Numbered from the stretch's first letter, positions 1-49,496 are shown. The stretch is 49,496 bases of DNA from an uncultured Veillonellaceae bacterium (GCA_902773295.1 CACYDT010000074.1:1-49496); one strand, 5' to 3'. Made by a program: numbers and translations. The notes: generated by a model from the sequence alone, not told the origin.

Positions 1-41
1 CACTCCGCTTCCGCTGTGCCCTGTTCGCTGGCGACTTGTAT

Positions 42-70
42 ATAATACACAAATCCGGGGAAGATGTCAA
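42..70 (-). promoter_or_regulatory. Strong sigma-70-type promoter leaving the window
   Basis: On the minus strand a perfect TTGACA -35 (65-70) is followed after 17 bp by TATTAT (42-47). It reads leftward out of the window. In Firmicutes rng is commonly followed by rplU-ysxB-rpmA, so this is probably the rplU (L21) promoter and positions 1-35 its untranslated leader. The downstream gene itself is not visible, so the target is inferred. Confidence 0.7.
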
Positions 71-90
71 CACCTTTTTTCGATTTTTTT

Positions 91-128
91 CATGTGGCGG
101 AAAACGTGCTCGCGCCCTCCGCCACATG
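91..128. repeat. 11-bp perfect inverted repeat between rng and the edge promoter
   Basis: The arms at 91-101 and 118-128 are perfectly complementary, with a 16-base loop. The hairpin lies just after the rng stop and just before the promoter at 42-70. In the minus-strand transcript it is followed by A residues, not U, so it is not a canonical intrinsic terminator. It may still stabilise the rng mRNA 3' end or end transcription by another route. Confidence 0.55.
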
Positions 129-182
129 GAAAAGAACTCCCACAATGGATTACTGCTTATAGACAGTTCCCGGAAGGATAAC

Positions 183-1622
183 TCAGCCTCCGGACAAGAT
201 CGAGTAAGTCTCCGGGTGCATCTCCCCCTTCGGAACCACCCGGATCACCGTGCCGAATTCATGCTCCAATCCCTCCAGAATCTTGCTCCTCTCCAATTCT
301 TCCGCCACCTGCGGATGCACCTCCACCCCATAGCCGGCCCGCGCATGAGAGAACCGCTCCATGGACCGGATGTCGCGGCTGATATCGATGCACACCGTCT
401 CCGGCGACTCAATCCGTCCTCTTCCATGGCAACAGGGGCATTCGCTGAACCGGATGCTCTCGAAATTCTGCCTGGATTTCTTTCGCGTGATTTCCACCAA
501 TCCGAGAGCAGTGATATCCACGATGTTCGTCTTGGTGCGATCCTGCTTCACCTGTTCCCTCATATATTCCAAAAGCTTCTCCTTATGGCCGGTTCCCTCC
601 ATATCGATGAAATCAACGATAATGATGCCTCCGATATCCCGCAAGCGCACTTGCTTCAAAATCTCGGCCGCCGCCTCCAGATTCGTCCGATAAGCCGTCT
701 CTGCCAGATTGGACTTGCCGACATATTTGCCTGTATTCACATCAATTGCCGTCAGAGCCTCCGTCTTATCAATCACGATAGAGCCGCCGGACTTCAGGGC
801 AATCTCTCTTGCCCCCATCTTCTCGATTTCTTCATCCAAATGGAATTTCCTGAACAGTGGAATCCGCTCCTCGTACAACTGCACCCTATCCAGAAGATCC
901 GGCGAAATATACTGTACAAGCTCCACGACCCGACGATGCACCGTCGGGTCGTCAATGATCATGTCATCCACATCCGCAGCAAAAATATCCCGCACAATGC
1001 GGATAATGAGATCCGCATCGCGATACAGCAAGGCCGGCGCCGTTGCCAGCTTGCAGCGCGCCTGTATGGAACGCCAGAGGCGGACGAGATAGTCCACATC
1101 ATCTCTCAGGACTGCTTCTTCCTGCCCTTCTGCTACCGTACGGACAATCAAGCCCATCCCCTCCGGGCAGAGCCGCTCTGCAATTCCATGAAGTCGCTCC
1201 CGTTCCTCTGCATTTCCAATGCGGCGTGATATGCCGATATAAGCCGAGGTAGGCATGAGGACAACATTCCTTCCCGGCAGGGAAATATGCATGGTCGCCC
1301 GCGGCCCTTTCGTGCCGATGGCATCCTTCACTATCTGCAAAAGAATCTGCTGTCCGATATGAATTCTCTCCTGTGGCGGCACAGACGTGACAGCTTCCTT
1401 GGGAAGCCCATCCCCCACATAGAGAAACGCATTTTTCCCCAGTCCGATATCCACAAAAGCCGCCTGCATCCCCGGCAGCACATTCTGAACATATCCCTTG
1501 TAAAGATTCCCGACGAGATGGGAATGCGTTGACCGCTCCAGTTCCAGCGCCTGCAATTCCCCATCTGCAAGGACAGCCACCCTTGTCTCTTCCGGAACCG
1601 TATTCACCAGAATTGTCTTCAT
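183..1622 (-). CDS. rng: Ribonuclease G (RNase E/G family)
   Basis: Single-strand endoribonuclease of about 479 residues for rRNA and mRNA processing. The N-terminus begins MKTILVN, typical of the short RNase G type, and an S1-like domain follows at about residues 35-115. The metal-binding aspartates of the DNase I-like subdomain are visible as D294 (TAIDVN) and D337 (IVDFID). A cysteine-rich zinc-link-like motif follows at 395-398 (CPCCHGRG). The long arginine-rich tail of RNase E is absent. The ATG at 1622 was chosen because a GAGGGGG ribosome site lies just upstream. That site overlaps the stop region of the radical SAM gene, so the two are probably co-transcribed and translationally linked. 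It is the last gene of the mre-min-rod block. Confidence 0.93.
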   Translation of the reverse strand: MKTILVNTVPEETRVAVLADGELQALELERSTHSHLVGNLYKGYVQNVLPGMQAAFVDIGLGKNAFLYVGDGLPKEAVTSVPPQERIHIGQQILLQIVKDAIGTKGPRATMHISLPGRNVVLMPTSAYIGISRRIGNAEERERLHGIAERLCPEGMGLIVRTVAEGQEEAVLRDDVDYLVRLWRSIQARCKLATAPALLYRDADLIIRIVRDIFAADVDDMIIDDPTVHRRVVELVQYISPDLLDRVQLYEERIPLFRKFHLDEEIEKMGAREIALKSGGSIVIDKTEALTAIDVNTGKYVGKSNLAETAYRTNLEAAAEILKQVRLRDIGGIIIVDFIDMEGTGHKEKLLEYMREQVKQDRTKTNIVDITALGLVEITRKKSRQNFESIRFSECPCCHGRGRIESPETVCIDISRDIRSMERFSHARAGYGVEVHPQVAEELERSKILEGLEHEFGTVIRVVPKGEMHPETYSILSGG

Positions 1623-1635
1623 CCAATCCACCCCC

Positions 1636-4236
1636 TCATAGCTCAATGAGGGGCTTTCCCCTGCCCAGCAATGCCGTCCGATGAATCCCGGCCTGTTCCT
1701 CATGGATATCCAGGCCAAACTGCTCCTTCAATACCTGGAGAATTTCTCCGGGCTTTACGCTTCCGGAAGAAGCAATCCGGATCTCCATGGTCAATTGGAG
1801 GCTTTCTTCGCGGAACTGCAGCACCAAAGGCCTGGCAAGATACTGCTTGATTTCTTTCGTGCGCGTTTTCTTCGGAGTCACACGCGTATAGGACACTTCC
1901 CCTGCGGCATTGAATGCCTTTACCGCCGCCATCGCCGCATTTTTCTCCCCTCGATAGGGCAGGATGACACGATAGCAGGCAAGATCTGCTTCTGCCATGA
2001 GGGATTTCTTCTTGCCGTGGAGTTCCCTGAGCTCCACGACTTCTGCTCCCTTGGGAAGCTGTGCCCGCAGCCGGTCAAAGACTTCCGGCTGGCACAAAGG
2101 CTCCGTGAGCTCGAAATCCATGTATTCCGCCTCACTCGTAACCCCCACGGCCAGTGCCGATGCAAAGGCGAGTTTCATGCGCGGATTGAACCCCTCGGAA
2201 TAAGCCACCGGAAGCTTCGAGCGAATGATGGCACGCTCAACCACCGCTGCATAATCCAGATGGGAAAGATACCGAAGCTCCTCCCCCTTGTGGATGCGTG
2301 CGCGATATTTGAAAAGCAGCCGCTGCCTGTCTCCTTCACCGACCTTGCGGTTCTCCATGGTGCGCGCCCGGGTCTCCTTTGCTGCCGCTTCCCCTGCATG
2401 ATCCACGACCTTCACCCCGAGATTCGGGCAGATGCCGCAATCATTGCATCTGCCACGGCGGCAGTCTCCCGTGAGCTCGCCCGCCATGGCACGCCGCCAC
2501 TCCCTCAGAAGGAACTCCTTGTCCACTCCGGGAGAAGTAATCTCCCAAGGCAGCGATTCCTCAAAGCTGCGGCTGCGTTCATTGTAATCTGCAAGCTCTA
2601 TGCCGCATTTCCCAAAAGCATTCCGCCAGACATCCCCGCGAAAATAATCCGACCATCCGTCGAACTTTGCGCCGTCCTGCCATGCCCGATAAATGACATT
2701 TCCCAGACGCCGGTCTCCACGGGCAAGAGCGCCCTCCAACACGGACAATTCTGCATCATGGTAATGGAAAGTAATCGCCCGATCCGTAATATGCTCTTTC
2801 AACAACTGCTGCCTGCGCTCAAATTCCTTCCTGGGAAGCTGCCCAAACCACTGAAAAGGAGTATAGGGCTTCGGAACGAAGCAGGAAACGCTGACCGTAA
2901 CACGAACGCCCCGTTTGCCCTTGATGTCCGTATAGAGATCCACAACCTTCTTCGCCAGGTCTGCAATGCCTATCACGTCCTCATCCGTCTCCGTAGGAAG
3001 CCCCATCATGAAATACAGCTTCACCTGCTTCCAGCCTTGACGGAACGCTGCCCCGCAAGCTTCGAGCAAATTCTCTTCCGTAACGCCCTTGTTGATGACA
3101 TCCCTCAGGCGCTGGGTTCCTGCCTCCGGCGCAAATGTCAGGCCACTCTTCCGAACTTGCTGCATGCGATGCGCCAGCTCAATGGAAAAGCTGTCGATCC
3201 GCAAGGATGGCAAGGAAAAGCTGACCTTCTCCTTCTTGAACTCCTCCATGAGGTCATCCACCAGCCGTCCCAGACAGGAATAGTCCGCAGAAGACAAAGA
3301 GGTCAGGGACATCTCGTCATACCCCGTGGCATCCACAAGCCCCCGTGCCATGGCCTTGAGCCTCTCCTCGCTGCGCTCCCTCGCCGGGCGATAGCAAATG
3401 CCCGCCTGGCAGAAACGGCATCCTCTGGAACAGCCACGGAACAGTTCCAGCAAGATACGGTTATGGACAATATCCATGCATGGCACCAGAGGATGCTCCA
3501 CGGAAATTGCCTCATCCATATCCTTCACAACACGCTTGCGGATCACCGGCTTCGCCATCCCATGCAATGCCCTCAAGCCCTGAAAGCAGTTCTTCCTATC
3601 ATATTCCGCCTCGTAGAAGGATGGCACATAAATGCCCTCCACCTCAAGCAGACGGGCCAGGAATCCTCTGCGCCCGCCCAAAGAGCCCCCCTTCTTCCAT
3701 CCGAGGAAGGCTTCCACGACTTCCCCCAGGACTTCTTCACCCTCGCCCACCACAAAAAAATCAAAGAAATCTGCCATGGGCTCCACATTATAAACACAGG
3801 GACCGCCTCCCACAACAAAAGGCGCATCCTCGCCGCGCTCCTTTGCACGGACGGGCACCCCCGCCAAATCCAGCATATTGAGCACATTGGAATACACCAT
3901 CTCATATTGAAGGGAAAAGCCCCAGAAATCAAACTCCTTCAAAGGGCGATGGGACTCCAGGGAAAAGAGGGGAATCCCCCTCTCCCTCATGACAGCTTCC
4001 ATATCCGTCCAAGGCGCATACACGCGCTCTGCTGCCGTATCCTCTCTGCGGTTCAGGATTTCATAGAGAATCGCAAGCCCCAGATTCGACATCCCCACTT
4101 CATACACATCCGGCAAACAAAGGGCGAAGGTGCATCCCACTTCCGCCCCATCCTTCCGCACGCTATTCCACTCACCGCCCGTATACCTCGTGGGCTTTGT
4201 CACAGCCTGAAGGACTTCAGGCGCAAGCTCTATCAT
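1636..4236 (-). CDS. B12-binding-type radical SAM protein fused to a TIGR03936/DUF2344 domain
   Basis: An 866-residue two-part protein of the TIGR03960 type. The N-terminus has the family's YTGGEWN stretch near residue 18 and a cobalamin-binding-like domain. The radical SAM cluster motif CxxxCxxC is C269, C273 and C276 (GCSRGCRFC), which would bind a 4Fe-4S cluster and S-adenosylmethionine. From about residue 660 a second domain begins (YLSHLD), matching the radical-SAM-associated TIGR03936 family, which is a separate gene in some relatives. A cysteine cluster near residue 590 (CRRGRCNDCGIC) may hold another metal site. The substrate is unknown; it sits next to rng and the rplU region in many Firmicutes, which suggests RNA or ribosome modification, but that is inference. 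Confidence 0.88.
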   Translation of the reverse strand: MIELAPEVLQAVTKPTRYTGGEWNSVRKDGAEVGCTFALCLPDVYEVGMSNLGLAILYEILNRREDTAAERVYAPWTDMEAVMRERGIPLFSLESHRPLKEFDFWGFSLQYEMVYSNVLNMLDLAGVPVRAKERGEDAPFVVGGGPCVYNVEPMADFFDFFVVGEGEEVLGEVVEAFLGWKKGGSLGGRRGFLARLLEVEGIYVPSFYEAEYDRKNCFQGLRALHGMAKPVIRKRVVKDMDEAISVEHPLVPCMDIVHNRILLELFRGCSRGCRFCQAGICYRPARERSEERLKAMARGLVDATGYDEMSLTSLSSADYSCLGRLVDDLMEEFKKEKVSFSLPSLRIDSFSIELAHRMQQVRKSGLTFAPEAGTQRLRDVINKGVTEENLLEACGAAFRQGWKQVKLYFMMGLPTETDEDVIGIADLAKKVVDLYTDIKGKRGVRVTVSVSCFVPKPYTPFQWFGQLPRKEFERRQQLLKEHITDRAITFHYHDAELSVLEGALARGDRRLGNVIYRAWQDGAKFDGWSDYFRGDVWRNAFGKCGIELADYNERSRSFEESLPWEITSPGVDKEFLLREWRRAMAGELTGDCRRGRCNDCGICPNLGVKVVDHAGEAAAKETRARTMENRKVGEGDRQRLLFKYRARIHKGEELRYLSHLDYAAVVERAIIRSKLPVAYSEGFNPRMKLAFASALAVGVTSEAEYMDFELTEPLCQPEVFDRLRAQLPKGAEVVELRELHGKKKSLMAEADLACYRVILPYRGEKNAAMAAVKAFNAAGEVSYTRVTPKKTRTKEIKQYLARPLVLQFREESLQLTMEIRIASSGSVKPGEILQVLKEQFGLDIHEEQAGIHRTALLGRGKPLIEL

Positions 4237-4254
4237 AAATAAGGTCCCCTCTCC

Positions 4255-5358
4255 CTAGAACAGCAACTTCTGCTTCCGCAAATGAATATTCAGGAGCACC
4301 GCAATCGCCAGGATATTTGTCGTCAGCGAGCTCACCCCATAGCTCATAAACGGCAATGGAATCCCTGTCACCGGCATGATCCCTGTCGTCATGCCCACAT
4401 TGACAAGAACATGGAAGGCCAGCATCGACGTAATGCCGGTGGCCAGAAGCCTGCCAAAGATATCACTGGCATCCCTTGCAATCTGTATGCCACGCCACAG
4501 GAGAACAAGATAGAGAAAAAGCAGGACAGCTGCCCCGACAAACCCCAGCTCTTCCCCTACCACCGCAAATATGAAATCCGTATGATTCTCCGGCAGGAAA
4601 TTCAGCTGGCTCTGTGTACCCTCAAACAGCCCCTTGCCAAAGAGCATGCCGGAGCCGATGGCAATCTTCGACTGGATGATATGATAGCCGGATCCCAGAG
4701 GATCCACATTGGGATCCATGAAAACCATGATGCGCATCTTCTGGTAATCCTTGAGAAAATGCCAAAGAATCGGCAGACATGCGATTCCTGCGGCAAAAAT
4801 CCCAAAAAGAAGCCGCAGGCGAATCCCGCAAACAAAGATCATCCCGAAAAAAATCGCCAGAAACACAAGAGATGTCCCCAAGTCCGGCTGTTTCAGCACC
4901 AGCAAAAAAGGAAGGCCCACATAACCTGCAACGGGAAGAAGGTCGTGAACCGTATGGAGCTTCCCCACACGTTCCTCGAGGATTCCCGCCAGGGAAATAA
5001 TCATGATGAGCTTCGAGAACTCCGATGGCTGGATGTTGATGGGGCCCAGAGAAATCCAGCGCTGCGCCCCCAGAGCAGAATGCCCCACAAGCATAACCGC
5101 CAACAGCATGACGAGATTGAACACATAAAGCTTGTTGCCATATCCCTGCAGCATCTTATAATCAAAATTCATGAGGAATACCGCCAATGCCACATCAATG
5201 ACAGCAAACAGCCCCTGACGCTGGACGAACCAGTACCTCTCGTCGCTTGGCGTATTGATATGAGTCGCGCTCCCAATGATGACCAGGCTCATGATGATGA
5301 TTCCCGCAGCTGCCGCAATCAAGGCGAAATCCATTCGCCGAAAGATTCTCTTCGTCAC
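4255..5358 (-). CDS. rodA: Rod-shape-determining peptidoglycan glycosyltransferase RodA
   Basis: A 367-residue polytopic SEDS-family protein that polymerises lipid II during side-wall elongation with the class B PBP2 encoded at 7204-9012. It has about ten hydrophobic segments. The family signature is visible near the C-terminus (MPVTGIPLPFMSYG), and the loop with the conserved W-x-x-G-x-x-I-Q-P-S-E-like stretch reads LGPINIQPSEFSKL. Translation most likely begins at a GTG (5358) behind a GGGAGGG ribosome site. A terminator-like hairpin separates it from minE, so part of its transcription may be set by read-through. Confidence 0.93.
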   Translation of the reverse strand: MTKRIFRRMDFALIAAAAGIIIMSLVIIGSATHINTPSDERYWFVQRQGLFAVIDVALAVFLMNFDYKMLQGYGNKLYVFNLVMLLAVMLVGHSALGAQRWISLGPINIQPSEFSKLIMIISLAGILEERVGKLHTVHDLLPVAGYVGLPFLLVLKQPDLGTSLVFLAIFFGMIFVCGIRLRLLFGIFAAGIACLPILWHFLKDYQKMRIMVFMDPNVDPLGSGYHIIQSKIAIGSGMLFGKGLFEGTQSQLNFLPENHTDFIFAVVGEELGFVGAAVLLFLYLVLLWRGIQIARDASDIFGRLLATGITSMLAFHVLVNVGMTTGIMPVTGIPLPFMSYGVSSLTTNILAIAVLLNIHLRKQKLLF

Positions 5359-5380
5359 AAAATCCCTCCCTCGATGAAAG

Positions 5381-5406
5381 AAAAAGCTGACGCGCTTGCG
5401 CCAGCC
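5381..5406 (-). terminator. Intrinsic terminator or attenuator between minE and rodA
   Basis: On the minus strand an 8-bp stem GCTGGCGC/GCGTCAGC (one G-U pair) with an AAGC loop is followed by TTTTT. It lies in the 58-base minE-rodA gap. No separate rodA promoter is evident in that gap, so partial read-through is likely. Confidence 0.7.
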
Positions 5407-5416
5407 TAAGGAACCC

Positions 5417-5680
5417 TCACCCGTGCTTCATCCTGCTGACGGGAATATTGGCCACAAGAGCCACAGAATCTTCGTCATTTGCCAGGGAAATCTCCATATC
5501 CTTCTTGTTGATTTCCATATAATTGGAAATCACACGAATGATATCATTTTTCAAATGATCCATCACCTCCGGCGAAACGTTCGCCCTATCATGGATCAGA
5601 ACAACCTTCAGCCGATCGCGAGCAATCTCCTTGGAAGACTTCTTTTCCTTGCCGAATATCTTCATAAGCGCCTCAATCAT
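5417..5680 (-). CDS. minE: Cell division topological specificity factor MinE
   Basis: An 87-residue protein that stimulates MinD ATPase activity and drives Min pattern formation, so that septa form at midcell. The N-terminal membrane/MinD-binding helix region (MIEALMKIFGKEK) is followed by the anti-MinCD segment (ARDRLKVVLIHDRANVSP) and a beta-rich C-terminal dimerisation domain. It starts 14 bases after minD, with a GGGGGAG ribosome site. Presence of MinE rather than DivIVA-based positioning alone fits Negativicutes and clostridial relatives. Confidence 0.95.
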   Translation of the reverse strand: MIEALMKIFGKEKKSSKEIARDRLKVVLIHDRANVSPEVMDHLKNDIIRVISNYMEINKKDMEISLANDEDSVALVANIPVSRMKHG

Positions 5681-5694
5681 CTGATCTCCCCCCT

Positions 5695-6483
5695 TTACAG
5701 CCCAAATGCACGCTTGAGCCTCTGGAAAAAAGAATCCTTGGGGAAATCCATGAAAGGAATCTCCTCGCCGCAGATACGCCCCACGATATTGCGGTAGGCT
5801 TTCCCCGCGAGGGAATCCTCCATAGAAATCACCGGCTCTCCCCGGTTCGTGGACGTCACGACTTTTTCGTCATCCGGCACCTGGCCGATGCAGTCAATGG
5901 ACAGGATATCATTGATGTCATCCATGTCCAGCATATCGCCCTTCTCTACCATCTGCGGGCGGATGCGGTTGACGATGAGCTTGATGCTGTTCTTGTCGGC
6001 TCGGTTGAGCTCACCGATGATCTTGTCCGCATCCCGCACTGCGGAAATCTCCGGCATCGTAACAACAATCGCGCAATCCGCTCCGGCAATCGCTGTTTTG
6101 AATCCCTGCTCGATCCCTGCCGGGCAGTCAATGAGAATATAATCGAATTCCTTCCGAAGTTCCTCGCAAAGATGCACCAGCTGCTCCGGGTTCACCGCAT
6201 TCTTGTCCTTGACCTGGGATGTCGGCAAAAGCATCAGGTTTTCGTATTTTTTATGGCGCACCAACGCCTTCTTGTATGGGACACGCCCTTCCGTCACATC
6301 GACGAGATCGTACATAATGCGGTTTTCCAGCCCTAAAAGCAAATCGAGATTCCTGAGCCCCGTATCCGTATCCACAAGGACAACTTTCTTGCCACGAATG
6401 GCGAGCCCCACACCGAGATTCGCCGTTGTTGTTGTCTTGCCGACACCACCCTTTCCCGACGTGATCACGATAACTTCGCTCAT
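5695..6483 (-). CDS. minD: Septum site-determining ATPase MinD
   Basis: A 262-residue ParA-type ATPase. The deviant Walker A motif is GKGGVGKTT at about residues 10-18, the switch region includes DTDTGLRNLD, and Walker B is ILIDCPAGIEQG. The C-terminus (FFQRLKRAFGL) is the amphipathic membrane-targeting sequence. ATP-bound MinD recruits MinC to the membrane and is released by MinE. It is co-transcribed between minC and minE with short gaps. Confidence 0.97.
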   Translation of the reverse strand: MSEVIVITSGKGGVGKTTTTANLGVGLAIRGKKVVLVDTDTGLRNLDLLLGLENRIMYDLVDVTEGRVPYKKALVRHKKYENLMLLPTSQVKDKNAVNPEQLVHLCEELRKEFDYILIDCPAGIEQGFKTAIAGADCAIVVTMPEISAVRDADKIIGELNRADKNSIKLIVNRIRPQMVEKGDMLDMDDINDILSIDCIGQVPDDEKVVTSTNRGEPVISMEDSLAGKAYRNIVGRICGEEIPFMDFPKDSFFQRLKRAFGL

Positions 6484-6494
6484 ATGATAACATC

Positions 6495-7133
6495 CTACCT
6501 TTCTATCGGCTCAATGACAATCTGCCCATCCTTTATAGAGGCACGCTCTGCACGCTCTGCCTTCTCCATCTCCTCCGCCTGGTCGGGAGATCTGGCAATG
6601 AGATTCGCAATGCGGATCTGCATGGGCATAAGGCGATCAGCGACAACAAATGCCCTGGAATCCCCATAGGCACCCGCATGCACCATGCCACGGCAAGTCC
6701 CTCTGATATCGATGCTGCCGCCCGCGATGATCTGCGCACCGGGATTCACGTTGCCGCAGACAAGCACCGAGCTCTTGGTACGAACCTCCTGCCCGCCCCG
6801 CAACGTCCTGTTTACTATGACCATCTGCTGGGCATCCTCTTCCGCCCTTCCTTCCTCATGGGAAGGTTCATGCACCGGACTAGAAGCAGTCAATGGATCC
6901 GTCGTGCGGAACAGTACCCCGAACTTGGAAAAAAGGCGCTTGAGCCTGTCCAGATCCCCTTTTTTCAAGGCATCCGGAGCTACATGGATGACCGTTCCCC
7001 GCGTGAAAAACGAAGAACCGGACTCTAGCTTTTCCCGAAGATCCTGCTCAATCGACTCGAAATCAGCACCTCGCTCAAAGCTCAGCTGCAACCCTGATTT
7101 CGTGCCTTTTATTTTTACGATTTCATCACTCAT
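6495..7133 (-). CDS. minC: Septum site-determining protein MinC
   Basis: A 212-residue FtsZ-polymer antagonist. The N-terminal FtsZ-interacting domain occupies about residues 1-85. An acidic linker of about 25 residues is followed by the right-handed beta-helix C-terminal domain, with the typical repeats GGQEVRTKSSVLVCGNVN, GAQIIAGGSIDIRG and RGMVHAG. That domain dimerises and binds MinD. It is the first gene of minC-minD-minE and has its own promoter in the 70-base gap after mrdA. Confidence 0.95.
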   Translation of the reverse strand: MSDEIVKIKGTKSGLQLSFERGADFESIEQDLREKLESGSSFFTRGTVIHVAPDALKKGDLDRLKRLFSKFGVLFRTTDPLTASSPVHEPSHEEGRAEEDAQQMVIVNRTLRGGQEVRTKSSVLVCGNVNPGAQIIAGGSIDIRGTCRGMVHAGAYGDSRAFVVADRLMPMQIRIANLIARSPDQAEEMEKAERAERASIKDGQIVIEPIER

Positions 7134-7170
7134 GCCAGCGCCATCCTTTAACCAAAATCGCTTTCCTTAC

Positions 7171-7200
7171 ACTATAACTCAATCGCTCGGGTTTTGCCAA
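7171..7200 (-). promoter_or_regulatory. Putative minCDE promoter
   Basis: On the minus strand TTGGCA (7195-7200) and TATAGT (7171-7176) are separated by 18 bp. Each matches its consensus at five of six positions. They lie between the mrdA stop and the minC start, so the min genes can be expressed apart from the mre operon. Confidence 0.55.
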
Positions 7201-7203
7201 TCC

Positions 7204-9012
7204 TTATTGTGGTTTCTGCGCAGGCGGCGCACTGTTCCCGGAGGGCGCAGGCTGGTTCAGGCCGAACGCCGCCTCCAGGATCCGCCTCCCGATTGGCACA
7301 GCCGACTGCGCTCCATAACCTCCCTGCTCCACAATCACTGCCACCACAATCGTGGGATAGTTGAAGGGACCATAGGCGACAAACCATCCATGATCGCGGC
7401 CCTGCGAATTCTCCGCAGTTCCCGTTTTCCCCGCGATGTCAACAGTAAACCCTTGGAATGTCCTCGCCGCCGTGCCGTATTTCGTAACATCATGCAAACC
7501 CGTCTGAACGAGCTGGATAACATACGGAGGAACATCCAGCTCCGAAAGAAGCTCCGGCTCGAATTCCTTGATGATAACTCCATCCTGAGACATGATGCGG
7601 TTTACAAGATGAGGCCGATAGCGCTTGCCGTTCGCGGCAATCTCCCCCATGACCATGGCGGCCTGAAGCGGTGTCACAAGGTTGAAGCCCTGGCCGATTG
7701 CTGCATCGAATGTCTCGGAAAGATACCAGTCATCCTCATAAACCTTGCGCTTGTATTCCCTATTGGCCACCAAGCCCTCCGCCTCATAGGGCAGATCGAT
7801 TCCCGTCACCTTTCCCAGCCCAAACATGCGGGCATAGTGCTCCAAAGTATCAATGCCCATCCGGTTTCCCATCTCATAGAAATAAACATTGTCGGAATGG
7901 GCCATGGCTTCCGTGAAGTTCAGCCATCCCAGAGCCTCGCCGTCTGCATTGCCCTTGGGAATGATCCAGTGATGCCCGGAGTCAAAAATCTTCTCCTCCG
8001 GCGTTACCTTTCCCGAGGCCAATGCAGCCGTTCCCGTCACAATCTTGAAAGTCGAGCCGGGAGGATATTCGCCGGTGATTGCCTTGTTGTCCATGGGATG
8101 ATAGGGATTCGTGTTGATGGCATTCCAATCCTTCGTGGAAATCCCATGAGCGAAAAGATTCGGATCGAAAGCCGGGCGGCTCACAATCGCCAGCACCTCG
8201 CCCGTCTGGGGATTCATGACCACCGCTGCTGCCGCATGGGCATTGATTGCGGCAAGCTGCTCATCCACAGCCTTTTCTGCGGCTTCCTGGAGATTTTTGT
8301 CAATCGTGAGGTAAAGATCCGCTCCCGGAACAGGCTCCTTCATGCCAAGCACCTGCACCGGCTTGCCCGTCACATCCACCTCCACCTGTTCGCCGCCATT
8401 TACGCCCCGGATTTCTTTGTCATAGATCTTCTCCAAGCCGAATTTCCCAATGATATCACCGGACTTGTATCCCTCGTCCTTCCGCTTCTCCAGTTCAGCA
8501 TCGCTGATCTCGCTCACATAGCCAAACGTATGCGCCGCTTCCTGCTTCAGCACATAGTCGCGGACCGGCTGCACTTCAATGACCACGCCCGGATATAGGT
8601 TCTTCTGCTCCTCTATGATGGACACGATATCCGGTGTGACATCCTGTTTGATATGGATGGGATCAAACCCGCTATGGGCATCGATCTTTTTATGGATATC
8701 CTCCACAGAAACCTTCAGAAGCTGGGAAAGTCTCCAAACGACTTCCTCCGAAACAGGTGCCGTAAGCGGCAAAAGAGAAACGGTAAAGCCCGGGCGATTC
8801 ATTACCAGGGGAACCCCATTGCGGTCAAAAAAAGTTCCGCGCGGCGCCATCGAAGGAATGATGCGAATGCGGTTGCCGTCTGCAAGATTCGCATAATACT
8901 CGCCGTCCATGACCTGCAAATATCCCACGCGCGCCAGAAGAATGAAAATGACCATGACCACCATGATTCCAAGCGCTCTGACCCGCCCTTCATATTCATC
9001 ATTCTCAATCAC
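7204..9012 (-). CDS. mrdA: Penicillin-binding protein 2 (elongasome transpeptidase)
   Basis: A 602-residue class B PBP that cross-links peptidoglycan during elongation with RodA. One N-terminal membrane segment (about 12-32) precedes a pedestal domain. The transpeptidase domain carries the nucleophile motif S320-T-F-K323, S373-D-N375 and K529-T-G531. A proline-rich tail follows (PAPSGNSAPPAQKPQ). The likely start is a GTG at 9012 behind GGGGAGA. It lies downstream of mreD after a 54-base gap that contains a hairpin, so it is probably part of the mre transcript. Confidence 0.95.
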   Translation of the reverse strand: MIENDEYEGRVRALGIMVVMVIFILLARVGYLQVMDGEYYANLADGNRIRIIPSMAPRGTFFDRNGVPLVMNRPGFTVSLLPLTAPVSEEVVWRLSQLLKVSVEDIHKKIDAHSGFDPIHIKQDVTPDIVSIIEEQKNLYPGVVIEVQPVRDYVLKQEAAHTFGYVSEISDAELEKRKDEGYKSGDIIGKFGLEKIYDKEIRGVNGGEQVEVDVTGKPVQVLGMKEPVPGADLYLTIDKNLQEAAEKAVDEQLAAINAHAAAAVVMNPQTGEVLAIVSRPAFDPNLFAHGISTKDWNAINTNPYHPMDNKAITGEYPPGSTFKIVTGTAALASGKVTPEEKIFDSGHHWIIPKGNADGEALGWLNFTEAMAHSDNVYFYEMGNRMGIDTLEHYARMFGLGKVTGIDLPYEAEGLVANREYKRKVYEDDWYLSETFDAAIGQGFNLVTPLQAAMVMGEIAANGKRYRPHLVNRIMSQDGVIIKEFEPELLSELDVPPYVIQLVQTGLHDVTKYGTAARTFQGFTVDIAGKTGTAENSQGRDHGWFVAYGPFNYPTIVVAVIVEQGGYGAQSAVPIGRRILEAAFGLNQPAPSGNSAPPAQKPQ

Positions 9013-9032
9013 GCATATCTCCCCTAAACTTC

Positions 9033-9053
9033 GTGCGAAACGGTGTTTCGCAC
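9033..9053. repeat. 9-bp perfect hairpin in the mreD-mrdA gap
   Basis: The arms GTGCGAAAC and GTTTCGCAC flank a three-base loop. In the minus-strand transcript there is no U-tract after it, so it is more likely an mRNA processing or stability element than a terminator. It sits just upstream of the mrdA ribosome site. Confidence 0.65.
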
Positions 9054-9065
9054 TACGCCCTTACA

Positions 9066-9563
9066 TCAACGATACCTTTCCTTGATATACTTATCCAGCT
9101 CCAAGGTTGCCTTATGCACAGGATAAGCAAACAGGAACTGCCAGCAGAGCATCGGCAACAGAACCTCCTGTATATGGAACGCCACTTGGAAACGATAGCC
9201 CAAAAGCAGCATGAAGATCAACAAAAAGAAATAATTCGCAACCGTTGCCATGATGGAGGACAGAAGCGGCAGGAACACCTGATCCCTGAACACCTGATTC
9301 GAAAATTTGCCGCAGACAAATCCAATGGACATATAGCTGAACACATCCACACCAAAAAAAGTCCCTGTTGCGAGATCCTGCAAAAGGCCTGCGCAAAAGC
9401 CCATAAGAACCCCGTACCTGGCTCCCTTCAGAAATGCAAAAGAAACCGTCAGCAAGAGCAGCAGGTTCACAGAAATCCCATGATATGCAAGAAGAGGCAG
9501 GATAGAGGACTGCATGACATAGAGCCCTGCCACAAATGCCGCCCACAGACCGAATCGCTTCAT
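9066..9563 (-). CDS. mreD: Rod shape-determining protein MreD
   Basis: A 165-residue integral membrane protein with about five hydrophobic segments, the usual MreD size. It associates with MreC in the elongation complex. The start overlaps the mreC stop by four bases (ATGA), indicating translational coupling. Sequence identity between MreD proteins is low; the call rests mainly on topology, length and position between mreC and mrdA. Confidence 0.92.
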   Translation of the reverse strand: MKRFGLWAAFVAGLYVMQSSILPLLAYHGISVNLLLLLTVSFAFLKGARYGVLMGFCAGLLQDLATGTFFGVDVFSYMSIGFVCGKFSNQVFRDQVFLPLLSSIMATVANYFFLLIFMLLLGYRFQVAFHIQEVLLPMLCWQFLFAYPVHKATLELDKYIKERYR

Positions 9564-10483
9564 TTTTTCCCACCTGCCTGCGCCGCCGTCTCTGTCCCGG
9601 GCGTCTGCGTCGGCGGTGACAGAGGCTCGGGAATTGCCTCCCGTGAGCGCACAATGACGGCCACATCCTCGAGTTTCTGAAAATCCACGGCTGTCTCGAT
9701 AACACCGTACTTCAGCAGTCCCCCTGTCTCATTTTCCAGGGACGCCACCGTTCCTACAACAATGCCTTTCGGATAGACACCGCCGAACCCCGAGGTGACA
9801 ATCACATCCCCCTCGACGACATCAGCAGTCTTGGGGATATTCACCATACGGGGCATGGTCGGATTCCCCATATCTCCTTCCACGATGCCCGTCACCCGCG
9901 ACTCCGGCCGCTGCACGAGAGTTCCGACAGAAGAACGCGGATCCATGATAAGCTGCACCTTGGAAGAATTCACGCCGGCATCCGTCACATGGCCTACCAG
10001 ACCCTTTTCCGTCACAACGGCCATATTGTCCTGCACCCCATCCGTAGTGCCACGATCAATAACGATCATGCTGGACCATGTGGCAGATTCCCTGCCGATG
10101 ACACGCGCCGCCACGAGATCGAACTGCGTCGCAGACTGCTTGTAGCCCAAAAGGGCACGGAGGCGCTCGTTCTCCGCCGCAAACTCGCTGGCCTGGAGAT
10201 TCTGTGCCCGAAGCTGGTCCACCTCATTCCGAAGCATCTTGTTCTGTTCATGCTCCGTGACAATCTCCCATATATTCGATGTCACATAATTGAGCTGGCT
10301 TCCCACCCAGGAAACCGCCTGCTGGAACGGGGACAGAACCAAAGAAACCGCCCGGCTGCTTACAGAAGGTTCAAAGCGGCCTTTCGCAGCTAGGAAAATG
10401 ACACAGAACATACTCATGAACACAAAAATGAGTACCCAGACTTTGCGGTGCGAATTCTTGTCCCGTCGTACCCGCTTGCTCAT
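9560..10483 (-). CDS. mreC: Rod shape-determining protein MreC
   Basis: A 307-residue bitopic protein. A cytoplasmic basic N-terminus and a membrane helix (about 14-33) are followed by a coiled coil (about 75-112) and two beta-barrel-like domains that bind PBP2. Typical motifs are [18 protein letters not shown] and [20 protein letters not shown]. The C-terminal 25 residues are rich in Pro, Thr and Gly. It overlaps both mreB and mreD by four bases, giving a tightly coupled mreBCD unit. Confidence 0.95.
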
Positions 10484-11520
10484 TGTTTCAACTTCTTGGA
10501 CGTCATGACAACGCGCTTCAGAAGCTCAATGTTCTCAAGGGATCTGCCCGTGCCCTCCCCTACGCAGGAAAGCGCATCCTCGGACACCAGAACCGGCATG
10601 CCCGTCTCATGGGAGAGAAGCTTGTCAAGATTCGCAAGCAATGCGCCGCCGCCCGTCATCATAATGCCATGATCCATAACATCCGCTGCCAATTCCGGCG
10701 GAGTCTTCTCGAGCGTCTCTTTCACCGCATCAATGATCTTGTAAATGGGCTCACTGAGAGCCTCGCGGATTTCCTTCGCCTGAATCGTCAGCGTCTTCGG
10801 CAAGCCGCTCACAAGATCTCGCCCGCGAATATCCATGGGCTTGTCCACCTCCGGCGTGACAATCGCCGTGCCGATGGTAATCTTGATTTCCTCTGCCGTG
10901 CGCTCGCCGATCATGAGATTGTACATGCGCTTGATGTGCTGCTGGATTGCGGAATCCATCTCATCGCCTCCGATCCGTATGGAACGGCTCGTAACGATAC
11001 CGCCGAGAGATATCACGGCAATCTCCGTCGTCCCGCCGCCGATATCCACCACCATGCTGCCCGTGGCCTCCTCTACGGGAAGACCGGCTCCGATAGCCGC
11101 CGCCATAGGCTCCTCGATAAGATATGCCTCTCTCGCGCCTGCCTGCTGCGCCGCATCGATAACAGCGCGCTTCTCCACTTCGGTTACCCCCGAGGGAACA
11201 CCGACTACCACACGAGGACGCACAAAGGATTTCGTGTTCATGGCCTTGCGGATGAAGTATTTGAGCATGGCCTGCGTCACATCGAAATCAGCAATGACGC
11301 CATCCTTCATGGGACGGATGGCTATGATATTTCCCGGCGTGCGGCCAATCATCTGCTTGGCTTCCTCGCCTACCGCCAGGACATCCCCCGTATCACTCTT
11401 TATCGCAACGACGGACGGCTCCCGAAGAACAATCCCCCGCCCTTTCACATGCACCAAGGTATTGGCCGTACCAAGGTCAATGCCCATATCGTGGGAAAAA
11501 CCACCAAAAAGACTCCACAT
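10480..11520 (-). CDS. mreB: Actin-like rod shape protein MreB
   Basis: A 346-residue bacterial actin that forms membrane-associated filaments guiding wall synthesis. Nucleotide-binding signatures are [13 protein letters not shown] (phosphate 1), [18 protein letters not shown] (phosphate 2) and [12 protein letters not shown] (adenosine). The ATG at 11520 has an AAGGGAG ribosome site. It is the first gene of the shape block and is preceded by a recognisable promoter. Confidence 0.97.
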
Positions 11521-11569
11521 GGTACAAAAAAACTCCCTTCTCTATAAAACAAAGTATGAAAGCCTTTTC

Positions 11570-11597
11570 ATTGTAACACAAAAAAATGCAAATTCAA
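11570..11597 (-). promoter_or_regulatory. Putative mreB promoter
   Basis: On the minus strand TTGAAT (11592-11597) and TACAAT (11570-11575) are 16 bp apart. TGT directly before the -10 gives an extended -10. A second TGA-TACAAT extended -10 lies further upstream (complement of 11609-11614), so two start sites are possible. Confidence 0.55.
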
Positions 11598-11658
11598 GCA
11601 ACTAATTCATTGTATCACAGGTTTTTTATTACGGCTATAGATTTCCTCTCCATTCACG

Positions 11659-11697
11659 AAAAAAAACGGCACAAAGAGCAGTATCGCCTATGTGCCG
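11659..11697 (-). terminator. Intrinsic terminator after radC
   Basis: A CGGCACA/TGTGCCG stem (arms at 11667-11673 and 11691-11697) is followed on the minus strand by eight T residues. It ends the maf-radC transcript just before the mreB promoter region. Confidence 0.85.
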
Positions 11698-11706
11698 CAG
11701 AAAGCT

Positions 11707-12396
11707 TCAAGACAAGATTCCTTTTTCCTTCAAACTGACAAACCTGTTGTCTCCCAGGATGATATGATCCAGGACAGGAATGTCCATGATCTGGCCCGCC
11801 TTCACCATGCGATGGGTCACCTGGATATCCTCCTTGCTGGGACTGGGATCGCCACTGGGATGGTTATGCAGCAGGATCATCGCTGCCGCCGCATAGCGGA
11901 TCGCCGCCCGGAACACCTCCCTGGGATGCACGATGGATGCCGACAGGCTGCCCACGGAAATCTCCGCCAGCCCCAGGATATGGTTCTTCGTATTGAGAAG
12001 CATCACCGCAAAATGTTCCTTTTGCTCAAACCGGAAGCGCGGCATGGCATAATGAGCCGCATCCTCCGGCCCATGCACAATCTCCACCTTCTCTGCCGCC
12101 TTCTGGCTGAGCCTGCGTCCGAGCTCTACGGCTGCCAGAATCGTTGCCGCCTTCGCCGCTCCCACGCCCCGGACATCGGACAATTCCGACACCGACATAC
12201 TCATCATCGCTGCAAGGCCTACATCTTTGTAACGGGCAAGCACCTGCTCTGCCACCCGCAGAACCGAATGGTCCCGCGTTCCCGTGCGCAAAAGAACCGC
12301 CAGAAGCTCTACATTGCTGAGGCATGCAGCCCCGGACATCATGAGCTTTTCCCTCGGCCGCTCATCGGCCGGCAAATCCCTCACCATGATTGCCAT
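11707..12396 (-). CDS. radC: RadC / JAB-domain DNA repair-associated protein
   Basis: A 229-residue protein with an N-terminal helix-hairpin-helix-like region (SDVRGVGAAKAATI, about 73-87) and a C-terminal JAB/MPN metalloprotease-like domain. Its zinc-binding motif HxHPSGDxxPSxxD is seen as H177, H179 and D190. The biochemical role of RadC is unsettled; the name is historical. The ATG at 12396 has a GGGGGTGG ribosome site and overlaps the maf 3' end by 35 bases. The open frame extends further upstream, but that part is maf in another frame. Confidence 0.92.
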   Translation of the reverse strand: MAIMVRDLPADERPREKLMMSGAACLSNVELLAVLLRTGTRDHSVLRVAEQVLARYKDVGLAAMMSMSVSELSDVRGVGAAKAATILAAVELGRRLSQKAAEKVEIVHGPEDAAHYAMPRFRFEQKEHFAVMLLNTKNHILGLAEISVGSLSASIVHPREVFRAAIRYAAAAMILLHNHPSGDPSPSKEDIQVTHRMVKAGQIMDIPVLDHIILGDNRFVSLKEKGILS

Positions 12397-12955
12397 AGAG
12401 ATCCACCCCCGCCTTTCCGGCAAGCAGGCGGACAGCATGAAGGGGCAGCCCCACGACATTGGAATAAGAGCCGCGTATGCCTTCAATGAAGGCAGCCGCC
12501 CGCCCCTGAACGGCATATGCCCCCGCCTTGTCCAAGGGCTCTCCCGTCGCCACATAGCCCGCAATCTCCTCCTCTGACATGCTGCCGAACTTCACTTCCG
12601 TCGCCACAGCCTCAGAAAAGACCTCGCCGCCCCTCACGAAGGCAATCCCGGTCAGGACCAGATGCGTCCTGCCCTCAAGCGCGCCGAGCATTCTCCGGGC
12701 ATCCCCTTCATCCACCGGCTTGCCATAGATCTGCCCATCCAAAACCACCACGGTATCCGCGCCGAGCACTGGGACATCCCCCGACTCTTTCGCCACCGCC
12801 AGTGCCTTTGCACAGGCATTCTGCACCACTAAGCTCTCCGGGAGCTGAGAGGAATCCGTGGCCTCTTCCGCATGGCTCACCGAAATGCGAAAGTCGCATC
12901 CTATTTGCTGCAAAAGCTCCTTCCTCCTAGGAGATCCCGATGCCAAAACAAACAT
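12362..12955 (-). CDS. maf: Maf-family nucleoside triphosphate pyrophosphatase
   Basis: A 197-residue house-cleaning enzyme that hydrolyses non-canonical or excess NTPs such as dTTP, UTP or modified nucleotides. The family motif S-x-S-P-R-R (LASGSPRRKELL) is at residues 5-16 and GADTVVVLDG near residue 67. The ribosome site AGGAGGGG precedes the ATG. It forms a two-gene unit with radC, a common Firmicute pair located next to mreB. Confidence 0.94.
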   Translation of the reverse strand: MFVLASGSPRRKELLQQIGCDFRISVSHAEEATDSSQLPESLVVQNACAKALAVAKESGDVPVLGADTVVVLDGQIYGKPVDEGDARRMLGALEGRTHLVLTGIAFVRGGEVFSEAVATEVKFGSMSEEEIAGYVATGEPLDKAGAYAVQGRAAAFIEGIRGSYSNVVGLPLHAVRLLAGKAGVDLYGNHGEGFAGR

Positions 12956-13092
12956 TGCGTCCCCTCCTCAAGACCTTCCAACAATATTTGATTTCTGTCC
13001 GAGGATCACCATATCCTGCCGGCTCCCAAAGATATTTATACTTTTGTATTTCTACAGGAGACACGCAGATTCCTCCCCAACGAAAAAATTTT

Positions 13093-14187
13093 TTATCTGC
13101 TATTTTCCCTGGCCAGAGCCTCCCTCATGCTCCTGGCATGCTCATTCTGCGGATCCAGCCGGAGCACCTGGTCAAAAGCCTCCCTGGCTTCGCCAAACCG
13201 CTTCAGGAAATAATACGCTGCCCCAAGATTGATATATGCCTTTGCATCCTGCGGCCGGAGGGAAGCTGCCTTTTCCGCTGCCTGGACAGCCTGCTCATAA
13301 TGTTCCATGTCAATATATGCGCGGCTCATCACGCAATACACCATGGCCACCGTATCAATCTCCCGCGGCTCCAGGAATTTGAGTGCCTGCAGGCAGCATG
13401 AGATTGCATGGTCATACTTCCCCTGCTCCACATAGGATCGCCCCAGCCAAAGGCATGTGCTCCCCCTTCCCGGCACCAGTTCCAGGGATATCTCAAAAGC
13501 CTTGGCAGCTTCCTCGAAATTCCCGCTCTCATAAGCCTTCCTCCCGGTCTCGTTCCAGTTCAGCGCCTCCATTTCCCGCCGGATTTTTCGCCTCCCCGAC
13601 TCCAGTTCCCGGAACATCTGCGCAAATTCGGCCTCGTTGGCCGCTACCTGCTCCTGAATGACCTGTTTTGCGGCCACGCCTCTCGAACCGGCATACCTGG
13701 CCTTCAATCCCTCCAGCTGTTCCCTGTTGCGATCCAATGCTTCCTGCAATTCCCTGTTTCTCTGCATCTCTGCCCCGAACCGCCGCCATCCTCGGCGAAC
13801 CTGCTCCATCATCCTCAATGGATCCACGACAGCCGTCATACGGCAATGATAGCGAACCGCTTTGTCTCCCAATAAATCCGAGGCAACGGATGACACCTGA
13901 AGAGGAAGAAGATCGGCCAGACTCGCTTCTATCTCATTCGGCGCATTTTCTCCCATTCGATTCGAGGAAAAATTCCCCAGGAAAGCCCCCGCCATCTCAC
14001 CTGCCACGCGCCTTGCATCCATCTGTGCGCGTTCCTGTGCAACCAAAGGTGTTTCCTCGGGTCCCTCACCCATGACATAACAGCCATCTGCCTCTATCCT
14101 ATGCATCTCGGCATATGCCGCCACAGGATCCGTGATACCCCAAAGAATGGAAAACGCCGCTCCCATCCCCAGCACAACAGCCTTCAT
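13093..14187 (-). CDS. Exported TPR-repeat protein with LPP20-like N-terminal domain
   Basis: A protein of about 364 residues. A signal-peptide-like N-terminus (MKAVVLGMGAAFSILWG, cleavage probably after AYA) is followed by a domain of about 110 residues resembling LPP20/FlgT-type modules (ARVEAQ-like pattern RAQMDARRVAGEMAG). A coiled coil (about 120-190) follows, then four or more TPR repeats (from about 225), for example YESGNFEEAAKAFEISLEL and AKAYINLGAAYYFLKRF. The role is unknown, probably periplasmic or envelope scaffolding. The ATG at 14187 lacks a clear ribosome site; a TTG 18 bases upstream behind AAGGGAG is an alternative start that adds six residues. A DnaA-box cluster lies upstream. 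Confidence 0.72.
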   Translation of the reverse strand: MKAVVLGMGAAFSILWGITDPVAAYAEMHRIEADGCYVMGEGPEETPLVAQERAQMDARRVAGEMAGAFLGNFSSNRMGENAPNEIEASLADLLPLQVSSVASDLLGDKAVRYHCRMTAVVDPLRMMEQVRRGWRRFGAEMQRNRELQEALDRNREQLEGLKARYAGSRGVAAKQVIQEQVAANEAEFAQMFRELESGRRKIRREMEALNWNETGRKAYESGNFEEAAKAFEISLELVPGRGSTCLWLGRSYVEQGKYDHAISCCLQALKFLEPREIDTVAMVYCVMSRAYIDMEHYEQAVQAAEKAASLRPQDAKAYINLGAAYYFLKRFGEAREAFDQVLRLDPQNEHARSMREALARENSR

Positions 14188-14275
14188 TGGCCGTATCACC
14201 TGCAAAACGCCCACTCCCTTCGTCTCTGTTACTGAAAATTTATACTTCCTATCGACGCTTCCACGCTCCCATCCC

Positions 14276-14305
14276 TGTGGATAATGTGGATAATTCTGTG
14301 GACAA
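14276..14305 (-). promoter_or_regulatory. Tandem DnaA-box cluster
   Basis: On the minus strand there are two perfect TTATCCACA boxes placed end to end (14276-14284 and 14285-14293) and a TTGTCCACA box (14297-14305), all in the same orientation. Weaker ATCCACA/ATCCACT-like matches continue to about 14328. Consensus 9-mers this dense are unlikely by chance. They lie about 90-120 bases upstream of the TPR gene start, near TATA-like sequences, so DnaA regulation or titration is plausible. Confidence 0.7.
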
Positions 14306-14375
14306 CGCAGTGGATGAACTGTGGATTCCCTGTTCACAATATACCGTAGTCCGTTGAAATTTGCCGTGGACAGGA

Positions 14376-14401
14376 AAATCTTCCTGCTCACGAGCATAAA
14401 A
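14376..14401. repeat. 26-bp motif, copy A (see 31368-31393)
   Basis: The minus strand reads TTTTATGCTCGTGAGCAGGA followed by AGATTT. It matches the sequence at 31368-31393 at 25 of 26 positions. The core TGCTC-AC-GAGCA is a near palindrome. It directly follows a hairpin, as does the other copy. The function is unknown. Confidence 0.7.
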
Positions 14402-14437
14402 CCGGGAATCGCAGAAAAGCACTCTGCGCCCGGTTTT
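14397..14437 (-). terminator. Intrinsic terminator of the hybrid histidine kinase gene
   Basis: The outer arms AAAACCGGG and CCCGGTTTT and an inner GCAGA/TCTGC stem form a hairpin 14 bases after the kinase stop. On the minus strand the second arm ends in TTTTAT. The U-tract runs straight into the 26-bp repeated motif at 14376-14401. Confidence 0.75.
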
Positions 14438-14451
14438 CCTCATCCCCTGAT

Positions 14452-17304
14452 TCACATGTTTCCGGATTCTTCCCGCCTGCCGATGATTTCCTGCAAAGTC
14501 CGGTACAAATGATCCGGATCCGTCGGCTTGGCGAGATGGGCATTCATGCCCGCCTGCAAGGAGCGCTGCACATCCTCGTCAAGGGCATTTGCTGTCACAG
14601 CGATGATAGGAAGATCCTTGCTGTCCGGATGATCCATCGCGCGGATGGCTGCCGTTGCCTGCAAGCCATCCATGACGGGCATCCGGATATCCATGAGGAC
14701 GGCATCATAGTAACCGGCGGGATGGGATGCCACCATGTCCACGGCAATCTTCCCGTTCTCGGCATGCTCCGCTTCCATGCCACGCATCATGATAAGCTGC
14801 TTCATGATCTCCGCATTGACCATCATGTCCTCAACCACCAGGATACGCCTGCCCTCCAGCTTTGCCATGGGCGGCTCCTCATCCAGCAGCTTCTTGCGCC
14901 GCAGGGCGCGCCGGACCTCCTGGAGAAGGTTCGATGCCACCAAAGGCTTCTCGATGAAGCTGTCCACGCCTGCCTCCACGGCTTCCCTCTCCACATCGGA
15001 CCAATCGTACACCGTCAGGATGATCACCGTAGCGGCCTGTCCAATGACCTTCCGGAGTTCCCGGGTGACCTCCACACCATCCTGCTCCGGCATCCTGAGA
15101 TCCACCAGGATAATATTGTACTCCTGCCGCCGTGCATAGCGAAGCCGCGCCATCTCCACGGCCTCCCTGCCGCTGCTGCAGACATCTGCAAAAATACCCG
15201 CCTCCTCCATGACGTTCTTCGCATGACGGCAGGCCACCGGATCATCATCGATGATGAGAACAGAGAGATCCTTCGGGTGCAGCTCCTCCGATTCCCCCCC
15301 CTCCTTGCGATTGGAATCCCGCAAGGGAACCGTCACCGTAAAGGCAGAGCCTTTCCCTTTCTCCGACTCTACGGAAATCGATCCGTTCATGAGCTCCACG
15401 ATGTTCCTCGTGATGGCAAGACCCAGACCCGAGCCGCCATACCGGGATGTCGTGGTGGCATCCTCCTGGCTGAAGGCATCGAAAATCCTCGGCAGGAATT
15501 CCTTGTCCATGCCAATGCCCGTATCCCGCACCACAAAACGGAAACTCGACTGCCCTTCATATTGCCCCGTACACTCCACGGAAAGGGTGATATCCCCTCC
15601 CGGCTCCGTGAACTTCACCGCATTGCTCAGAATGTTGATGAGAATCTGCTTCAGCTTCATATCATCCCCGATGTAGTATTTCCCCAGATTCCCATGAACC
15701 ACCAAATGGAACTGCAGCCCCTTTTCGCCGCACTGGCTCTCCGCCAGCATACCGAGCTGATCCAGGAAGGAGCGGAAGGAAAATTCCTCGCTCCGAAGCA
15801 CCATCCTCCCGCTCTCGATGCGGCTCATGTCCAGGATGTCATTGATGAGAGCCAGAAGATACCTGGCACTGGAACCAATCTTCTTTAGATTCGTCCTCAT
15901 GCTCTCCGACATCCCTTCCTCATGGAGGGCGATATTGTCCAAGCCGATGATGGCGTTCATGGGCGTCCGGATCTCATGGCTCATGCGGGAAAGGAACGCT
16001 GTCTTGGCAACGCTGGCCTGCTTCGCATCCGCCAACGCCTCCTTGAGGCGGTTGTTCTGCTCCACTTGCCTGCGATGCTCCTCCGTCGTGTCGCTTTTGA
16101 GCACGATGAAGAATTCCGCCGCCGGATCCACCGTGTAGAAATCGAAACGCTTGTAATAAACACTCCCGTCAATATCACAGGCAATGTTGACCTTGTAGGG
16201 CACCTTCTGTGCAGACTGCTTCCGGATAACAGGAAGCGCAAGGGCATCCGCCATGGAAGCTTTTGCTCCTTCCTCGCCGGAGAGGACGGGAAACACCTGG
16301 CACTTCAAATACGTCTCGTAGTCCCCTTCGGGAGAATGAGGGAAAATGCTCCCTTTCTCTATGAGAGAGGCATCCCCCGCCACAACCGAGTACCGCCCGT
16401 TGACAAGATAGGCCACCATGTCAAAGTGGCTGGCCAGAATCCTATTGACAATCGCATACTCCACAAGTTCCTTGTTGGCCTCCATCTCCGTGATGAAGGC
16501 GATGATTTCCCCCGTGTTTGGATGGCGCACCACCACGGCGGAATATTTCACATAGCAGAAGCGCCCGTCCCTGCGGCGGGAAAAGAGGAATTGGGAAATG
16601 CGGTTCCTTCCCTTCAAAAACCCCGTAATCATTGCCGTCCGGTCAAAGATTTTCCGAAACTTCTCCTGCTCCGCAGGTATGGGATAATTTTCCTCCCTGA
16701 GCCGCATGAGTTCGGGATAGGGCAGTTCCCCGGAATCCGTCCCGAAGAGATCCCTTCCCCGCATGTCCTCAATGCTCCCCTTGGTCAGGTTGACACGGAA
16801 CATCCCCAAGGTCCGCTCCGTTTCCCGATAGAAATTATCCCCAATGGACAGGTAGGCAGTACGAAGCCTTTCCGCCTGGGTATGGGGTACCGTAACATCG
16901 AAATAGGTGCAGTAGACATAGTTCCCGCCAAAATCATCAATAAAGGCATAGTGAACATTGCACCAGATGATATTCCCCCTTGCCGTGACCTTCCGGACAG
17001 TGAGGGACTTTGTCCCGTCTCCCGCCACGCGGTTCCTGAGCATATTCACAACATCCGTGCGATCCTCGGGATGCGTTGTCAGAAGGAAACCGTCCCCGGC
17101 CATCAACGCCTCGGCCTCTTCCTTTCCGCACTCCATCATCCGCCCAAACTCCTCGGATACAAAGACAGTCTGAAGCATCCCGTTGGGATTCCGCTTCATC
17201 AGCACGGCAGGCTTCCCAAGACAGTGAACAAACCGCAAGAAATGCTTCCGCGCCGCCGCATCCAGAATATCCGCCCGCTTCCCGTTCTTCTTTGCCTTCC
17301 GCAT
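14452..17304 (-). CDS. Soluble hybrid histidine kinase with PAS-type sensors and two receiver domains
   Basis: About 950 residues, with no membrane segment seen, so a cytoplasmic sensor. The first ~420 residues hold PAS-like regions (one near 45-140 with IIWCNVHYAFIDDFGGNYVY, another near 180-280 with SRRRDGRFCYVKYSAVV). A HisKA domain carries the phospho-acceptor H443 in MSHEIRTPMNAIIG. The ATPase has RDTGIGM and GGSGLGLA boxes. Two receiver domains follow with phospho-accepting aspartates D735 (VDLRMPEQDG) and D872 (MDIRMPVMDG). No DNA-binding output domain and no Hpt domain is present in the protein or nearby, so a separate partner must receive the signal. The ATG at 17304 has a GGGAG site; an ATG at 17355 would add 17 residues. 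Confidence 0.9.
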   Translation of the reverse strand: MRKAKKNGKRADILDAAARKHFLRFVHCLGKPAVLMKRNPNGMLQTVFVSEEFGRMMECGKEEAEALMAGDGFLLTTHPEDRTDVVNMLRNRVAGDGTKSLTVRKVTARGNIIWCNVHYAFIDDFGGNYVYCTYFDVTVPHTQAERLRTAYLSIGDNFYRETERTLGMFRVNLTKGSIEDMRGRDLFGTDSGELPYPELMRLREENYPIPAEQEKFRKIFDRTAMITGFLKGRNRISQFLFSRRRDGRFCYVKYSAVVVRHPNTGEIIAFITEMEANKELVEYAIVNRILASHFDMVAYLVNGRYSVVAGDASLIEKGSIFPHSPEGDYETYLKCQVFPVLSGEEGAKASMADALALPVIRKQSAQKVPYKVNIACDIDGSVYYKRFDFYTVDPAAEFFIVLKSDTTEEHRRQVEQNNRLKEALADAKQASVAKTAFLSRMSHEIRTPMNAIIGLDNIALHEEGMSESMRTNLKKIGSSARYLLALINDILDMSRIESGRMVLRSEEFSFRSFLDQLGMLAESQCGEKGLQFHLVVHGNLGKYYIGDDMKLKQILINILSNAVKFTEPGGDITLSVECTGQYEGQSSFRFVVRDTGIGMDKEFLPRIFDAFSQEDATTTSRYGGSGLGLAITRNIVELMNGSISVESEKGKGSAFTVTVPLRDSNRKEGGESEELHPKDLSVLIIDDDPVACRHAKNVMEEAGIFADVCSSGREAVEMARLRYARRQEYNIILVDLRMPEQDGVEVTRELRKVIGQAATVIILTVYDWSDVEREAVEAGVDSFIEKPLVASNLLQEVRRALRRKKLLDEEPPMAKLEGRRILVVEDMMVNAEIMKQLIMMRGMEAEHAENGKIAVDMVASHPAGYYDAVLMDIRMPVMDGLQATAAIRAMDHPDSKDLPIIAVTANALDEDVQRSLQAGMNAHLAKPTDPDHLYRTLQEIIGRREESGNM

Positions 17305-17688
17305 CCCCGGACCACTCCCATCCCGACAAAAACATGCAAACCACAGATGCTGCATGCTATACTCGCGGAGAAAAACGGTTTCCGTTTGTCAATACCGTCC
17401 GCGGTACATGCAGAGAGCGCAAGAGCTTTCCCTCCGGGAAATTCTGACGCTCTCTGGTATATTTCGATGCAACAAGCGGAATTTCCTTCCTGCGCCAAAG
17501 AAAACCGCCATGTTTCCATAGCGGTTGATGTATGGTATAATATTCGTAAGCTACAAAACGATAGGCGGTTAGCTCTCTCATTCCAGCTGGCGTTCAAAGC
17601 GCATGGTCGATCAGCAGATGGGAGGTGATGGATAAGAAAATCTTCAAGAGCCGGCATCCGGCAAAAAGAAAGCGAGAGACGGAACAAG
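17305..17688. other. Divergent intergenic region with hairpins and an extended -10 promoter
   Basis: No gene was found. It holds an inverted repeat AAACGG-TTT-CCGTTT (17373-17387) next to a minus-strand TTGACA. A composite hairpin has arms at 17411-17419 and 17448-17456 with an inner TTTCCC/GGGAAA stem. A plus-strand extended -10 TGG-TATAAT lies at 17533-17541 for the downstream gene. A strong ribosome-site-like GGAGGTGAT at 17621-17629 fits poorly with the chosen start at 17689. Confidence 0.5.
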
Positions 17689-18105
17689 ATGAACGAGCAG
17701 GACGCCACAGACCTCTCCCGTCCCCATGGACGGGAACAGCAAATGAAAATGGAACTCCTCAACATGATCCACAGCGCCGAGAATCCCTTCGACATCATCT
17801 GCCGCATAGCCAAACGCCTGGAAGAGGACTCCGGGGAGCCAGGATACGCCAAATACGTGGAAGAGCAGCTCCGGGCAATCTACGGCTTCGCCCTGCAGCA
17901 CAAGAAACTCATAAAGGACGAGCTGCATGATGTGGAAGAACGTCTCAAGACCATCGAGGAACGCAAGCAGACAGGCGACTTCACAGAGGAAGAGCTCACC
18001 CGCATCGGTTTTGCCATCGACCGCCACAAAAAGAACATCGAACGTCTCAGGATCATGCTCCGGCAGGCTGAGGCCGATGGCTCTTCCCTCTATTCCCAGA
18101 TATGA
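17689..18105 (+). CDS. Small charged helical protein of unknown function
   Basis: Not recognised. 138 residues, rich in Glu, Lys and Arg, predicted mostly helical with coiled-coil character from about residue 65 onward (HDVEERLKTIEERKQTGD). There is no signal peptide, membrane segment or cysteine pattern. It is one of the few plus-strand genes, divergent from the kinase and convergent with the 3D-domain gene. The start is uncertain: the ATG at 17689 has only GAGAGA upstream, whereas a much better ribosome site near 17621 leads into a short overlapping frame starting MDKKIF at 17628. Its last codons and stop lie inside a perfect 31-bp inverted repeat. The ending of the frame is therefore coupled to an RNA hairpin. 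Confidence 0.65.
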   Translation: MNEQDATDLSRPHGREQQMKMELLNMIHSAENPFDIICRIAKRLEEDSGEPGYAKYVEEQLRAIYGFALQHKKLIKDELHDVEERLKTIEERKQTGDFTEEELTRIGFAIDRHKKNIERLRIMLRQAEADGSSLYSQI

Positions 18106-18158
18106 AACAGGCGTTTCTCAGGAAAGATTTCCTGAGAAACGCCTGTTTCATATCTGGG
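18095..18158. repeat. Perfect 31-bp inverted repeat containing the stop codon of the upstream gene
   Basis: The arms 18095-18125 and 18128-18158 are exact reverse complements separated by GA. It lies between convergent genes and includes the last codons and TGA stop of the 17689 gene. Neither strand shows a U-tract after it, so it may act as a bidirectional, U-less terminator or a 3' mRNA barrier. Confidence 0.9.
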
Positions 18159-18163
18159 CGCGA

Positions 18164-18967
18164 TCAATACAACACGTAAACCGTGATGTCCCTGCGACCG
18201 AACTCCATGCACTCGCCATAATCTTCCATGCACAGATCGATCTTGTTCCCGATGATGGCCCCGCCTGTATCCGCAGCGAGCGCCTCACCGTAGCCCGGAA
18301 TATAAAGCCGCGTACCGAGCGGTATCACATCCGGATCCACAGCTGCTATGCCGCGCTGGGCAGGAATCCCCGAAGCCGTAAGACCCTGCGGGCTGCCATC
18401 CGTCGGCAAATAAGCCGTTGCCTCCATAATCATGGCATCAGAATAGTTCCCAATGTCGTCCACCGATGCCTCCATCAGTTCCGCGTCCCGAGATCCTGTC
18501 CCAGCCTCGGCCTCCTCCTCAATCCTGGCCGGGCGCGCCGTCAGTGTTATATCAATATTTTCATGAATTGTCGATTCCAATCCCGGAGTAACATCATATT
18601 CCTCCAGGTCATAGCCCAAATCCAGGAGAGCTTCCTCCACGGTCGGCTTGCTAGTCATAACTTCTCTTTTCTTGCCCTCGACCTCAATGGTCACGGGAAC
18701 TGCGCGATAAACTGTGATTTCCGTCTGATTGTTGACCTTCCTCAGACGATATTCATCATGATCCCCAAGGGAGATCCCCTCGTGGCGCAGGATGCGTTCC
18801 GGCGTCACTGTAGTAGTATGCGTGTCGATGATCCGCCCATCTACTTCAATCTTCACATGATAGGCATCTTTCTGCGTGAAACCTGTCGTCAGCATCATGA
18901 AAGATGCCAGCATCAGGCTGAGTACTGCTTTTCGCTTGGTGTTTCGACTAATCTTCCTTAAATTCAT
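18164..18967 (-). CDS. 3D-domain cell wall protein with DUF348 repeats (YabE/YocH-like)
   Basis: A secreted protein of 267 residues. A basic start and hydrophobic stretch (MNLRKISRNTKRKAVLSLML, continuing to about 30) are a signal peptide. Two DUF348-type ubiquitin-like modules follow (about 36-90 and 91-145). The C-terminal 3D domain (about 178-267) has ATAYLPTDG, D211 in VDPDVIPLG, and D233 and D244 in ADTGGAIIGNKIDL. These match the catalytic-aspartate region of MltA-like lytic transglycosylases. Unlike B. subtilis YabE there is no G5 domain. The ATG at 18967 has an AAGGGGG ribosome site. The tatD-yabE gene order is conserved in Firmicutes. Confidence 0.88.
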   Translation of the reverse strand: MNLRKISRNTKRKAVLSLMLASFMMLTTGFTQKDAYHVKIEVDGRIIDTHTTTVTPERILRHEGISLGDHDEYRLRKVNNQTEITVYRAVPVTIEVEGKKREVMTSKPTVEEALLDLGYDLEEYDVTPGLESTIHENIDITLTARPARIEEEAEAGTGSRDAELMEASVDDIGNYSDAMIMEATAYLPTDGSPQGLTASGIPAQRGIAAVDPDVIPLGTRLYIPGYGEALAADTGGAIIGNKIDLCMEDYGECMEFGRRDITVYVLY

Positions 18968-19003
18968 AAATACCCCCTTCTGACAATTCATGAAGCTCCT
19001 TCC

Positions 19004-19032
19004 GGCTCGATGAAACTGTGCTCATCGAAGCC
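19004..19032 (-). promoter_or_regulatory. Leader hairpin upstream of the 3D-domain gene
   Basis: A stem GGCTTCGATGA pairs with TCATCGAGCC, with one bulge, about 35 bases before the start codon. It could affect translation or mRNA stability. No match to a known riboswitch was recognised. Confidence 0.4.
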
Positions 19033-19047
19033 GTTAATCATATTCTC

Positions 19048-19139
19048 CCACTTTTATCTGAAAAAAGCCTGTAAAAGAGATGCGCCTCTCCACGAAAGCC
19101 CCTTCTTTGTCCTCTTATTACCACTTTCATCTGAAAAAA
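19048..19139 (-). repeat. Pair of 19-bp direct repeats upstream of the 3D-domain gene
   Basis: The copies at 19048-19066 and 19121-19139 differ at one base; the minus strand reads TTTTTTCAGATRAAAGTGG. They are 73 bp apart in the leader or promoter region of the wall-hydrolase gene and could be regulator sites or duplicated promoter-proximal elements. Confidence 0.55.
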
Positions 19140-19162
19140 AGGTGAAAGCGCTTGAAATCCCG

Positions 19163-19197
19163 AAAAACAAGGCCTGCCGGCAAAAATGCAGGCAGGC
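19163..19197 (-). terminator. Intrinsic terminator after tatD
   Basis: The arms GCCTGCC (19172-19178) and GGCAGGC (19191-19197), with an inner GCA/TGC pairing, are followed on the minus strand by CTTGTTTTT. This ends the metG-tatD transcript before the 3D-domain gene. Confidence 0.75.
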
Positions 19198-19223
19198 TTT
19201 TGGGAACCGAAAATCATTATTTT

Positions 19224-20024
19224 TTATTTTTTGGGAATCTCTTTATGAAAGAGCAATTTTTCATAAAGGCACTCCGCATTTTTCGTCGTCCGGGCAGCGA
19301 CTTCCTCCAGGCTCATGCCCCAGAGTTCCGCCACTTTTTCCGCCACATGGCGCACGTATGCCGGCTCATTGCGCTTCCCCCGCATGGGGACAGGCGCCAT
19401 ATAGGGGGCATCCGTCTCCAGAAGCACCATGTCCCTTGGCGCTCCCCGCATGACTTCCGGAAGTTTTGCCGCATTCTTGAAGGTCAGAGGGCCGTCCACA
19501 CCGATGAACCAGCCCATGCGGAAGACCTCCTTCGCCATTTCCGGGCTGCCGGAATAGCAATGAAGAACACCGCAAAGCCCCTTTCCCTCCTTCTTCAGAA
19601 TGGCCAGCATATCCCCATGGGCCTCCCGGTCGTGGATGCAGACAGGCAAATGGAGCTGTCTTGCTAGATCCAGCTGGCGGATAAAGATTTTCTGCTGCAG
19701 GAGGCGCTTCTCCGCGTCCTTTTCCCAATAATAATCCAGCCCGATCTCCCCAATAGCGGCCACCTTGGGATGCTCCGCCCAATCCGCCAAGCGGTCTATA
19801 TCCCGCCCCGTCATCTCAAAGGCTTCCTCCGGATGGATCCCCACCCCTGCAAAAAGCCCTTCGTGCGCCTCTGCAAGCGCCACTGCCCGCGCAGAGGAAT
19901 CCATGGTATCCCCCAGATTGATGATGCGGGTGACACCCGCCTCCCCGGCACGGGCAATGACTGCCTCCAAATCCTCTGCAAATTTCTCGTCATTCAAATG
20001 CGCATGGGTATCCACAAACTCCAT
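19224..20024 (-). CDS. tatD: TatD-family metal-dependent deoxyribonuclease
   Basis: A 266-residue TIM-barrel amidohydrolase-type nuclease with 3'-5' exonuclease activity in characterised members. Metal ligands are visible in FVDTHAHLND (residues 3-12), the EIGLDYYW strand near 95, the CIHDREAHGD region near 135, CYSGSPE near 160 and LLETDAPYMAP near 205. The start codon overlaps the metG stop (TGATG), so it is translationally coupled to metG, the usual Firmicute arrangement. Confidence 0.95.
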   Translation of the reverse strand: MEFVDTHAHLNDEKFAEDLEAVIARAGEAGVTRIINLGDTMDSSARAVALAEAHEGLFAGVGIHPEEAFEMTGRDIDRLADWAEHPKVAAIGEIGLDYYWEKDAEKRLLQQKIFIRQLDLARQLHLPVCIHDREAHGDMLAILKKEGKGLCGVLHCYSGSPEMAKEVFRMGWFIGVDGPLTFKNAAKLPEVMRGAPRDMVLLETDAPYMAPVPMRGKRNEPAYVRHVAEKVAELWGMSLEEVAARTTKNAECLYEKLLFHKEIPKK

Positions 20025-21949
20025 CAGCGCACCCTGCTTCCCACGGGCATATCCACACTCAGGAGCTTCATCCCGTCACCATGGGATGCCGCAAGCACCA
20101 TCCCATGGGAAACGATGCCGCGGATCTTCGCCGGTTTCAGATTGATGACCATGACGACATTCTTGCCGACCAAATCCTCCGGCGCATAATGCTGGGCAAT
20201 GCCCGACACAATCTCGCGCTGCTCGTCCCCGAGATCCACCGTAAGCTTCAGGAGTTTCTCCGTCTTTGGCACAGGCTCCGCCGCCAGAACCCTCACCACG
20301 CGCAAATGTATCTTGGAGAAATCCTCAATGGTGATTTCCTCATGTTCCGCCTTGCCCTGCTTCTCCTTCTTGGCAGGCTTTTCCTGCTTCACAGGCGCCG
20401 CTTCATCCTTCTCCACCTCAATGCGCGGGAAGAGCTGCTCCGGAAGGCCGACCTTCAAATCCCCCGGCGTGCCGCCCCATTCCCGGATATCCGAAAGCTG
20501 CACTTTGGAGAAGTCTTCCGAAAGGCCGAGCTGCTTCCAGATGCGCTCCGCTGTCACGGGCATGTAGGGCGAAATGAGCACGCTGATGATGCGAAGGCTC
20601 TCTGCCAGATGATACATCGTATTGGCAAGCTCCTGCTTCTTTCCCGGATCCTTCGCAAGAACCCAGGGAGCCGTCTCATCGATGTACTTGTTGGCACGGC
20701 TGACGAAAGCCCAGACCTTCTTGATGGCGCTGCTGAGCTGCATCGCCTCCATCTCTTCCTCATAAGCCTTCACCGTATCCATGGCATCCGCCTTGAGGGA
20801 TGCATCCACCGCGCTTTCTCCCGCAGGCGGAAGCAACGAACCGCCCTGGAACTTGCCGATCATGTTAAGTGTGCGATGAAGAAGATTTCCCAGGTCATTG
20901 GCAAGATCGGAATTGATGCGGGTGATGAGGGCATCCCGCGAGAAATTGCCGTCCTGCCCCAGATTGATCTCCCGGAGAAGGAAATAGCGGATGGCATCCG
21001 CACTGAATTCCTCGATCAGCGCCAAGGGATCCACCACATTGCCCTTGGATTTTGACATTTTGTCCCCGTCCACAATGAGCCATCCATGGCCATACACCTT
21101 TTTCGGCAGGGGCAGGTCCAACGCCATGAGAATGCACGGCCAAATGATGGAATGGAAGCGGACGATTTCCTTGCCCACAAGATGGACATCCGCCGGCCAG
21201 TACTTGCCGAACTTGGCTTCATCGTCAAGGAACCCGATGGGCGTGAGATAGTTCGAAAGCGCATCGAACCACACGTAGATAACATGCTTCGGATCCGTGG
21301 GCACGGGAATCCCCCAGTCAAACGACGTACGGGAAATGCAGAGATCTTCCAGCCCCTGCTTGATGAAATTGATCATCTCATTTCGACGGGATACCGGCTG
21401 GATGAATTCAGGGTTCTCCTCAATGTACGCCAGAACCTTGTCCGCATATTTCGACATCTTGAAGAAATATGCCTCCTCCGAAACCTCCTGCACCGGGCGG
21501 TGGCAATCCGGGCAGCAGCCGTTCTCGTCTAGCTGGTGCTCTGTCCAATAGCTCTCGCAGGGCGTACAGTAAAGCCCTTTGTAGGAACCCTTGTAGATGT
21601 CCCCCTTCTCGTAGATGCGGCGGAAGATTTCCTGCACAACACGCTGATGGCGCTCCTCCGTCGTACGGATGAAGTCGTCATGGGAGATATGAAGTTCCTT
21701 CCATAGGTTCCGGAAGCCCGCAACGATTTTGTCCACATACTGGATAGGAGTCACACCGGCTCCCTCTGCCGTCTGCTGGATCTTCTGCCCATGCTCGTCC
21801 GATCCGGTGAGGAAGAACACATCATAGCCCGCCAGGCGTTTGAAGCGCGCAATCGCATCCGCAATGGTCGTGCAGTAAGCATGACCGATATGCAGTTTTG
21901 CACTTGGGTAATAAATAGGTGTCGTAATGTAGAATGGTTTCTTTTCCAC
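20024..21949 (-). CDS. metG: Methionyl-tRNA synthetase
   Basis: A 641-residue class Ia synthetase that charges tRNA-Met. The HIGH motif is seen as HIGHAYCT (residues 22-29) and the KMSKS loop as DKMSKSKGN near residue 300. A zinc-knuckle-like pattern C-x2-C...C-x2-C is present (CTPCESYW, CCPDCH). After a Lys/Glu-rich linker (about 505-530), a C-terminal EMAP/Trbp111-type tRNA-binding domain completes the protein (ITIEDFSKIHLRVVRV). Translation starts at GTG (21949) with GAGGGAGG upstream. Confidence 0.97.
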   Translation of the reverse strand: MEKKPFYITTPIYYPSAKLHIGHAYCTTIADAIARFKRLAGYDVFFLTGSDEHGQKIQQTAEGAGVTPIQYVDKIVAGFRNLWKELHISHDDFIRTTEERHQRVVQEIFRRIYEKGDIYKGSYKGLYCTPCESYWTEHQLDENGCCPDCHRPVQEVSEEAYFFKMSKYADKVLAYIEENPEFIQPVSRRNEMINFIKQGLEDLCISRTSFDWGIPVPTDPKHVIYVWFDALSNYLTPIGFLDDEAKFGKYWPADVHLVGKEIVRFHSIIWPCILMALDLPLPKKVYGHGWLIVDGDKMSKSKGNVVDPLALIEEFSADAIRYFLLREINLGQDGNFSRDALITRINSDLANDLGNLLHRTLNMIGKFQGGSLLPPAGESAVDASLKADAMDTVKAYEEEMEAMQLSSAIKKVWAFVSRANKYIDETAPWVLAKDPGKKQELANTMYHLAESLRIISVLISPYMPVTAERIWKQLGLSEDFSKVQLSDIREWGGTPGDLKVGLPEQLFPRIEVEKDEAAPVKQEKPAKKEKQGKAEHEEITIEDFSKIHLRVVRVLAAEPVPKTEKLLKLTVDLGDEQREIVSGIAQHYAPEDLVGKNVVMVINLKPAKIRGIVSHGMVLAASHGDGMKLLSVDMPVGSRVR

Positions 21950-21995
21950 GAAAATATTCCTCCCTCAATCTTTTGTTTTAAGGAACTGAACGGCC

Positions 21996-22850
21996 TCAGC
22001 GATTCCCCAAAAGAATCGCATAAACCTCCCTGCGGCTGATGCCGAGTTTTTTTGCTGTCTCCCGCATGGCCTCCTTCCGGTCCATGCCCTGCGCAAGAAA
22101 TGCTTCATACAGTTCCATCGGATTTTCCGGCGCATGTTCCAATGCTTCCCCTGCGCCTTCCACCACGATGACGAATTCGCCCCGCGGCTCATTTTCTGCG
22201 TAATATGCCAAATGTTCTGCCAGGGTTCCCCTTCGGAACTCCTCGAACTTCTTGGTCAGCTCCCGGCAGACGGCCGCCTTCCTCCATTCCCCCAAGAAGG
22301 CTGCCATCTCCTTCAGCGTCGCTTTGAGATGATGGGGCGCCTCATAAAAGATGAGAGTTTCCTCATGCCCCTTCACCTTTTCCAGGAGCTCGCGCTGTTT
22401 CTTCGCCGTTCTGGGAAGGAATCCGGCGAAGGTGAATCTTGTGGTATCCAGTCCGGAACAAATCAGCGCGGAAAGCGCCGCATTCGCTCCGGGGAGCGGC
22501 GCGACTTCAATCCCCGCCTCAATGGCAAGTCCCGCCAGATGGCTGCCCGGATCGCAGATTCCCGGCATCCCTGCATCGCTCACACAGACGAGATCCTTGC
22601 CGGAAAGCATATAGTCCACGAGCTCCGGTCCCTTCGTGAGCTTGTTGTGCTCGTGATAGCTCACAAGCCTTGTATGAATATCGAAATGCGCCAGAAGCTG
22701 CCGCGTGTGGCGCGTATCCTCTGCCGCAATGAGATCGGCCTCCGACATGATGCGGACAGCCCGATAGGTCATATCTTCCAGGTTTCCAATAGGTGTTGCC
22801 GCAAGATACAGCACACCGGGCACCCGCCCGCAATCGTCCCTCTCATCCAT
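21996..22850 (-). CDS. rsmI: 16S rRNA 2'-O-ribose C1402 methyltransferase
   Basis: A 284-residue tetrapyrrole-methylase-fold enzyme that methylates C1402 in the decoding centre. The family start GVLYLAATPIGNLEDMTYRA is at about residues 11-30, with VSDAGMPGICDPG near 90 and ALICSGLDTTRFTFAGFLPR near 125. The C-terminal tail DRKEAMRETAKKLGISRREVY is typical. The ATG at 22850 overlaps the preceding methyltransferase stop by eight bases. Confidence 0.95.
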   Translation of the reverse strand: MDERDDCGRVPGVLYLAATPIGNLEDMTYRAVRIMSEADLIAAEDTRHTRQLLAHFDIHTRLVSYHEHNKLTKGPELVDYMLSGKDLVCVSDAGMPGICDPGSHLAGLAIEAGIEVAPLPGANAALSALICSGLDTTRFTFAGFLPRTAKKQRELLEKVKGHEETLIFYEAPHHLKATLKEMAAFLGEWRKAAVCRELTKKFEEFRRGTLAEHLAYYAENEPRGEFVIVVEGAGEALEHAPENPMELYEAFLAQGMDRKEAMRETAKKLGISRREVYAILLGNR

Positions 22851-23577
22851 AGATCTGCAAAATCTCCTCCGTATACCTGCCATCTTCCTCATGCACAACG
22901 AGAGGCGGCAAGACCCTGAGGCCTCCCGGCGCCGCACCGGCCACGGCCTCCAGCAGCACCATGTTCGGTGCCTTTCCCTGCTTGGGCTGAATCATCCGCA
23001 GGCGCTTTGCCTCCATCTGATGGTCATGAAGCGCCACCAGGATTTCTCCCAGGCGCTCCGGCAAATGCACCATGGCAAACGTTCCCCGAAAGCGCAAAGC
23101 ATATCGGGCGGAAGAGACAACATCCTCCAGCGTCGCCGTAAGCTCATGCCTAGCACAGGCCACGCCATCCCGTGCGCTGATCCTGCCTTCTGCTGCCGGC
23201 CGGTAAGGCGGGTTGGCCACCACCACATCAAAGCTTTCTGCCGCATAGATCTCCCGGATCCTCCGAAAATCCCCCTCACGCACAGCAACCTTATCCTCCA
23301 GCCCGTTGAGCCGCACGTTGCGCCTCGCCAGGCTCGCCGTCACCGGATTCAACTCGATGGCATCCACATGAGCCACCTCATCGGCAATGATGAGGGGAAT
23401 GACTCCCGTCCCCGTTCCAAGATCCAGCACCCTTTGCTTCCTCTTCCAGCGCGGAAAATGCGCGAGCAGCACGGCATCCATGGAAAAGCAGAATTCCCTC
23501 GTATCCTGGATGATGTGCCGCCCGCTCCGCATGAGGTCATCTACACGTTCAAATGCGCCCATGCTCTTTCGGTTCAT
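22843..23577 (-). CDS. tRNA1(Val) A37 N6-methyltransferase-like protein (TrmN6/YabB family)
   Basis: A 244-residue class I SAM-dependent methyltransferase. The SAM-binding motif is VLDLGTGTGVIPL near residue 50, and the N6-adenine-type catalytic motif NPPY lies near 122 (VVVANPPYRP). Family members methylate N6 of A37 in tRNA-Val. The start overlaps the ricT stop (ATGA), and rsmI follows with an eight-base overlap, the conserved yabB-rsmI arrangement. Confidence 0.9.
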   Translation of the reverse strand: MNRKSMGAFERVDDLMRSGRHIIQDTREFCFSMDAVLLAHFPRWKRKQRVLDLGTGTGVIPLIIADEVAHVDAIELNPVTASLARRNVRLNGLEDKVAVREGDFRRIREIYAAESFDVVVANPPYRPAAEGRISARDGVACARHELTATLEDVVSSARYALRFRGTFAMVHLPERLGEILVALHDHQMEAKRLRMIQPKQGKAPNMVLLEAVAGAAPGGLRVLPPLVVHEEDGRYTEEILQIYG

Positions 23578-24827
23578 TCGGTGCCCTTCGCGCCGTCTGC
23601 TCCCGCACCGGCAAACGGCGTGCCATAGCCGCCATGCGTATTCGCCGCATCATTCCCGGCATTGCGGCGCCCATCCCGCTGGTTCCTGGAACGCCTGTCC
23701 CGGCTGCGGCCGCCTGATTCCCGATTCTCTTTGTACCCATTGCGACGGTTCTTCGAATCGCGGCCGCGGGCATTCTCTTTTCCCTCCCGAGAGTCTTTCC
23801 CGTCATGCCGCTCCCTGGATTCTTGTCTCTCCTTGTTGCGCGGCTCACGGGCTTCCTTGCGGTTCTTGCCACGGGTACGATCGTTCCGGTTGCTGCGGCG
23901 ATGGGCGCCGCCTTCTCCGGATGGCTGGAAGTCTCTTCCCTGCCTTCCGCTGCCCTGCGCCTCATCTTCCTGCGTCATGGATGCTGCTGCGGCCTGGAGC
24001 GTCTCGCTTTCCTCATCCTTCTCGATGATGTCCTCCCAGGAAGCCACAATCGTCTTGTTATCATCCAGCAGAATCGTTGCCGTGCGCCGCTGCTCATTGA
24101 CAGAAATGACCTTCCCTTCCCCCTCCACGGAAACCACGCGTGCGCCCTGCTTCGGTTCCTGCACAGTAACCCGCCTGTGGCACTCACTTTCATAATAATC
24201 ATTCTCATATTTCAGGCAACACATGAGACGCCCGCAGATCCCGGAGATTTTCGTCGGATTGAGGGACAGGTTCTGTTCCTTCGCCATCCGGATGGACACC
24301 GGCTCAAAATCCCCCAGAAAAGTCGCACAACAAAGGGGGCGCCCGCAGCATCCGATCCCCCCCATGAGTTTCGCCTCATCCCGAACGCCAATCTGCCTGA
24401 GCTCGATGCGCGTGCGAAAAACAGCGGCCAGGTCTTTCACCAATTCCCTGAAATCAATGCGCCCATCCGCCGTAAAATAAAATACGATTTTGTTCAGGTC
24501 GAAGGTATACTCCACATCCACCAGTTTCATGGGAAGGCCGCGATCTGCAATCTTCCTCTCACAGACAACAAAGGCCTCCTTCTCCCGTTCCTTGTTCGTC
24601 ACCACGCGCTCCCTATCTGCTTCCGATGCCTTCCGCTGGATCACCTTGAGCGGAGAGACGACGTCACCATCCTCCATATCCCGCGGACCGACGACAATGC
24701 TCCCATATTCGACGCCCCGTGAAGTCTCTACGATGACGTCATCGCCCTTCTGCACTTCCAGCCTTCCCGGGCTGAAATAATAGATTTTCCCCGCTTTCTT
24801 GAAGCGGACACCGATTACTGTCTGCAA
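23574..24827 (-). CDS. ricT: RicT (YaaT/PSP1-domain) regulator with a long charged C-terminal tail
   Basis: 417 residues. The first ~270 are a canonical PSP1 domain with the cysteine-rich block GGIGCCGRPLCCATFL (about 159-174) and SGICGRLMCCLKYEND (about 202-217). In B. subtilis RicT those cysteines hold 4Fe-4S clusters in the RicA-RicF-RicT complex, which aids RNase Y-dependent mRNA maturation. From about residue 285 to the end lies an unusual tail of about 130 residues, very rich in Arg, Asp, Glu, Asn and Gly. It includes RGKNRKEAREPRNKERQESR and resembles disordered RNA-binding tails; B. subtilis RicT lacks it. The likely start is TTG (24827) behind GGGGG. Confidence 0.92.
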   Translation of the reverse strand: MQTVIGVRFKKAGKIYYFSPGRLEVQKGDDVIVETSRGVEYGSIVVGPRDMEDGDVVSPLKVIQRKASEADRERVVTNKEREKEAFVVCERKIADRGLPMKLVDVEYTFDLNKIVFYFTADGRIDFRELVKDLAAVFRTRIELRQIGVRDEAKLMGGIGCCGRPLCCATFLGDFEPVSIRMAKEQNLSLNPTKISGICGRLMCCLKYENDYYESECHRRVTVQEPKQGARVVSVEGEGKVISVNEQRRTATILLDDNKTIVASWEDIIEKDEESETLQAAAASMTQEDEAQGSGRQGRDFQPSGEGGAHRRSNRNDRTRGKNRKEAREPRNKERQESRERHDGKDSREGKENARGRDSKNRRNGYKENRESGGRSRDRRSRNQRDGRRNAGNDAANTHGGYGTPFAGAGADGAKGTE

Positions 24828-24849
24828 AAAAATTTCCCCCGTATATCTG

Positions 24850-25860
24850 TCATGGACAAGAGCCGCCGCAATCCATGAACCGTATCAAAAAGCCTTCCAT
24901 GAAGAGCCGCAAGCTCACATTCGCCTGCAGGCGGCGCTGGGCATCCTTCACCAGGCGCAACATGGCAAAAATCCTCGCCTCGCTGAACTTCGGGAGCATA
25001 TCCAGGAGCCTCGGGCGCACAGCCTGATAATAGATGAGGTTGCTCCCCCCGTCTCCGTAAAGCACCAGCATGTCCCGAAGCAGCAGATTGAGATACAGGA
25101 ACCATTCCGAAATCTCATCCCTGCCCATATCTCCCATGGATTTCCCCCGAAGCCACAGATCGTCCATCGTCATGCTCCCGAGTTTTTCCAGGAACTCTTC
25201 CGCATCCTTCCGAAGTTCCATGCCCCGGCTCCCCTGCAACATGCAGGCTCGTTCCATACTGCCATCGGAAAAGATCGCAAGTTCCCCCGCCTCTTCCCCG
25301 GAGACTCCCTGCTGAACGAGCAAGCTCGCCATGCCTTCCGCGGGAAGCATCCCGAACCTCATCGGCATGCATCTGGAAACAATGGTATCCAGAAGAGAAC
25401 TGCGGGCGCTCGTGACAAGAAAAAAAGTCACCTGCCCCAACGGTTCTTCCAATGTCTTCAGGAGGCTGTTCTCCGCTGCCTCATTCATAAGCCCCGCTTC
25501 ATCAATGAGCACAACACGTCTTTCGGAAAGGATTGGCAATCGTGCCACGGCGCTTTGCATTTCCCTGATCTGTTCAATGCGAATCACCTTTGCGGCCTTT
25601 CCCCTCGCCTCCGCATGGATTTCATAATAATCCGGATGGGAATTCCCCGAAAATGCCTTGCAGGAAGGACATACCCCGCAAGGCTCATCCCCGCGCCCGC
25701 ACAGCAAAGCCGCGGCCAGCACACGGGCAATGCGGCGCTTGCCGACTCCCGCAGGCCCAGAAAAAAGCACGGCATGAGGAAAGCGCCCCTCCCTTGCCAA
25801 CGCCCTCAGCTGCGAAATATTCTCCTCGTGGCCGATCAGGCCATCCCAGCCAATCCCCAT
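24850..25860 (-). CDS. holB: DNA polymerase III subunit delta'
   Basis: A 336-residue clamp-loader subunit. The P-loop is GPAGVGKRRIA (about residues 36-46) and a zinc-binding cluster follows (CGRGDEPCGVCPSC). The Walker B region is VVLIDEAGLMNEAAEN and sensor 1 is TFFLVTSARSS. It forms the loader with DnaX and HolA to place the sliding clamp. The ATG overlaps the yaaR stop (TGATG). Confidence 0.93.
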   Translation of the reverse strand: MGIGWDGLIGHEENISQLRALAREGRFPHAVLFSGPAGVGKRRIARVLAAALLCGRGDEPCGVCPSCKAFSGNSHPDYYEIHAEARGKAAKVIRIEQIREMQSAVARLPILSERRVVLIDEAGLMNEAAENSLLKTLEEPLGQVTFFLVTSARSSLLDTIVSRCMPMRFGMLPAEGMASLLVQQGVSGEEAGELAIFSDGSMERACMLQGSRGMELRKDAEEFLEKLGSMTMDDLWLRGKSMGDMGRDEISEWFLYLNLLLRDMLVLYGDGGSNLIYYQAVRPRLLDMLPKFSEARIFAMLRLVKDAQRRLQANVSLRLFMEGFLIRFMDCGGSCP

Positions 25861-26312
25861 CACAAATAGAGATCCAGGAGCATACCTCGGATGGCATCAT
25901 GGCTGGCCAGGATGTCCAAGCGCTTCGCCTGGCCCAAGCGGATCCTCTCCGCCATCTCCTCCAGCTTCTTGTCAATCTTCCGCACCGTCGTATAAGCCTT
26001 CTGGCGCCCCATGCGATCCCATCCCGTCTTGGTAAGCATCTCATACATATGGGATACCGCTTCGCCCACGAAATTCTTGATCAACGTCCGGTATTCCTTG
26101 AGCTCGTCATAGGTCGGAGTAACGGAAAGCTTCGCCCCCTGCGCATCAATTTGGCGCATGAGCTTATTCAAATGCTCCTCGGTAATTTCCCCATCCTGAT
26201 TGTAGAGCTCCATGGAAAACTCCGTGCCCACGTCCTCCACTTTCCCGCCAGTATCGCGAAGTCTCAGGATCGCGGGCGTCTGCCCCGTAAAATGATTGAT
26301 CTTCACTGCCAT
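25860..26312 (-). CDS. YaaR/DUF327-family protein
   Basis: A 150-residue, mostly helical protein of the YaaR family, whose function is not established. Conserved stretches are LYNQDGEITEEHLNKLMRQIDAQGAKLS and YRTLIKNFVGEAVSHMYEM. The ATG at 26312 follows CAGGGTGA; the frame extends 10 codons further, to an ATG with no ribosome site. It is the first gene of the yaaR-holB-ricT run and has a promoter just upstream. Confidence 0.85.
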   Translation of the reverse strand: MAVKINHFTGQTPAILRLRDTGGKVEDVGTEFSMELYNQDGEITEEHLNKLMRQIDAQGAKLSVTPTYDELKEYRTLIKNFVGEAVSHMYEMLTKTGWDRMGRQKAYTTVRKIDKKLEEMAERIRLGQAKRLDILASHDAIRGMLLDLYL

Positions 26313-26352
26313 TTCTGTCACCCTGCTTTCAGGCAAAATCATAGATATTATC

Positions 26353-26381
26353 AGTATAACTCACTTGTTCAAGTTTTTCCA
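26353..26381 (-). promoter_or_regulatory. Putative promoter of the yaaR-holB-ricT operon with a spacer palindrome
   Basis: On the minus strand TGGAAA (26376-26381) and TATACT (26353-26358) are 17 bp apart. The spacer contains the palindrome ACTTG-AA-CAAGT (26363-26374), a good position for a repressor site. The element overlaps the 3' end of ubiX. Confidence 0.5.
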
Positions 26382-26935
26382 CACCAGGGACGAAAATCCG
26401 CATACTCTATGCCAAACTGCATGAGAACCTTTCCGATGATATGCCGGATCTGCTTCTCCACCGTATCCGCGCCATTGTAAAAAGTCAAGACCGGCGGGAG
26501 CACGACACAGCCGCAATCCGCCAATTCCTTGAGGTTGCGGAGATGAATGCTTGAGAGGGGCATCTCCCTCGGAACGAGAACCACCTTCCGCCCTTCCTTC
26601 AGGCAGACATCCGCCGCCCGCAGGAGCAAGTTGGCCGAATATCCCGAGGCAATCCCTGCCACGGACTTCATGCTGCAGGGAATGACAACCATCCCCTCTG
26701 TCCGGAAAGAACCACTGGAGATAGCCGCCCCCATATCCCGGCAGTCATGAACCACATCCGCCATGCCGCGCACATCATCCATGGAAAGCCCCGTTTCCTG
26801 CCGGAAGGTCAGCTCCGCTCCCTCCGTCACCACAAGATGCGTCTCTATCCCGTCCATCCCCTTCAAGACCCGCAGAAGCTCAACCCCCAAAATGACGCCG
26901 CTGGCACCTGTCATGCCTACAATCAATCGCTTCAT
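26369..26935 (-). CDS. ubiX: UbiX-family flavin prenyltransferase
   Basis: A 188-residue flavoprotein that makes prenylated FMN, the cofactor of UbiD-type decarboxylases. The flavin-binding N-terminus is MKRLIVGMTGASGVILG. SGSFRTEGMVVIPCSMKSVAGIASG and LVPREMPLSSIHLRNL are family signatures, the latter including the catalytic-site PRE...L segment. The ATG at 26935 has a GGGGGAG site; the open frame continues 36 codons upstream without support. No UbiD partner lies in the window. Confidence 0.93.
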   Translation of the reverse strand: MKRLIVGMTGASGVILGVELLRVLKGMDGIETHLVVTEGAELTFRQETGLSMDDVRGMADVVHDCRDMGAAISSGSFRTEGMVVIPCSMKSVAGIASGYSANLLLRAADVCLKEGRKVVLVPREMPLSSIHLRNLKELADCGCVVLPPVLTFYNGADTVEKQIRHIIGKVLMQFGIEYADFRPWCGKT

Positions 26936-27060
26936 AGCTCCCCCATTCATCAATAACCACTGCATCCTGCGCATACTGCAGCGATTATTTTCGCACAGTT
27001 CCCCGCGGAATGTGATACAATAAGATACAATACAAACCTGCAACAGAAAGGAGGAACATC

Positions 27061-27834
27061 ATGCTGATTGCCATTATCACAGGTGCTTCCAGCGGACTGG
27101 GCCGCGAATACGTCCATGCATTGGACAGGGAGGGACTGGACGAAATCTGGGTCATCGCCCGCCGCAAAGAACGCCTCCAAGAACTGGCAGAAAAAACCAT
27201 CACACCACTTCGCATCCTGGCCTGCGACCTCACGGAGCCGGCCGTCCTCCATGCCATTTCCGCCGAGCTGGAAAAGAACCACCCCATCGTGAACTATCTC
27301 ATCAACGCTGCAGGGTTCGGAAAAATTGGCAGCTTCGCCGATATTCCCACAGAAGAACTCTGTGCCATGATCGATCTCAACTGCCGCGCCGCCGTCGCCC
27401 TCACGCAAATGTCCATCCCATATATGCCTCCCACGGGAGGAATCCTCAATCTATGCTCCTGTGCCGCCTTCCAGCCCATCCCCTTCCTGAATGTCTATGC
27501 GGCCTCAAAAGCCTTCCTGCTCCATTATACCCGCGCACTCCACGCAGAGCTCCTGCCCAAAGGAATCCATGTCACCGCCCTGTGTCCCTATTGGATAGAA
27601 AGCACGGAATTCATCTCCCATGCAAAGGACACCAAAAACTCATCCTACATCGAGAAGTTTCCCTTCCCCCAGGACATCGCCCTCGTCATCCGCCGTTCCC
27701 TGGAAGGGCTGGAAAAAAATGCAGAAGTCGTCACTCCCGGCATCATCCCCTTCCTTCATCGAGCCCTCGCCGGCCTCCTGCCCCACAGCATCATGATGCG
27801 GGCAAGCGCAAGGTTTCATGCAATGAAATCATGA
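27061..27834 (+). CDS. Short-chain dehydrogenase/reductase
   Basis: A 257-residue classical SDR. The cofactor motif is TGASSGLG (7-14), the NAAG motif is at 82-85, and the catalytic triad is S133, Y146 and K150 (YAASK). The substrate cannot be told from sequence; it resembles the DltE/YqjQ-like broad-specificity group. A GAAAGGAGG ribosome site and an extended -10 (TGA-TACAAT, 27012-27020) precede it. It is divergent from ubiX and convergent with the phosphatase-superfamily gene, whose stop lies four bases away. Confidence 0.9.
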   Translation: MLIAIITGASSGLGREYVHALDREGLDEIWVIARRKERLQELAEKTITPLRILACDLTEPAVLHAISAELEKNHPIVNYLINAAGFGKIGSFADIPTEELCAMIDLNCRAAVALTQMSIPYMPPTGGILNLCSCAAFQPIPFLNVYAASKAFLLHYTRALHAELLPKGIHVTALCPYWIESTEFISHAKDTKNSSYIEKFPFPQDIALVIRRSLEGLEKNAEVVTPGIIPFLHRALAGLLPHSIMMRASARFHAMKS

Positions 27835-27838
27835 CGCA

Positions 27839-30286
27839 TCACTCGCTATGCGAAAACGTCCTGGTATGCTCGTATGCCAACCGCAAGAAATACTCCTTCA
27901 ACGAATCCGAAAGGACTTCGCTATGACATTGATCCCTTGTATAGATATGGCAAGAGCATGACCCCATATCCACGGTCCCATCCGGACGCGTCACGGCATC
28001 CGTTTCCAGGCGAAACTCATGCTCCTGTGTGCGAATCCCCAATTTATAAGTCTGCCCCGGGAAAATAGAATTACTGATAACGTACTCCCGCCTGTTCCCG
28101 CCAAAAACTTCTGGCAGGTTTGCATCCATATCCTTCGCCTCCGGAAGCACGCCCAATTCCTTTGCCACAATCGGATATAAATCCATGCCACTGACCAGCT
28201 CATCCACCATCCCTTTTTCCGGGATACCCGCCCCACGCATCATGAAGGCAATCCCACATTCCTCTTCATTAAGGAAATACGTATCTTTCCCGTGGATTAC
28301 AGTCCCATGGTCAGAATAAGCATTGACAACGTACTCATCCTCCCGATAATTTTTCTCAATATACTCAAACAGCCTTCCCAGCTCTTGATCCATCCTCTGA
28401 ATCATGTAAAGATTGTTCTTTTGATAAACTTCATTTCCTTCCAGATGGATTGCATGCGTACCAGAAGGGTTCAACGTCTCTGCCAGAGCAAATTCTTTCC
28501 ACTCCATAGCGACTTGGGATTGCAGTGCCGCAGGCGTGTTCCATGGAAATGGGTGCGGATCGCTGACATGCACGAAGAGATAGTTATCACATTCATGAAA
28601 TGCATCCAAATGATCCATGACTCTTTTCGTCCCCTCATGCATCAATCGTTGCAGATATGGGCTGACAATCAAGCGCGAAAAGCCTCTCAAGACGCCATTG
28701 TACAGGCCACGTGCATCACCTGTCAGATTTACGCAATAATACCCTTTTTCCTTGGCAATTTCTGAAAGTGTCTTGTATCGCTTGTCCAAGGACACAAACA
28801 CCTTATCGTGAAAAATTTGGGAACGATGCATGTGCAGCCCCGTTTCCATCGTTGCCAAAGACGGGTATGTATATTCCGCAACAGAATATGCATCATTAAA
28901 AATGACCCCTTTGGAGAAGAACCTCACCAAATTGGGAACATGCACAAATCCTTCTGCTTTCATCTGGCTCCAAGGAAGACTATCCAAAAGCAAATTGAGC
29001 ACAAGCCGCTTCCTTTGATGGCTGTGTTCCAGGGACAACGGCTCTGCCGCAACAAATTTCCTGGCCGATGACATTTTCGTGTCCTCTGTCAACCGAACAA
29101 AACGGAATTCATTTTTCCCCAAGGTAATGCAACTTTCTGCTGAACGATCCTCTATATGGATTTTCTGTTCCTTTTCACTGCCTGCCACTGCCACAATACA
29201 TGCCGTTCCCTCAGAAACATGGAAAAACAGCTGCTTTGCATCCCGGACCTTCATAATATCGAAGGGGAAATTGCTGTACGCATATGCATTATCGACTCTC
29301 TGCTTAGCGAAAACCTCAAGCCGATCCGCCATTACCCCAAAAAAACTGCTTGGATTATACGCTCCACACCAATATCGATACTCCTCCCCGGAGTTCCGCT
29401 GATGCACAAGATACTCCCCACAGCTAGAACGGAAGCCCCCTCCCATCTCGCCAGTCTCCAGATAAAAAGGAGCCGTCTGCACATTTATGGATGTGATTGG
29501 CAACACATGAGACACCTGTTGCAAGTCAGCAGATCTTACCGTCTCTCCGGAGGCACATGCTATTTGAAATACATATCCTCCTTCCGGCACAGATACACTT
29601 TTCGTGAAAATTTGGCAGAGTCTTTCCAGCAGCCCCCATATTCCCGGATGTGTCTTCCGCAAACGATACGCCTCTTGCGCATGGAAAAACGCTTCTTCAT
29701 GCCGCCCCTGCTGAAAGAACCATTCCCCACACAAGAAGTGATATCCTGCCCGATCATCCCCTTTTTCCTGCAGTTCCTTCAGCAGGCGTTCCGTCTCCTT
29801 CGGCCAGACATTTCTCTTCACAGCATCCTTCAGAATGCGCAAAACCTCTTGCGTGCGCTGCATATCCTTCCATTCACGGTAGATCTCCTCCAGCGTTCCA
29901 TCAGGCATCACGTCCATTATCATTGCCCGATACAATTCCCATTCCATCTTCCCCGACCGGTTTATCATAAACCGGTTTCCCTGAATATCAAAAACTACTG
30001 CATAGTCATCCGTCACAGGAAACACTTGCACCGGAAGATGATCATATTCCGGAAGAAGGCAACCTCCGTCGCTAAAAATACGCTCCAAATTTCTTTGATA
30101 ATTCCGGCGCATCATAGCTTCGTTCGGAATGTACAAGAACTGCACAAGAAAATCATATATCTCATGCAGGGGTTTTTCATTATATCCCAGCATCAACCAT
30201 TGTGTTCCCAGCAAAAGCTTCTCCACCCCATTAGGATTATCCTGGAACGCCCGGATGAATTCGATGCCTTTCTCATACAGCAACAT
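27839..30286 (-). CDS. Cytoplasmic alkaline-phosphatase-superfamily protein, paralogue A
   Basis: 815 residues, with no signal peptide or membrane helix visible. Residues 1-230 are helical with a TPR-like stretch (180-215), and 300-420 look beta-rich. From about 425 there is an alkaline-phosphatase/sulfatase-superfamily domain: metal Asp D435 (LLLDSL), T473 in EYTYPSLATMETG at the nucleophile position, D576 and H578 (SDPH), and D659-H660 (YSDHG). The nucleophile context lacks the CxPSR/SxPSR formylglycine motif, so it is probably not a true sulfatase; phosphodiesterase, phosphotransferase or phosphatase activity is likelier. It is clearly paralogous to 35828-37930, but longer at the N-terminus. 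The ATG at 30286 follows GGGGGAGG. Base composition is lower in GC than neighbouring housekeeping genes. Confidence 0.8.
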   Translation of the reverse strand: MLLYEKGIEFIRAFQDNPNGVEKLLLGTQWLMLGYNEKPLHEIYDFLVQFLYIPNEAMMRRNYQRNLERIFSDGGCLLPEYDHLPVQVFPVTDDYAVVFDIQGNRFMINRSGKMEWELYRAMIMDVMPDGTLEEIYREWKDMQRTQEVLRILKDAVKRNVWPKETERLLKELQEKGDDRAGYHFLCGEWFFQQGRHEEAFFHAQEAYRLRKTHPGIWGLLERLCQIFTKSVSVPEGGYVFQIACASGETVRSADLQQVSHVLPITSINVQTAPFYLETGEMGGGFRSSCGEYLVHQRNSGEEYRYWCGAYNPSSFFGVMADRLEVFAKQRVDNAYAYSNFPFDIMKVRDAKQLFFHVSEGTACIVAVAGSEKEQKIHIEDRSAESCITLGKNEFRFVRLTEDTKMSSARKFVAAEPLSLEHSHQRKRLVLNLLLDSLPWSQMKAEGFVHVPNLVRFFSKGVIFNDAYSVAEYTYPSLATMETGLHMHRSQIFHDKVFVSLDKRYKTLSEIAKEKGYYCVNLTGDARGLYNGVLRGFSRLIVSPYLQRLMHEGTKRVMDHLDAFHECDNYLFVHVSDPHPFPWNTPAALQSQVAMEWKEFALAETLNPSGTHAIHLEGNEVYQKNNLYMIQRMDQELGRLFEYIEKNYREDEYVVNAYSDHGTVIHGKDTYFLNEEECGIAFMMRGAGIPEKGMVDELVSGMDLYPIVAKELGVLPEAKDMDANLPEVFGGNRREYVISNSIFPGQTYKLGIRTQEHEFRLETDAVTRPDGTVDMGSCSCHIYTRDQCHSEVLSDSLKEYFLRLAYEHTRTFSHSE

Positions 30287-30321
30287 ATTACAGAAATCCT
30301 CCCCCTGCCTTCCCACACAGC

Positions 30322-31209
30322 CTACGCCGCTTCCATGAGCAGCTGAAGCTTCTGTCTGAGCAACCCGAAGTTCCGCAGCTGTGCCCCGATACACCGGACA
30401 TCCTTCACGCAATCCCCCGTCAGCTCCGCCTCCGGCGCATCCAGGAACAGCTCATCCTCATCCGTGTCCCGCCCCTCGCTGGCCATGATATGGAGATGGG
30501 CATTGGCAAGCATGGCAGCTACTTCAAAGACCCGCTCGGACAACTGCTCGATCCTCCCGGGAAGATACACCCGTTCCCCTTGCTCCAGCTGAACCTTGAG
30601 CGCCTTGTACTCCCGATACATTTCCTTCTCATAGTATTCCGCAATCCCCGTGAGCAGGCGTCCCGCCGAAGCAACGGAAGCCGCCCGCCGCCCCGCAATG
30701 ATCTTCACGTCATCCCGAAGGCAAAAACGATACTTCGCAGAGAAGAGCGTCTGGCTCCCCATCATGCGATCCACGCCGATAATATACCTGGCTCTTCTCA
30801 AGAGGCGCAGGACTTCTTTCCTCTGCTGTTCCTGAAAGGAAATGGCATGGAACTGCATCCCCCCAAGCCCACGATCCCGGCACTCCCGAACCAGAAGCCG
30901 AATATACGCCGCATGGTTGTTGAAAACATAGATATCCTCCTTGGAAGGAATCCTTGCGATTGCCGCAAAGAACTCCTCCGTAGGATGCAGATCAAAGACA
31001 AACAACTGCTCCTTGGGGATTCTCTGGGCGAGAAGCGCTTCCTGTGTAGTGGCGCAAACATAGAACGCCTCCGGGTCTACCCCCTTCACCTCTGCCGTCA
31101 AGATCGTCTCAATCGGAATCGCCCCCTCAATGAAGGATTCCATAATCGCCTTGATCTCATCCGCAATGAGCTCATCACTGCCCACCGCCATGAGCTTGAG
31201 TTCATGCAT
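30322..31209 (-). CDS. Unrecognised conserved-looking cytoplasmic protein
   Basis: Not recognised. 295 residues, no signal peptide or membrane segment. The N-terminal ~170 residues look like an alpha/beta sensory or response fold (LKLMAVGSDELIADEIKAIM, FYVCATTQEALLAQ, IYVFNNHAAYIRLLV). The C-terminal ~120 residues are helical and include a segment with repeated hydrophobic spacing (EQLSERVFEVAAMLANAHLH). The N-terminal pattern is loosely reminiscent of PrpR_N-type effector domains, but this is weak. It directly precedes paralogue A (36-base gap), so the two are probably one transcript. A divergent promoter region separates it from the small gene at 31481. Confidence 0.75.
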   Translation of the reverse strand: MHELKLMAVGSDELIADEIKAIMESFIEGAIPIETILTAEVKGVDPEAFYVCATTQEALLAQRIPKEQLFVFDLHPTEEFFAAIARIPSKEDIYVFNNHAAYIRLLVRECRDRGLGGMQFHAISFQEQQRKEVLRLLRRARYIIGVDRMMGSQTLFSAKYRFCLRDDVKIIAGRRAASVASAGRLLTGIAEYYEKEMYREYKALKVQLEQGERVYLPGRIEQLSERVFEVAAMLANAHLHIMASEGRDTDEDELFLDAPEAELTGDCVKDVRCIGAQLRNFGLLRQKLQLLMEAA

Positions 31210-31335
31210 TCCCTTTCATCCTTTCCTTGCACCTTCTTGATCGGCTTGCCAGCCTGCAATCGAAACCCGTATAATCTCTCATACTAAGTATACCGCAAAT
31301 GTTCCCAATTTTCCATAGGCAAAAAGCAATTACGG

Positions 31336-31341
31336 TATAAT
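31336..31341 (+). promoter_or_regulatory. -10 element for the small orphan gene
   Basis: A perfect TATAAT with no clear -35, 140 bases upstream of the ATG at 31481. Transcription from here would give a long leader containing the 26-bp motif and a 12-bp hairpin. A minus-strand TGGAAA-17 bp-TATACT promoter for the unrecognised gene overlaps this region. Confidence 0.5.
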
Positions 31342-31367
31342 GCGGACCCATACATCAAAAAACTTCG

Positions 31368-31393
31368 AAATTTTCCTGCTCACGAGCATAAAA
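31368..31393. repeat. 26-bp motif, copy B (see 14376-14401)
   Basis: It differs from copy A at one base. It lies in the leader of the small orphan gene, seven bases before a hairpin. The near-palindromic core TGCTC-AC-GAGCA is intact. Confidence 0.7.
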
Positions 31394-31399
31394 CATCCA

Positions 31400-31446
31400 A
31401 ACATTCGCCAAAGCAGAAGGAATCCCCGCCCGCCTTGGCGAATGTT
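31400..31446. promoter_or_regulatory. 12-bp perfect hairpin in the leader of the small orphan gene
   Basis: The arms AACATTCGCCAA (31400-31411) and TTGGCGAATGTT (31435-31446) enclose a 23-base loop, 34 bases before the start codon. Either strand could use it; on the plus strand it would be a 5'-UTR control element, with no U-tract long enough for a clear terminator. Confidence 0.65.
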
Positions 31447-31480
31447 CTTTCGTATAAGATACACAAGGAGGAATCTCATC

Positions 31481-31789
31481 ATGAAAACAAAACTCGCGGT
31501 ATGGTTCACCCAGAAGAAGTTCGCCCTGGACGTGCCCCAGGCCTTGGAATTCATAGAATCCATCCGGAAAGACCAGTGCCCCCCGGAACTCATCGATATC
31601 CTCAAGAAAGACATCGACATCCGCCTTGCCATCGGCGATCCCCTGACAGAAAAAAAAGTCCTGAGCTTCCTTCAGGAAAAACTCAGGACTGCGGAAAAAC
31701 TCATCCCCTACTGGGAAGAGCATCCCAAAGACACCAACGCCATCTTCTTTTTGAAGGGCTACCGCCGGTACATGGAAGAAAACCCGTGA
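31481..31789 (+). CDS. Small orphan protein of unknown function
   Basis: Not recognised. 102 residues, soluble and mainly helical. Notable segments are VPQALEFIESIRKDQCPPEL and EKLIPYWEEHPKDTNAIFFL. The AAGGAGG ribosome site (31465-31471) is excellent and fixes the ATG at 31481, so it is very probably expressed. It is alone on the plus strand, four bases from the ctp stop on the opposite strand. Its long structured leader suggests post-transcriptional control. Confidence 0.75.
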   Translation: MKTKLAVWFTQKKFALDVPQALEFIESIRKDQCPPELIDILKKDIDIRLAIGDPLTEKKVLSFLQEKLRTAEKLIPYWEEHPKDTNAIFFLKGYRRYMEENP

Positions 31790-31792
31790 CCA

Positions 31793-32941
31793 TCACTTCC
31801 CGGCCATCTTCTCCCGGAGCACTTCCTCTGCCTTCAAAAGCTGCGTATCGACAGTGTCTCCCTGCCGAAGTTCCACCGGCACGTCCGGCTCAATGCCGGT
31901 ACCGTCAATGCTCCGGTCACTCGGAGTATAATACTTGGCCACCGTGATCTTCACGGCATCATCATGGAACATGGGCATGACCACCTGTACAGAACCCTTC
32001 CCATAGGATTTCGTGCCAACGAGCGTCCCGGACTTCGTATCCTGCAATGCCCCCGCCAGGATCTCTGCCGCACTGGCACTGTTTCCGTCGATCAGCGCTA
32101 CTACAGGGTATTTCTGCTCCTTCAATTCAGAGGTATATTCCTCCCTGTTCCCGTCCCGATTCACCACGGAAACCACGGGACCCTCGGGAACCAGCATTCC
32201 CGCAATTTCCACGCAGCTCGTCACCAGGCCTCCGGGATTCTCCCGCAAATCGATGATAAGCCCCTTCATGCCATCGGCTTCCAAGGACTCATAGGACTCC
32301 CGGAATTCCTGCGCCGTCTTCTCGCTGAAAGAGGCAATGCGAATATAACCCATGCCGTCCTCCAACATTTTTCCCACAGCAGTCCTGACTTGTATGGTAT
32401 CCCGGGTAATGGTAACCTCCCGGTTCTCTTCCCCTTCTCTGTGAAGGGAGAGCGTGACATCTGTGCCCACTTTGCCCCGGATGTGGATTGCCACCTCCTC
32501 GGGCTGCATCTCCGCCACCGGAGTGCCATCCACCGCCAGAATTTCATCATCTGCCAGGATACCTGCTCTGGCCGCCGGCGAATCATCCATCACAGAAATG
32601 ACCGACACCTTGTTTTCCTTGAATCCCATATAAATGCCAATACCGCCGAACGCCCCTTCCGTATGATCCATAAGCTGATGATACATTTTCGGCGGCAGGT
32701 AAATGGAATAGGGATCCTCCAGCGACTGCACCATGCCATGGATGGCTCCATCCATGAGTTTCGTGGAATCCACATCCGAAACATAGCGTTTCTCAATGAA
32801 CCGCATAACCCCCGCGAAGCGGAAGATATCCCCCAGCTTCTGCCCCGTAAGTCCCAAGGCCCAGCCAAGCCCCCCCAAAGTGAGTATGGAAGAGGCAACC
32901 GCGCTTACGACGATAATTGCCACAATTTTCTTTTTACTCAT
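31793..32941 (-). CDS. S41-family C-terminal processing peptidase
   Basis: A 382-residue Ctp protease with an uncleaved-type N-terminal membrane anchor (IVAIIVVSAVASSILTLGG). A PDZ domain occupies about residues 90-180 (GGIGIYMGF, ILAVDGTPV). The catalytic serine lies in GNSASAAE (286-293) and the lysine general base is K315 (KSYGKGS). It acts outside the inner membrane. Its place directly after ftsEX and an EnvC-like M23 peptidase suggests it processes or regulates envelope or division proteins. The ATG at 32941 has AAGGA upstream. Confidence 0.93.
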   Translation of the reverse strand: MSKKKIVAIIVVSAVASSILTLGGLGWALGLTGQKLGDIFRFAGVMRFIEKRYVSDVDSTKLMDGAIHGMVQSLEDPYSIYLPPKMYHQLMDHTEGAFGGIGIYMGFKENKVSVISVMDDSPAARAGILADDEILAVDGTPVAEMQPEEVAIHIRGKVGTDVTLSLHREGEENREVTITRDTIQVRTAVGKMLEDGMGYIRIASFSEKTAQEFRESYESLEADGMKGLIIDLRENPGGLVTSCVEIAGMLVPEGPVVSVVNRDGNREEYTSELKEQKYPVVALIDGNSASAAEILAGALQDTKSGTLVGTKSYGKGSVQVVMPMFHDDAVKITVAKYYTPSDRSIDGTGIEPDVPVELRQGDTVDTQLLKAEEVLREKMAGK

Positions 32942-32958
32942 ATCCAAACATTCCTTGA

Positions 32959-34104
32959 TTACAAATATCCATACGGGCTTACAACCGTCCCGCTCTCCCT
33001 GACCTCGAAATGGCAGTGAGGACCCGTGGAGTTTCCGGTAGACCCACAATAGGCTATCGTCTGCCCCTGGGAAACGCTCTGCCCCGCACTCACGGCAAAG
33101 CTCTGGTTATGCCCATAAAGTGTGGAAATGCCACCCCCATGATCTATGATGACCGTATTCCCATAGCCGGAAATCCAGCAGGCATCCGACACGACGCCGC
33201 TGGCAGCCGCAACAATCGGCTCACCGTAATCACCGCCGATATCAATGCCGCTGTGAAATTTCTGCGTGCCGCTGATGGGATGGACACGCCAGCCGAACTC
33301 CGAAGTAATCGGCCCGGAGAGAGGCCAGATCATTCCGCCTCCGCTGCCGCCGGTATAAGATACCTGGGGCGACGCGACAGGAGAGCGCCTCGCCTGAATC
33401 ATCTCGGCCACTTTCTTCGATGCTGCCATGAGCTCATCGTACTCCCTGTCGACCGTGGCCTTGTCGCTCTTCATCTTGTCGATGAGCGCCTGGCGCTTCT
33501 GCTGCTTCTCCACCATGATATCCTTGGCCTTCCCGGCCTGACGCACTTTCGGTTCCCTGGCTGCCCGATCCTTCTCCAGTCCGTTCTTTGTCTTCTCGAT
33601 CTCATCCTTCTCCGCCAGTACAACCTGCACCAAATCATAGTCCTGCTTGACCACGCGCTTCAGAAGATCCATGCGGGTCATGAGATCCTGGAAGTCTTTC
33701 GCGCCAAAGACAACATCCAGATAGCTGATCTGCCCATTGACATAGATATCCCTGACGCGCTTGCCAAGGGTATGGTTCTTTCTCTCGTAATCCTTTTGGA
33801 CCTCTTCCAGCCGTGCCTCATTCAGCGCGATACGCTCCTTGATGTCATCGAGTTCCGCCTTGAGAGTCTTGTAATTCGCGATGGCCTCATCCGCCTCCAT
33901 GTCCAGGATGCGCTTCTCCTCGGAAAGGCTCTCGATTTTCGACTGTATCTTCCCGCTTTCCTCCAGCTTTTCCTGAGCCTGCCGCTCATACTCCGCCTGC
34001 TCATCCTCCAGCTCATCGGCATGGAGCATCGTCGGCGCAGCCATGAACAAGGCACATGCCAGAAGACCGGCCCGGAAAACGTTCCCTTTTCTTCCTTTTC
34101 CCAC
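32959..34104 (-). CDS. EnvC-like coiled-coil M23 peptidase
   Basis: 381 residues with a signal peptide (cleavage about residue 29, ALFMAAPTMLHA). A long coiled coil follows (about 30-235). The C-terminal M23/LytM domain has H284 and D288 (HSGIDIG) and H363, H365 (HCHFE), an intact zinc site. It may therefore cut peptidoglycan itself, unlike E. coli EnvC, which has a degenerate site and only activates amidases. It probably docks on the extracytoplasmic domain of FtsX. Translation begins at GTG (34104) with GAGGAG upstream. It lies 12 bases after ftsX. Confidence 0.92.
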   Translation of the reverse strand: MGKGRKGNVFRAGLLACALFMAAPTMLHADELEDEQAEYERQAQEKLEESGKIQSKIESLSEEKRILDMEADEAIANYKTLKAELDDIKERIALNEARLEEVQKDYERKNHTLGKRVRDIYVNGQISYLDVVFGAKDFQDLMTRMDLLKRVVKQDYDLVQVVLAEKDEIEKTKNGLEKDRAAREPKVRQAGKAKDIMVEKQQKRQALIDKMKSDKATVDREYDELMAASKKVAEMIQARRSPVASPQVSYTGGSGGGMIWPLSGPITSEFGWRVHPISGTQKFHSGIDIGGDYGEPIVAAASGVVSDACWISGYGNTVIIDHGGGISTLYGHNQSFAVSAGQSVSQGQTIAYCGSTGNSTGPHCHFEVRESGTVVSPYGYL

Positions 34105-34116
34105 AACTTCAGCTCC

Positions 34117-35004
34117 TCACACCTGCAAAAAGCGTTTCAGGGAAATCGTACTGCCGATTGTCCCAATGATCATCCCGCTCACAACGATGACCGCGCTCAC
34201 GTAGTTCATGAAGGGATACTGCGACATCAGAGGGAAAAACGCCAAAGTACTGTAGATCTTCGCCGCCATCGCCGCATAGAAGCTCCTGAGAGCCAGCGCC
34301 GCAAGAATGCCGCCGATGAAGCCGAGCACCATGCCCTCCAGCAGGAAGGGCCAGCGAATGAACCAGTCCGTCGCTCCCACATATTTCATAATGGCAATCT
34401 CCTTGCGGCGGGCAAATACCGTCAGCCGGATCGTGTTGGAAATGATGAAGAGCGTCGCCCCCGCCAGAAGCACCATGAGGACAAGGCCGAAAATCCGCAT
34501 AAGCCGGGTGATATCAAAGAGATGCTCCACCACATCCTGCCCGTATTTCGCCTCTTCCACACCATCCATCTGCTCAATGGCTTCCGCAGCCGTCTGCACC
34601 ATCTCCGGCAAACGCACCGTCACCTCGACAGATTCCGGAAGAGGATTCTTCTCCCCCAAGGCATCCAAGAGGTACTTCTGATCCCCCAGGCGCTCCCGCA
34701 GCCGAGCCATGGCCTCGTCCTTCGTCACATAACGCACGGACTCAATGCCCTGCATCTCCTGGATATCCGACAGCACTTTCTTGCGAAGGGACTCCTTGGC
34801 ATCCTCCTGGAAATAGACACTGATCTGCACCTGGGATTCCAATGTGGAAGCCAGACGGTTCATGTTCAGCACAAGGATGAGAAACACCCCCAGAACAAAC
34901 AGGGACACCGCCACCGTTCCTATGGAGGCAAAGGACATCCAATGATTGCGGCGAAGAGAAATCAACACCTCCCGGATGAAATATTCACTTGTCCTAAGCC
35001 TCAT
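34117..35004 (-). CDS. ftsX: Cell division permease-like protein FtsX
   Basis: A 295-residue protein with one membrane helix near residue 25-50, an extracytoplasmic domain (about 55-165) that in relatives binds wall hydrolase partners, and three C-terminal helices. ARRKEIAIMKYVGAT is the FtsE-contacting coupling region. FtsEX converts ATP hydrolysis into activation of peptidoglycan hydrolases, here probably the adjacent M23 protein. The ATG at 35004 overlaps ftsE by 11 bases; the upstream extension of the open frame is ftsE in another frame. Confidence 0.94.
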   Translation of the reverse strand: MRLRTSEYFIREVLISLRRNHWMSFASIGTVAVSLFVLGVFLILVLNMNRLASTLESQVQISVYFQEDAKESLRKKVLSDIQEMQGIESVRYVTKDEAMARLRERLGDQKYLLDALGEKNPLPESVEVTVRLPEMVQTAAEAIEQMDGVEEAKYGQDVVEHLFDITRLMRIFGLVLMVLLAGATLFIISNTIRLTVFARRKEIAIMKYVGATDWFIRWPFLLEGMVLGFIGGILAALALRSFYAAMAAKIYSTLAFFPLMSQYPFMNYVSAVIVVSGMIIGTIGSTISLKRFLQV

Positions 35005-35683
35005 AACCGTATACTCCTCTCGCCTCATCCCGGACGATATGCCCATCCTCGATAGCAATGACGCGGCGGCGCATCGTATCCACAATGGTCTTGTCATGGG
35101 TTGCCATGACAATGGTCGTTCCCGCCGCATTGATGCGCTGGAAGATGTCCATAATGTCCCAGGAAGTCTCCGGATCCAAATTTCCCGTAGGCTCATCGGC
35201 GATCACAATGGCCGGGTCATTCACAATGGCGCGGGCAATGGCCACCCTCTGCTGCTCGCCGCCGGAGAGCTGGGAGGGAAATGCCTTGTACTTCTCCCGA
35301 AGCCCCACCACGTCCAGAACGGCATTCACGCTGCGCTGGATGAGGCGCCTCGGAGCTTCGATGACCTCCATGGCAAACGCCACATTCTCGTACACCGTCT
35401 TGTCCGGCAACAGGCGGTAATCCTGGAATATCATCCCCAGACCCCGCCGCAGGTACGGGACATCGCTCTCCTTCATCTTCGCCACATCGCGCCCGTTCAC
35501 CTCCAGCACGCCGGAGGAAGGCAGCACCTCCCGCAGAAGCATGCGGATAAAGGTGGACTTCCCCGCGCCGCTGGCACCGACAATGAAAACGAACTCCCCT
35601 TTGACAATGTCGATACTCACATGATCCAGCGCCACCGTGCCGGTATCATCATATATCTTGGAAACATCCCTCATATGGATCAT
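34994..35683 (-). CDS. ftsE: Cell division ATP-binding protein FtsE
   Basis: A 229-residue ABC ATPase. Walker A is GASGAGKST (36-44), the signature is LSGGEQQR, and Walker B with the D-loop reads IVIADEPTGNLD. It drives FtsX. It is the first gene of ftsE-ftsX-M23-ctp and has its own promoter after the terminator of the preceding gene. Confidence 0.96.
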   Translation of the reverse strand: MIHMRDVSKIYDDTGTVALDHVSIDIVKGEFVFIVGASGAGKSTFIRMLLREVLPSSGVLEVNGRDVAKMKESDVPYLRRGLGMIFQDYRLLPDKTVYENVAFAMEVIEAPRRLIQRSVNAVLDVVGLREKYKAFPSQLSGGEQQRVAIARAIVNDPAIVIADEPTGNLDPETSWDIMDIFQRINAAGTTIVMATHDKTIVDTMRRRVIAIEDGHIVRDEARGVYGYEA

Positions 35684-35725
35684 AGGATGGAACTACCTCC
35701 TGTACAACAAAACAACACTATTTTT

Positions 35726-35755
35726 ATTGTACCACACAATCATGAAAATAAGCAA
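35726..35755 (-). promoter_or_regulatory. Putative ftsEX operon promoter
   Basis: TTGCTT (35750-35755) and TACAAT (35726-35731) are 18 bp apart on the minus strand, with TGG directly before the -10 making it extended. It lies between the upstream terminator and the ftsE ribosome site. Confidence 0.6.
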
Positions 35756-35764
35756 AAAAATCAA

Positions 35765-35816
35765 CAAAAAACGGCAGCAGGAACGCCCCACATCCGCAAG
35801 GAGCTTTCCTGCTGCC
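35765..35816 (-). terminator. Intrinsic terminator after paralogue B
   Basis: The arms GGCAGCAGGAA (35773-35783) and TTCCTGCTGCC (35806-35816) are followed on the minus strand by GTTTTTTG. It closes the csaB/GT41/phosphatase-superfamily transcript. Confidence 0.88.
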
Positions 35817-35827
35817 TGTCCGGTTTG

Positions 35828-37930
35828 TCAATCGTGTTCCAATGGCCACACATGGCCTTCGTTGTTGAAGGACTTCGTATGCTCACGAGCTATTTGAAGA
35901 AAATACTGGAGCAAAGTGTCATCCTTCACCTCTCTATGAGATCCATCCCGCAAGAGAATAGAAGTATTGACCTCTCTGAGATCTACCGTTCCATCAAATT
36001 CCACCGGCCGGACTGACTGCAAATGAAATTCATGCTCTTGGGTCCGGATACACAACTGGTACTCCTTCCCCGGGAAAATCGAATTGCTGATGACATATTC
36101 CCGTTCCTTTCCTCCAAAAATCCTGGGCAAATTTCCATCCACCCAATCCCCGACCTCAAATCCCACGACATGACCGAGCATGGGATAGATATCCAGGGAG
36201 CTGACCAACTCCTCTACAAACCCTGCCTGGGGAACCCCTGCTCCCCGCATCATCAATGCGGCTCCACCTTGCTTGTCACTGAATGTATAGGAAAAATCGT
36301 CATAAACCGATGTCCCATGGTCGGAATACAGCGTCACAAGATACTCATCCTCACGGTAGTGGCTCTCCAGATAATCAAACAAGACCCCTAAACTGCGATC
36401 CGAATTCCTGATCCCAGTCAGATTCGCATGCTCATAAAGAGGGACATGGGAAAGCCTGACACTTGCCTCCTTCGACATTGCACCGGGCAATAGATCCTTC
36501 AGTGAAAGATGCGTCTGCGTGGCAACAGGAACCTGATAATCACTCGCACGCCAAGGATGGGTGTCCGCTGCATGAACCATCAAAAACTGGTCGCATTCAC
36601 CAAATGCTTCCAGTTGCCGAATCACACGTTCCACACCTTCATGCACATGAGAAGAATAAGGAGCAACAAGCAAACGGTCATATCCTCTGGTCACCCCGTT
36701 GTAAACACCACAGCCATTCCCCATAAGGCTGGCACAGTAATACCCCAAATCCTTCATGCACTCAGATATGGTTTTGTATTTCTCATCCAGAACAACGCTG
36801 GCTGTTTCATTGAAAATCTGCGAATGTTGGAGATGCATGCCCGTTTCTATTGCCGCAAAGGCAGGATAGGTATATTCGGCAATAGAAAAGTGTTGATTGA
36901 ATATAATGCCTTTCTTGAAAAATCCAATAATATTGGGCACATCCAAAAAATTCCGCTCTTTTTCCTCTCCCCAACTCAATGCATCCAACAGAATGTTCAG
37001 CACCAATTTTTTCCGCTTTGGGCTGTGCCTCAAGAAAATCGGCTCTCCTATTACGAACGGCTGTTCCGAAGAAAATATCGTATTCCCCTGCAAACGGAAA
37101 AAACTGTACATCCCCTTTCCCAAGCGCCATTTCCCCTGTGCATCCGGTGCCTCAATCGAAACAATCTGTTTCGATTCTGTTCCCGCAACGGGAAGAATCA
37201 TATCTCCTTCGGCTTTTATGGCCACCTTGCCGGGTACCGACCTCGATTTCATAAAATCAAAGACAGTCCCCGCTCCACAGTGCCCCACCAGGCTCTCATT
37301 TCCTTTGTTTTCCTCCAGCAAGCAAGTTTTGCCTTCCAAATCCTCCTCTTCCGCATACGCCCCCACCCAATATGCATATGGCAACGATTCCTGCCTTCCC
37401 GGAACAAAGCCGCAAATATATTCACAGAAAGAAATACTCGGACGGATTTCCAGCCCATTCCCGCCCCAAAAAGCCTCATGAAGATGAAAAGGAGCATAAT
37501 GACCCACATCAAACGCCCGCGTGAGAACAGCAAGATATTCCTCCAAACGATCCCCCGGAATCTGGAATTGCAACGGCACTCCATAGTGATGCTTCAACAA
37601 CCCTTGGAAAAAAACGGTTTCCAAGGAGTTTCCCAGCATTTCATGGCATGTTACCAGCAGTTTCCATATCTCTGCGCTGGCCTTCCTTTTTCTATAGGCT
37701 TTTCGGATATATTCCAATGCCACATGATAATTCTTGTGAGCCATTGCATATTTTGCATAAAAGACATCAAACTTTTCCGACCACGGATAGAGACGATGGT
37801 ACTCAATCAATTCTTCCAAATACGCATCATCATACCGCCCGAGCTCAACCCCGCGCAAAAGATTCTCAAAATGGATCCTGCCTTTTGAACTTTGCTCAAA
37901 AAAACTGCCCGTCATTTGTTCTTCGTTCAT
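35828..37930 (-). CDS. Cytoplasmic alkaline-phosphatase-superfamily protein, paralogue B
   Basis: 700 residues, with no signal peptide or membrane segment. Residues 20-100 are TPR-like helices (YAKYAMAHKNYHVALEYIRK), 130-300 are beta-rich, and the superfamily domain starts near 305. Key residues are D316 (ILLDAL), T354 in AEYTYPAFAAIETG, D456 and H458 (ADTHPW), and D537-H538 (YSDHG), matching paralogue A one for one. The C-terminal blocks NLPRIFGGKEREYVISNSIF and IRTQEHEFHL are nearly the same in both. It overlaps the GT41 gene by four bases (ATGA), so the two are translationally coupled and probably work together. GAGAGGGGG precedes the ATG at 37930. The activity is unknown. Confidence 0.82.
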   Translation of the reverse strand: MNEEQMTGSFFEQSSKGRIHFENLLRGVELGRYDDAYLEELIEYHRLYPWSEKFDVFYAKYAMAHKNYHVALEYIRKAYRKRKASAEIWKLLVTCHEMLGNSLETVFFQGLLKHHYGVPLQFQIPGDRLEEYLAVLTRAFDVGHYAPFHLHEAFWGGNGLEIRPSISFCEYICGFVPGRQESLPYAYWVGAYAEEEDLEGKTCLLEENKGNESLVGHCGAGTVFDFMKSRSVPGKVAIKAEGDMILPVAGTESKQIVSIEAPDAQGKWRLGKGMYSFFRLQGNTIFSSEQPFVIGEPIFLRHSPKRKKLVLNILLDALSWGEEKERNFLDVPNIIGFFKKGIIFNQHFSIAEYTYPAFAAIETGMHLQHSQIFNETASVVLDEKYKTISECMKDLGYYCASLMGNGCGVYNGVTRGYDRLLVAPYSSHVHEGVERVIRQLEAFGECDQFLMVHAADTHPWRASDYQVPVATQTHLSLKDLLPGAMSKEASVRLSHVPLYEHANLTGIRNSDRSLGVLFDYLESHYREDEYLVTLYSDHGTSVYDDFSYTFSDKQGGAALMMRGAGVPQAGFVEELVSSLDIYPMLGHVVGFEVGDWVDGNLPRIFGGKEREYVISNSIFPGKEYQLCIRTQEHEFHLQSVRPVEFDGTVDLREVNTSILLRDGSHREVKDDTLLQYFLQIAREHTKSFNNEGHVWPLEHD

Positions 37931-39513
37931 CTGAATCCCCCTCTCGCCGCATAGGCTTTGATCCACAGCCGTTGGTAAAGCGCTTCCACATCCTTGGCAT
38001 AGGCCTCTGCATCCATAAGAGCAGACTGCTGCATCCTTCTTCGTAAATCCCCGTGCAGCATCCCGATGAGTTCCCTGTCCCCTGCCATCGCCACCGCCTT
38101 CCCTATATACTCATCATAAGACCCTGCTGCCATTTCCTCAAGCCCCAAGGTCTTCAGCACGCCATACCCGAAACGCGTTCCCAGGCGTTTCCCGAACAGG
38201 CTGACCACCGGCACCCCCATGTAAAGAGCCTCGCATGTCGTAACAAATCCCACATAGGGATAAGTATCCAGCGCAATGTCAAGATCTGCGTACTCCTTCA
38301 GGTACTCCCGCGAAAATCCCCGAAACTCGACCCTGGAAGCATCCAAGCCCAGCCGCCGGAACCGTTCCAGCGTATAGCCGATCCCCTCTTCGCTGTCAAA
38401 AAGCCGATGCTTCAGGACAAGACGGCTTTGGGGCACCTCCTGCAGAATCTTTGCCCATGCCAAAAGAATCTCATCCGTGACTTTGCTGAAATTGTTGAAG
38501 CAGCCAAATGTAATATAGCCGTTCTTTGCACATGGAGGAGCCACCGGTTCCGGCATATTGCGGAACGGGGTATAGCAAATCATGCTCCGCAGATCATGGA
38601 GCACCGTTTCCACAAAATACCCCCGGGGATTCTCCGCCTCCCCGCAACAATTCCTGTCTGCCCAAAAATATTCAATCGATTCCAGACCCGTACTATTCAC
38701 ATCCCCCAAGCCGGAAATCTGCACCGTCGCCGGATGGCTGGCCATCACGGCAAGATGATTGTCGCTGGTATGCCCGGAAAGGTCAAACAGGATGTCTATC
38801 TCATCCTGCCTGACCAATTCCGCAATTTCTTCATCTGAATTATTCGAAATTTCCCTCCACACTTCCACCTCTGCCCGCATCTTTTCCGTCATCCAATCTC
38901 CCCGGTTGCCTGCATAACAATACAGACAAAAGGCCGCCCTGTCATGTTCCCGCAAAAGCGCCCAAAGGAAGCAGGCCAATGGATGCTCCCGGAAATCACT
39001 GGACAAGTAGCCCACTCGAAGCCGTTCATGATGATAAAAGCGCAAGGGATAGGAAACCATATCCTCCACCAACAAGCGATACTCCCGATAGAGACACTGA
39101 TATTCCTCGCTGCTGTAATCCGAAACGGAATTAGCCGCAAACAAGGCATTGCTGCTCTCCCTGCGTTTTTTGGGCAGGGACGGTTCCCATCGAGAAGATT
39201 GCCGGAACGCCTCCACGGCCTTCCGGGCATTCCCCAGCATATGATAAGCTGCCCCAAGCAAGCTCCATGCATCCGCAGCGACCTTACGTTCCTCGATATC
39301 GGATACGTCCACGCTCCCCAGACAGTCCTGCAAGACACGGATTTCCGACAGGTACTGCCTCCGCTCGCGATAAACATACGCCAGCAGGAGATCCGCCCTG
39401 GGCCAACGGCAGACACCATCGCGCACCGCCAGGATTTTTTCCAGAGCCGCATCATATTCTTTTTTCCGAAAGGACAGGAGAGCTTCCCCGTACAGCCCAA
39501 GGATGTCCACCAT
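37927..39513 (-). CDS. TPR-containing GT41 (O-GlcNAc transferase-like) glycosyltransferase
   Basis: 528 residues. The N-terminal ~120 residues contain TPR-like helices (SLLGAAYHMLGNARKAVEAF). The remainder matches the SPINDLY/OGT catalytic region: RVGYLSSDFREHPLACFLWA, DILFDLSGHTSDNHLAVMASHPATVQIS, GCFNNFSKVTDEILLAWAKIL, and DIALDTYPYVGFVTTCEALYMGVPVV. Such enzymes put sugars on Ser/Thr of proteins in the cytoplasm, for example on flagellins or adhesins. The target here is unknown. GGAGGGGG precedes the ATG at 39513. It is coupled to paralogue B downstream and follows csaB by 24 bases. Confidence 0.88.
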   Translation of the reverse strand: MVDILGLYGEALLSFRKKEYDAALEKILAVRDGVCRWPRADLLLAYVYRERRQYLSEIRVLQDCLGSVDVSDIEERKVAADAWSLLGAAYHMLGNARKAVEAFRQSSRWEPSLPKKRRESSNALFAANSVSDYSSEEYQCLYREYRLLVEDMVSYPLRFYHHERLRVGYLSSDFREHPLACFLWALLREHDRAAFCLYCYAGNRGDWMTEKMRAEVEVWREISNNSDEEIAELVRQDEIDILFDLSGHTSDNHLAVMASHPATVQISGLGDVNSTGLESIEYFWADRNCCGEAENPRGYFVETVLHDLRSMICYTPFRNMPEPVAPPCAKNGYITFGCFNNFSKVTDEILLAWAKILQEVPQSRLVLKHRLFDSEEGIGYTLERFRRLGLDASRVEFRGFSREYLKEYADLDIALDTYPYVGFVTTCEALYMGVPVVSLFGKRLGTRFGYGVLKTLGLEEMAAGSYDEYIGKAVAMAGDRELIGMLHGDLRRRMQQSALMDAEAYAKDVEALYQRLWIKAYAARGGFR

Positions 39514-39537
39514 TGCAATCCCCCTCCGACTCATCTG

Positions 39538-40635
39538 TCAACGGTTACGCCCCATCGCCTCCATAGCCAGTTCCCCATTGCGGACAGCCAGCCGCCTGAG
39601 CTCGGAGAGCAAGGGAGCATTCTTCTTCCGGAAGGATTCCTTGCCGTTCCACTTATGCCGGATCTCCGCCATAAGTTCTTCCACCGTGATATCCTGCAAA
39701 TTTCCCACCACCCGATCGCCAATGGAATCCATAAACCTCCCAATCTTCGGATCATAGGACACACCAATCATGGGAACTCCCATGACCCCTGCGAAAATCA
39801 GGGCATGGAGGCGTATGCTCACCATGAGGTCCATGCAGCCCACAAGGGAAAGGAGCTCGCTCGTCGTATACTCGTCCTCCAGCACCGTACAGCTCTCCTG
39901 TGCCATGGCCGCAATCGCTTCCGCCGCCTTCACATCCTCCGGATACTGCATGGGAAGGAACACCACTCTGGCATCCAGTTCCCGTACAATCGCATCCACG
40001 GCTCCCGCCAGGACTTCCTTGTAGTGCATCCACCCGCGCCACTCCCGGACGGAAATGCCCACCGTAGGCTTTGCTCCATCCGCATGGTACTTTTTCAGGA
40101 TAGAATGCCCCGCCTCGCGCCCCACGGGATTGATAGCAAGCACAGGGTCTGCCGTGCACTCGATATGAGGCGAATGGATATGCAGGCTCTCCAGCTCCTC
40201 CAGAGAACCGTGATCCCGCACTGTGATGACATCCACATGGTTGCCCAGCCAGCTCATCATGCGACGCGCAAAGCTGCCATAGATGGGGCCGATTCCCTGG
40301 GCATAGAGCATCACCGGCGTCCCCAGCACATGAGCCCAAAAGATGATCCCCATATAATAATAGAGGCTCCGCCCGCTCGTGACGTTCTGCAGAAGGCTGC
40401 CGCCACCGCTGATCAGGAGATCCGCCTTCCGCAGGACGCAGAGAATCCCCGGCATATCCAGCCAAGAAACCGCCTCCACCCCATGACGTCTTCTCGTGTC
40501 CTCCGGATCCGACGAAATGACCGTGATATTCAATTTTGGGTCAAGCTCGGACAGAACCTCCAGCATGGCGGCGAGCATTGCCTCGTCGCCGCCATTCCTT
40601 GAGCCGTAATATCCGGAAACCACAAGATTATGCAT
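39538..40635 (-). CDS. csaB: Polysaccharide pyruvyl transferase CsaB
   Basis: A 365-residue member of the pyruvyl transferase family, which adds ketal pyruvate to cell-wall polymers. Typical segments are VVSGYYGSRNGGDEAML, DLLISGGGSLLQNVTS, VMLYAQGIGPI, and SIRLHALIFAGVMGVP. In Bacillus, pyruvylated secondary polymer anchors SLH-domain proteins. Negativicutes instead tether SLH proteins to polyamine-decorated peptidoglycan, so the polymer modified here is an open question. It follows the DUF5693 gene by 13 bases, an association seen in other Firmicutes. Confidence 0.92.
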   Translation of the reverse strand: MHNLVVSGYYGSRNGGDEAMLAAMLEVLSELDPKLNITVISSDPEDTRRRHGVEAVSWLDMPGILCVLRKADLLISGGGSLLQNVTSGRSLYYYMGIIFWAHVLGTPVMLYAQGIGPIYGSFARRMMSWLGNHVDVITVRDHGSLEELESLHIHSPHIECTADPVLAINPVGREAGHSILKKYHADGAKPTVGISVREWRGWMHYKEVLAGAVDAIVRELDARVVFLPMQYPEDVKAAEAIAAMAQESCTVLEDEYTTSELLSLVGCMDLMVSIRLHALIFAGVMGVPMIGVSYDPKIGRFMDSIGDRVVGNLQDITVEELMAEIRHKWNGKESFRKKNAPLLSELRRLAVRNGELAMEAMGRNR

Positions 40636-40648
40636 GAATCAAACTCCT

Positions 40649-42706
40649 TCAGTTCCCCATCCTGCTCTTTGCCGCAGAAAGAAGGGTCTGCCAGAACTGA
40701 ACCAGCGCCATGGCAATCGCACCGACTCCCGCTCCCAGCACAATGCCTCCGATGCCGCGCATGAAAGACATATAGACCGGCGTCCGCATGTGGGCAAAGG
40801 TCTCCACCATGGAACCCTGGCCGATGGTCGCCACAATGACCAACAGGAAGAACACCATCGTCGGCCACTTGCGCTGCCATGCCATGGCCGCCAGCATGAA
40901 GGCCGGATGGCCAATCAAAAGCTCCTTTGAGCGCGGGCGCGCATAAAAGAGCTGCTCCAAAAAGGCGCGGAACCGGAGCTCCGCAGAGGATACGGGCATT
41001 CCGAGGTTATGCCCGCTCCGGGCGATGAACACAATGCCCGCCAGAAGCACGCAACCCATGCCAATGAGGGTCTTCACTTTCACGGGCGTATCGAGAATCC
41101 GGCGAAGCTGATCTGCCATCCCTGTCGTGTCATCGAATTTCCCATCAAAGATATCAAAACGCTGCAGGAAAGCGAGCGCCACCAGAACCAACGGCAGGAC
41201 AAAGGTCAGCTTGATGCCGCGGTAAATGTTGAACTCCAGGAAGTATTCCGTATCCGAAAGAGCACCCGAAAGATATGCCGCACCTACATAGGACATCGCG
41301 CCTGCCACGAAAAGCGCAAGCGCAGCCGTCACCATGAGCTTCGGCAAGGAAAGCCTCACCTCATTCCGGAAGGAGCGCACACGATCCAGCTGCCAGATAA
41401 CCGCCAAAGCCGGAAAGAGATTCGCACCGGCAAAAGCCGCCAAAAGCCGAAGCTTGCTCCCTGCGCCCATAAGCACCGGAACCGCCGCCAGCACAGCGAT
41501 CGCCGCAAACAAAAGATACTGTTGCTTCGGCCTGGCATTGAGCTTCGGAAAAACCAGAGACAGATACAGCACCCCTGCGGCAACAGCCCCCACCATCACA
41601 AGCGCCCGCAAGCACCGATCGGGATAATACTCCCGGAATGCAGAGGCAGGTCCAAGCGTGAACCCGCGTTCCTTCAAGATTTCCGCAGTTGCCCGGAAAT
41701 ACTTCATATTCGTTTCCAAGAGGCTCATATCAGGGGATGGACTCTCAATGATGCGCAGAAGGTCAATGCGGATATTGCGTTCCTGGTCAGTATTCGCCCA
41801 GCGCTCCACCGCAGTATCCATCTTGATCTTTGCCATCTCGTCCTTCGGGATGCTGTAGAGTCTCGCCACATGATCATAGCCGATGCCCTTGGCGATCTCA
41901 TTCATCCCTTCCTGCTGATAGAATTGCAGCTGGGACGGTGCCTCGATGAGCCCGAGCGTCATATCTCTCGCTTTCATCTCATCAATGGTCGCCTGCAGGG
42001 ACTTTGTCGCCCCCAGGGACTGCTTCCCGGCAAAAACCACCTCGGAAACCCGGATGCCTTCCAGCCGATCGAACACAGCTTTGACATCCGCTTCCGTGCA
42101 TCCCTCGTAATTGCTGGGACGAGCGATGACATAGAAGCCTGCCGCATTCACGGCCTTCATCTCATCCGTGGGCAAACCGAGGTTCATCTTCAGGAAGGTC
42201 TCATAATGCGCCTTGACAGCCAGAACCTCCCTGCCCCCCAGGTCATGGGAGACCACCCGCTCCTTGCCGAGCCGCCGCAGAAGATCCTCCTTGACTTCCC
42301 GGAAGACCCGGGAATCCTCTCCCGTCACATAGACCTCCGTGCCCTTGACATTCCCTGCCGCCACAAAATCGCGCCAGACAGGATCCGTCAGCGCTCCGCT
42401 CCGGTAATTGGCCAGAAGCTCACTGCCGGGCACAGCCGATGCCTTGCCATTCTCATTGAATTTCTTGAATGTCGTCTCATAAACGGCCAAAGAGGTAAAA
42501 CCGGCTTCCTTCGCCTGGGCCAGAACTTCCTGCACCGGCAGTCCTTCGCGGTCTGCCAGTTCCTGAAGCCCCTCGTAATCAATGGCCATATCCACCTGAT
42601 GGTTCTGCACCTCTACCTCATGGCGCTGGAAGCAGATTGCCAATGACGCGATCAAGCCAAGGACAATAAAGGCAATGAGCCACCGATTGTATTTGAAACC
42701 CTTCAT
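40649..42706 (-). CDS. DUF5693-family polytopic membrane protein
   Basis: 685 residues. One N-terminal membrane helix (about 8-25) is followed by an extracytoplasmic domain of about 350 residues (for example QNHQVDMAIDYEGLQELADR and VIARPSNYEGCTEADVKAVF). About eight further hydrophobic segments fill the C-terminal half. It belongs to the DUF5693 family, with no known activity. Its constant partner csaB suggests a part in transport or display of a pyruvylated wall polymer; this is inference. Confidence 0.85.
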   Translation of the reverse strand: MKGFKYNRWLIAFIVLGLIASLAICFQRHEVEVQNHQVDMAIDYEGLQELADREGLPVQEVLAQAKEAGFTSLAVYETTFKKFNENGKASAVPGSELLANYRSGALTDPVWRDFVAAGNVKGTEVYVTGEDSRVFREVKEDLLRRLGKERVVSHDLGGREVLAVKAHYETFLKMNLGLPTDEMKAVNAAGFYVIARPSNYEGCTEADVKAVFDRLEGIRVSEVVFAGKQSLGATKSLQATIDEMKARDMTLGLIEAPSQLQFYQQEGMNEIAKGIGYDHVARLYSIPKDEMAKIKMDTAVERWANTDQERNIRIDLLRIIESPSPDMSLLETNMKYFRATAEILKERGFTLGPASAFREYYPDRCLRALVMVGAVAAGVLYLSLVFPKLNARPKQQYLLFAAIAVLAAVPVLMGAGSKLRLLAAFAGANLFPALAVIWQLDRVRSFRNEVRLSLPKLMVTAALALFVAGAMSYVGAAYLSGALSDTEYFLEFNIYRGIKLTFVLPLVLVALAFLQRFDIFDGKFDDTTGMADQLRRILDTPVKVKTLIGMGCVLLAGIVFIARSGHNLGMPVSSAELRFRAFLEQLFYARPRSKELLIGHPAFMLAAMAWQRKWPTMVFFLLVIVATIGQGSMVETFAHMRTPVYMSFMRGIGGIVLGAGVGAIAMALVQFWQTLLSAAKSRMGN

Positions 42707-42718
42707 TTATTCAGCCAC

Positions 42719-43402
42719 CTATCTCCCTGCCGTTATGAGCACCTTGCCATCCTGCATTTCCACGCTTTCGAACTTCGCCCCCAAAGGAAGCTTGTCCGGC
42801 TTCACGATCTGGATATCCCCAAAAAAGTTGTCCAGGCTGAGCTTCCCCGGAAAGGCATTCCTGGCCCGAAGATGGCTCATGCGGAAATACAGGGAACCAT
42901 CCTCCTCCAGCACCACCCCGGTCATCTCCACATCAGCCATGCGGCCGAAAACCTTGATGCCCGCAGTCACCAGAATCTCCTTTGGCGTGATCTTCACCTG
43001 GACGTTCTCCAGCTTCTCCACCCGACGGCTGATGAGTTCCTTGAGGTTGAGTTCCGTGACAATCCCCTTGAGTTTCAGGCTTTTCGCCGACTGAATCTCC
43101 AGCACATCCTCTTTCAGGAGCTGGAGCATATCAATCTGCACACCCTCCGCCGTGGCAATCAGCTCCGCCACATAGACTTCTCCCAGCTTTGCCGAATGGG
43201 TGATCACCTGAAGGTCATCCACCCGCCCGCAAGCCACCAGAAGGTTCGGCGTGGAAGACAGGGACACCACCACATCATGGGTGGCCAGACGATCCGAAAG
43301 GCGCGTCTTCAACGTGGAAGACACCAGTCCCGGCAGGATAAATTCGCCAAACATGATTAATATTATGAAGAGAACGGCTAAAATAGTCAAGCCTTTTCGC
43401 AA
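42719..43402 (-). CDS. DUF2993 / LmeA-like envelope lipid-binding protein
   Basis: A 227-residue protein with an N-terminal membrane anchor (KGLTILAVLFIILIMFGEFI) and an extracytoplasmic BPI/LmeA-like beta-rich domain of the DUF2993 type. LmeA of mycobacteria binds phospholipids and affects envelope glycan maturation. The start is TTG at 43402, chosen because a full GGAGGTGAT ribosome site lies seven bases before it; no ATG nearby fits. It follows the prfB terminator and precedes the DUF5693-csaB genes. Confidence 0.82.
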   Translation of the reverse strand: MRKGLTILAVLFIILIMFGEFILPGLVSSTLKTRLSDRLATHDVVVSLSSTPNLLVACGRVDDLQVITHSAKLGEVYVAELIATAEGVQIDMLQLLKEDVLEIQSAKSLKLKGIVTELNLKELISRRVEKLENVQVKITPKEILVTAGIKVFGRMADVEMTGVVLEEDGSLYFRMSHLRARNAFPGKLSLDNFFGDIQIVKPDKLPLGAKFESVEMQDGKVLITAGR

Positions 43403-43417
43403 AATATCACCTCCATG

Positions 43418-43469
43418 AAAACAGCCCGCCGCAAGGAACCATGCAGAAGTAAAGTTCCTTGGACAGGCT
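43418..43469 (-). terminator. Terminator-like hairpin after prfB
   Basis: A perfect inner stem CAAGGAAC/GTTCCTTG plus outer AGCCTG/CGGGCT pairing is followed on the minus strand by GTTTTC. The U-tract is short, so partial read-through into the DUF2993 gene is possible. Confidence 0.65.
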
Positions 43470-43476
43470 ATCGACA

Positions 43477-44584
43477 TCAAAACACATGGTTTGCCTTGGC
43501 TGAGAGATAGGCACGGATGAACGGATCGATCTCCCCGTCCATCACCGCCTGCACATTCCCCGTCTCCTCATTGGTGCGGTGGTCCTTGACCATCGTATAC
43601 GGCTGGAACACGTAGGAACGGATCTGGCTGCCCCACTCAATCTTCTGCTGGTCGCCCTCCAGCTTCGCAATCTCTGCCTCCTTTTTCTCCTGCTCCAATT
43701 CGAAGAGCTTGGCGCGGAGCATCCGAAGGCACTGCTCCCGGTTCTGGAGCTGGGAACGCTCGTTCTGGCACTGCACCACAATACCCGTCGGCTCGTGGGT
43801 CATGCGCACCGCCGAGGACGTCTTGTTGATATGCTGTCCGCCTGCGCCGCTGGCTCGGTAGGTATCCACCCGCACATCCGCCATATTGATGTCCACCTCC
43901 ACCGCATCGTCGATTTCCGGCATGATATCGCAAGCCGAGAACGACGTATGGCGACGGGCATTGGCATCGAAGGGAGAAATCCGGACCAGGCGATGGACCC
44001 CCTTTTCCGATTTCAGGAAACCATAGGCATTGTGTCCTTTGATGAAAAGGGTCGCGGACTTCACCCCTGCCTCGTCCCCCGGCAGGAGATCCTGGGTCTC
44101 CACCGTGAAGCCATGGCGTTCCGCCCAGCGCCCATACATGCGAAGGAGCATCTGCGTCCAGTCCTGCGCCTCCGTGCCGCCTGCTCCGGCATGAAGCTCC
44201 AGATAGGCATTGTTCGCATCATAAGGACCGGAAAGCAGGATTTCCAACTGCAGAGACTCCAGCCCCTCCTTGATGGCATCGATCTCGGATCGGACATCCT
44301 CCTCCACGGACTCATCCTTGTCCTCCATGCCCATCTCCCAGAGAGTTTGGGCATCCTCATACTTTGCAAGGAGAGCCTTGTACTTGTCCACCCCGATTTT
44401 GAGGTCATTCAGCTCCTGATTGATCTTCTGAGCTTCCTCCGCATCATCCCAGAAAGTCGGCTCCCCCATCTTGTACTCCAACTCCGCTATCTTGTCCTCC
44501 TTGTGAGCGACGTCAAAGTGAATCCCCCATCTCGTTCAGCTTCTCCTTGAGAGCCGTCAGCTCCACCTTCCAGTCTTCCAGCAT
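43477..44584 (-). CDS. prfB: Peptide chain release factor 2, with programmed +1 frameshift
   Basis: RF2 of about 368 residues, recognising UGA and UAA. A short first frame of 23 codons starts at the ATG at 44584 (AAGGATG ribosome site) and ends at CTT-TGA (44518-44513). A +1 shift there continues as DVAHKEDKIAELEY into the main frame. Tripeptide anticodon motif SPF (RISPFDANARR) and the catalytic GGQ loop (SGAGGQHINKTSSAVR) are intact. A GGGGGA stretch upstream of the shift acts as the internal Shine-Dalgarno element. Low RF2 slows UGA termination and favours the shift, an autoregulatory loop known in most bacteria. It is not a pseudogene. Confidence 0.96.
44512..44518 (-). promoter_or_regulatory. 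prfB frameshift site CTT-TGA-C
   Basis: The minus strand reads CTTTGAC, the canonical RF2 recoding slip site. An SD-like GGGGGA begins about 10 bases upstream, slightly further away than in E. coli. Confidence 0.95.
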
Positions 44585-44628
44585 TGAATCACATCCTTAC
44601 CTGCACTATACTATCGACAATATATACT

Positions 44629-44658
44629 ATCCTAATACATATGATTCCATCCTGTCAA
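44629..44658 (-). promoter_or_regulatory. Putative prfB promoter
   Basis: A perfect TTGACA (44653-44658) and a weak TAGGAT (44629-44634) lie 18 bp apart on the minus strand, about 45 bases before the prfB ATG. The -10 is poor, so the assignment is tentative. The 100-base gap separates prfB from the sugar cluster. Confidence 0.45.
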
Positions 44659-44684
44659 CAACCATGAATCGCCCCCTTGCCCTC

Positions 44685-45560
44685 TCACATAAGATTACGA
44701 TGTTTTCTTTCCCACCCGGGCAGCAATCGCCCCCCTCTCCACGGCTCCATAACTTCCCGTTCGCGGTAAGGCCTCTCCCCCCAACGAATTCGCAATTTCT
44801 TTCCCCGTACTTTCTCATACCGCGCCACCAGTTCCCGCAAGGAAATCGCTTGGCCTGACGAGACGGCATAGGCTCCGCAAAGGTCAAACCGCTCCTCTAA
44901 AAGATACCGGGCTGCGAGCGCAAAAGCCCCTGCCGCATCCTCCACATGGACGAAATCCACATCCTGCTCCCCCGGCGACATGGAAAGTGCTTCCCCTGTC
45001 TCGGCAATCTTATCCAAGAGCGCGAAGAGCTTCTTTCTTCTGTCCCCTGGCCCATAGGTGTCAAACAGTTTCAGGACAAATGCATGCATCCCTGCCGTTT
45101 CCCTGTAGTATTGGAGAATCGCCTCAAATGCCTGCTTAGACGCCGCATATAGGTTCACTGGACTGTAAGGAGCGTTTTGGTAGTGCTGCCACGAGGTTCC
45201 CGCATAGACAAGATTCCTCACGCCATGGCGAGCCATGGCATCCAGCAGTTTCGCCCCAAAGGTCACGTTGCTGTCCATCATTGCGTCGATATCCTCATAC
45301 TTGTGTTGGGACAGGAATAAGGACGCCAAGTGAAACACTACATGAGGCCGAGATTTCTCCAGAATTTTCATCAAATCTGTTTCTGCTCCATGCACATGAA
45401 AGCGAACCACTTGTCGAAGAGCCTCCGGCAACACCTCCAGTTGCGAGGACGGACGAACAATCGCATGAAGATCCCATCCCTCTTTCAGCAACCGAACAGC
45501 CAAATGGCTTCCAACAAAGCCGGTAATACCTGTCAGCAACGCTCTGTGCGCTTCTTCCAT
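44685..45560 (-). CDS. NAD(P)-dependent sugar-nucleotide reductase/epimerase (extended SDR)
   Basis: 291 residues. The Rossmann motif is TGITGFVGSH (10-19), with the catalytic Y138-x3-K142 (NLYAASKQ) and the GTSW segment at 121-124. It resembles CDP-abequose/paratose synthase-type reductases. Given the RfbH dehydrase and RmlC-like epimerase upstream, the best fit is the final C4 ketoreductase of a CDP-3,6-dideoxyhexose pathway (AscF-like). It could also be a generic epimerase. It lies 13 bases after the GT4 gene and is the last gene of the cluster. Confidence 0.82.
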   Translation of the reverse strand: MEEAHRALLTGITGFVGSHLAVRLLKEGWDLHAIVRPSSQLEVLPEALRQVVRFHVHGAETDLMKILEKSRPHVVFHLASLFLSQHKYEDIDAMMDSNVTFGAKLLDAMARHGVRNLVYAGTSWQHYQNAPYSPVNLYAASKQAFEAILQYYRETAGMHAFVLKLFDTYGPGDRRKKLFALLDKIAETGEALSMSPGEQDVDFVHVEDAAGAFALAARYLLEERFDLCGAYAVSSGQAISLRELVARYEKVRGKKLRIRWGERPYREREVMEPWRGGRLLPGWERKHRNLM

Positions 45561-45573
45561 CCCCGTCCCTCCC

Positions 45574-46869
45574 TCAAAACAACACCCCCGAATGTTTCAA
45601 TGCTTCCTGCCAGTCCCGAAGAATCTTGTCCTCTGGATACACGCGGACAAAATGGAGCAAGGAGCTTTTATTCTTTTCCCGTAAAATCAACGGCAGGGAT
45701 TTGTCCGGGGAAAAATTTTGACGTAACGTCGGTGGCAGACAGGAAAAAAAGTACTCATGGGGAGTCACTCCAAATGTCTGACGAAAATCATGCACTCTCT
45801 TTTCTTTTGCCATGAGGCTGTCATACAACTCATGCAACTTACCTACAGTCTTCTCCACTGAAAAATTTTCCAGGACATACCTGCGGGCAGCCTCCCCCAG
45901 TCGGAACCGCTCTTCCGGGTGATGGAAAAGATAACGAATGGCTTCCCCGTACTCTTCGATACTGTTGACCAGAAGCCCCGTTTTCCCATGCTGAACCAGA
46001 TATTTTTCCGCACATTGGTTCAAGCATACCACCGGCAATGCTGATGCCATAGCTTCCAATAAAGCATTTTCCGTCGTCCCAAAATGTGTGGGATTCAAGA
46101 GATAGCCAAACACATCCATCTCCGCAAATTCATTCTTTACGTCATTGACATAATCCACGAAGCGAAGTTGCTTCTCCATACCATAGGCCCGTGCCTTCTC
46201 GGCCAAATCCCTCTCATTGGTCTTATCTCCGATTATACGAAACTCGATTCCAGGGATATCCTTCACCTTCTGGCAAAAATCCATAAAGTCGGGATGCATC
46301 TTGGAATAGGATTGCGTTCCCAGATATCCCATGACAAAGTTTTTCTTTTCATTTTTTTTCTTGTTCGACACAAAACCTTCAAATCCCCCCGAACTGTTTA
46401 CCACAGCACAAGACTTCTGTGCCCATTTTCTTATCTTTTCATCCCAATAGGGATTCTCTAAAGAATATTCAGATGTAAAAACAAACATCTGCGGAATCTT
46501 AAGAAAAGAGGGCGGAATATAAGGATAAAAGCACCCAGAGACATGGCACCATACCACCAGTCGCACAGGCAATGATGGGAAATTCGACAGCCAACCGCAC
46601 ATCAATGGATGATGCCACCACTCAATCTGCACAATATCAGCCCTCTGTATAGCAGAAAAAATATCCCGTTCACATCCAATCTCGTGTACTTCCACATGAT
46701 TAGAACGACAAACATCCATAAAATTTGTCTTTTCCGGCATCTCTAAGAGAAGAATCTCATGACGATACTCCGATTTCGTATTCTCTGAATAAGAAGCAAT
46801 TCCTGACAGTACCTTCCCCACACCGCCGCCCATGTGTGCAGTGATATGCAAAACCTTTTTTGGCCTCAT
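45574..46869 (-). CDS. GT4-family glycosyltransferase
   Basis: A 431-residue GT-B-fold retaining glycosyltransferase. The N-terminal glycine-rich loop is ITAHMGGGVGKVLSGI. The C-terminal nucleotide-sugar site holds the EX7E motif in FGTTENALLEAMASALPVV (about residue 290-310). An extra C-terminal stretch of about 75 residues (from VHDFRQTFGV) follows the catalytic domain. It probably adds a sugar, perhaps the dideoxyhexose made by its neighbours, to an LPS or surface glycan. Its base composition is markedly A+T-rich, suggesting acquisition by transfer. Confidence 0.88.
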   Translation of the reverse strand: MRPKKVLHITAHMGGGVGKVLSGIASYSENTKSEYRHEILLLEMPEKTNFMDVCRSNHVEVHEIGCERDIFSAIQRADIVQIEWWHHPLMCGWLSNFPSLPVRLVVWCHVSGCFYPYIPPSFLKIPQMFVFTSEYSLENPYWDEKIRKWAQKSCAVVNSSGGFEGFVSNKKKNEKKNFVMGYLGTQSYSKMHPDFMDFCQKVKDIPGIEFRIIGDKTNERDLAEKARAYGMEKQLRFVDYVNDVKNEFAEMDVFGYLLNPTHFGTTENALLEAMASALPVVCLNQCAEKYLVQHGKTGLLVNSIEEYGEAIRYLFHHPEERFRLGEAARRYVLENFSVEKTVGKLHELYDSLMAKEKRVHDFRQTFGVTPHEYFFSCLPPTLRQNFSPDKSLPLILREKNKSSLLHFVRVYPEDKILRDWQEALKHSGVLF

Positions 46870-46900
46870 GACGTACTCCTTTTCAAAAAATTAATACTTC

Positions 46901-47461
46901 TCAAAGAAATGGCGTCTCAAAGTCCCTAAAACACACAAACTTCCGATCTCTGTCCGACAAAATCGGACTCATGCACGGCCACGGAATACCTGCTGAATCC
47001 CAACGAATCCCCGTATCGTGCTCCTGATTGTAAACCTTGGTCACCTTGTACATCATAACCACATGCTCGCTCATAGTGTAGAAACCGTGAGCCATCCCTT
47101 CCGGAAGATAGAACATATTTCCGATGTTTCCATCCAATACCAACGAGTGATGCTGCCCGTATGTAGGAGAATTTTTTCGAAGATCCAGAGCAACATCCCA
47201 TACTTTCCCCTCCACACAATAAACAAGCTTGGCACAGTCTGCCGGAGGGGTTTGGAAATGCAAACCGCGCAAAACATTTTTAGATGAAACAGAATGGTAT
47301 TCCTCCCGAAAAATCGTCGGAAGCCCCAGATTATGAAAAGATTCTTCATGAAAAGTTTTGACAAATGCGCCACGGGAATCTCTCCGGATTTCCGAAAGAA
47401 TCTCATAGCAGCCTTCCAATCCTGTTTCCAACCGTTCAAACAATCCAATGTTACCCTTCAT
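46901..47461 (-). CDS. RmlC-like sugar-nucleotide epimerase
   Basis: A 186-residue cupin of the dTDP-4-dehydrorhamnose 3,5-epimerase family. The general-base histidine is H68 in RGLHFQ, the cupin segment is PEGMAHGFYTMSE, and the tyrosine candidate is Y138. The closing ILSDRDRK holds the dyad aspartate. Next to RfbH this suits a 5-epimerase such as AscE of the CDP-ascarylose route better than rhamnose synthesis, since no rmlA, rmlB or rmlD is nearby. It overlaps the rfbH stop by four bases. Confidence 0.85.
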   Translation of the reverse strand: MKGNIGLFERLETGLEGCYEILSEIRRDSRGAFVKTFHEESFHNLGLPTIFREEYHSVSSKNVLRGLHFQTPPADCAKLVYCVEGKVWDVALDLRKNSPTYGQHHSLVLDGNIGNMFYLPEGMAHGFYTMSEHVVMMYKVTKVYNQEHDTGIRWDSAGIPWPCMSPILSDRDRKFVCFRDFETPFL

Positions 47462-48780
47462 CTTACTGCCTCATGAATGATTTCTGCCATATAATCAATC
47501 ATATCTTCTGTCATACCGGGATATACACCCACCCAGAAAGTATCTCTCATAATACGATTCGTATTCGTCAAATCCCCAACGATACGATACCCCATTTCAC
47601 TGGCTCGCATTTCATCAAAACATGGATGCTTGACAAGATTCCCGGCAAACAGCATCCTCGTCTGTACTCCATTGGCTTCCAAATAAGAAACTACCCTTTC
47701 CCGCTCTACACTCTTTCGGCAGGTAAGAAGAAAACCGAACCAACTCGGTCTGGACTGTGGACATGCTTCCGGCAGGACAAATGTATCCGACAAATCCTTC
47801 AAACGCTCATACAATCGACGGAAGTTTTTCTTTCGTCGCTCCACAAAAGACGGCAATTTTTTTAATTGAGCACAACCGACTGCTGCCTGCATATCTGTAA
47901 TCTTCAAATTGTAGCCAAAATGAGAGTATACGTACTTGTGGTCATACCCTCTAGGAAGTTCTCCATACTGCCCATCAAACCGATGTCCGCAAGAATCATC
48001 CTGACCAGAAGAGCAAACACAGTCCCGTCCCCAGTCGCGAAAAGAACGAAGGATTTTATGGAGAAGAGGATGATTGGTATAGACTGCACCGCCTTCCCCC
48101 ATGGTCATATGGTGAGGTGGGTAAAAACTCGATGTGCCGATATCACCGACCGTACCGGTAAACTTCTCTGTACCATCCAATACATACTTCGAACCCAACG
48201 CATCGCAATTGTCTTCCAAGAGCCATAATTCATTTCTGTCGCAAAACTCCTTCACCGCTTTAATGTCAAAGGGATTTCCCAAGGTATGGGCAAGCATGAC
48301 AGCTTTTGTCTTGTCGGAAAGAGCGTCTTCCATTTTCGATACATCGATATTGTATTGGGGAATCGTGACATCCACAAAAACCGGAATCGCCCCGTAATTG
48401 ATGATGGGAGAAACAGTCGTAGGAAATCCGGCCGCCACCGTAATGACTTCGTCCCCTCGACGAATGCGCCGCTCCCCCAAGAGTGGAGAGGTCAGTGTCA
48501 TAAAAGCCAAAAGATTGGCTGAGGAACCCGAATTCACCGTGGAACAGTATTTCACATGCAAATACTCGGAAAAATTTTTTTCAAATTCTTTCACATAGCG
48601 TCCTGCCGTCAGCCAAAATTCCAAGGCACTGTCTACGAGATTCACCATTTCCTCATGGTCGTAAACACGGGAGGCATAGGGAATGCGATCTCCGTATTTG
48701 AAAACCTGTTTCTCGTGATATTGTTCGCAATATTCTCTCACTAAGGCCAGAATTTTGTCCTGCAACTCCTCCCGTTTCAT
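47458..48780 (-). CDS. rfbH: RfbH / E1-type CDP-4-keto-6-deoxyglucose-3-dehydrase
   Basis: A 440-residue PMP-dependent, iron-sulfur dehydrase that removes the C3 hydroxyl in 3,6-dideoxyhexose synthesis. The aminotransferase-fold lysine is replaced by histidine (PPHHMTMGEGG, 221-231), the hallmark of this dehydrase. The 2Fe-2S cysteines are visible as C192, C254, C256 and C264 (C-x61-C-x-C-x7-C). It needs an NADH-dependent reductase partner (E3), which is not in the window. The ATG at 48780 follows GGGAGAGG and overlaps the HD gene stop (ATGA); the longer frame upstream is that HD gene in another frame. Confidence 0.93.
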   Translation of the reverse strand: MKREELQDKILALVREYCEQYHEKQVFKYGDRIPYASRVYDHEEMVNLVDSALEFWLTAGRYVKEFEKNFSEYLHVKYCSTVNSGSSANLLAFMTLTSPLLGERRIRRGDEVITVAAGFPTTVSPIINYGAIPVFVDVTIPQYNIDVSKMEDALSDKTKAVMLAHTLGNPFDIKAVKEFCDRNELWLLEDNCDALGSKYVLDGTEKFTGTVGDIGTSSFYPPHHMTMGEGGAVYTNHPLLHKILRSFRDWGRDCVCSSGQDDSCGHRFDGQYGELPRGYDHKYVYSHFGYNLKITDMQAAVGCAQLKKLPSFVERRKKNFRRLYERLKDLSDTFVLPEACPQSRPSWFGFLLTCRKSVERERVVSYLEANGVQTRMLFAGNLVKHPCFDEMRASEMGYRIVGDLTNTNRIMRDTFWVGVYPGMTEDMIDYMAEIIHEAVR

Positions 48781-49403
48781 ACAGCCTCTCCCTTCCTCCA
48801 AAAATCGGCCAAAACCTTTCTCATTTCTTTCAACCCCAACACATCCTCTACACTGCATTCCATGGCAGTCTCTATCTCTTTTTTTATGGCAAACAAGCTC
48901 TCCCACCGTGCTACAAGATTTTCCGCATCCAGCCCATAGCGGCGCACGATATCCACTAAACGCTTCTCCAGAATCACGACACCCTCCGCCAAAGCAATAT
49001 TATCACAAAACTGGATTAGGCGATCATAAGGCGTGTATTCAATTTTCTGCAAATAATCCTCCAAAAAATCATAGTCCTTCTGTGTGCAGTCCCATATCCC
49101 TGTCACGGTGCGGATATCCTGCACGGGAAAAGAATGGGTCAGGCAGATACGAGCCGCCTCTGGATATCCTTCATCCATAAGGAAACGATAACCCGCAAAG
49201 ATATGATTGATCTGCATATGTTCATCACCAAAGGCACGCCCGACATCGTGCAACAGTCCATAGCTGCCAGCAAGCTCCGCATCCATTCCCGGAATCCTCT
49301 GTGCCAAAAGAAACGCTGCCATACCGGCAGAACGGCAGTGATCAATCCAACGTCTCGAATGATTCGCATTTGCCTTATTCAAATATTCAATAGCTTGTAC
49401 CAT
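48777..49403 (-). CDS. HD-domain phosphohydrolase-like protein
   Basis: About 208 residues. An HD-type metal site is suggested by H16 or H22 in NHSRRWIDHCR, H52-D53 in LLHDVGR, the H65/H69 region EHMQINHIFAG, and H90 in CLTHSFPV. This pattern fits small HD hydrolases acting on nucleotides or phosphate esters. It is coupled to rfbH by a four-base overlap, which is unusual for this family and suggests a role tied to nucleotide-sugar metabolism. The start is uncertain: ATG at 49403, or TTG two codons upstream, with no strong ribosome site. Confidence 0.78.
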   Translation of the reverse strand: MVQAIEYLNKANANHSRRWIDHCRSAGMAAFLLAQRIPGMDAELAGSYGLLHDVGRAFGDEHMQINHIFAGYRFLMDEGYPEAARICLTHSFPVQDIRTVTGIWDCTQKDYDFLEDYLQKIEYTPYDRLIQFCDNIALAEGVVILEKRLVDIVRRYGLDAENLVARWESLFAIKKEIETAMECSVEDVLGLKEMRKVLADFWRKGEAV

Positions 49404-49496
49404 CGTCAACCAATGTCATTAACTTAAGGTCATGTAGCCCCTAAAAAAGACGTTTTTGTGTCAAAGGATATTTTGAAGCATAACGGCCTTTGTGTC
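49404..49496. other. Right-edge sequence upstream of the HD gene
   Basis: 93 bases. One minus-strand frame is open from the edge to a TAG at about 49438 and could be the last 17 codons of an upstream gene (ending PLTQKRLF). This is too short to confirm. No promoter was identified. Confidence 0.2.

Follow-up and report, generated by a model that had tools for sequence, protein, structure and literature searches.

We propose that the TPRAP proteins, a name given here to proteins in which TPR helices and a beta domain precede an alkaline-phosphatase-superfamily domain, are soluble cytoplasmic transferases that would move a CMP- or CDP-activated phosphonate or phosphocholine onto a protein-linked glycan begun by a GT41 glycosyltransferase, a reading to which we assign a probability of about 0.6. 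The observations on which it builds are the family and fold of the protein, the lack of a signal or membrane segment, the invariant catalytic residues and the genomic linkage to CMP/CDP-headgroup synthesis; the CMP/CDP donor, a covalent intermediate on Thr354, a sugar acceptor on the GT41-made glycan and the choice of that acceptor by the TPR and beta domains are what we infer. Since TPRAP genes are located beside phosphonate- and choline-activating genes, their products probably attach those phosphorus headgroups to protein-linked sugars.

The stretch of DNA that was analysed (the window; 49,496 nucleotides from an uncultured Veillonellaceae bacterium) carries a TPRAP gene and a GT41 gene on the minus strand (Table 1), precisely where an earlier note on this DNA had placed them. 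The four-base overlap reported there is present as ATGA, i.e. ATG at 37930-37928 and TGA at 37929-37927, and SD-like G-runs precede both the GT41 start (GGAGGGGGATTGCAATG) and the TPRAP start (GAGAGGGGGATTCAGATG). The csaB stop and the GT41 start are 24 bases apart and the two genes are likely to be on the same transcript. At three Selenomonas loci (L056, L057 and L075), TPRAP arrays are likewise bordered by csaB-DUF5693. The second TPRAP paralogue (27839-30412), the upstream csaB, the beta domain at residues 148-300 and the phosphonate/choline linkage outside the window had not been mentioned in the earlier note.

Table 1. Features in the window and on contig C106 of the same genome
Feature	Position	Strand	Basis or remark
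TPRAP protein (P0001), 700 aa, predicted headgroup (phosphono/phosphocholine) transferase, nucleophile Thr354	35828..37930	-	Pfam, AlphaFold2, alignment
Second TPRAP paralogue, longer N-terminus	27839..30286	-	First ATG 30286, open frame to 30412
GT41 protein O-glycosyltransferase (P0002), 528 aa, short TPR N-terminus	37927..39513	-	PF13844 and SPINDLY alignment
csaB (polysaccharide pyruvyl transferase), next gene upstream of GT41	39538..40635	-	TIGR03609, 268.1 bits (cut-off 213.1)
DUF5693 membrane protein, upstream of csaB	40649..42706	-	Pfam
Five tandem TPRAPs	C106 48774-61394		Interleaved with nucleotidyltransferase and Fe-ADH
LicC/PntC-like nucleotidyltransferase	C106 50928-51668
Iron alcohol dehydrogenase (Fe-ADH)	C106 51665-52807
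CyTase-PepM fusion	C106 63647-64942		Motif EDKVGLKKNS
Phosphonopyruvate decarboxylase (Ppd)	C106 64960-66081

The product of the GT41 gene is a member of its family by virtue of the catalytic Rossmann segments and a Glyco_transf_41 (PF13844) match of 122.8 bits against a curated cut-off of 25 (Pfam), while residues 73-519, with the NNxxK segment among them, align with SPINDLY (E 3e-70). SPINDLY (7y4i) and 5djs are its closest solved relatives; both O-fucosyl (SPY) and O-GlcNAc enzymes occur among these nearest relatives, and proteins are the substrate of GT41 enzymes. It thus has the SPINDLY-alignable catalytic region in common with OGT and SPINDLY, but differs from them in its short TPR region and in the overlap of its gene with a TPRAP gene. 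The TPR-like N-terminal helices claimed for both proteins were recovered, in the GT41 protein as a short TPR region with TPR_1 and TPR_2 matches under their own cut-offs (Pfam), and in the TPRAP protein as residues 12-140 of the AlphaFold2 model.

This model of the TPRAP protein (pLDDT 86.4, pTM 0.90; underlying alignment of 23 natural homologues) shows the TPR-like helices followed by a beta domain, possibly jelly-roll/cupin-like (~148-300), and the alkaline-phosphatase-superfamily domain (~305-690). At the sequence level, Pfam yields a Sulfatase match (PF00884) of 57.1 bits against a cut-off of 25 and weak TPR matches at residues 58-101. The beta domain alone has no confident relative, Foldseek yielding no match at E <= 0.001 and the best VIA match (Z 7.2) being jelly-roll/cupin-like. 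Among the matches listed for the full model are YejM/PbgA, sulfatases and NPPs (Z 21-26 over 261-370 residues), of which the periplasmic domain of YejM/PbgA is closest (Z 25-26 over 307-326 residues, with a top score of Z 25.7 over 307 residues), followed by S1 sulfatases (Z 22-24) and NPPs (Z 21-22, VIA); matches less than 1 Z unit apart are to be read as ties and a common fold does not show function. LtaS, EptA and MCR are not among the 50 VIA matches listed, which does not count against a relationship. The nearest solved sequences of the catalytic domain are S1 sulfatases, choline sulfatase and phosphonate monoester hydrolases. In agreement with the earlier note, a hydropathy scan revealed no signal peptide, hydrophobic N-terminus or membrane segment; since the highest 19-residue window averages only 1.15 (Kyte-Doolittle), the protein looks soluble.

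Ten residues, i.e. D316, E352, T354, D447, H458, D511, D537, H538, R562 and D580, are invariant in 69/69 non-identical TPRAP homologues, and smaller alignments of 46 and 23 sequences agree closely with this result. Together with the PF00884 match and the fold scores, the invariant D316/T354/D537/H538 set places the protein in the alkaline-phosphatase superfamily; LicD (PF04991) is absent from it at E values up to 1 (Pfam), and it does not belong to the LicD/NTP_transf_2 fold. In a profile alignment, Thr354 aligns with the formylglycine Cys of choline sulfatase and of S1_8A sulfatase, and the motif around it reads E-x-T-x-P instead of C/S-x-P-x-R (Thr in all 69). Because Thr354 takes the place of the formylglycine Cys, the usual sulfatase and phosphonate-monoester-hydrolase chemistry is excluded, and the identity of a formylglycine sulfatase was rejected for this cytoplasmic protein. 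A phosphopentomutase or iPGM identity was likewise rejected (no Pfam or NCBIfam profile match), so that the known enzymes which the earlier note had singled out as a check, phosphopentomutase and exported sulfatase, both fell away on the combined evidence of Pfam, NCBIfam, alignment and hydropathy. The catalytic set does correspond to that of NmEptA, i.e. Glu240/Thr280/Asp452/His453 (PMC10525099), with Asp replacing Glu. TPRAP thereby has the Thr nucleophile, the acidic residue and the Asp-His metal ligands of the EptA/PptA type, but, as judged by hydropathy, not the membrane-anchored extracytoplasmic catalytic domain, and no counterpart to EptA's distal second-metal His was seen among the residues invariant in the 69 sequences.

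TPRAP was found in 42 of the 189 Selenomonadaceae genomes and PepM, the PEP mutase that makes the C-P bond, exceeded its cut-off in 42 as well. Both occur in 30 genomes, TPRAP alone in 12, PepM alone in 12 and neither in 135 (Fisher p 7e-16, a value that is inflated by genome relatedness, kinship being uncorrected). Where both occur, the distance from PepM to a TPRAP is at most 4 kb in 26 genomes; the remaining 4 of the 30 have them on different contigs. Tandem arrays of 3-6 TPRAPs are present in Selenomonas artemidis, noxia, massiliensis, felix and sp. F0473, where the neighbours comprise NTase, PepM, methyltransferase(s), PhnW and Ppd, some of these loci ending at a contig edge. In PepM-negative genomes TPRAP often adjoins licC/licA/licB-like genes (L049, L070, L071 and L073), and a fusion of an NTase and an aminotransferase is found beside TPRAP at, for instance, L050; at several TPRAP loci, including both in the window, there is no NTase nearby. 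The family is not spread across the Negativicutes, in which the earlier note had proposed a search; it is limited to some of the Selenomonadaceae, apart from one distant homologue in another Bacillota family (G596, locus L069). This divergent protein retains the entire catalytic set, and its gene adjoins licA (choline-kinase-like), a LicC-like gene and a BCCT transporter. As lic-linked and phosphonate-linked members are interspersed in the TPRAP tree, the sequences suggest that the logic of the enzyme follows a nucleotide-activated headgroup rather than any single headgroup. The constant partner being the phosphonate pathway or a choline cassette and not GT41, hydroxyethylphosphonate (HEP), aminoethylphosphonate (AEP) or phosphocholine are likelier substituents than the phosphoglycerol or phosphoethanolamine that had been suggested.

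The genome from which the window derives carries 7 TPRAP copies, 2 in the window and 5 on contig C106, where CyTase-PepM and Ppd follow the array within 5 kb and two flagellin genes are also present, as are several genes of the GT41 and GT2 families. The PepM and Ppd profiles are over their cut-offs (TIGR02320, 406 bits; TIGR03297, 466 bits) and PepM bears an N-terminal CTP_transf_like domain, so that the elements of a Pnt cluster, i.e. PepM with EDKxxxxxNS, Ppd and a nucleotidyltransferase, are assembled on a contig other than the window's. The best NCBIfam match of the Fe-ADH is the phosphonate Fe-ADH PsrA model (148.7, below the cut-off of 423.7). Because PhnW yielded nothing over its cut-off in this genome, HEP is predicted instead of AEP, which is disfavoured here also in view of the Fe-ADH being closest to PsrA, be it at a score below the cut-off. 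By analogy, the C106 genes are predicted to form a hydroxyethylphosphonate route with Fom1-like activation as CMP-HEP, the activity described for Fom1 (PMC6697681) having served as the model.

LicD is the usual transferase, expected after LicC or PntC. It was undetected in the window's genome (G000; 88% complete), in 18 of the 30 that carry PepM and TPRAP, several of them complete and including 12 of the 13 PepM-bearing Selenomonas, and in two genomes with licA/C-like genes beside TPRAP (G016 and G184); in such genomes no alternative candidate for the transferase came to light. Other TPRAP genomes do contain LicD, at times adjoining TPRAP (G185, G211) and in G596 elsewhere in the genome, and this joint presence implies that replacement of LicD is not universal.

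The association with GT41 is looser. TPRAPs reside in glycosylation islands with GT41 genes, and in about 17 of the 42 genomes (hand count from coordinates) the distance to a GT41 gene is 10 kb or less, but direct coupling is rare, being seen solely in the window and in G021. In the latter, GT41 (52-486) and TPRAP (565-1205) share one open frame of 1205 residues; a clean gene fusion is weakened by an internal ATG with an SD-like AAGGGG and by a lower GC3 in the linker, and these may be two co-translated genes. As the two pairs fall in different TPRAP clades, the sequences indicate that the pairing probably arose twice. As the direct pairing is seen in just these two genomes, strict GT41-TPRAP pairing as a conserved unit was rejected; of the original proposal of a pair that may decorate a protein-linked glycan with a phospho-substituent inside the cell, a cytoplasmic phosphorus decoration associated with protein glycans is the part that stands, as the best reading.

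In mechanistic terms, a cytidylyltransferase would make CMP-hydroxyethylphosphonate in the window's organism, and CMP-aminoethylphosphonate or CDP-choline in its relatives. Metal bound by D316/D537/H538 would hold Thr354, which may then attack the activated phosphorus with CMP leaving, and a covalent phosphono-threonine would form, from which the headgroup would pass to a sugar hydroxyl of the protein-linked glycan that GT41 had begun. Judging from the context of the island, the putative acceptors are flagellin and/or surface (SLH) proteins, among which the TPR and beta domains may choose. TPRAP would work in the cytosol from a nucleotide donor, as the counterpart of EptA and PptA that work outside the membrane from phospholipid, and would take the place of LicD. 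At slightly less than even odds, we extend this to an undescribed class of soluble, TPR-bearing, AP-fold cytoplasmic transferases that use CMP-phosphonate or CDP-choline to decorate, ahead of export, the GT41-initiated O-glycans of flagellin and surface proteins and that replace LicD, the paralogue arrays representing several acceptor specificities.

We know of no nucleotide-dependent transferase with the alkaline-phosphatase-superfamily fold, and the 12 TPRAP genomes without PepM, the TPRAP loci with no NTase nearby, the genomes with both LicD and TPRAP and the want of an invariant match to EptA's distal His speak against the proposal. Enzymes of this superfamily switch easily between hydrolase and transferase activity, and TPRAP could therefore be an editing or catabolic diesterase, i.e. 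a cytoplasmic phosphodiesterase or phosphonate-monoester hydrolase that removes or edits headgroups or cleaves the CMP/CDP donors. The solved sequences and folds nearest to it are those of hydrolases, which fits such a role: S1 sulfatases, choline sulfatase and phosphonate monoester hydrolases, and also NPPs, which cleave nucleotide diesters with a Thr nucleophile; it is nevertheless unlikely given that TPRAPs reside among biosynthetic genes, often interleaved with these in tandem arrays, that they lack the Cys motif of sulfatases and phosphonate monoester hydrolases, and that a hydrolase would leave the position of the undetected LicD without a candidate.

The acceptor could also be different. 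Some TPRAPs are found beside flagellin, motAB or cheRB with no GT41 in the immediate neighbourhood (L051, L046), and PptA and EptC act on pilin and flagellar proteins, i.e. PptA modifies pilin and EptC modifies FlgG (PMC10525099), so that TPRAP might put the headgroup directly on Ser/Thr of flagellin or another protein, PptA/EptC-like and independent of GT41. The two genomes in which TPRAP overlaps GT41 or is joined to it in frame, and the proximity of GT41 in about 17 of the 42, make this quite improbable. There is slighter probability still that the pair in the window serves a secondary cell-wall polymer, as a partner of CsaB, and not proteins: the pair is directly downstream of csaB and the Selenomonas TPRAP/Ppd arrays likewise adjoin csaB-DUF5693, but GT41 enzymes act on proteins, and the five-TPRAP array and other TPRAPs reside in flagellin islands away from csaB.

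Compared with known systems, TPRAP clusters hold the same headgroup-making and cytidylyl-activating genes as the Pnt (PepM-Ppd-AEPT-PntC) and Lic (LicA-LicB-LicC-LicD) pathways (PMC6697681), with the difference that TPRAP would fill the position of the final transferase. With EptA, EptC and PptA (PMC10525099) it shares superfamily, Thr nucleophile and metal ligands, but those enzymes are membrane-anchored and extracytoplasmic and use phospholipid donors, whereas TPRAP is soluble, bears TPRs and is linked to CMP/CDP donors. The S1 sulfatases and phosphonate monoester hydrolases (PF00884) are the best sequence and fold matches of its catalytic domain, yet differ in the residue at position 354 and in the biosynthetic context of TPRAP. 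The cluster type and the superfamily are already known; a cytoplasmic nucleotide-donor transferase, with this fold, TPRs and a GT41 partner, is unmatched in the literature searched (phosphonate with Selenomonas or flagellin, CMP-AEP transferases, LicD with flagellin), in which no earlier description was found, and there is a substantial chance that TPRAP is a new enzyme class.

Bacteria are believed to devote most of their phosphonate capacity to the tailoring of the cell surface; CMP activation is known (Rice 2019, PMC6697681), but for the enzyme that next transfers the phosphonate to a macromolecule no description exists, a recognised gap to which LicD-like enzymes have tentatively been assigned (PMC6697681). 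In Prochlorococcus, the protein fraction contains phosphonates, proposed to be on O-glycoproteins (Acker 2022, PMC8931226). TPRAP offers a concrete, soluble and easily expressed candidate for this transfer of phosphonate to a macromolecule, with a defined catalytic residue and with flagellin or GT41 products as acceptors, in bacteria that often have no other known enzyme for the step and, if the proposal is true, it would be the cytoplasmic, nucleotide-donor counterpart of the EptA/PptA transferases.

Three genomes have the open frame of the usual headgroup transferase, LicD, broken into two pieces close to TPRAP, the soluble predicted headgroup transferase; the pattern would fit decay of LicD alongside TPRAP, or else assembly frameshifts. 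TPRAP itself carries internal stops or frameshifts in Selenomonas copies from three genomes, which are possibly pseudogenes or reflect phase variation inside arrays. In the window a further paralogue, with ~145 additional N-terminal residues and ftsEX-M23-S41 genes upstream, has its nearest relative at locus L041 (genome G031). One Selenomonas genome lacking PepM (G084) retains a single TPRAP, adjoining csaB-DUF5693 as in the window, that is probably a leftover of a phosphonate cluster.

Coordinates of the features discussed
Feature	Locus or contig	Position
TPRAP paralogue	window	27839-30412 (-)
TPRAP-PepM	L072 (G065)	9022-13181
Radical SAM protein	G000:C106	62391-63650
SAM methyltransferases	L056	5254-6681
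TPRAP, csaB-DUF5693	L075 (G084)	3728-10259
Split LicD	L070	6161-7066
Split LicD	L072	15512-16410
Split LicD	L077	7901-8597
Interrupted TPRAP	G010:C1	1464307-1466292
Interrupted TPRAP	G082:C1	289621-294020
Interrupted TPRAP	G088:C1	2282222-2284327

In G065 the TPRAP stop and the start of PepM, the PEP mutase, overlap by four bases; here the fusion partner of PepM is a LicC-like nucleotidyltransferase in place of the CyTase domain. Immediately 5' of PepM on the own-genome contig with five tandem TPRAPs, with a 4-bp overlap, lies a radical SAM protein that may tailor the phosphonate or the glycan. In Selenomonas, at L056 and in its relatives, PepM and the aminotransferase PhnW have between them one or two SAM methyltransferases, which suggests a methylated aminoethylphosphonate.
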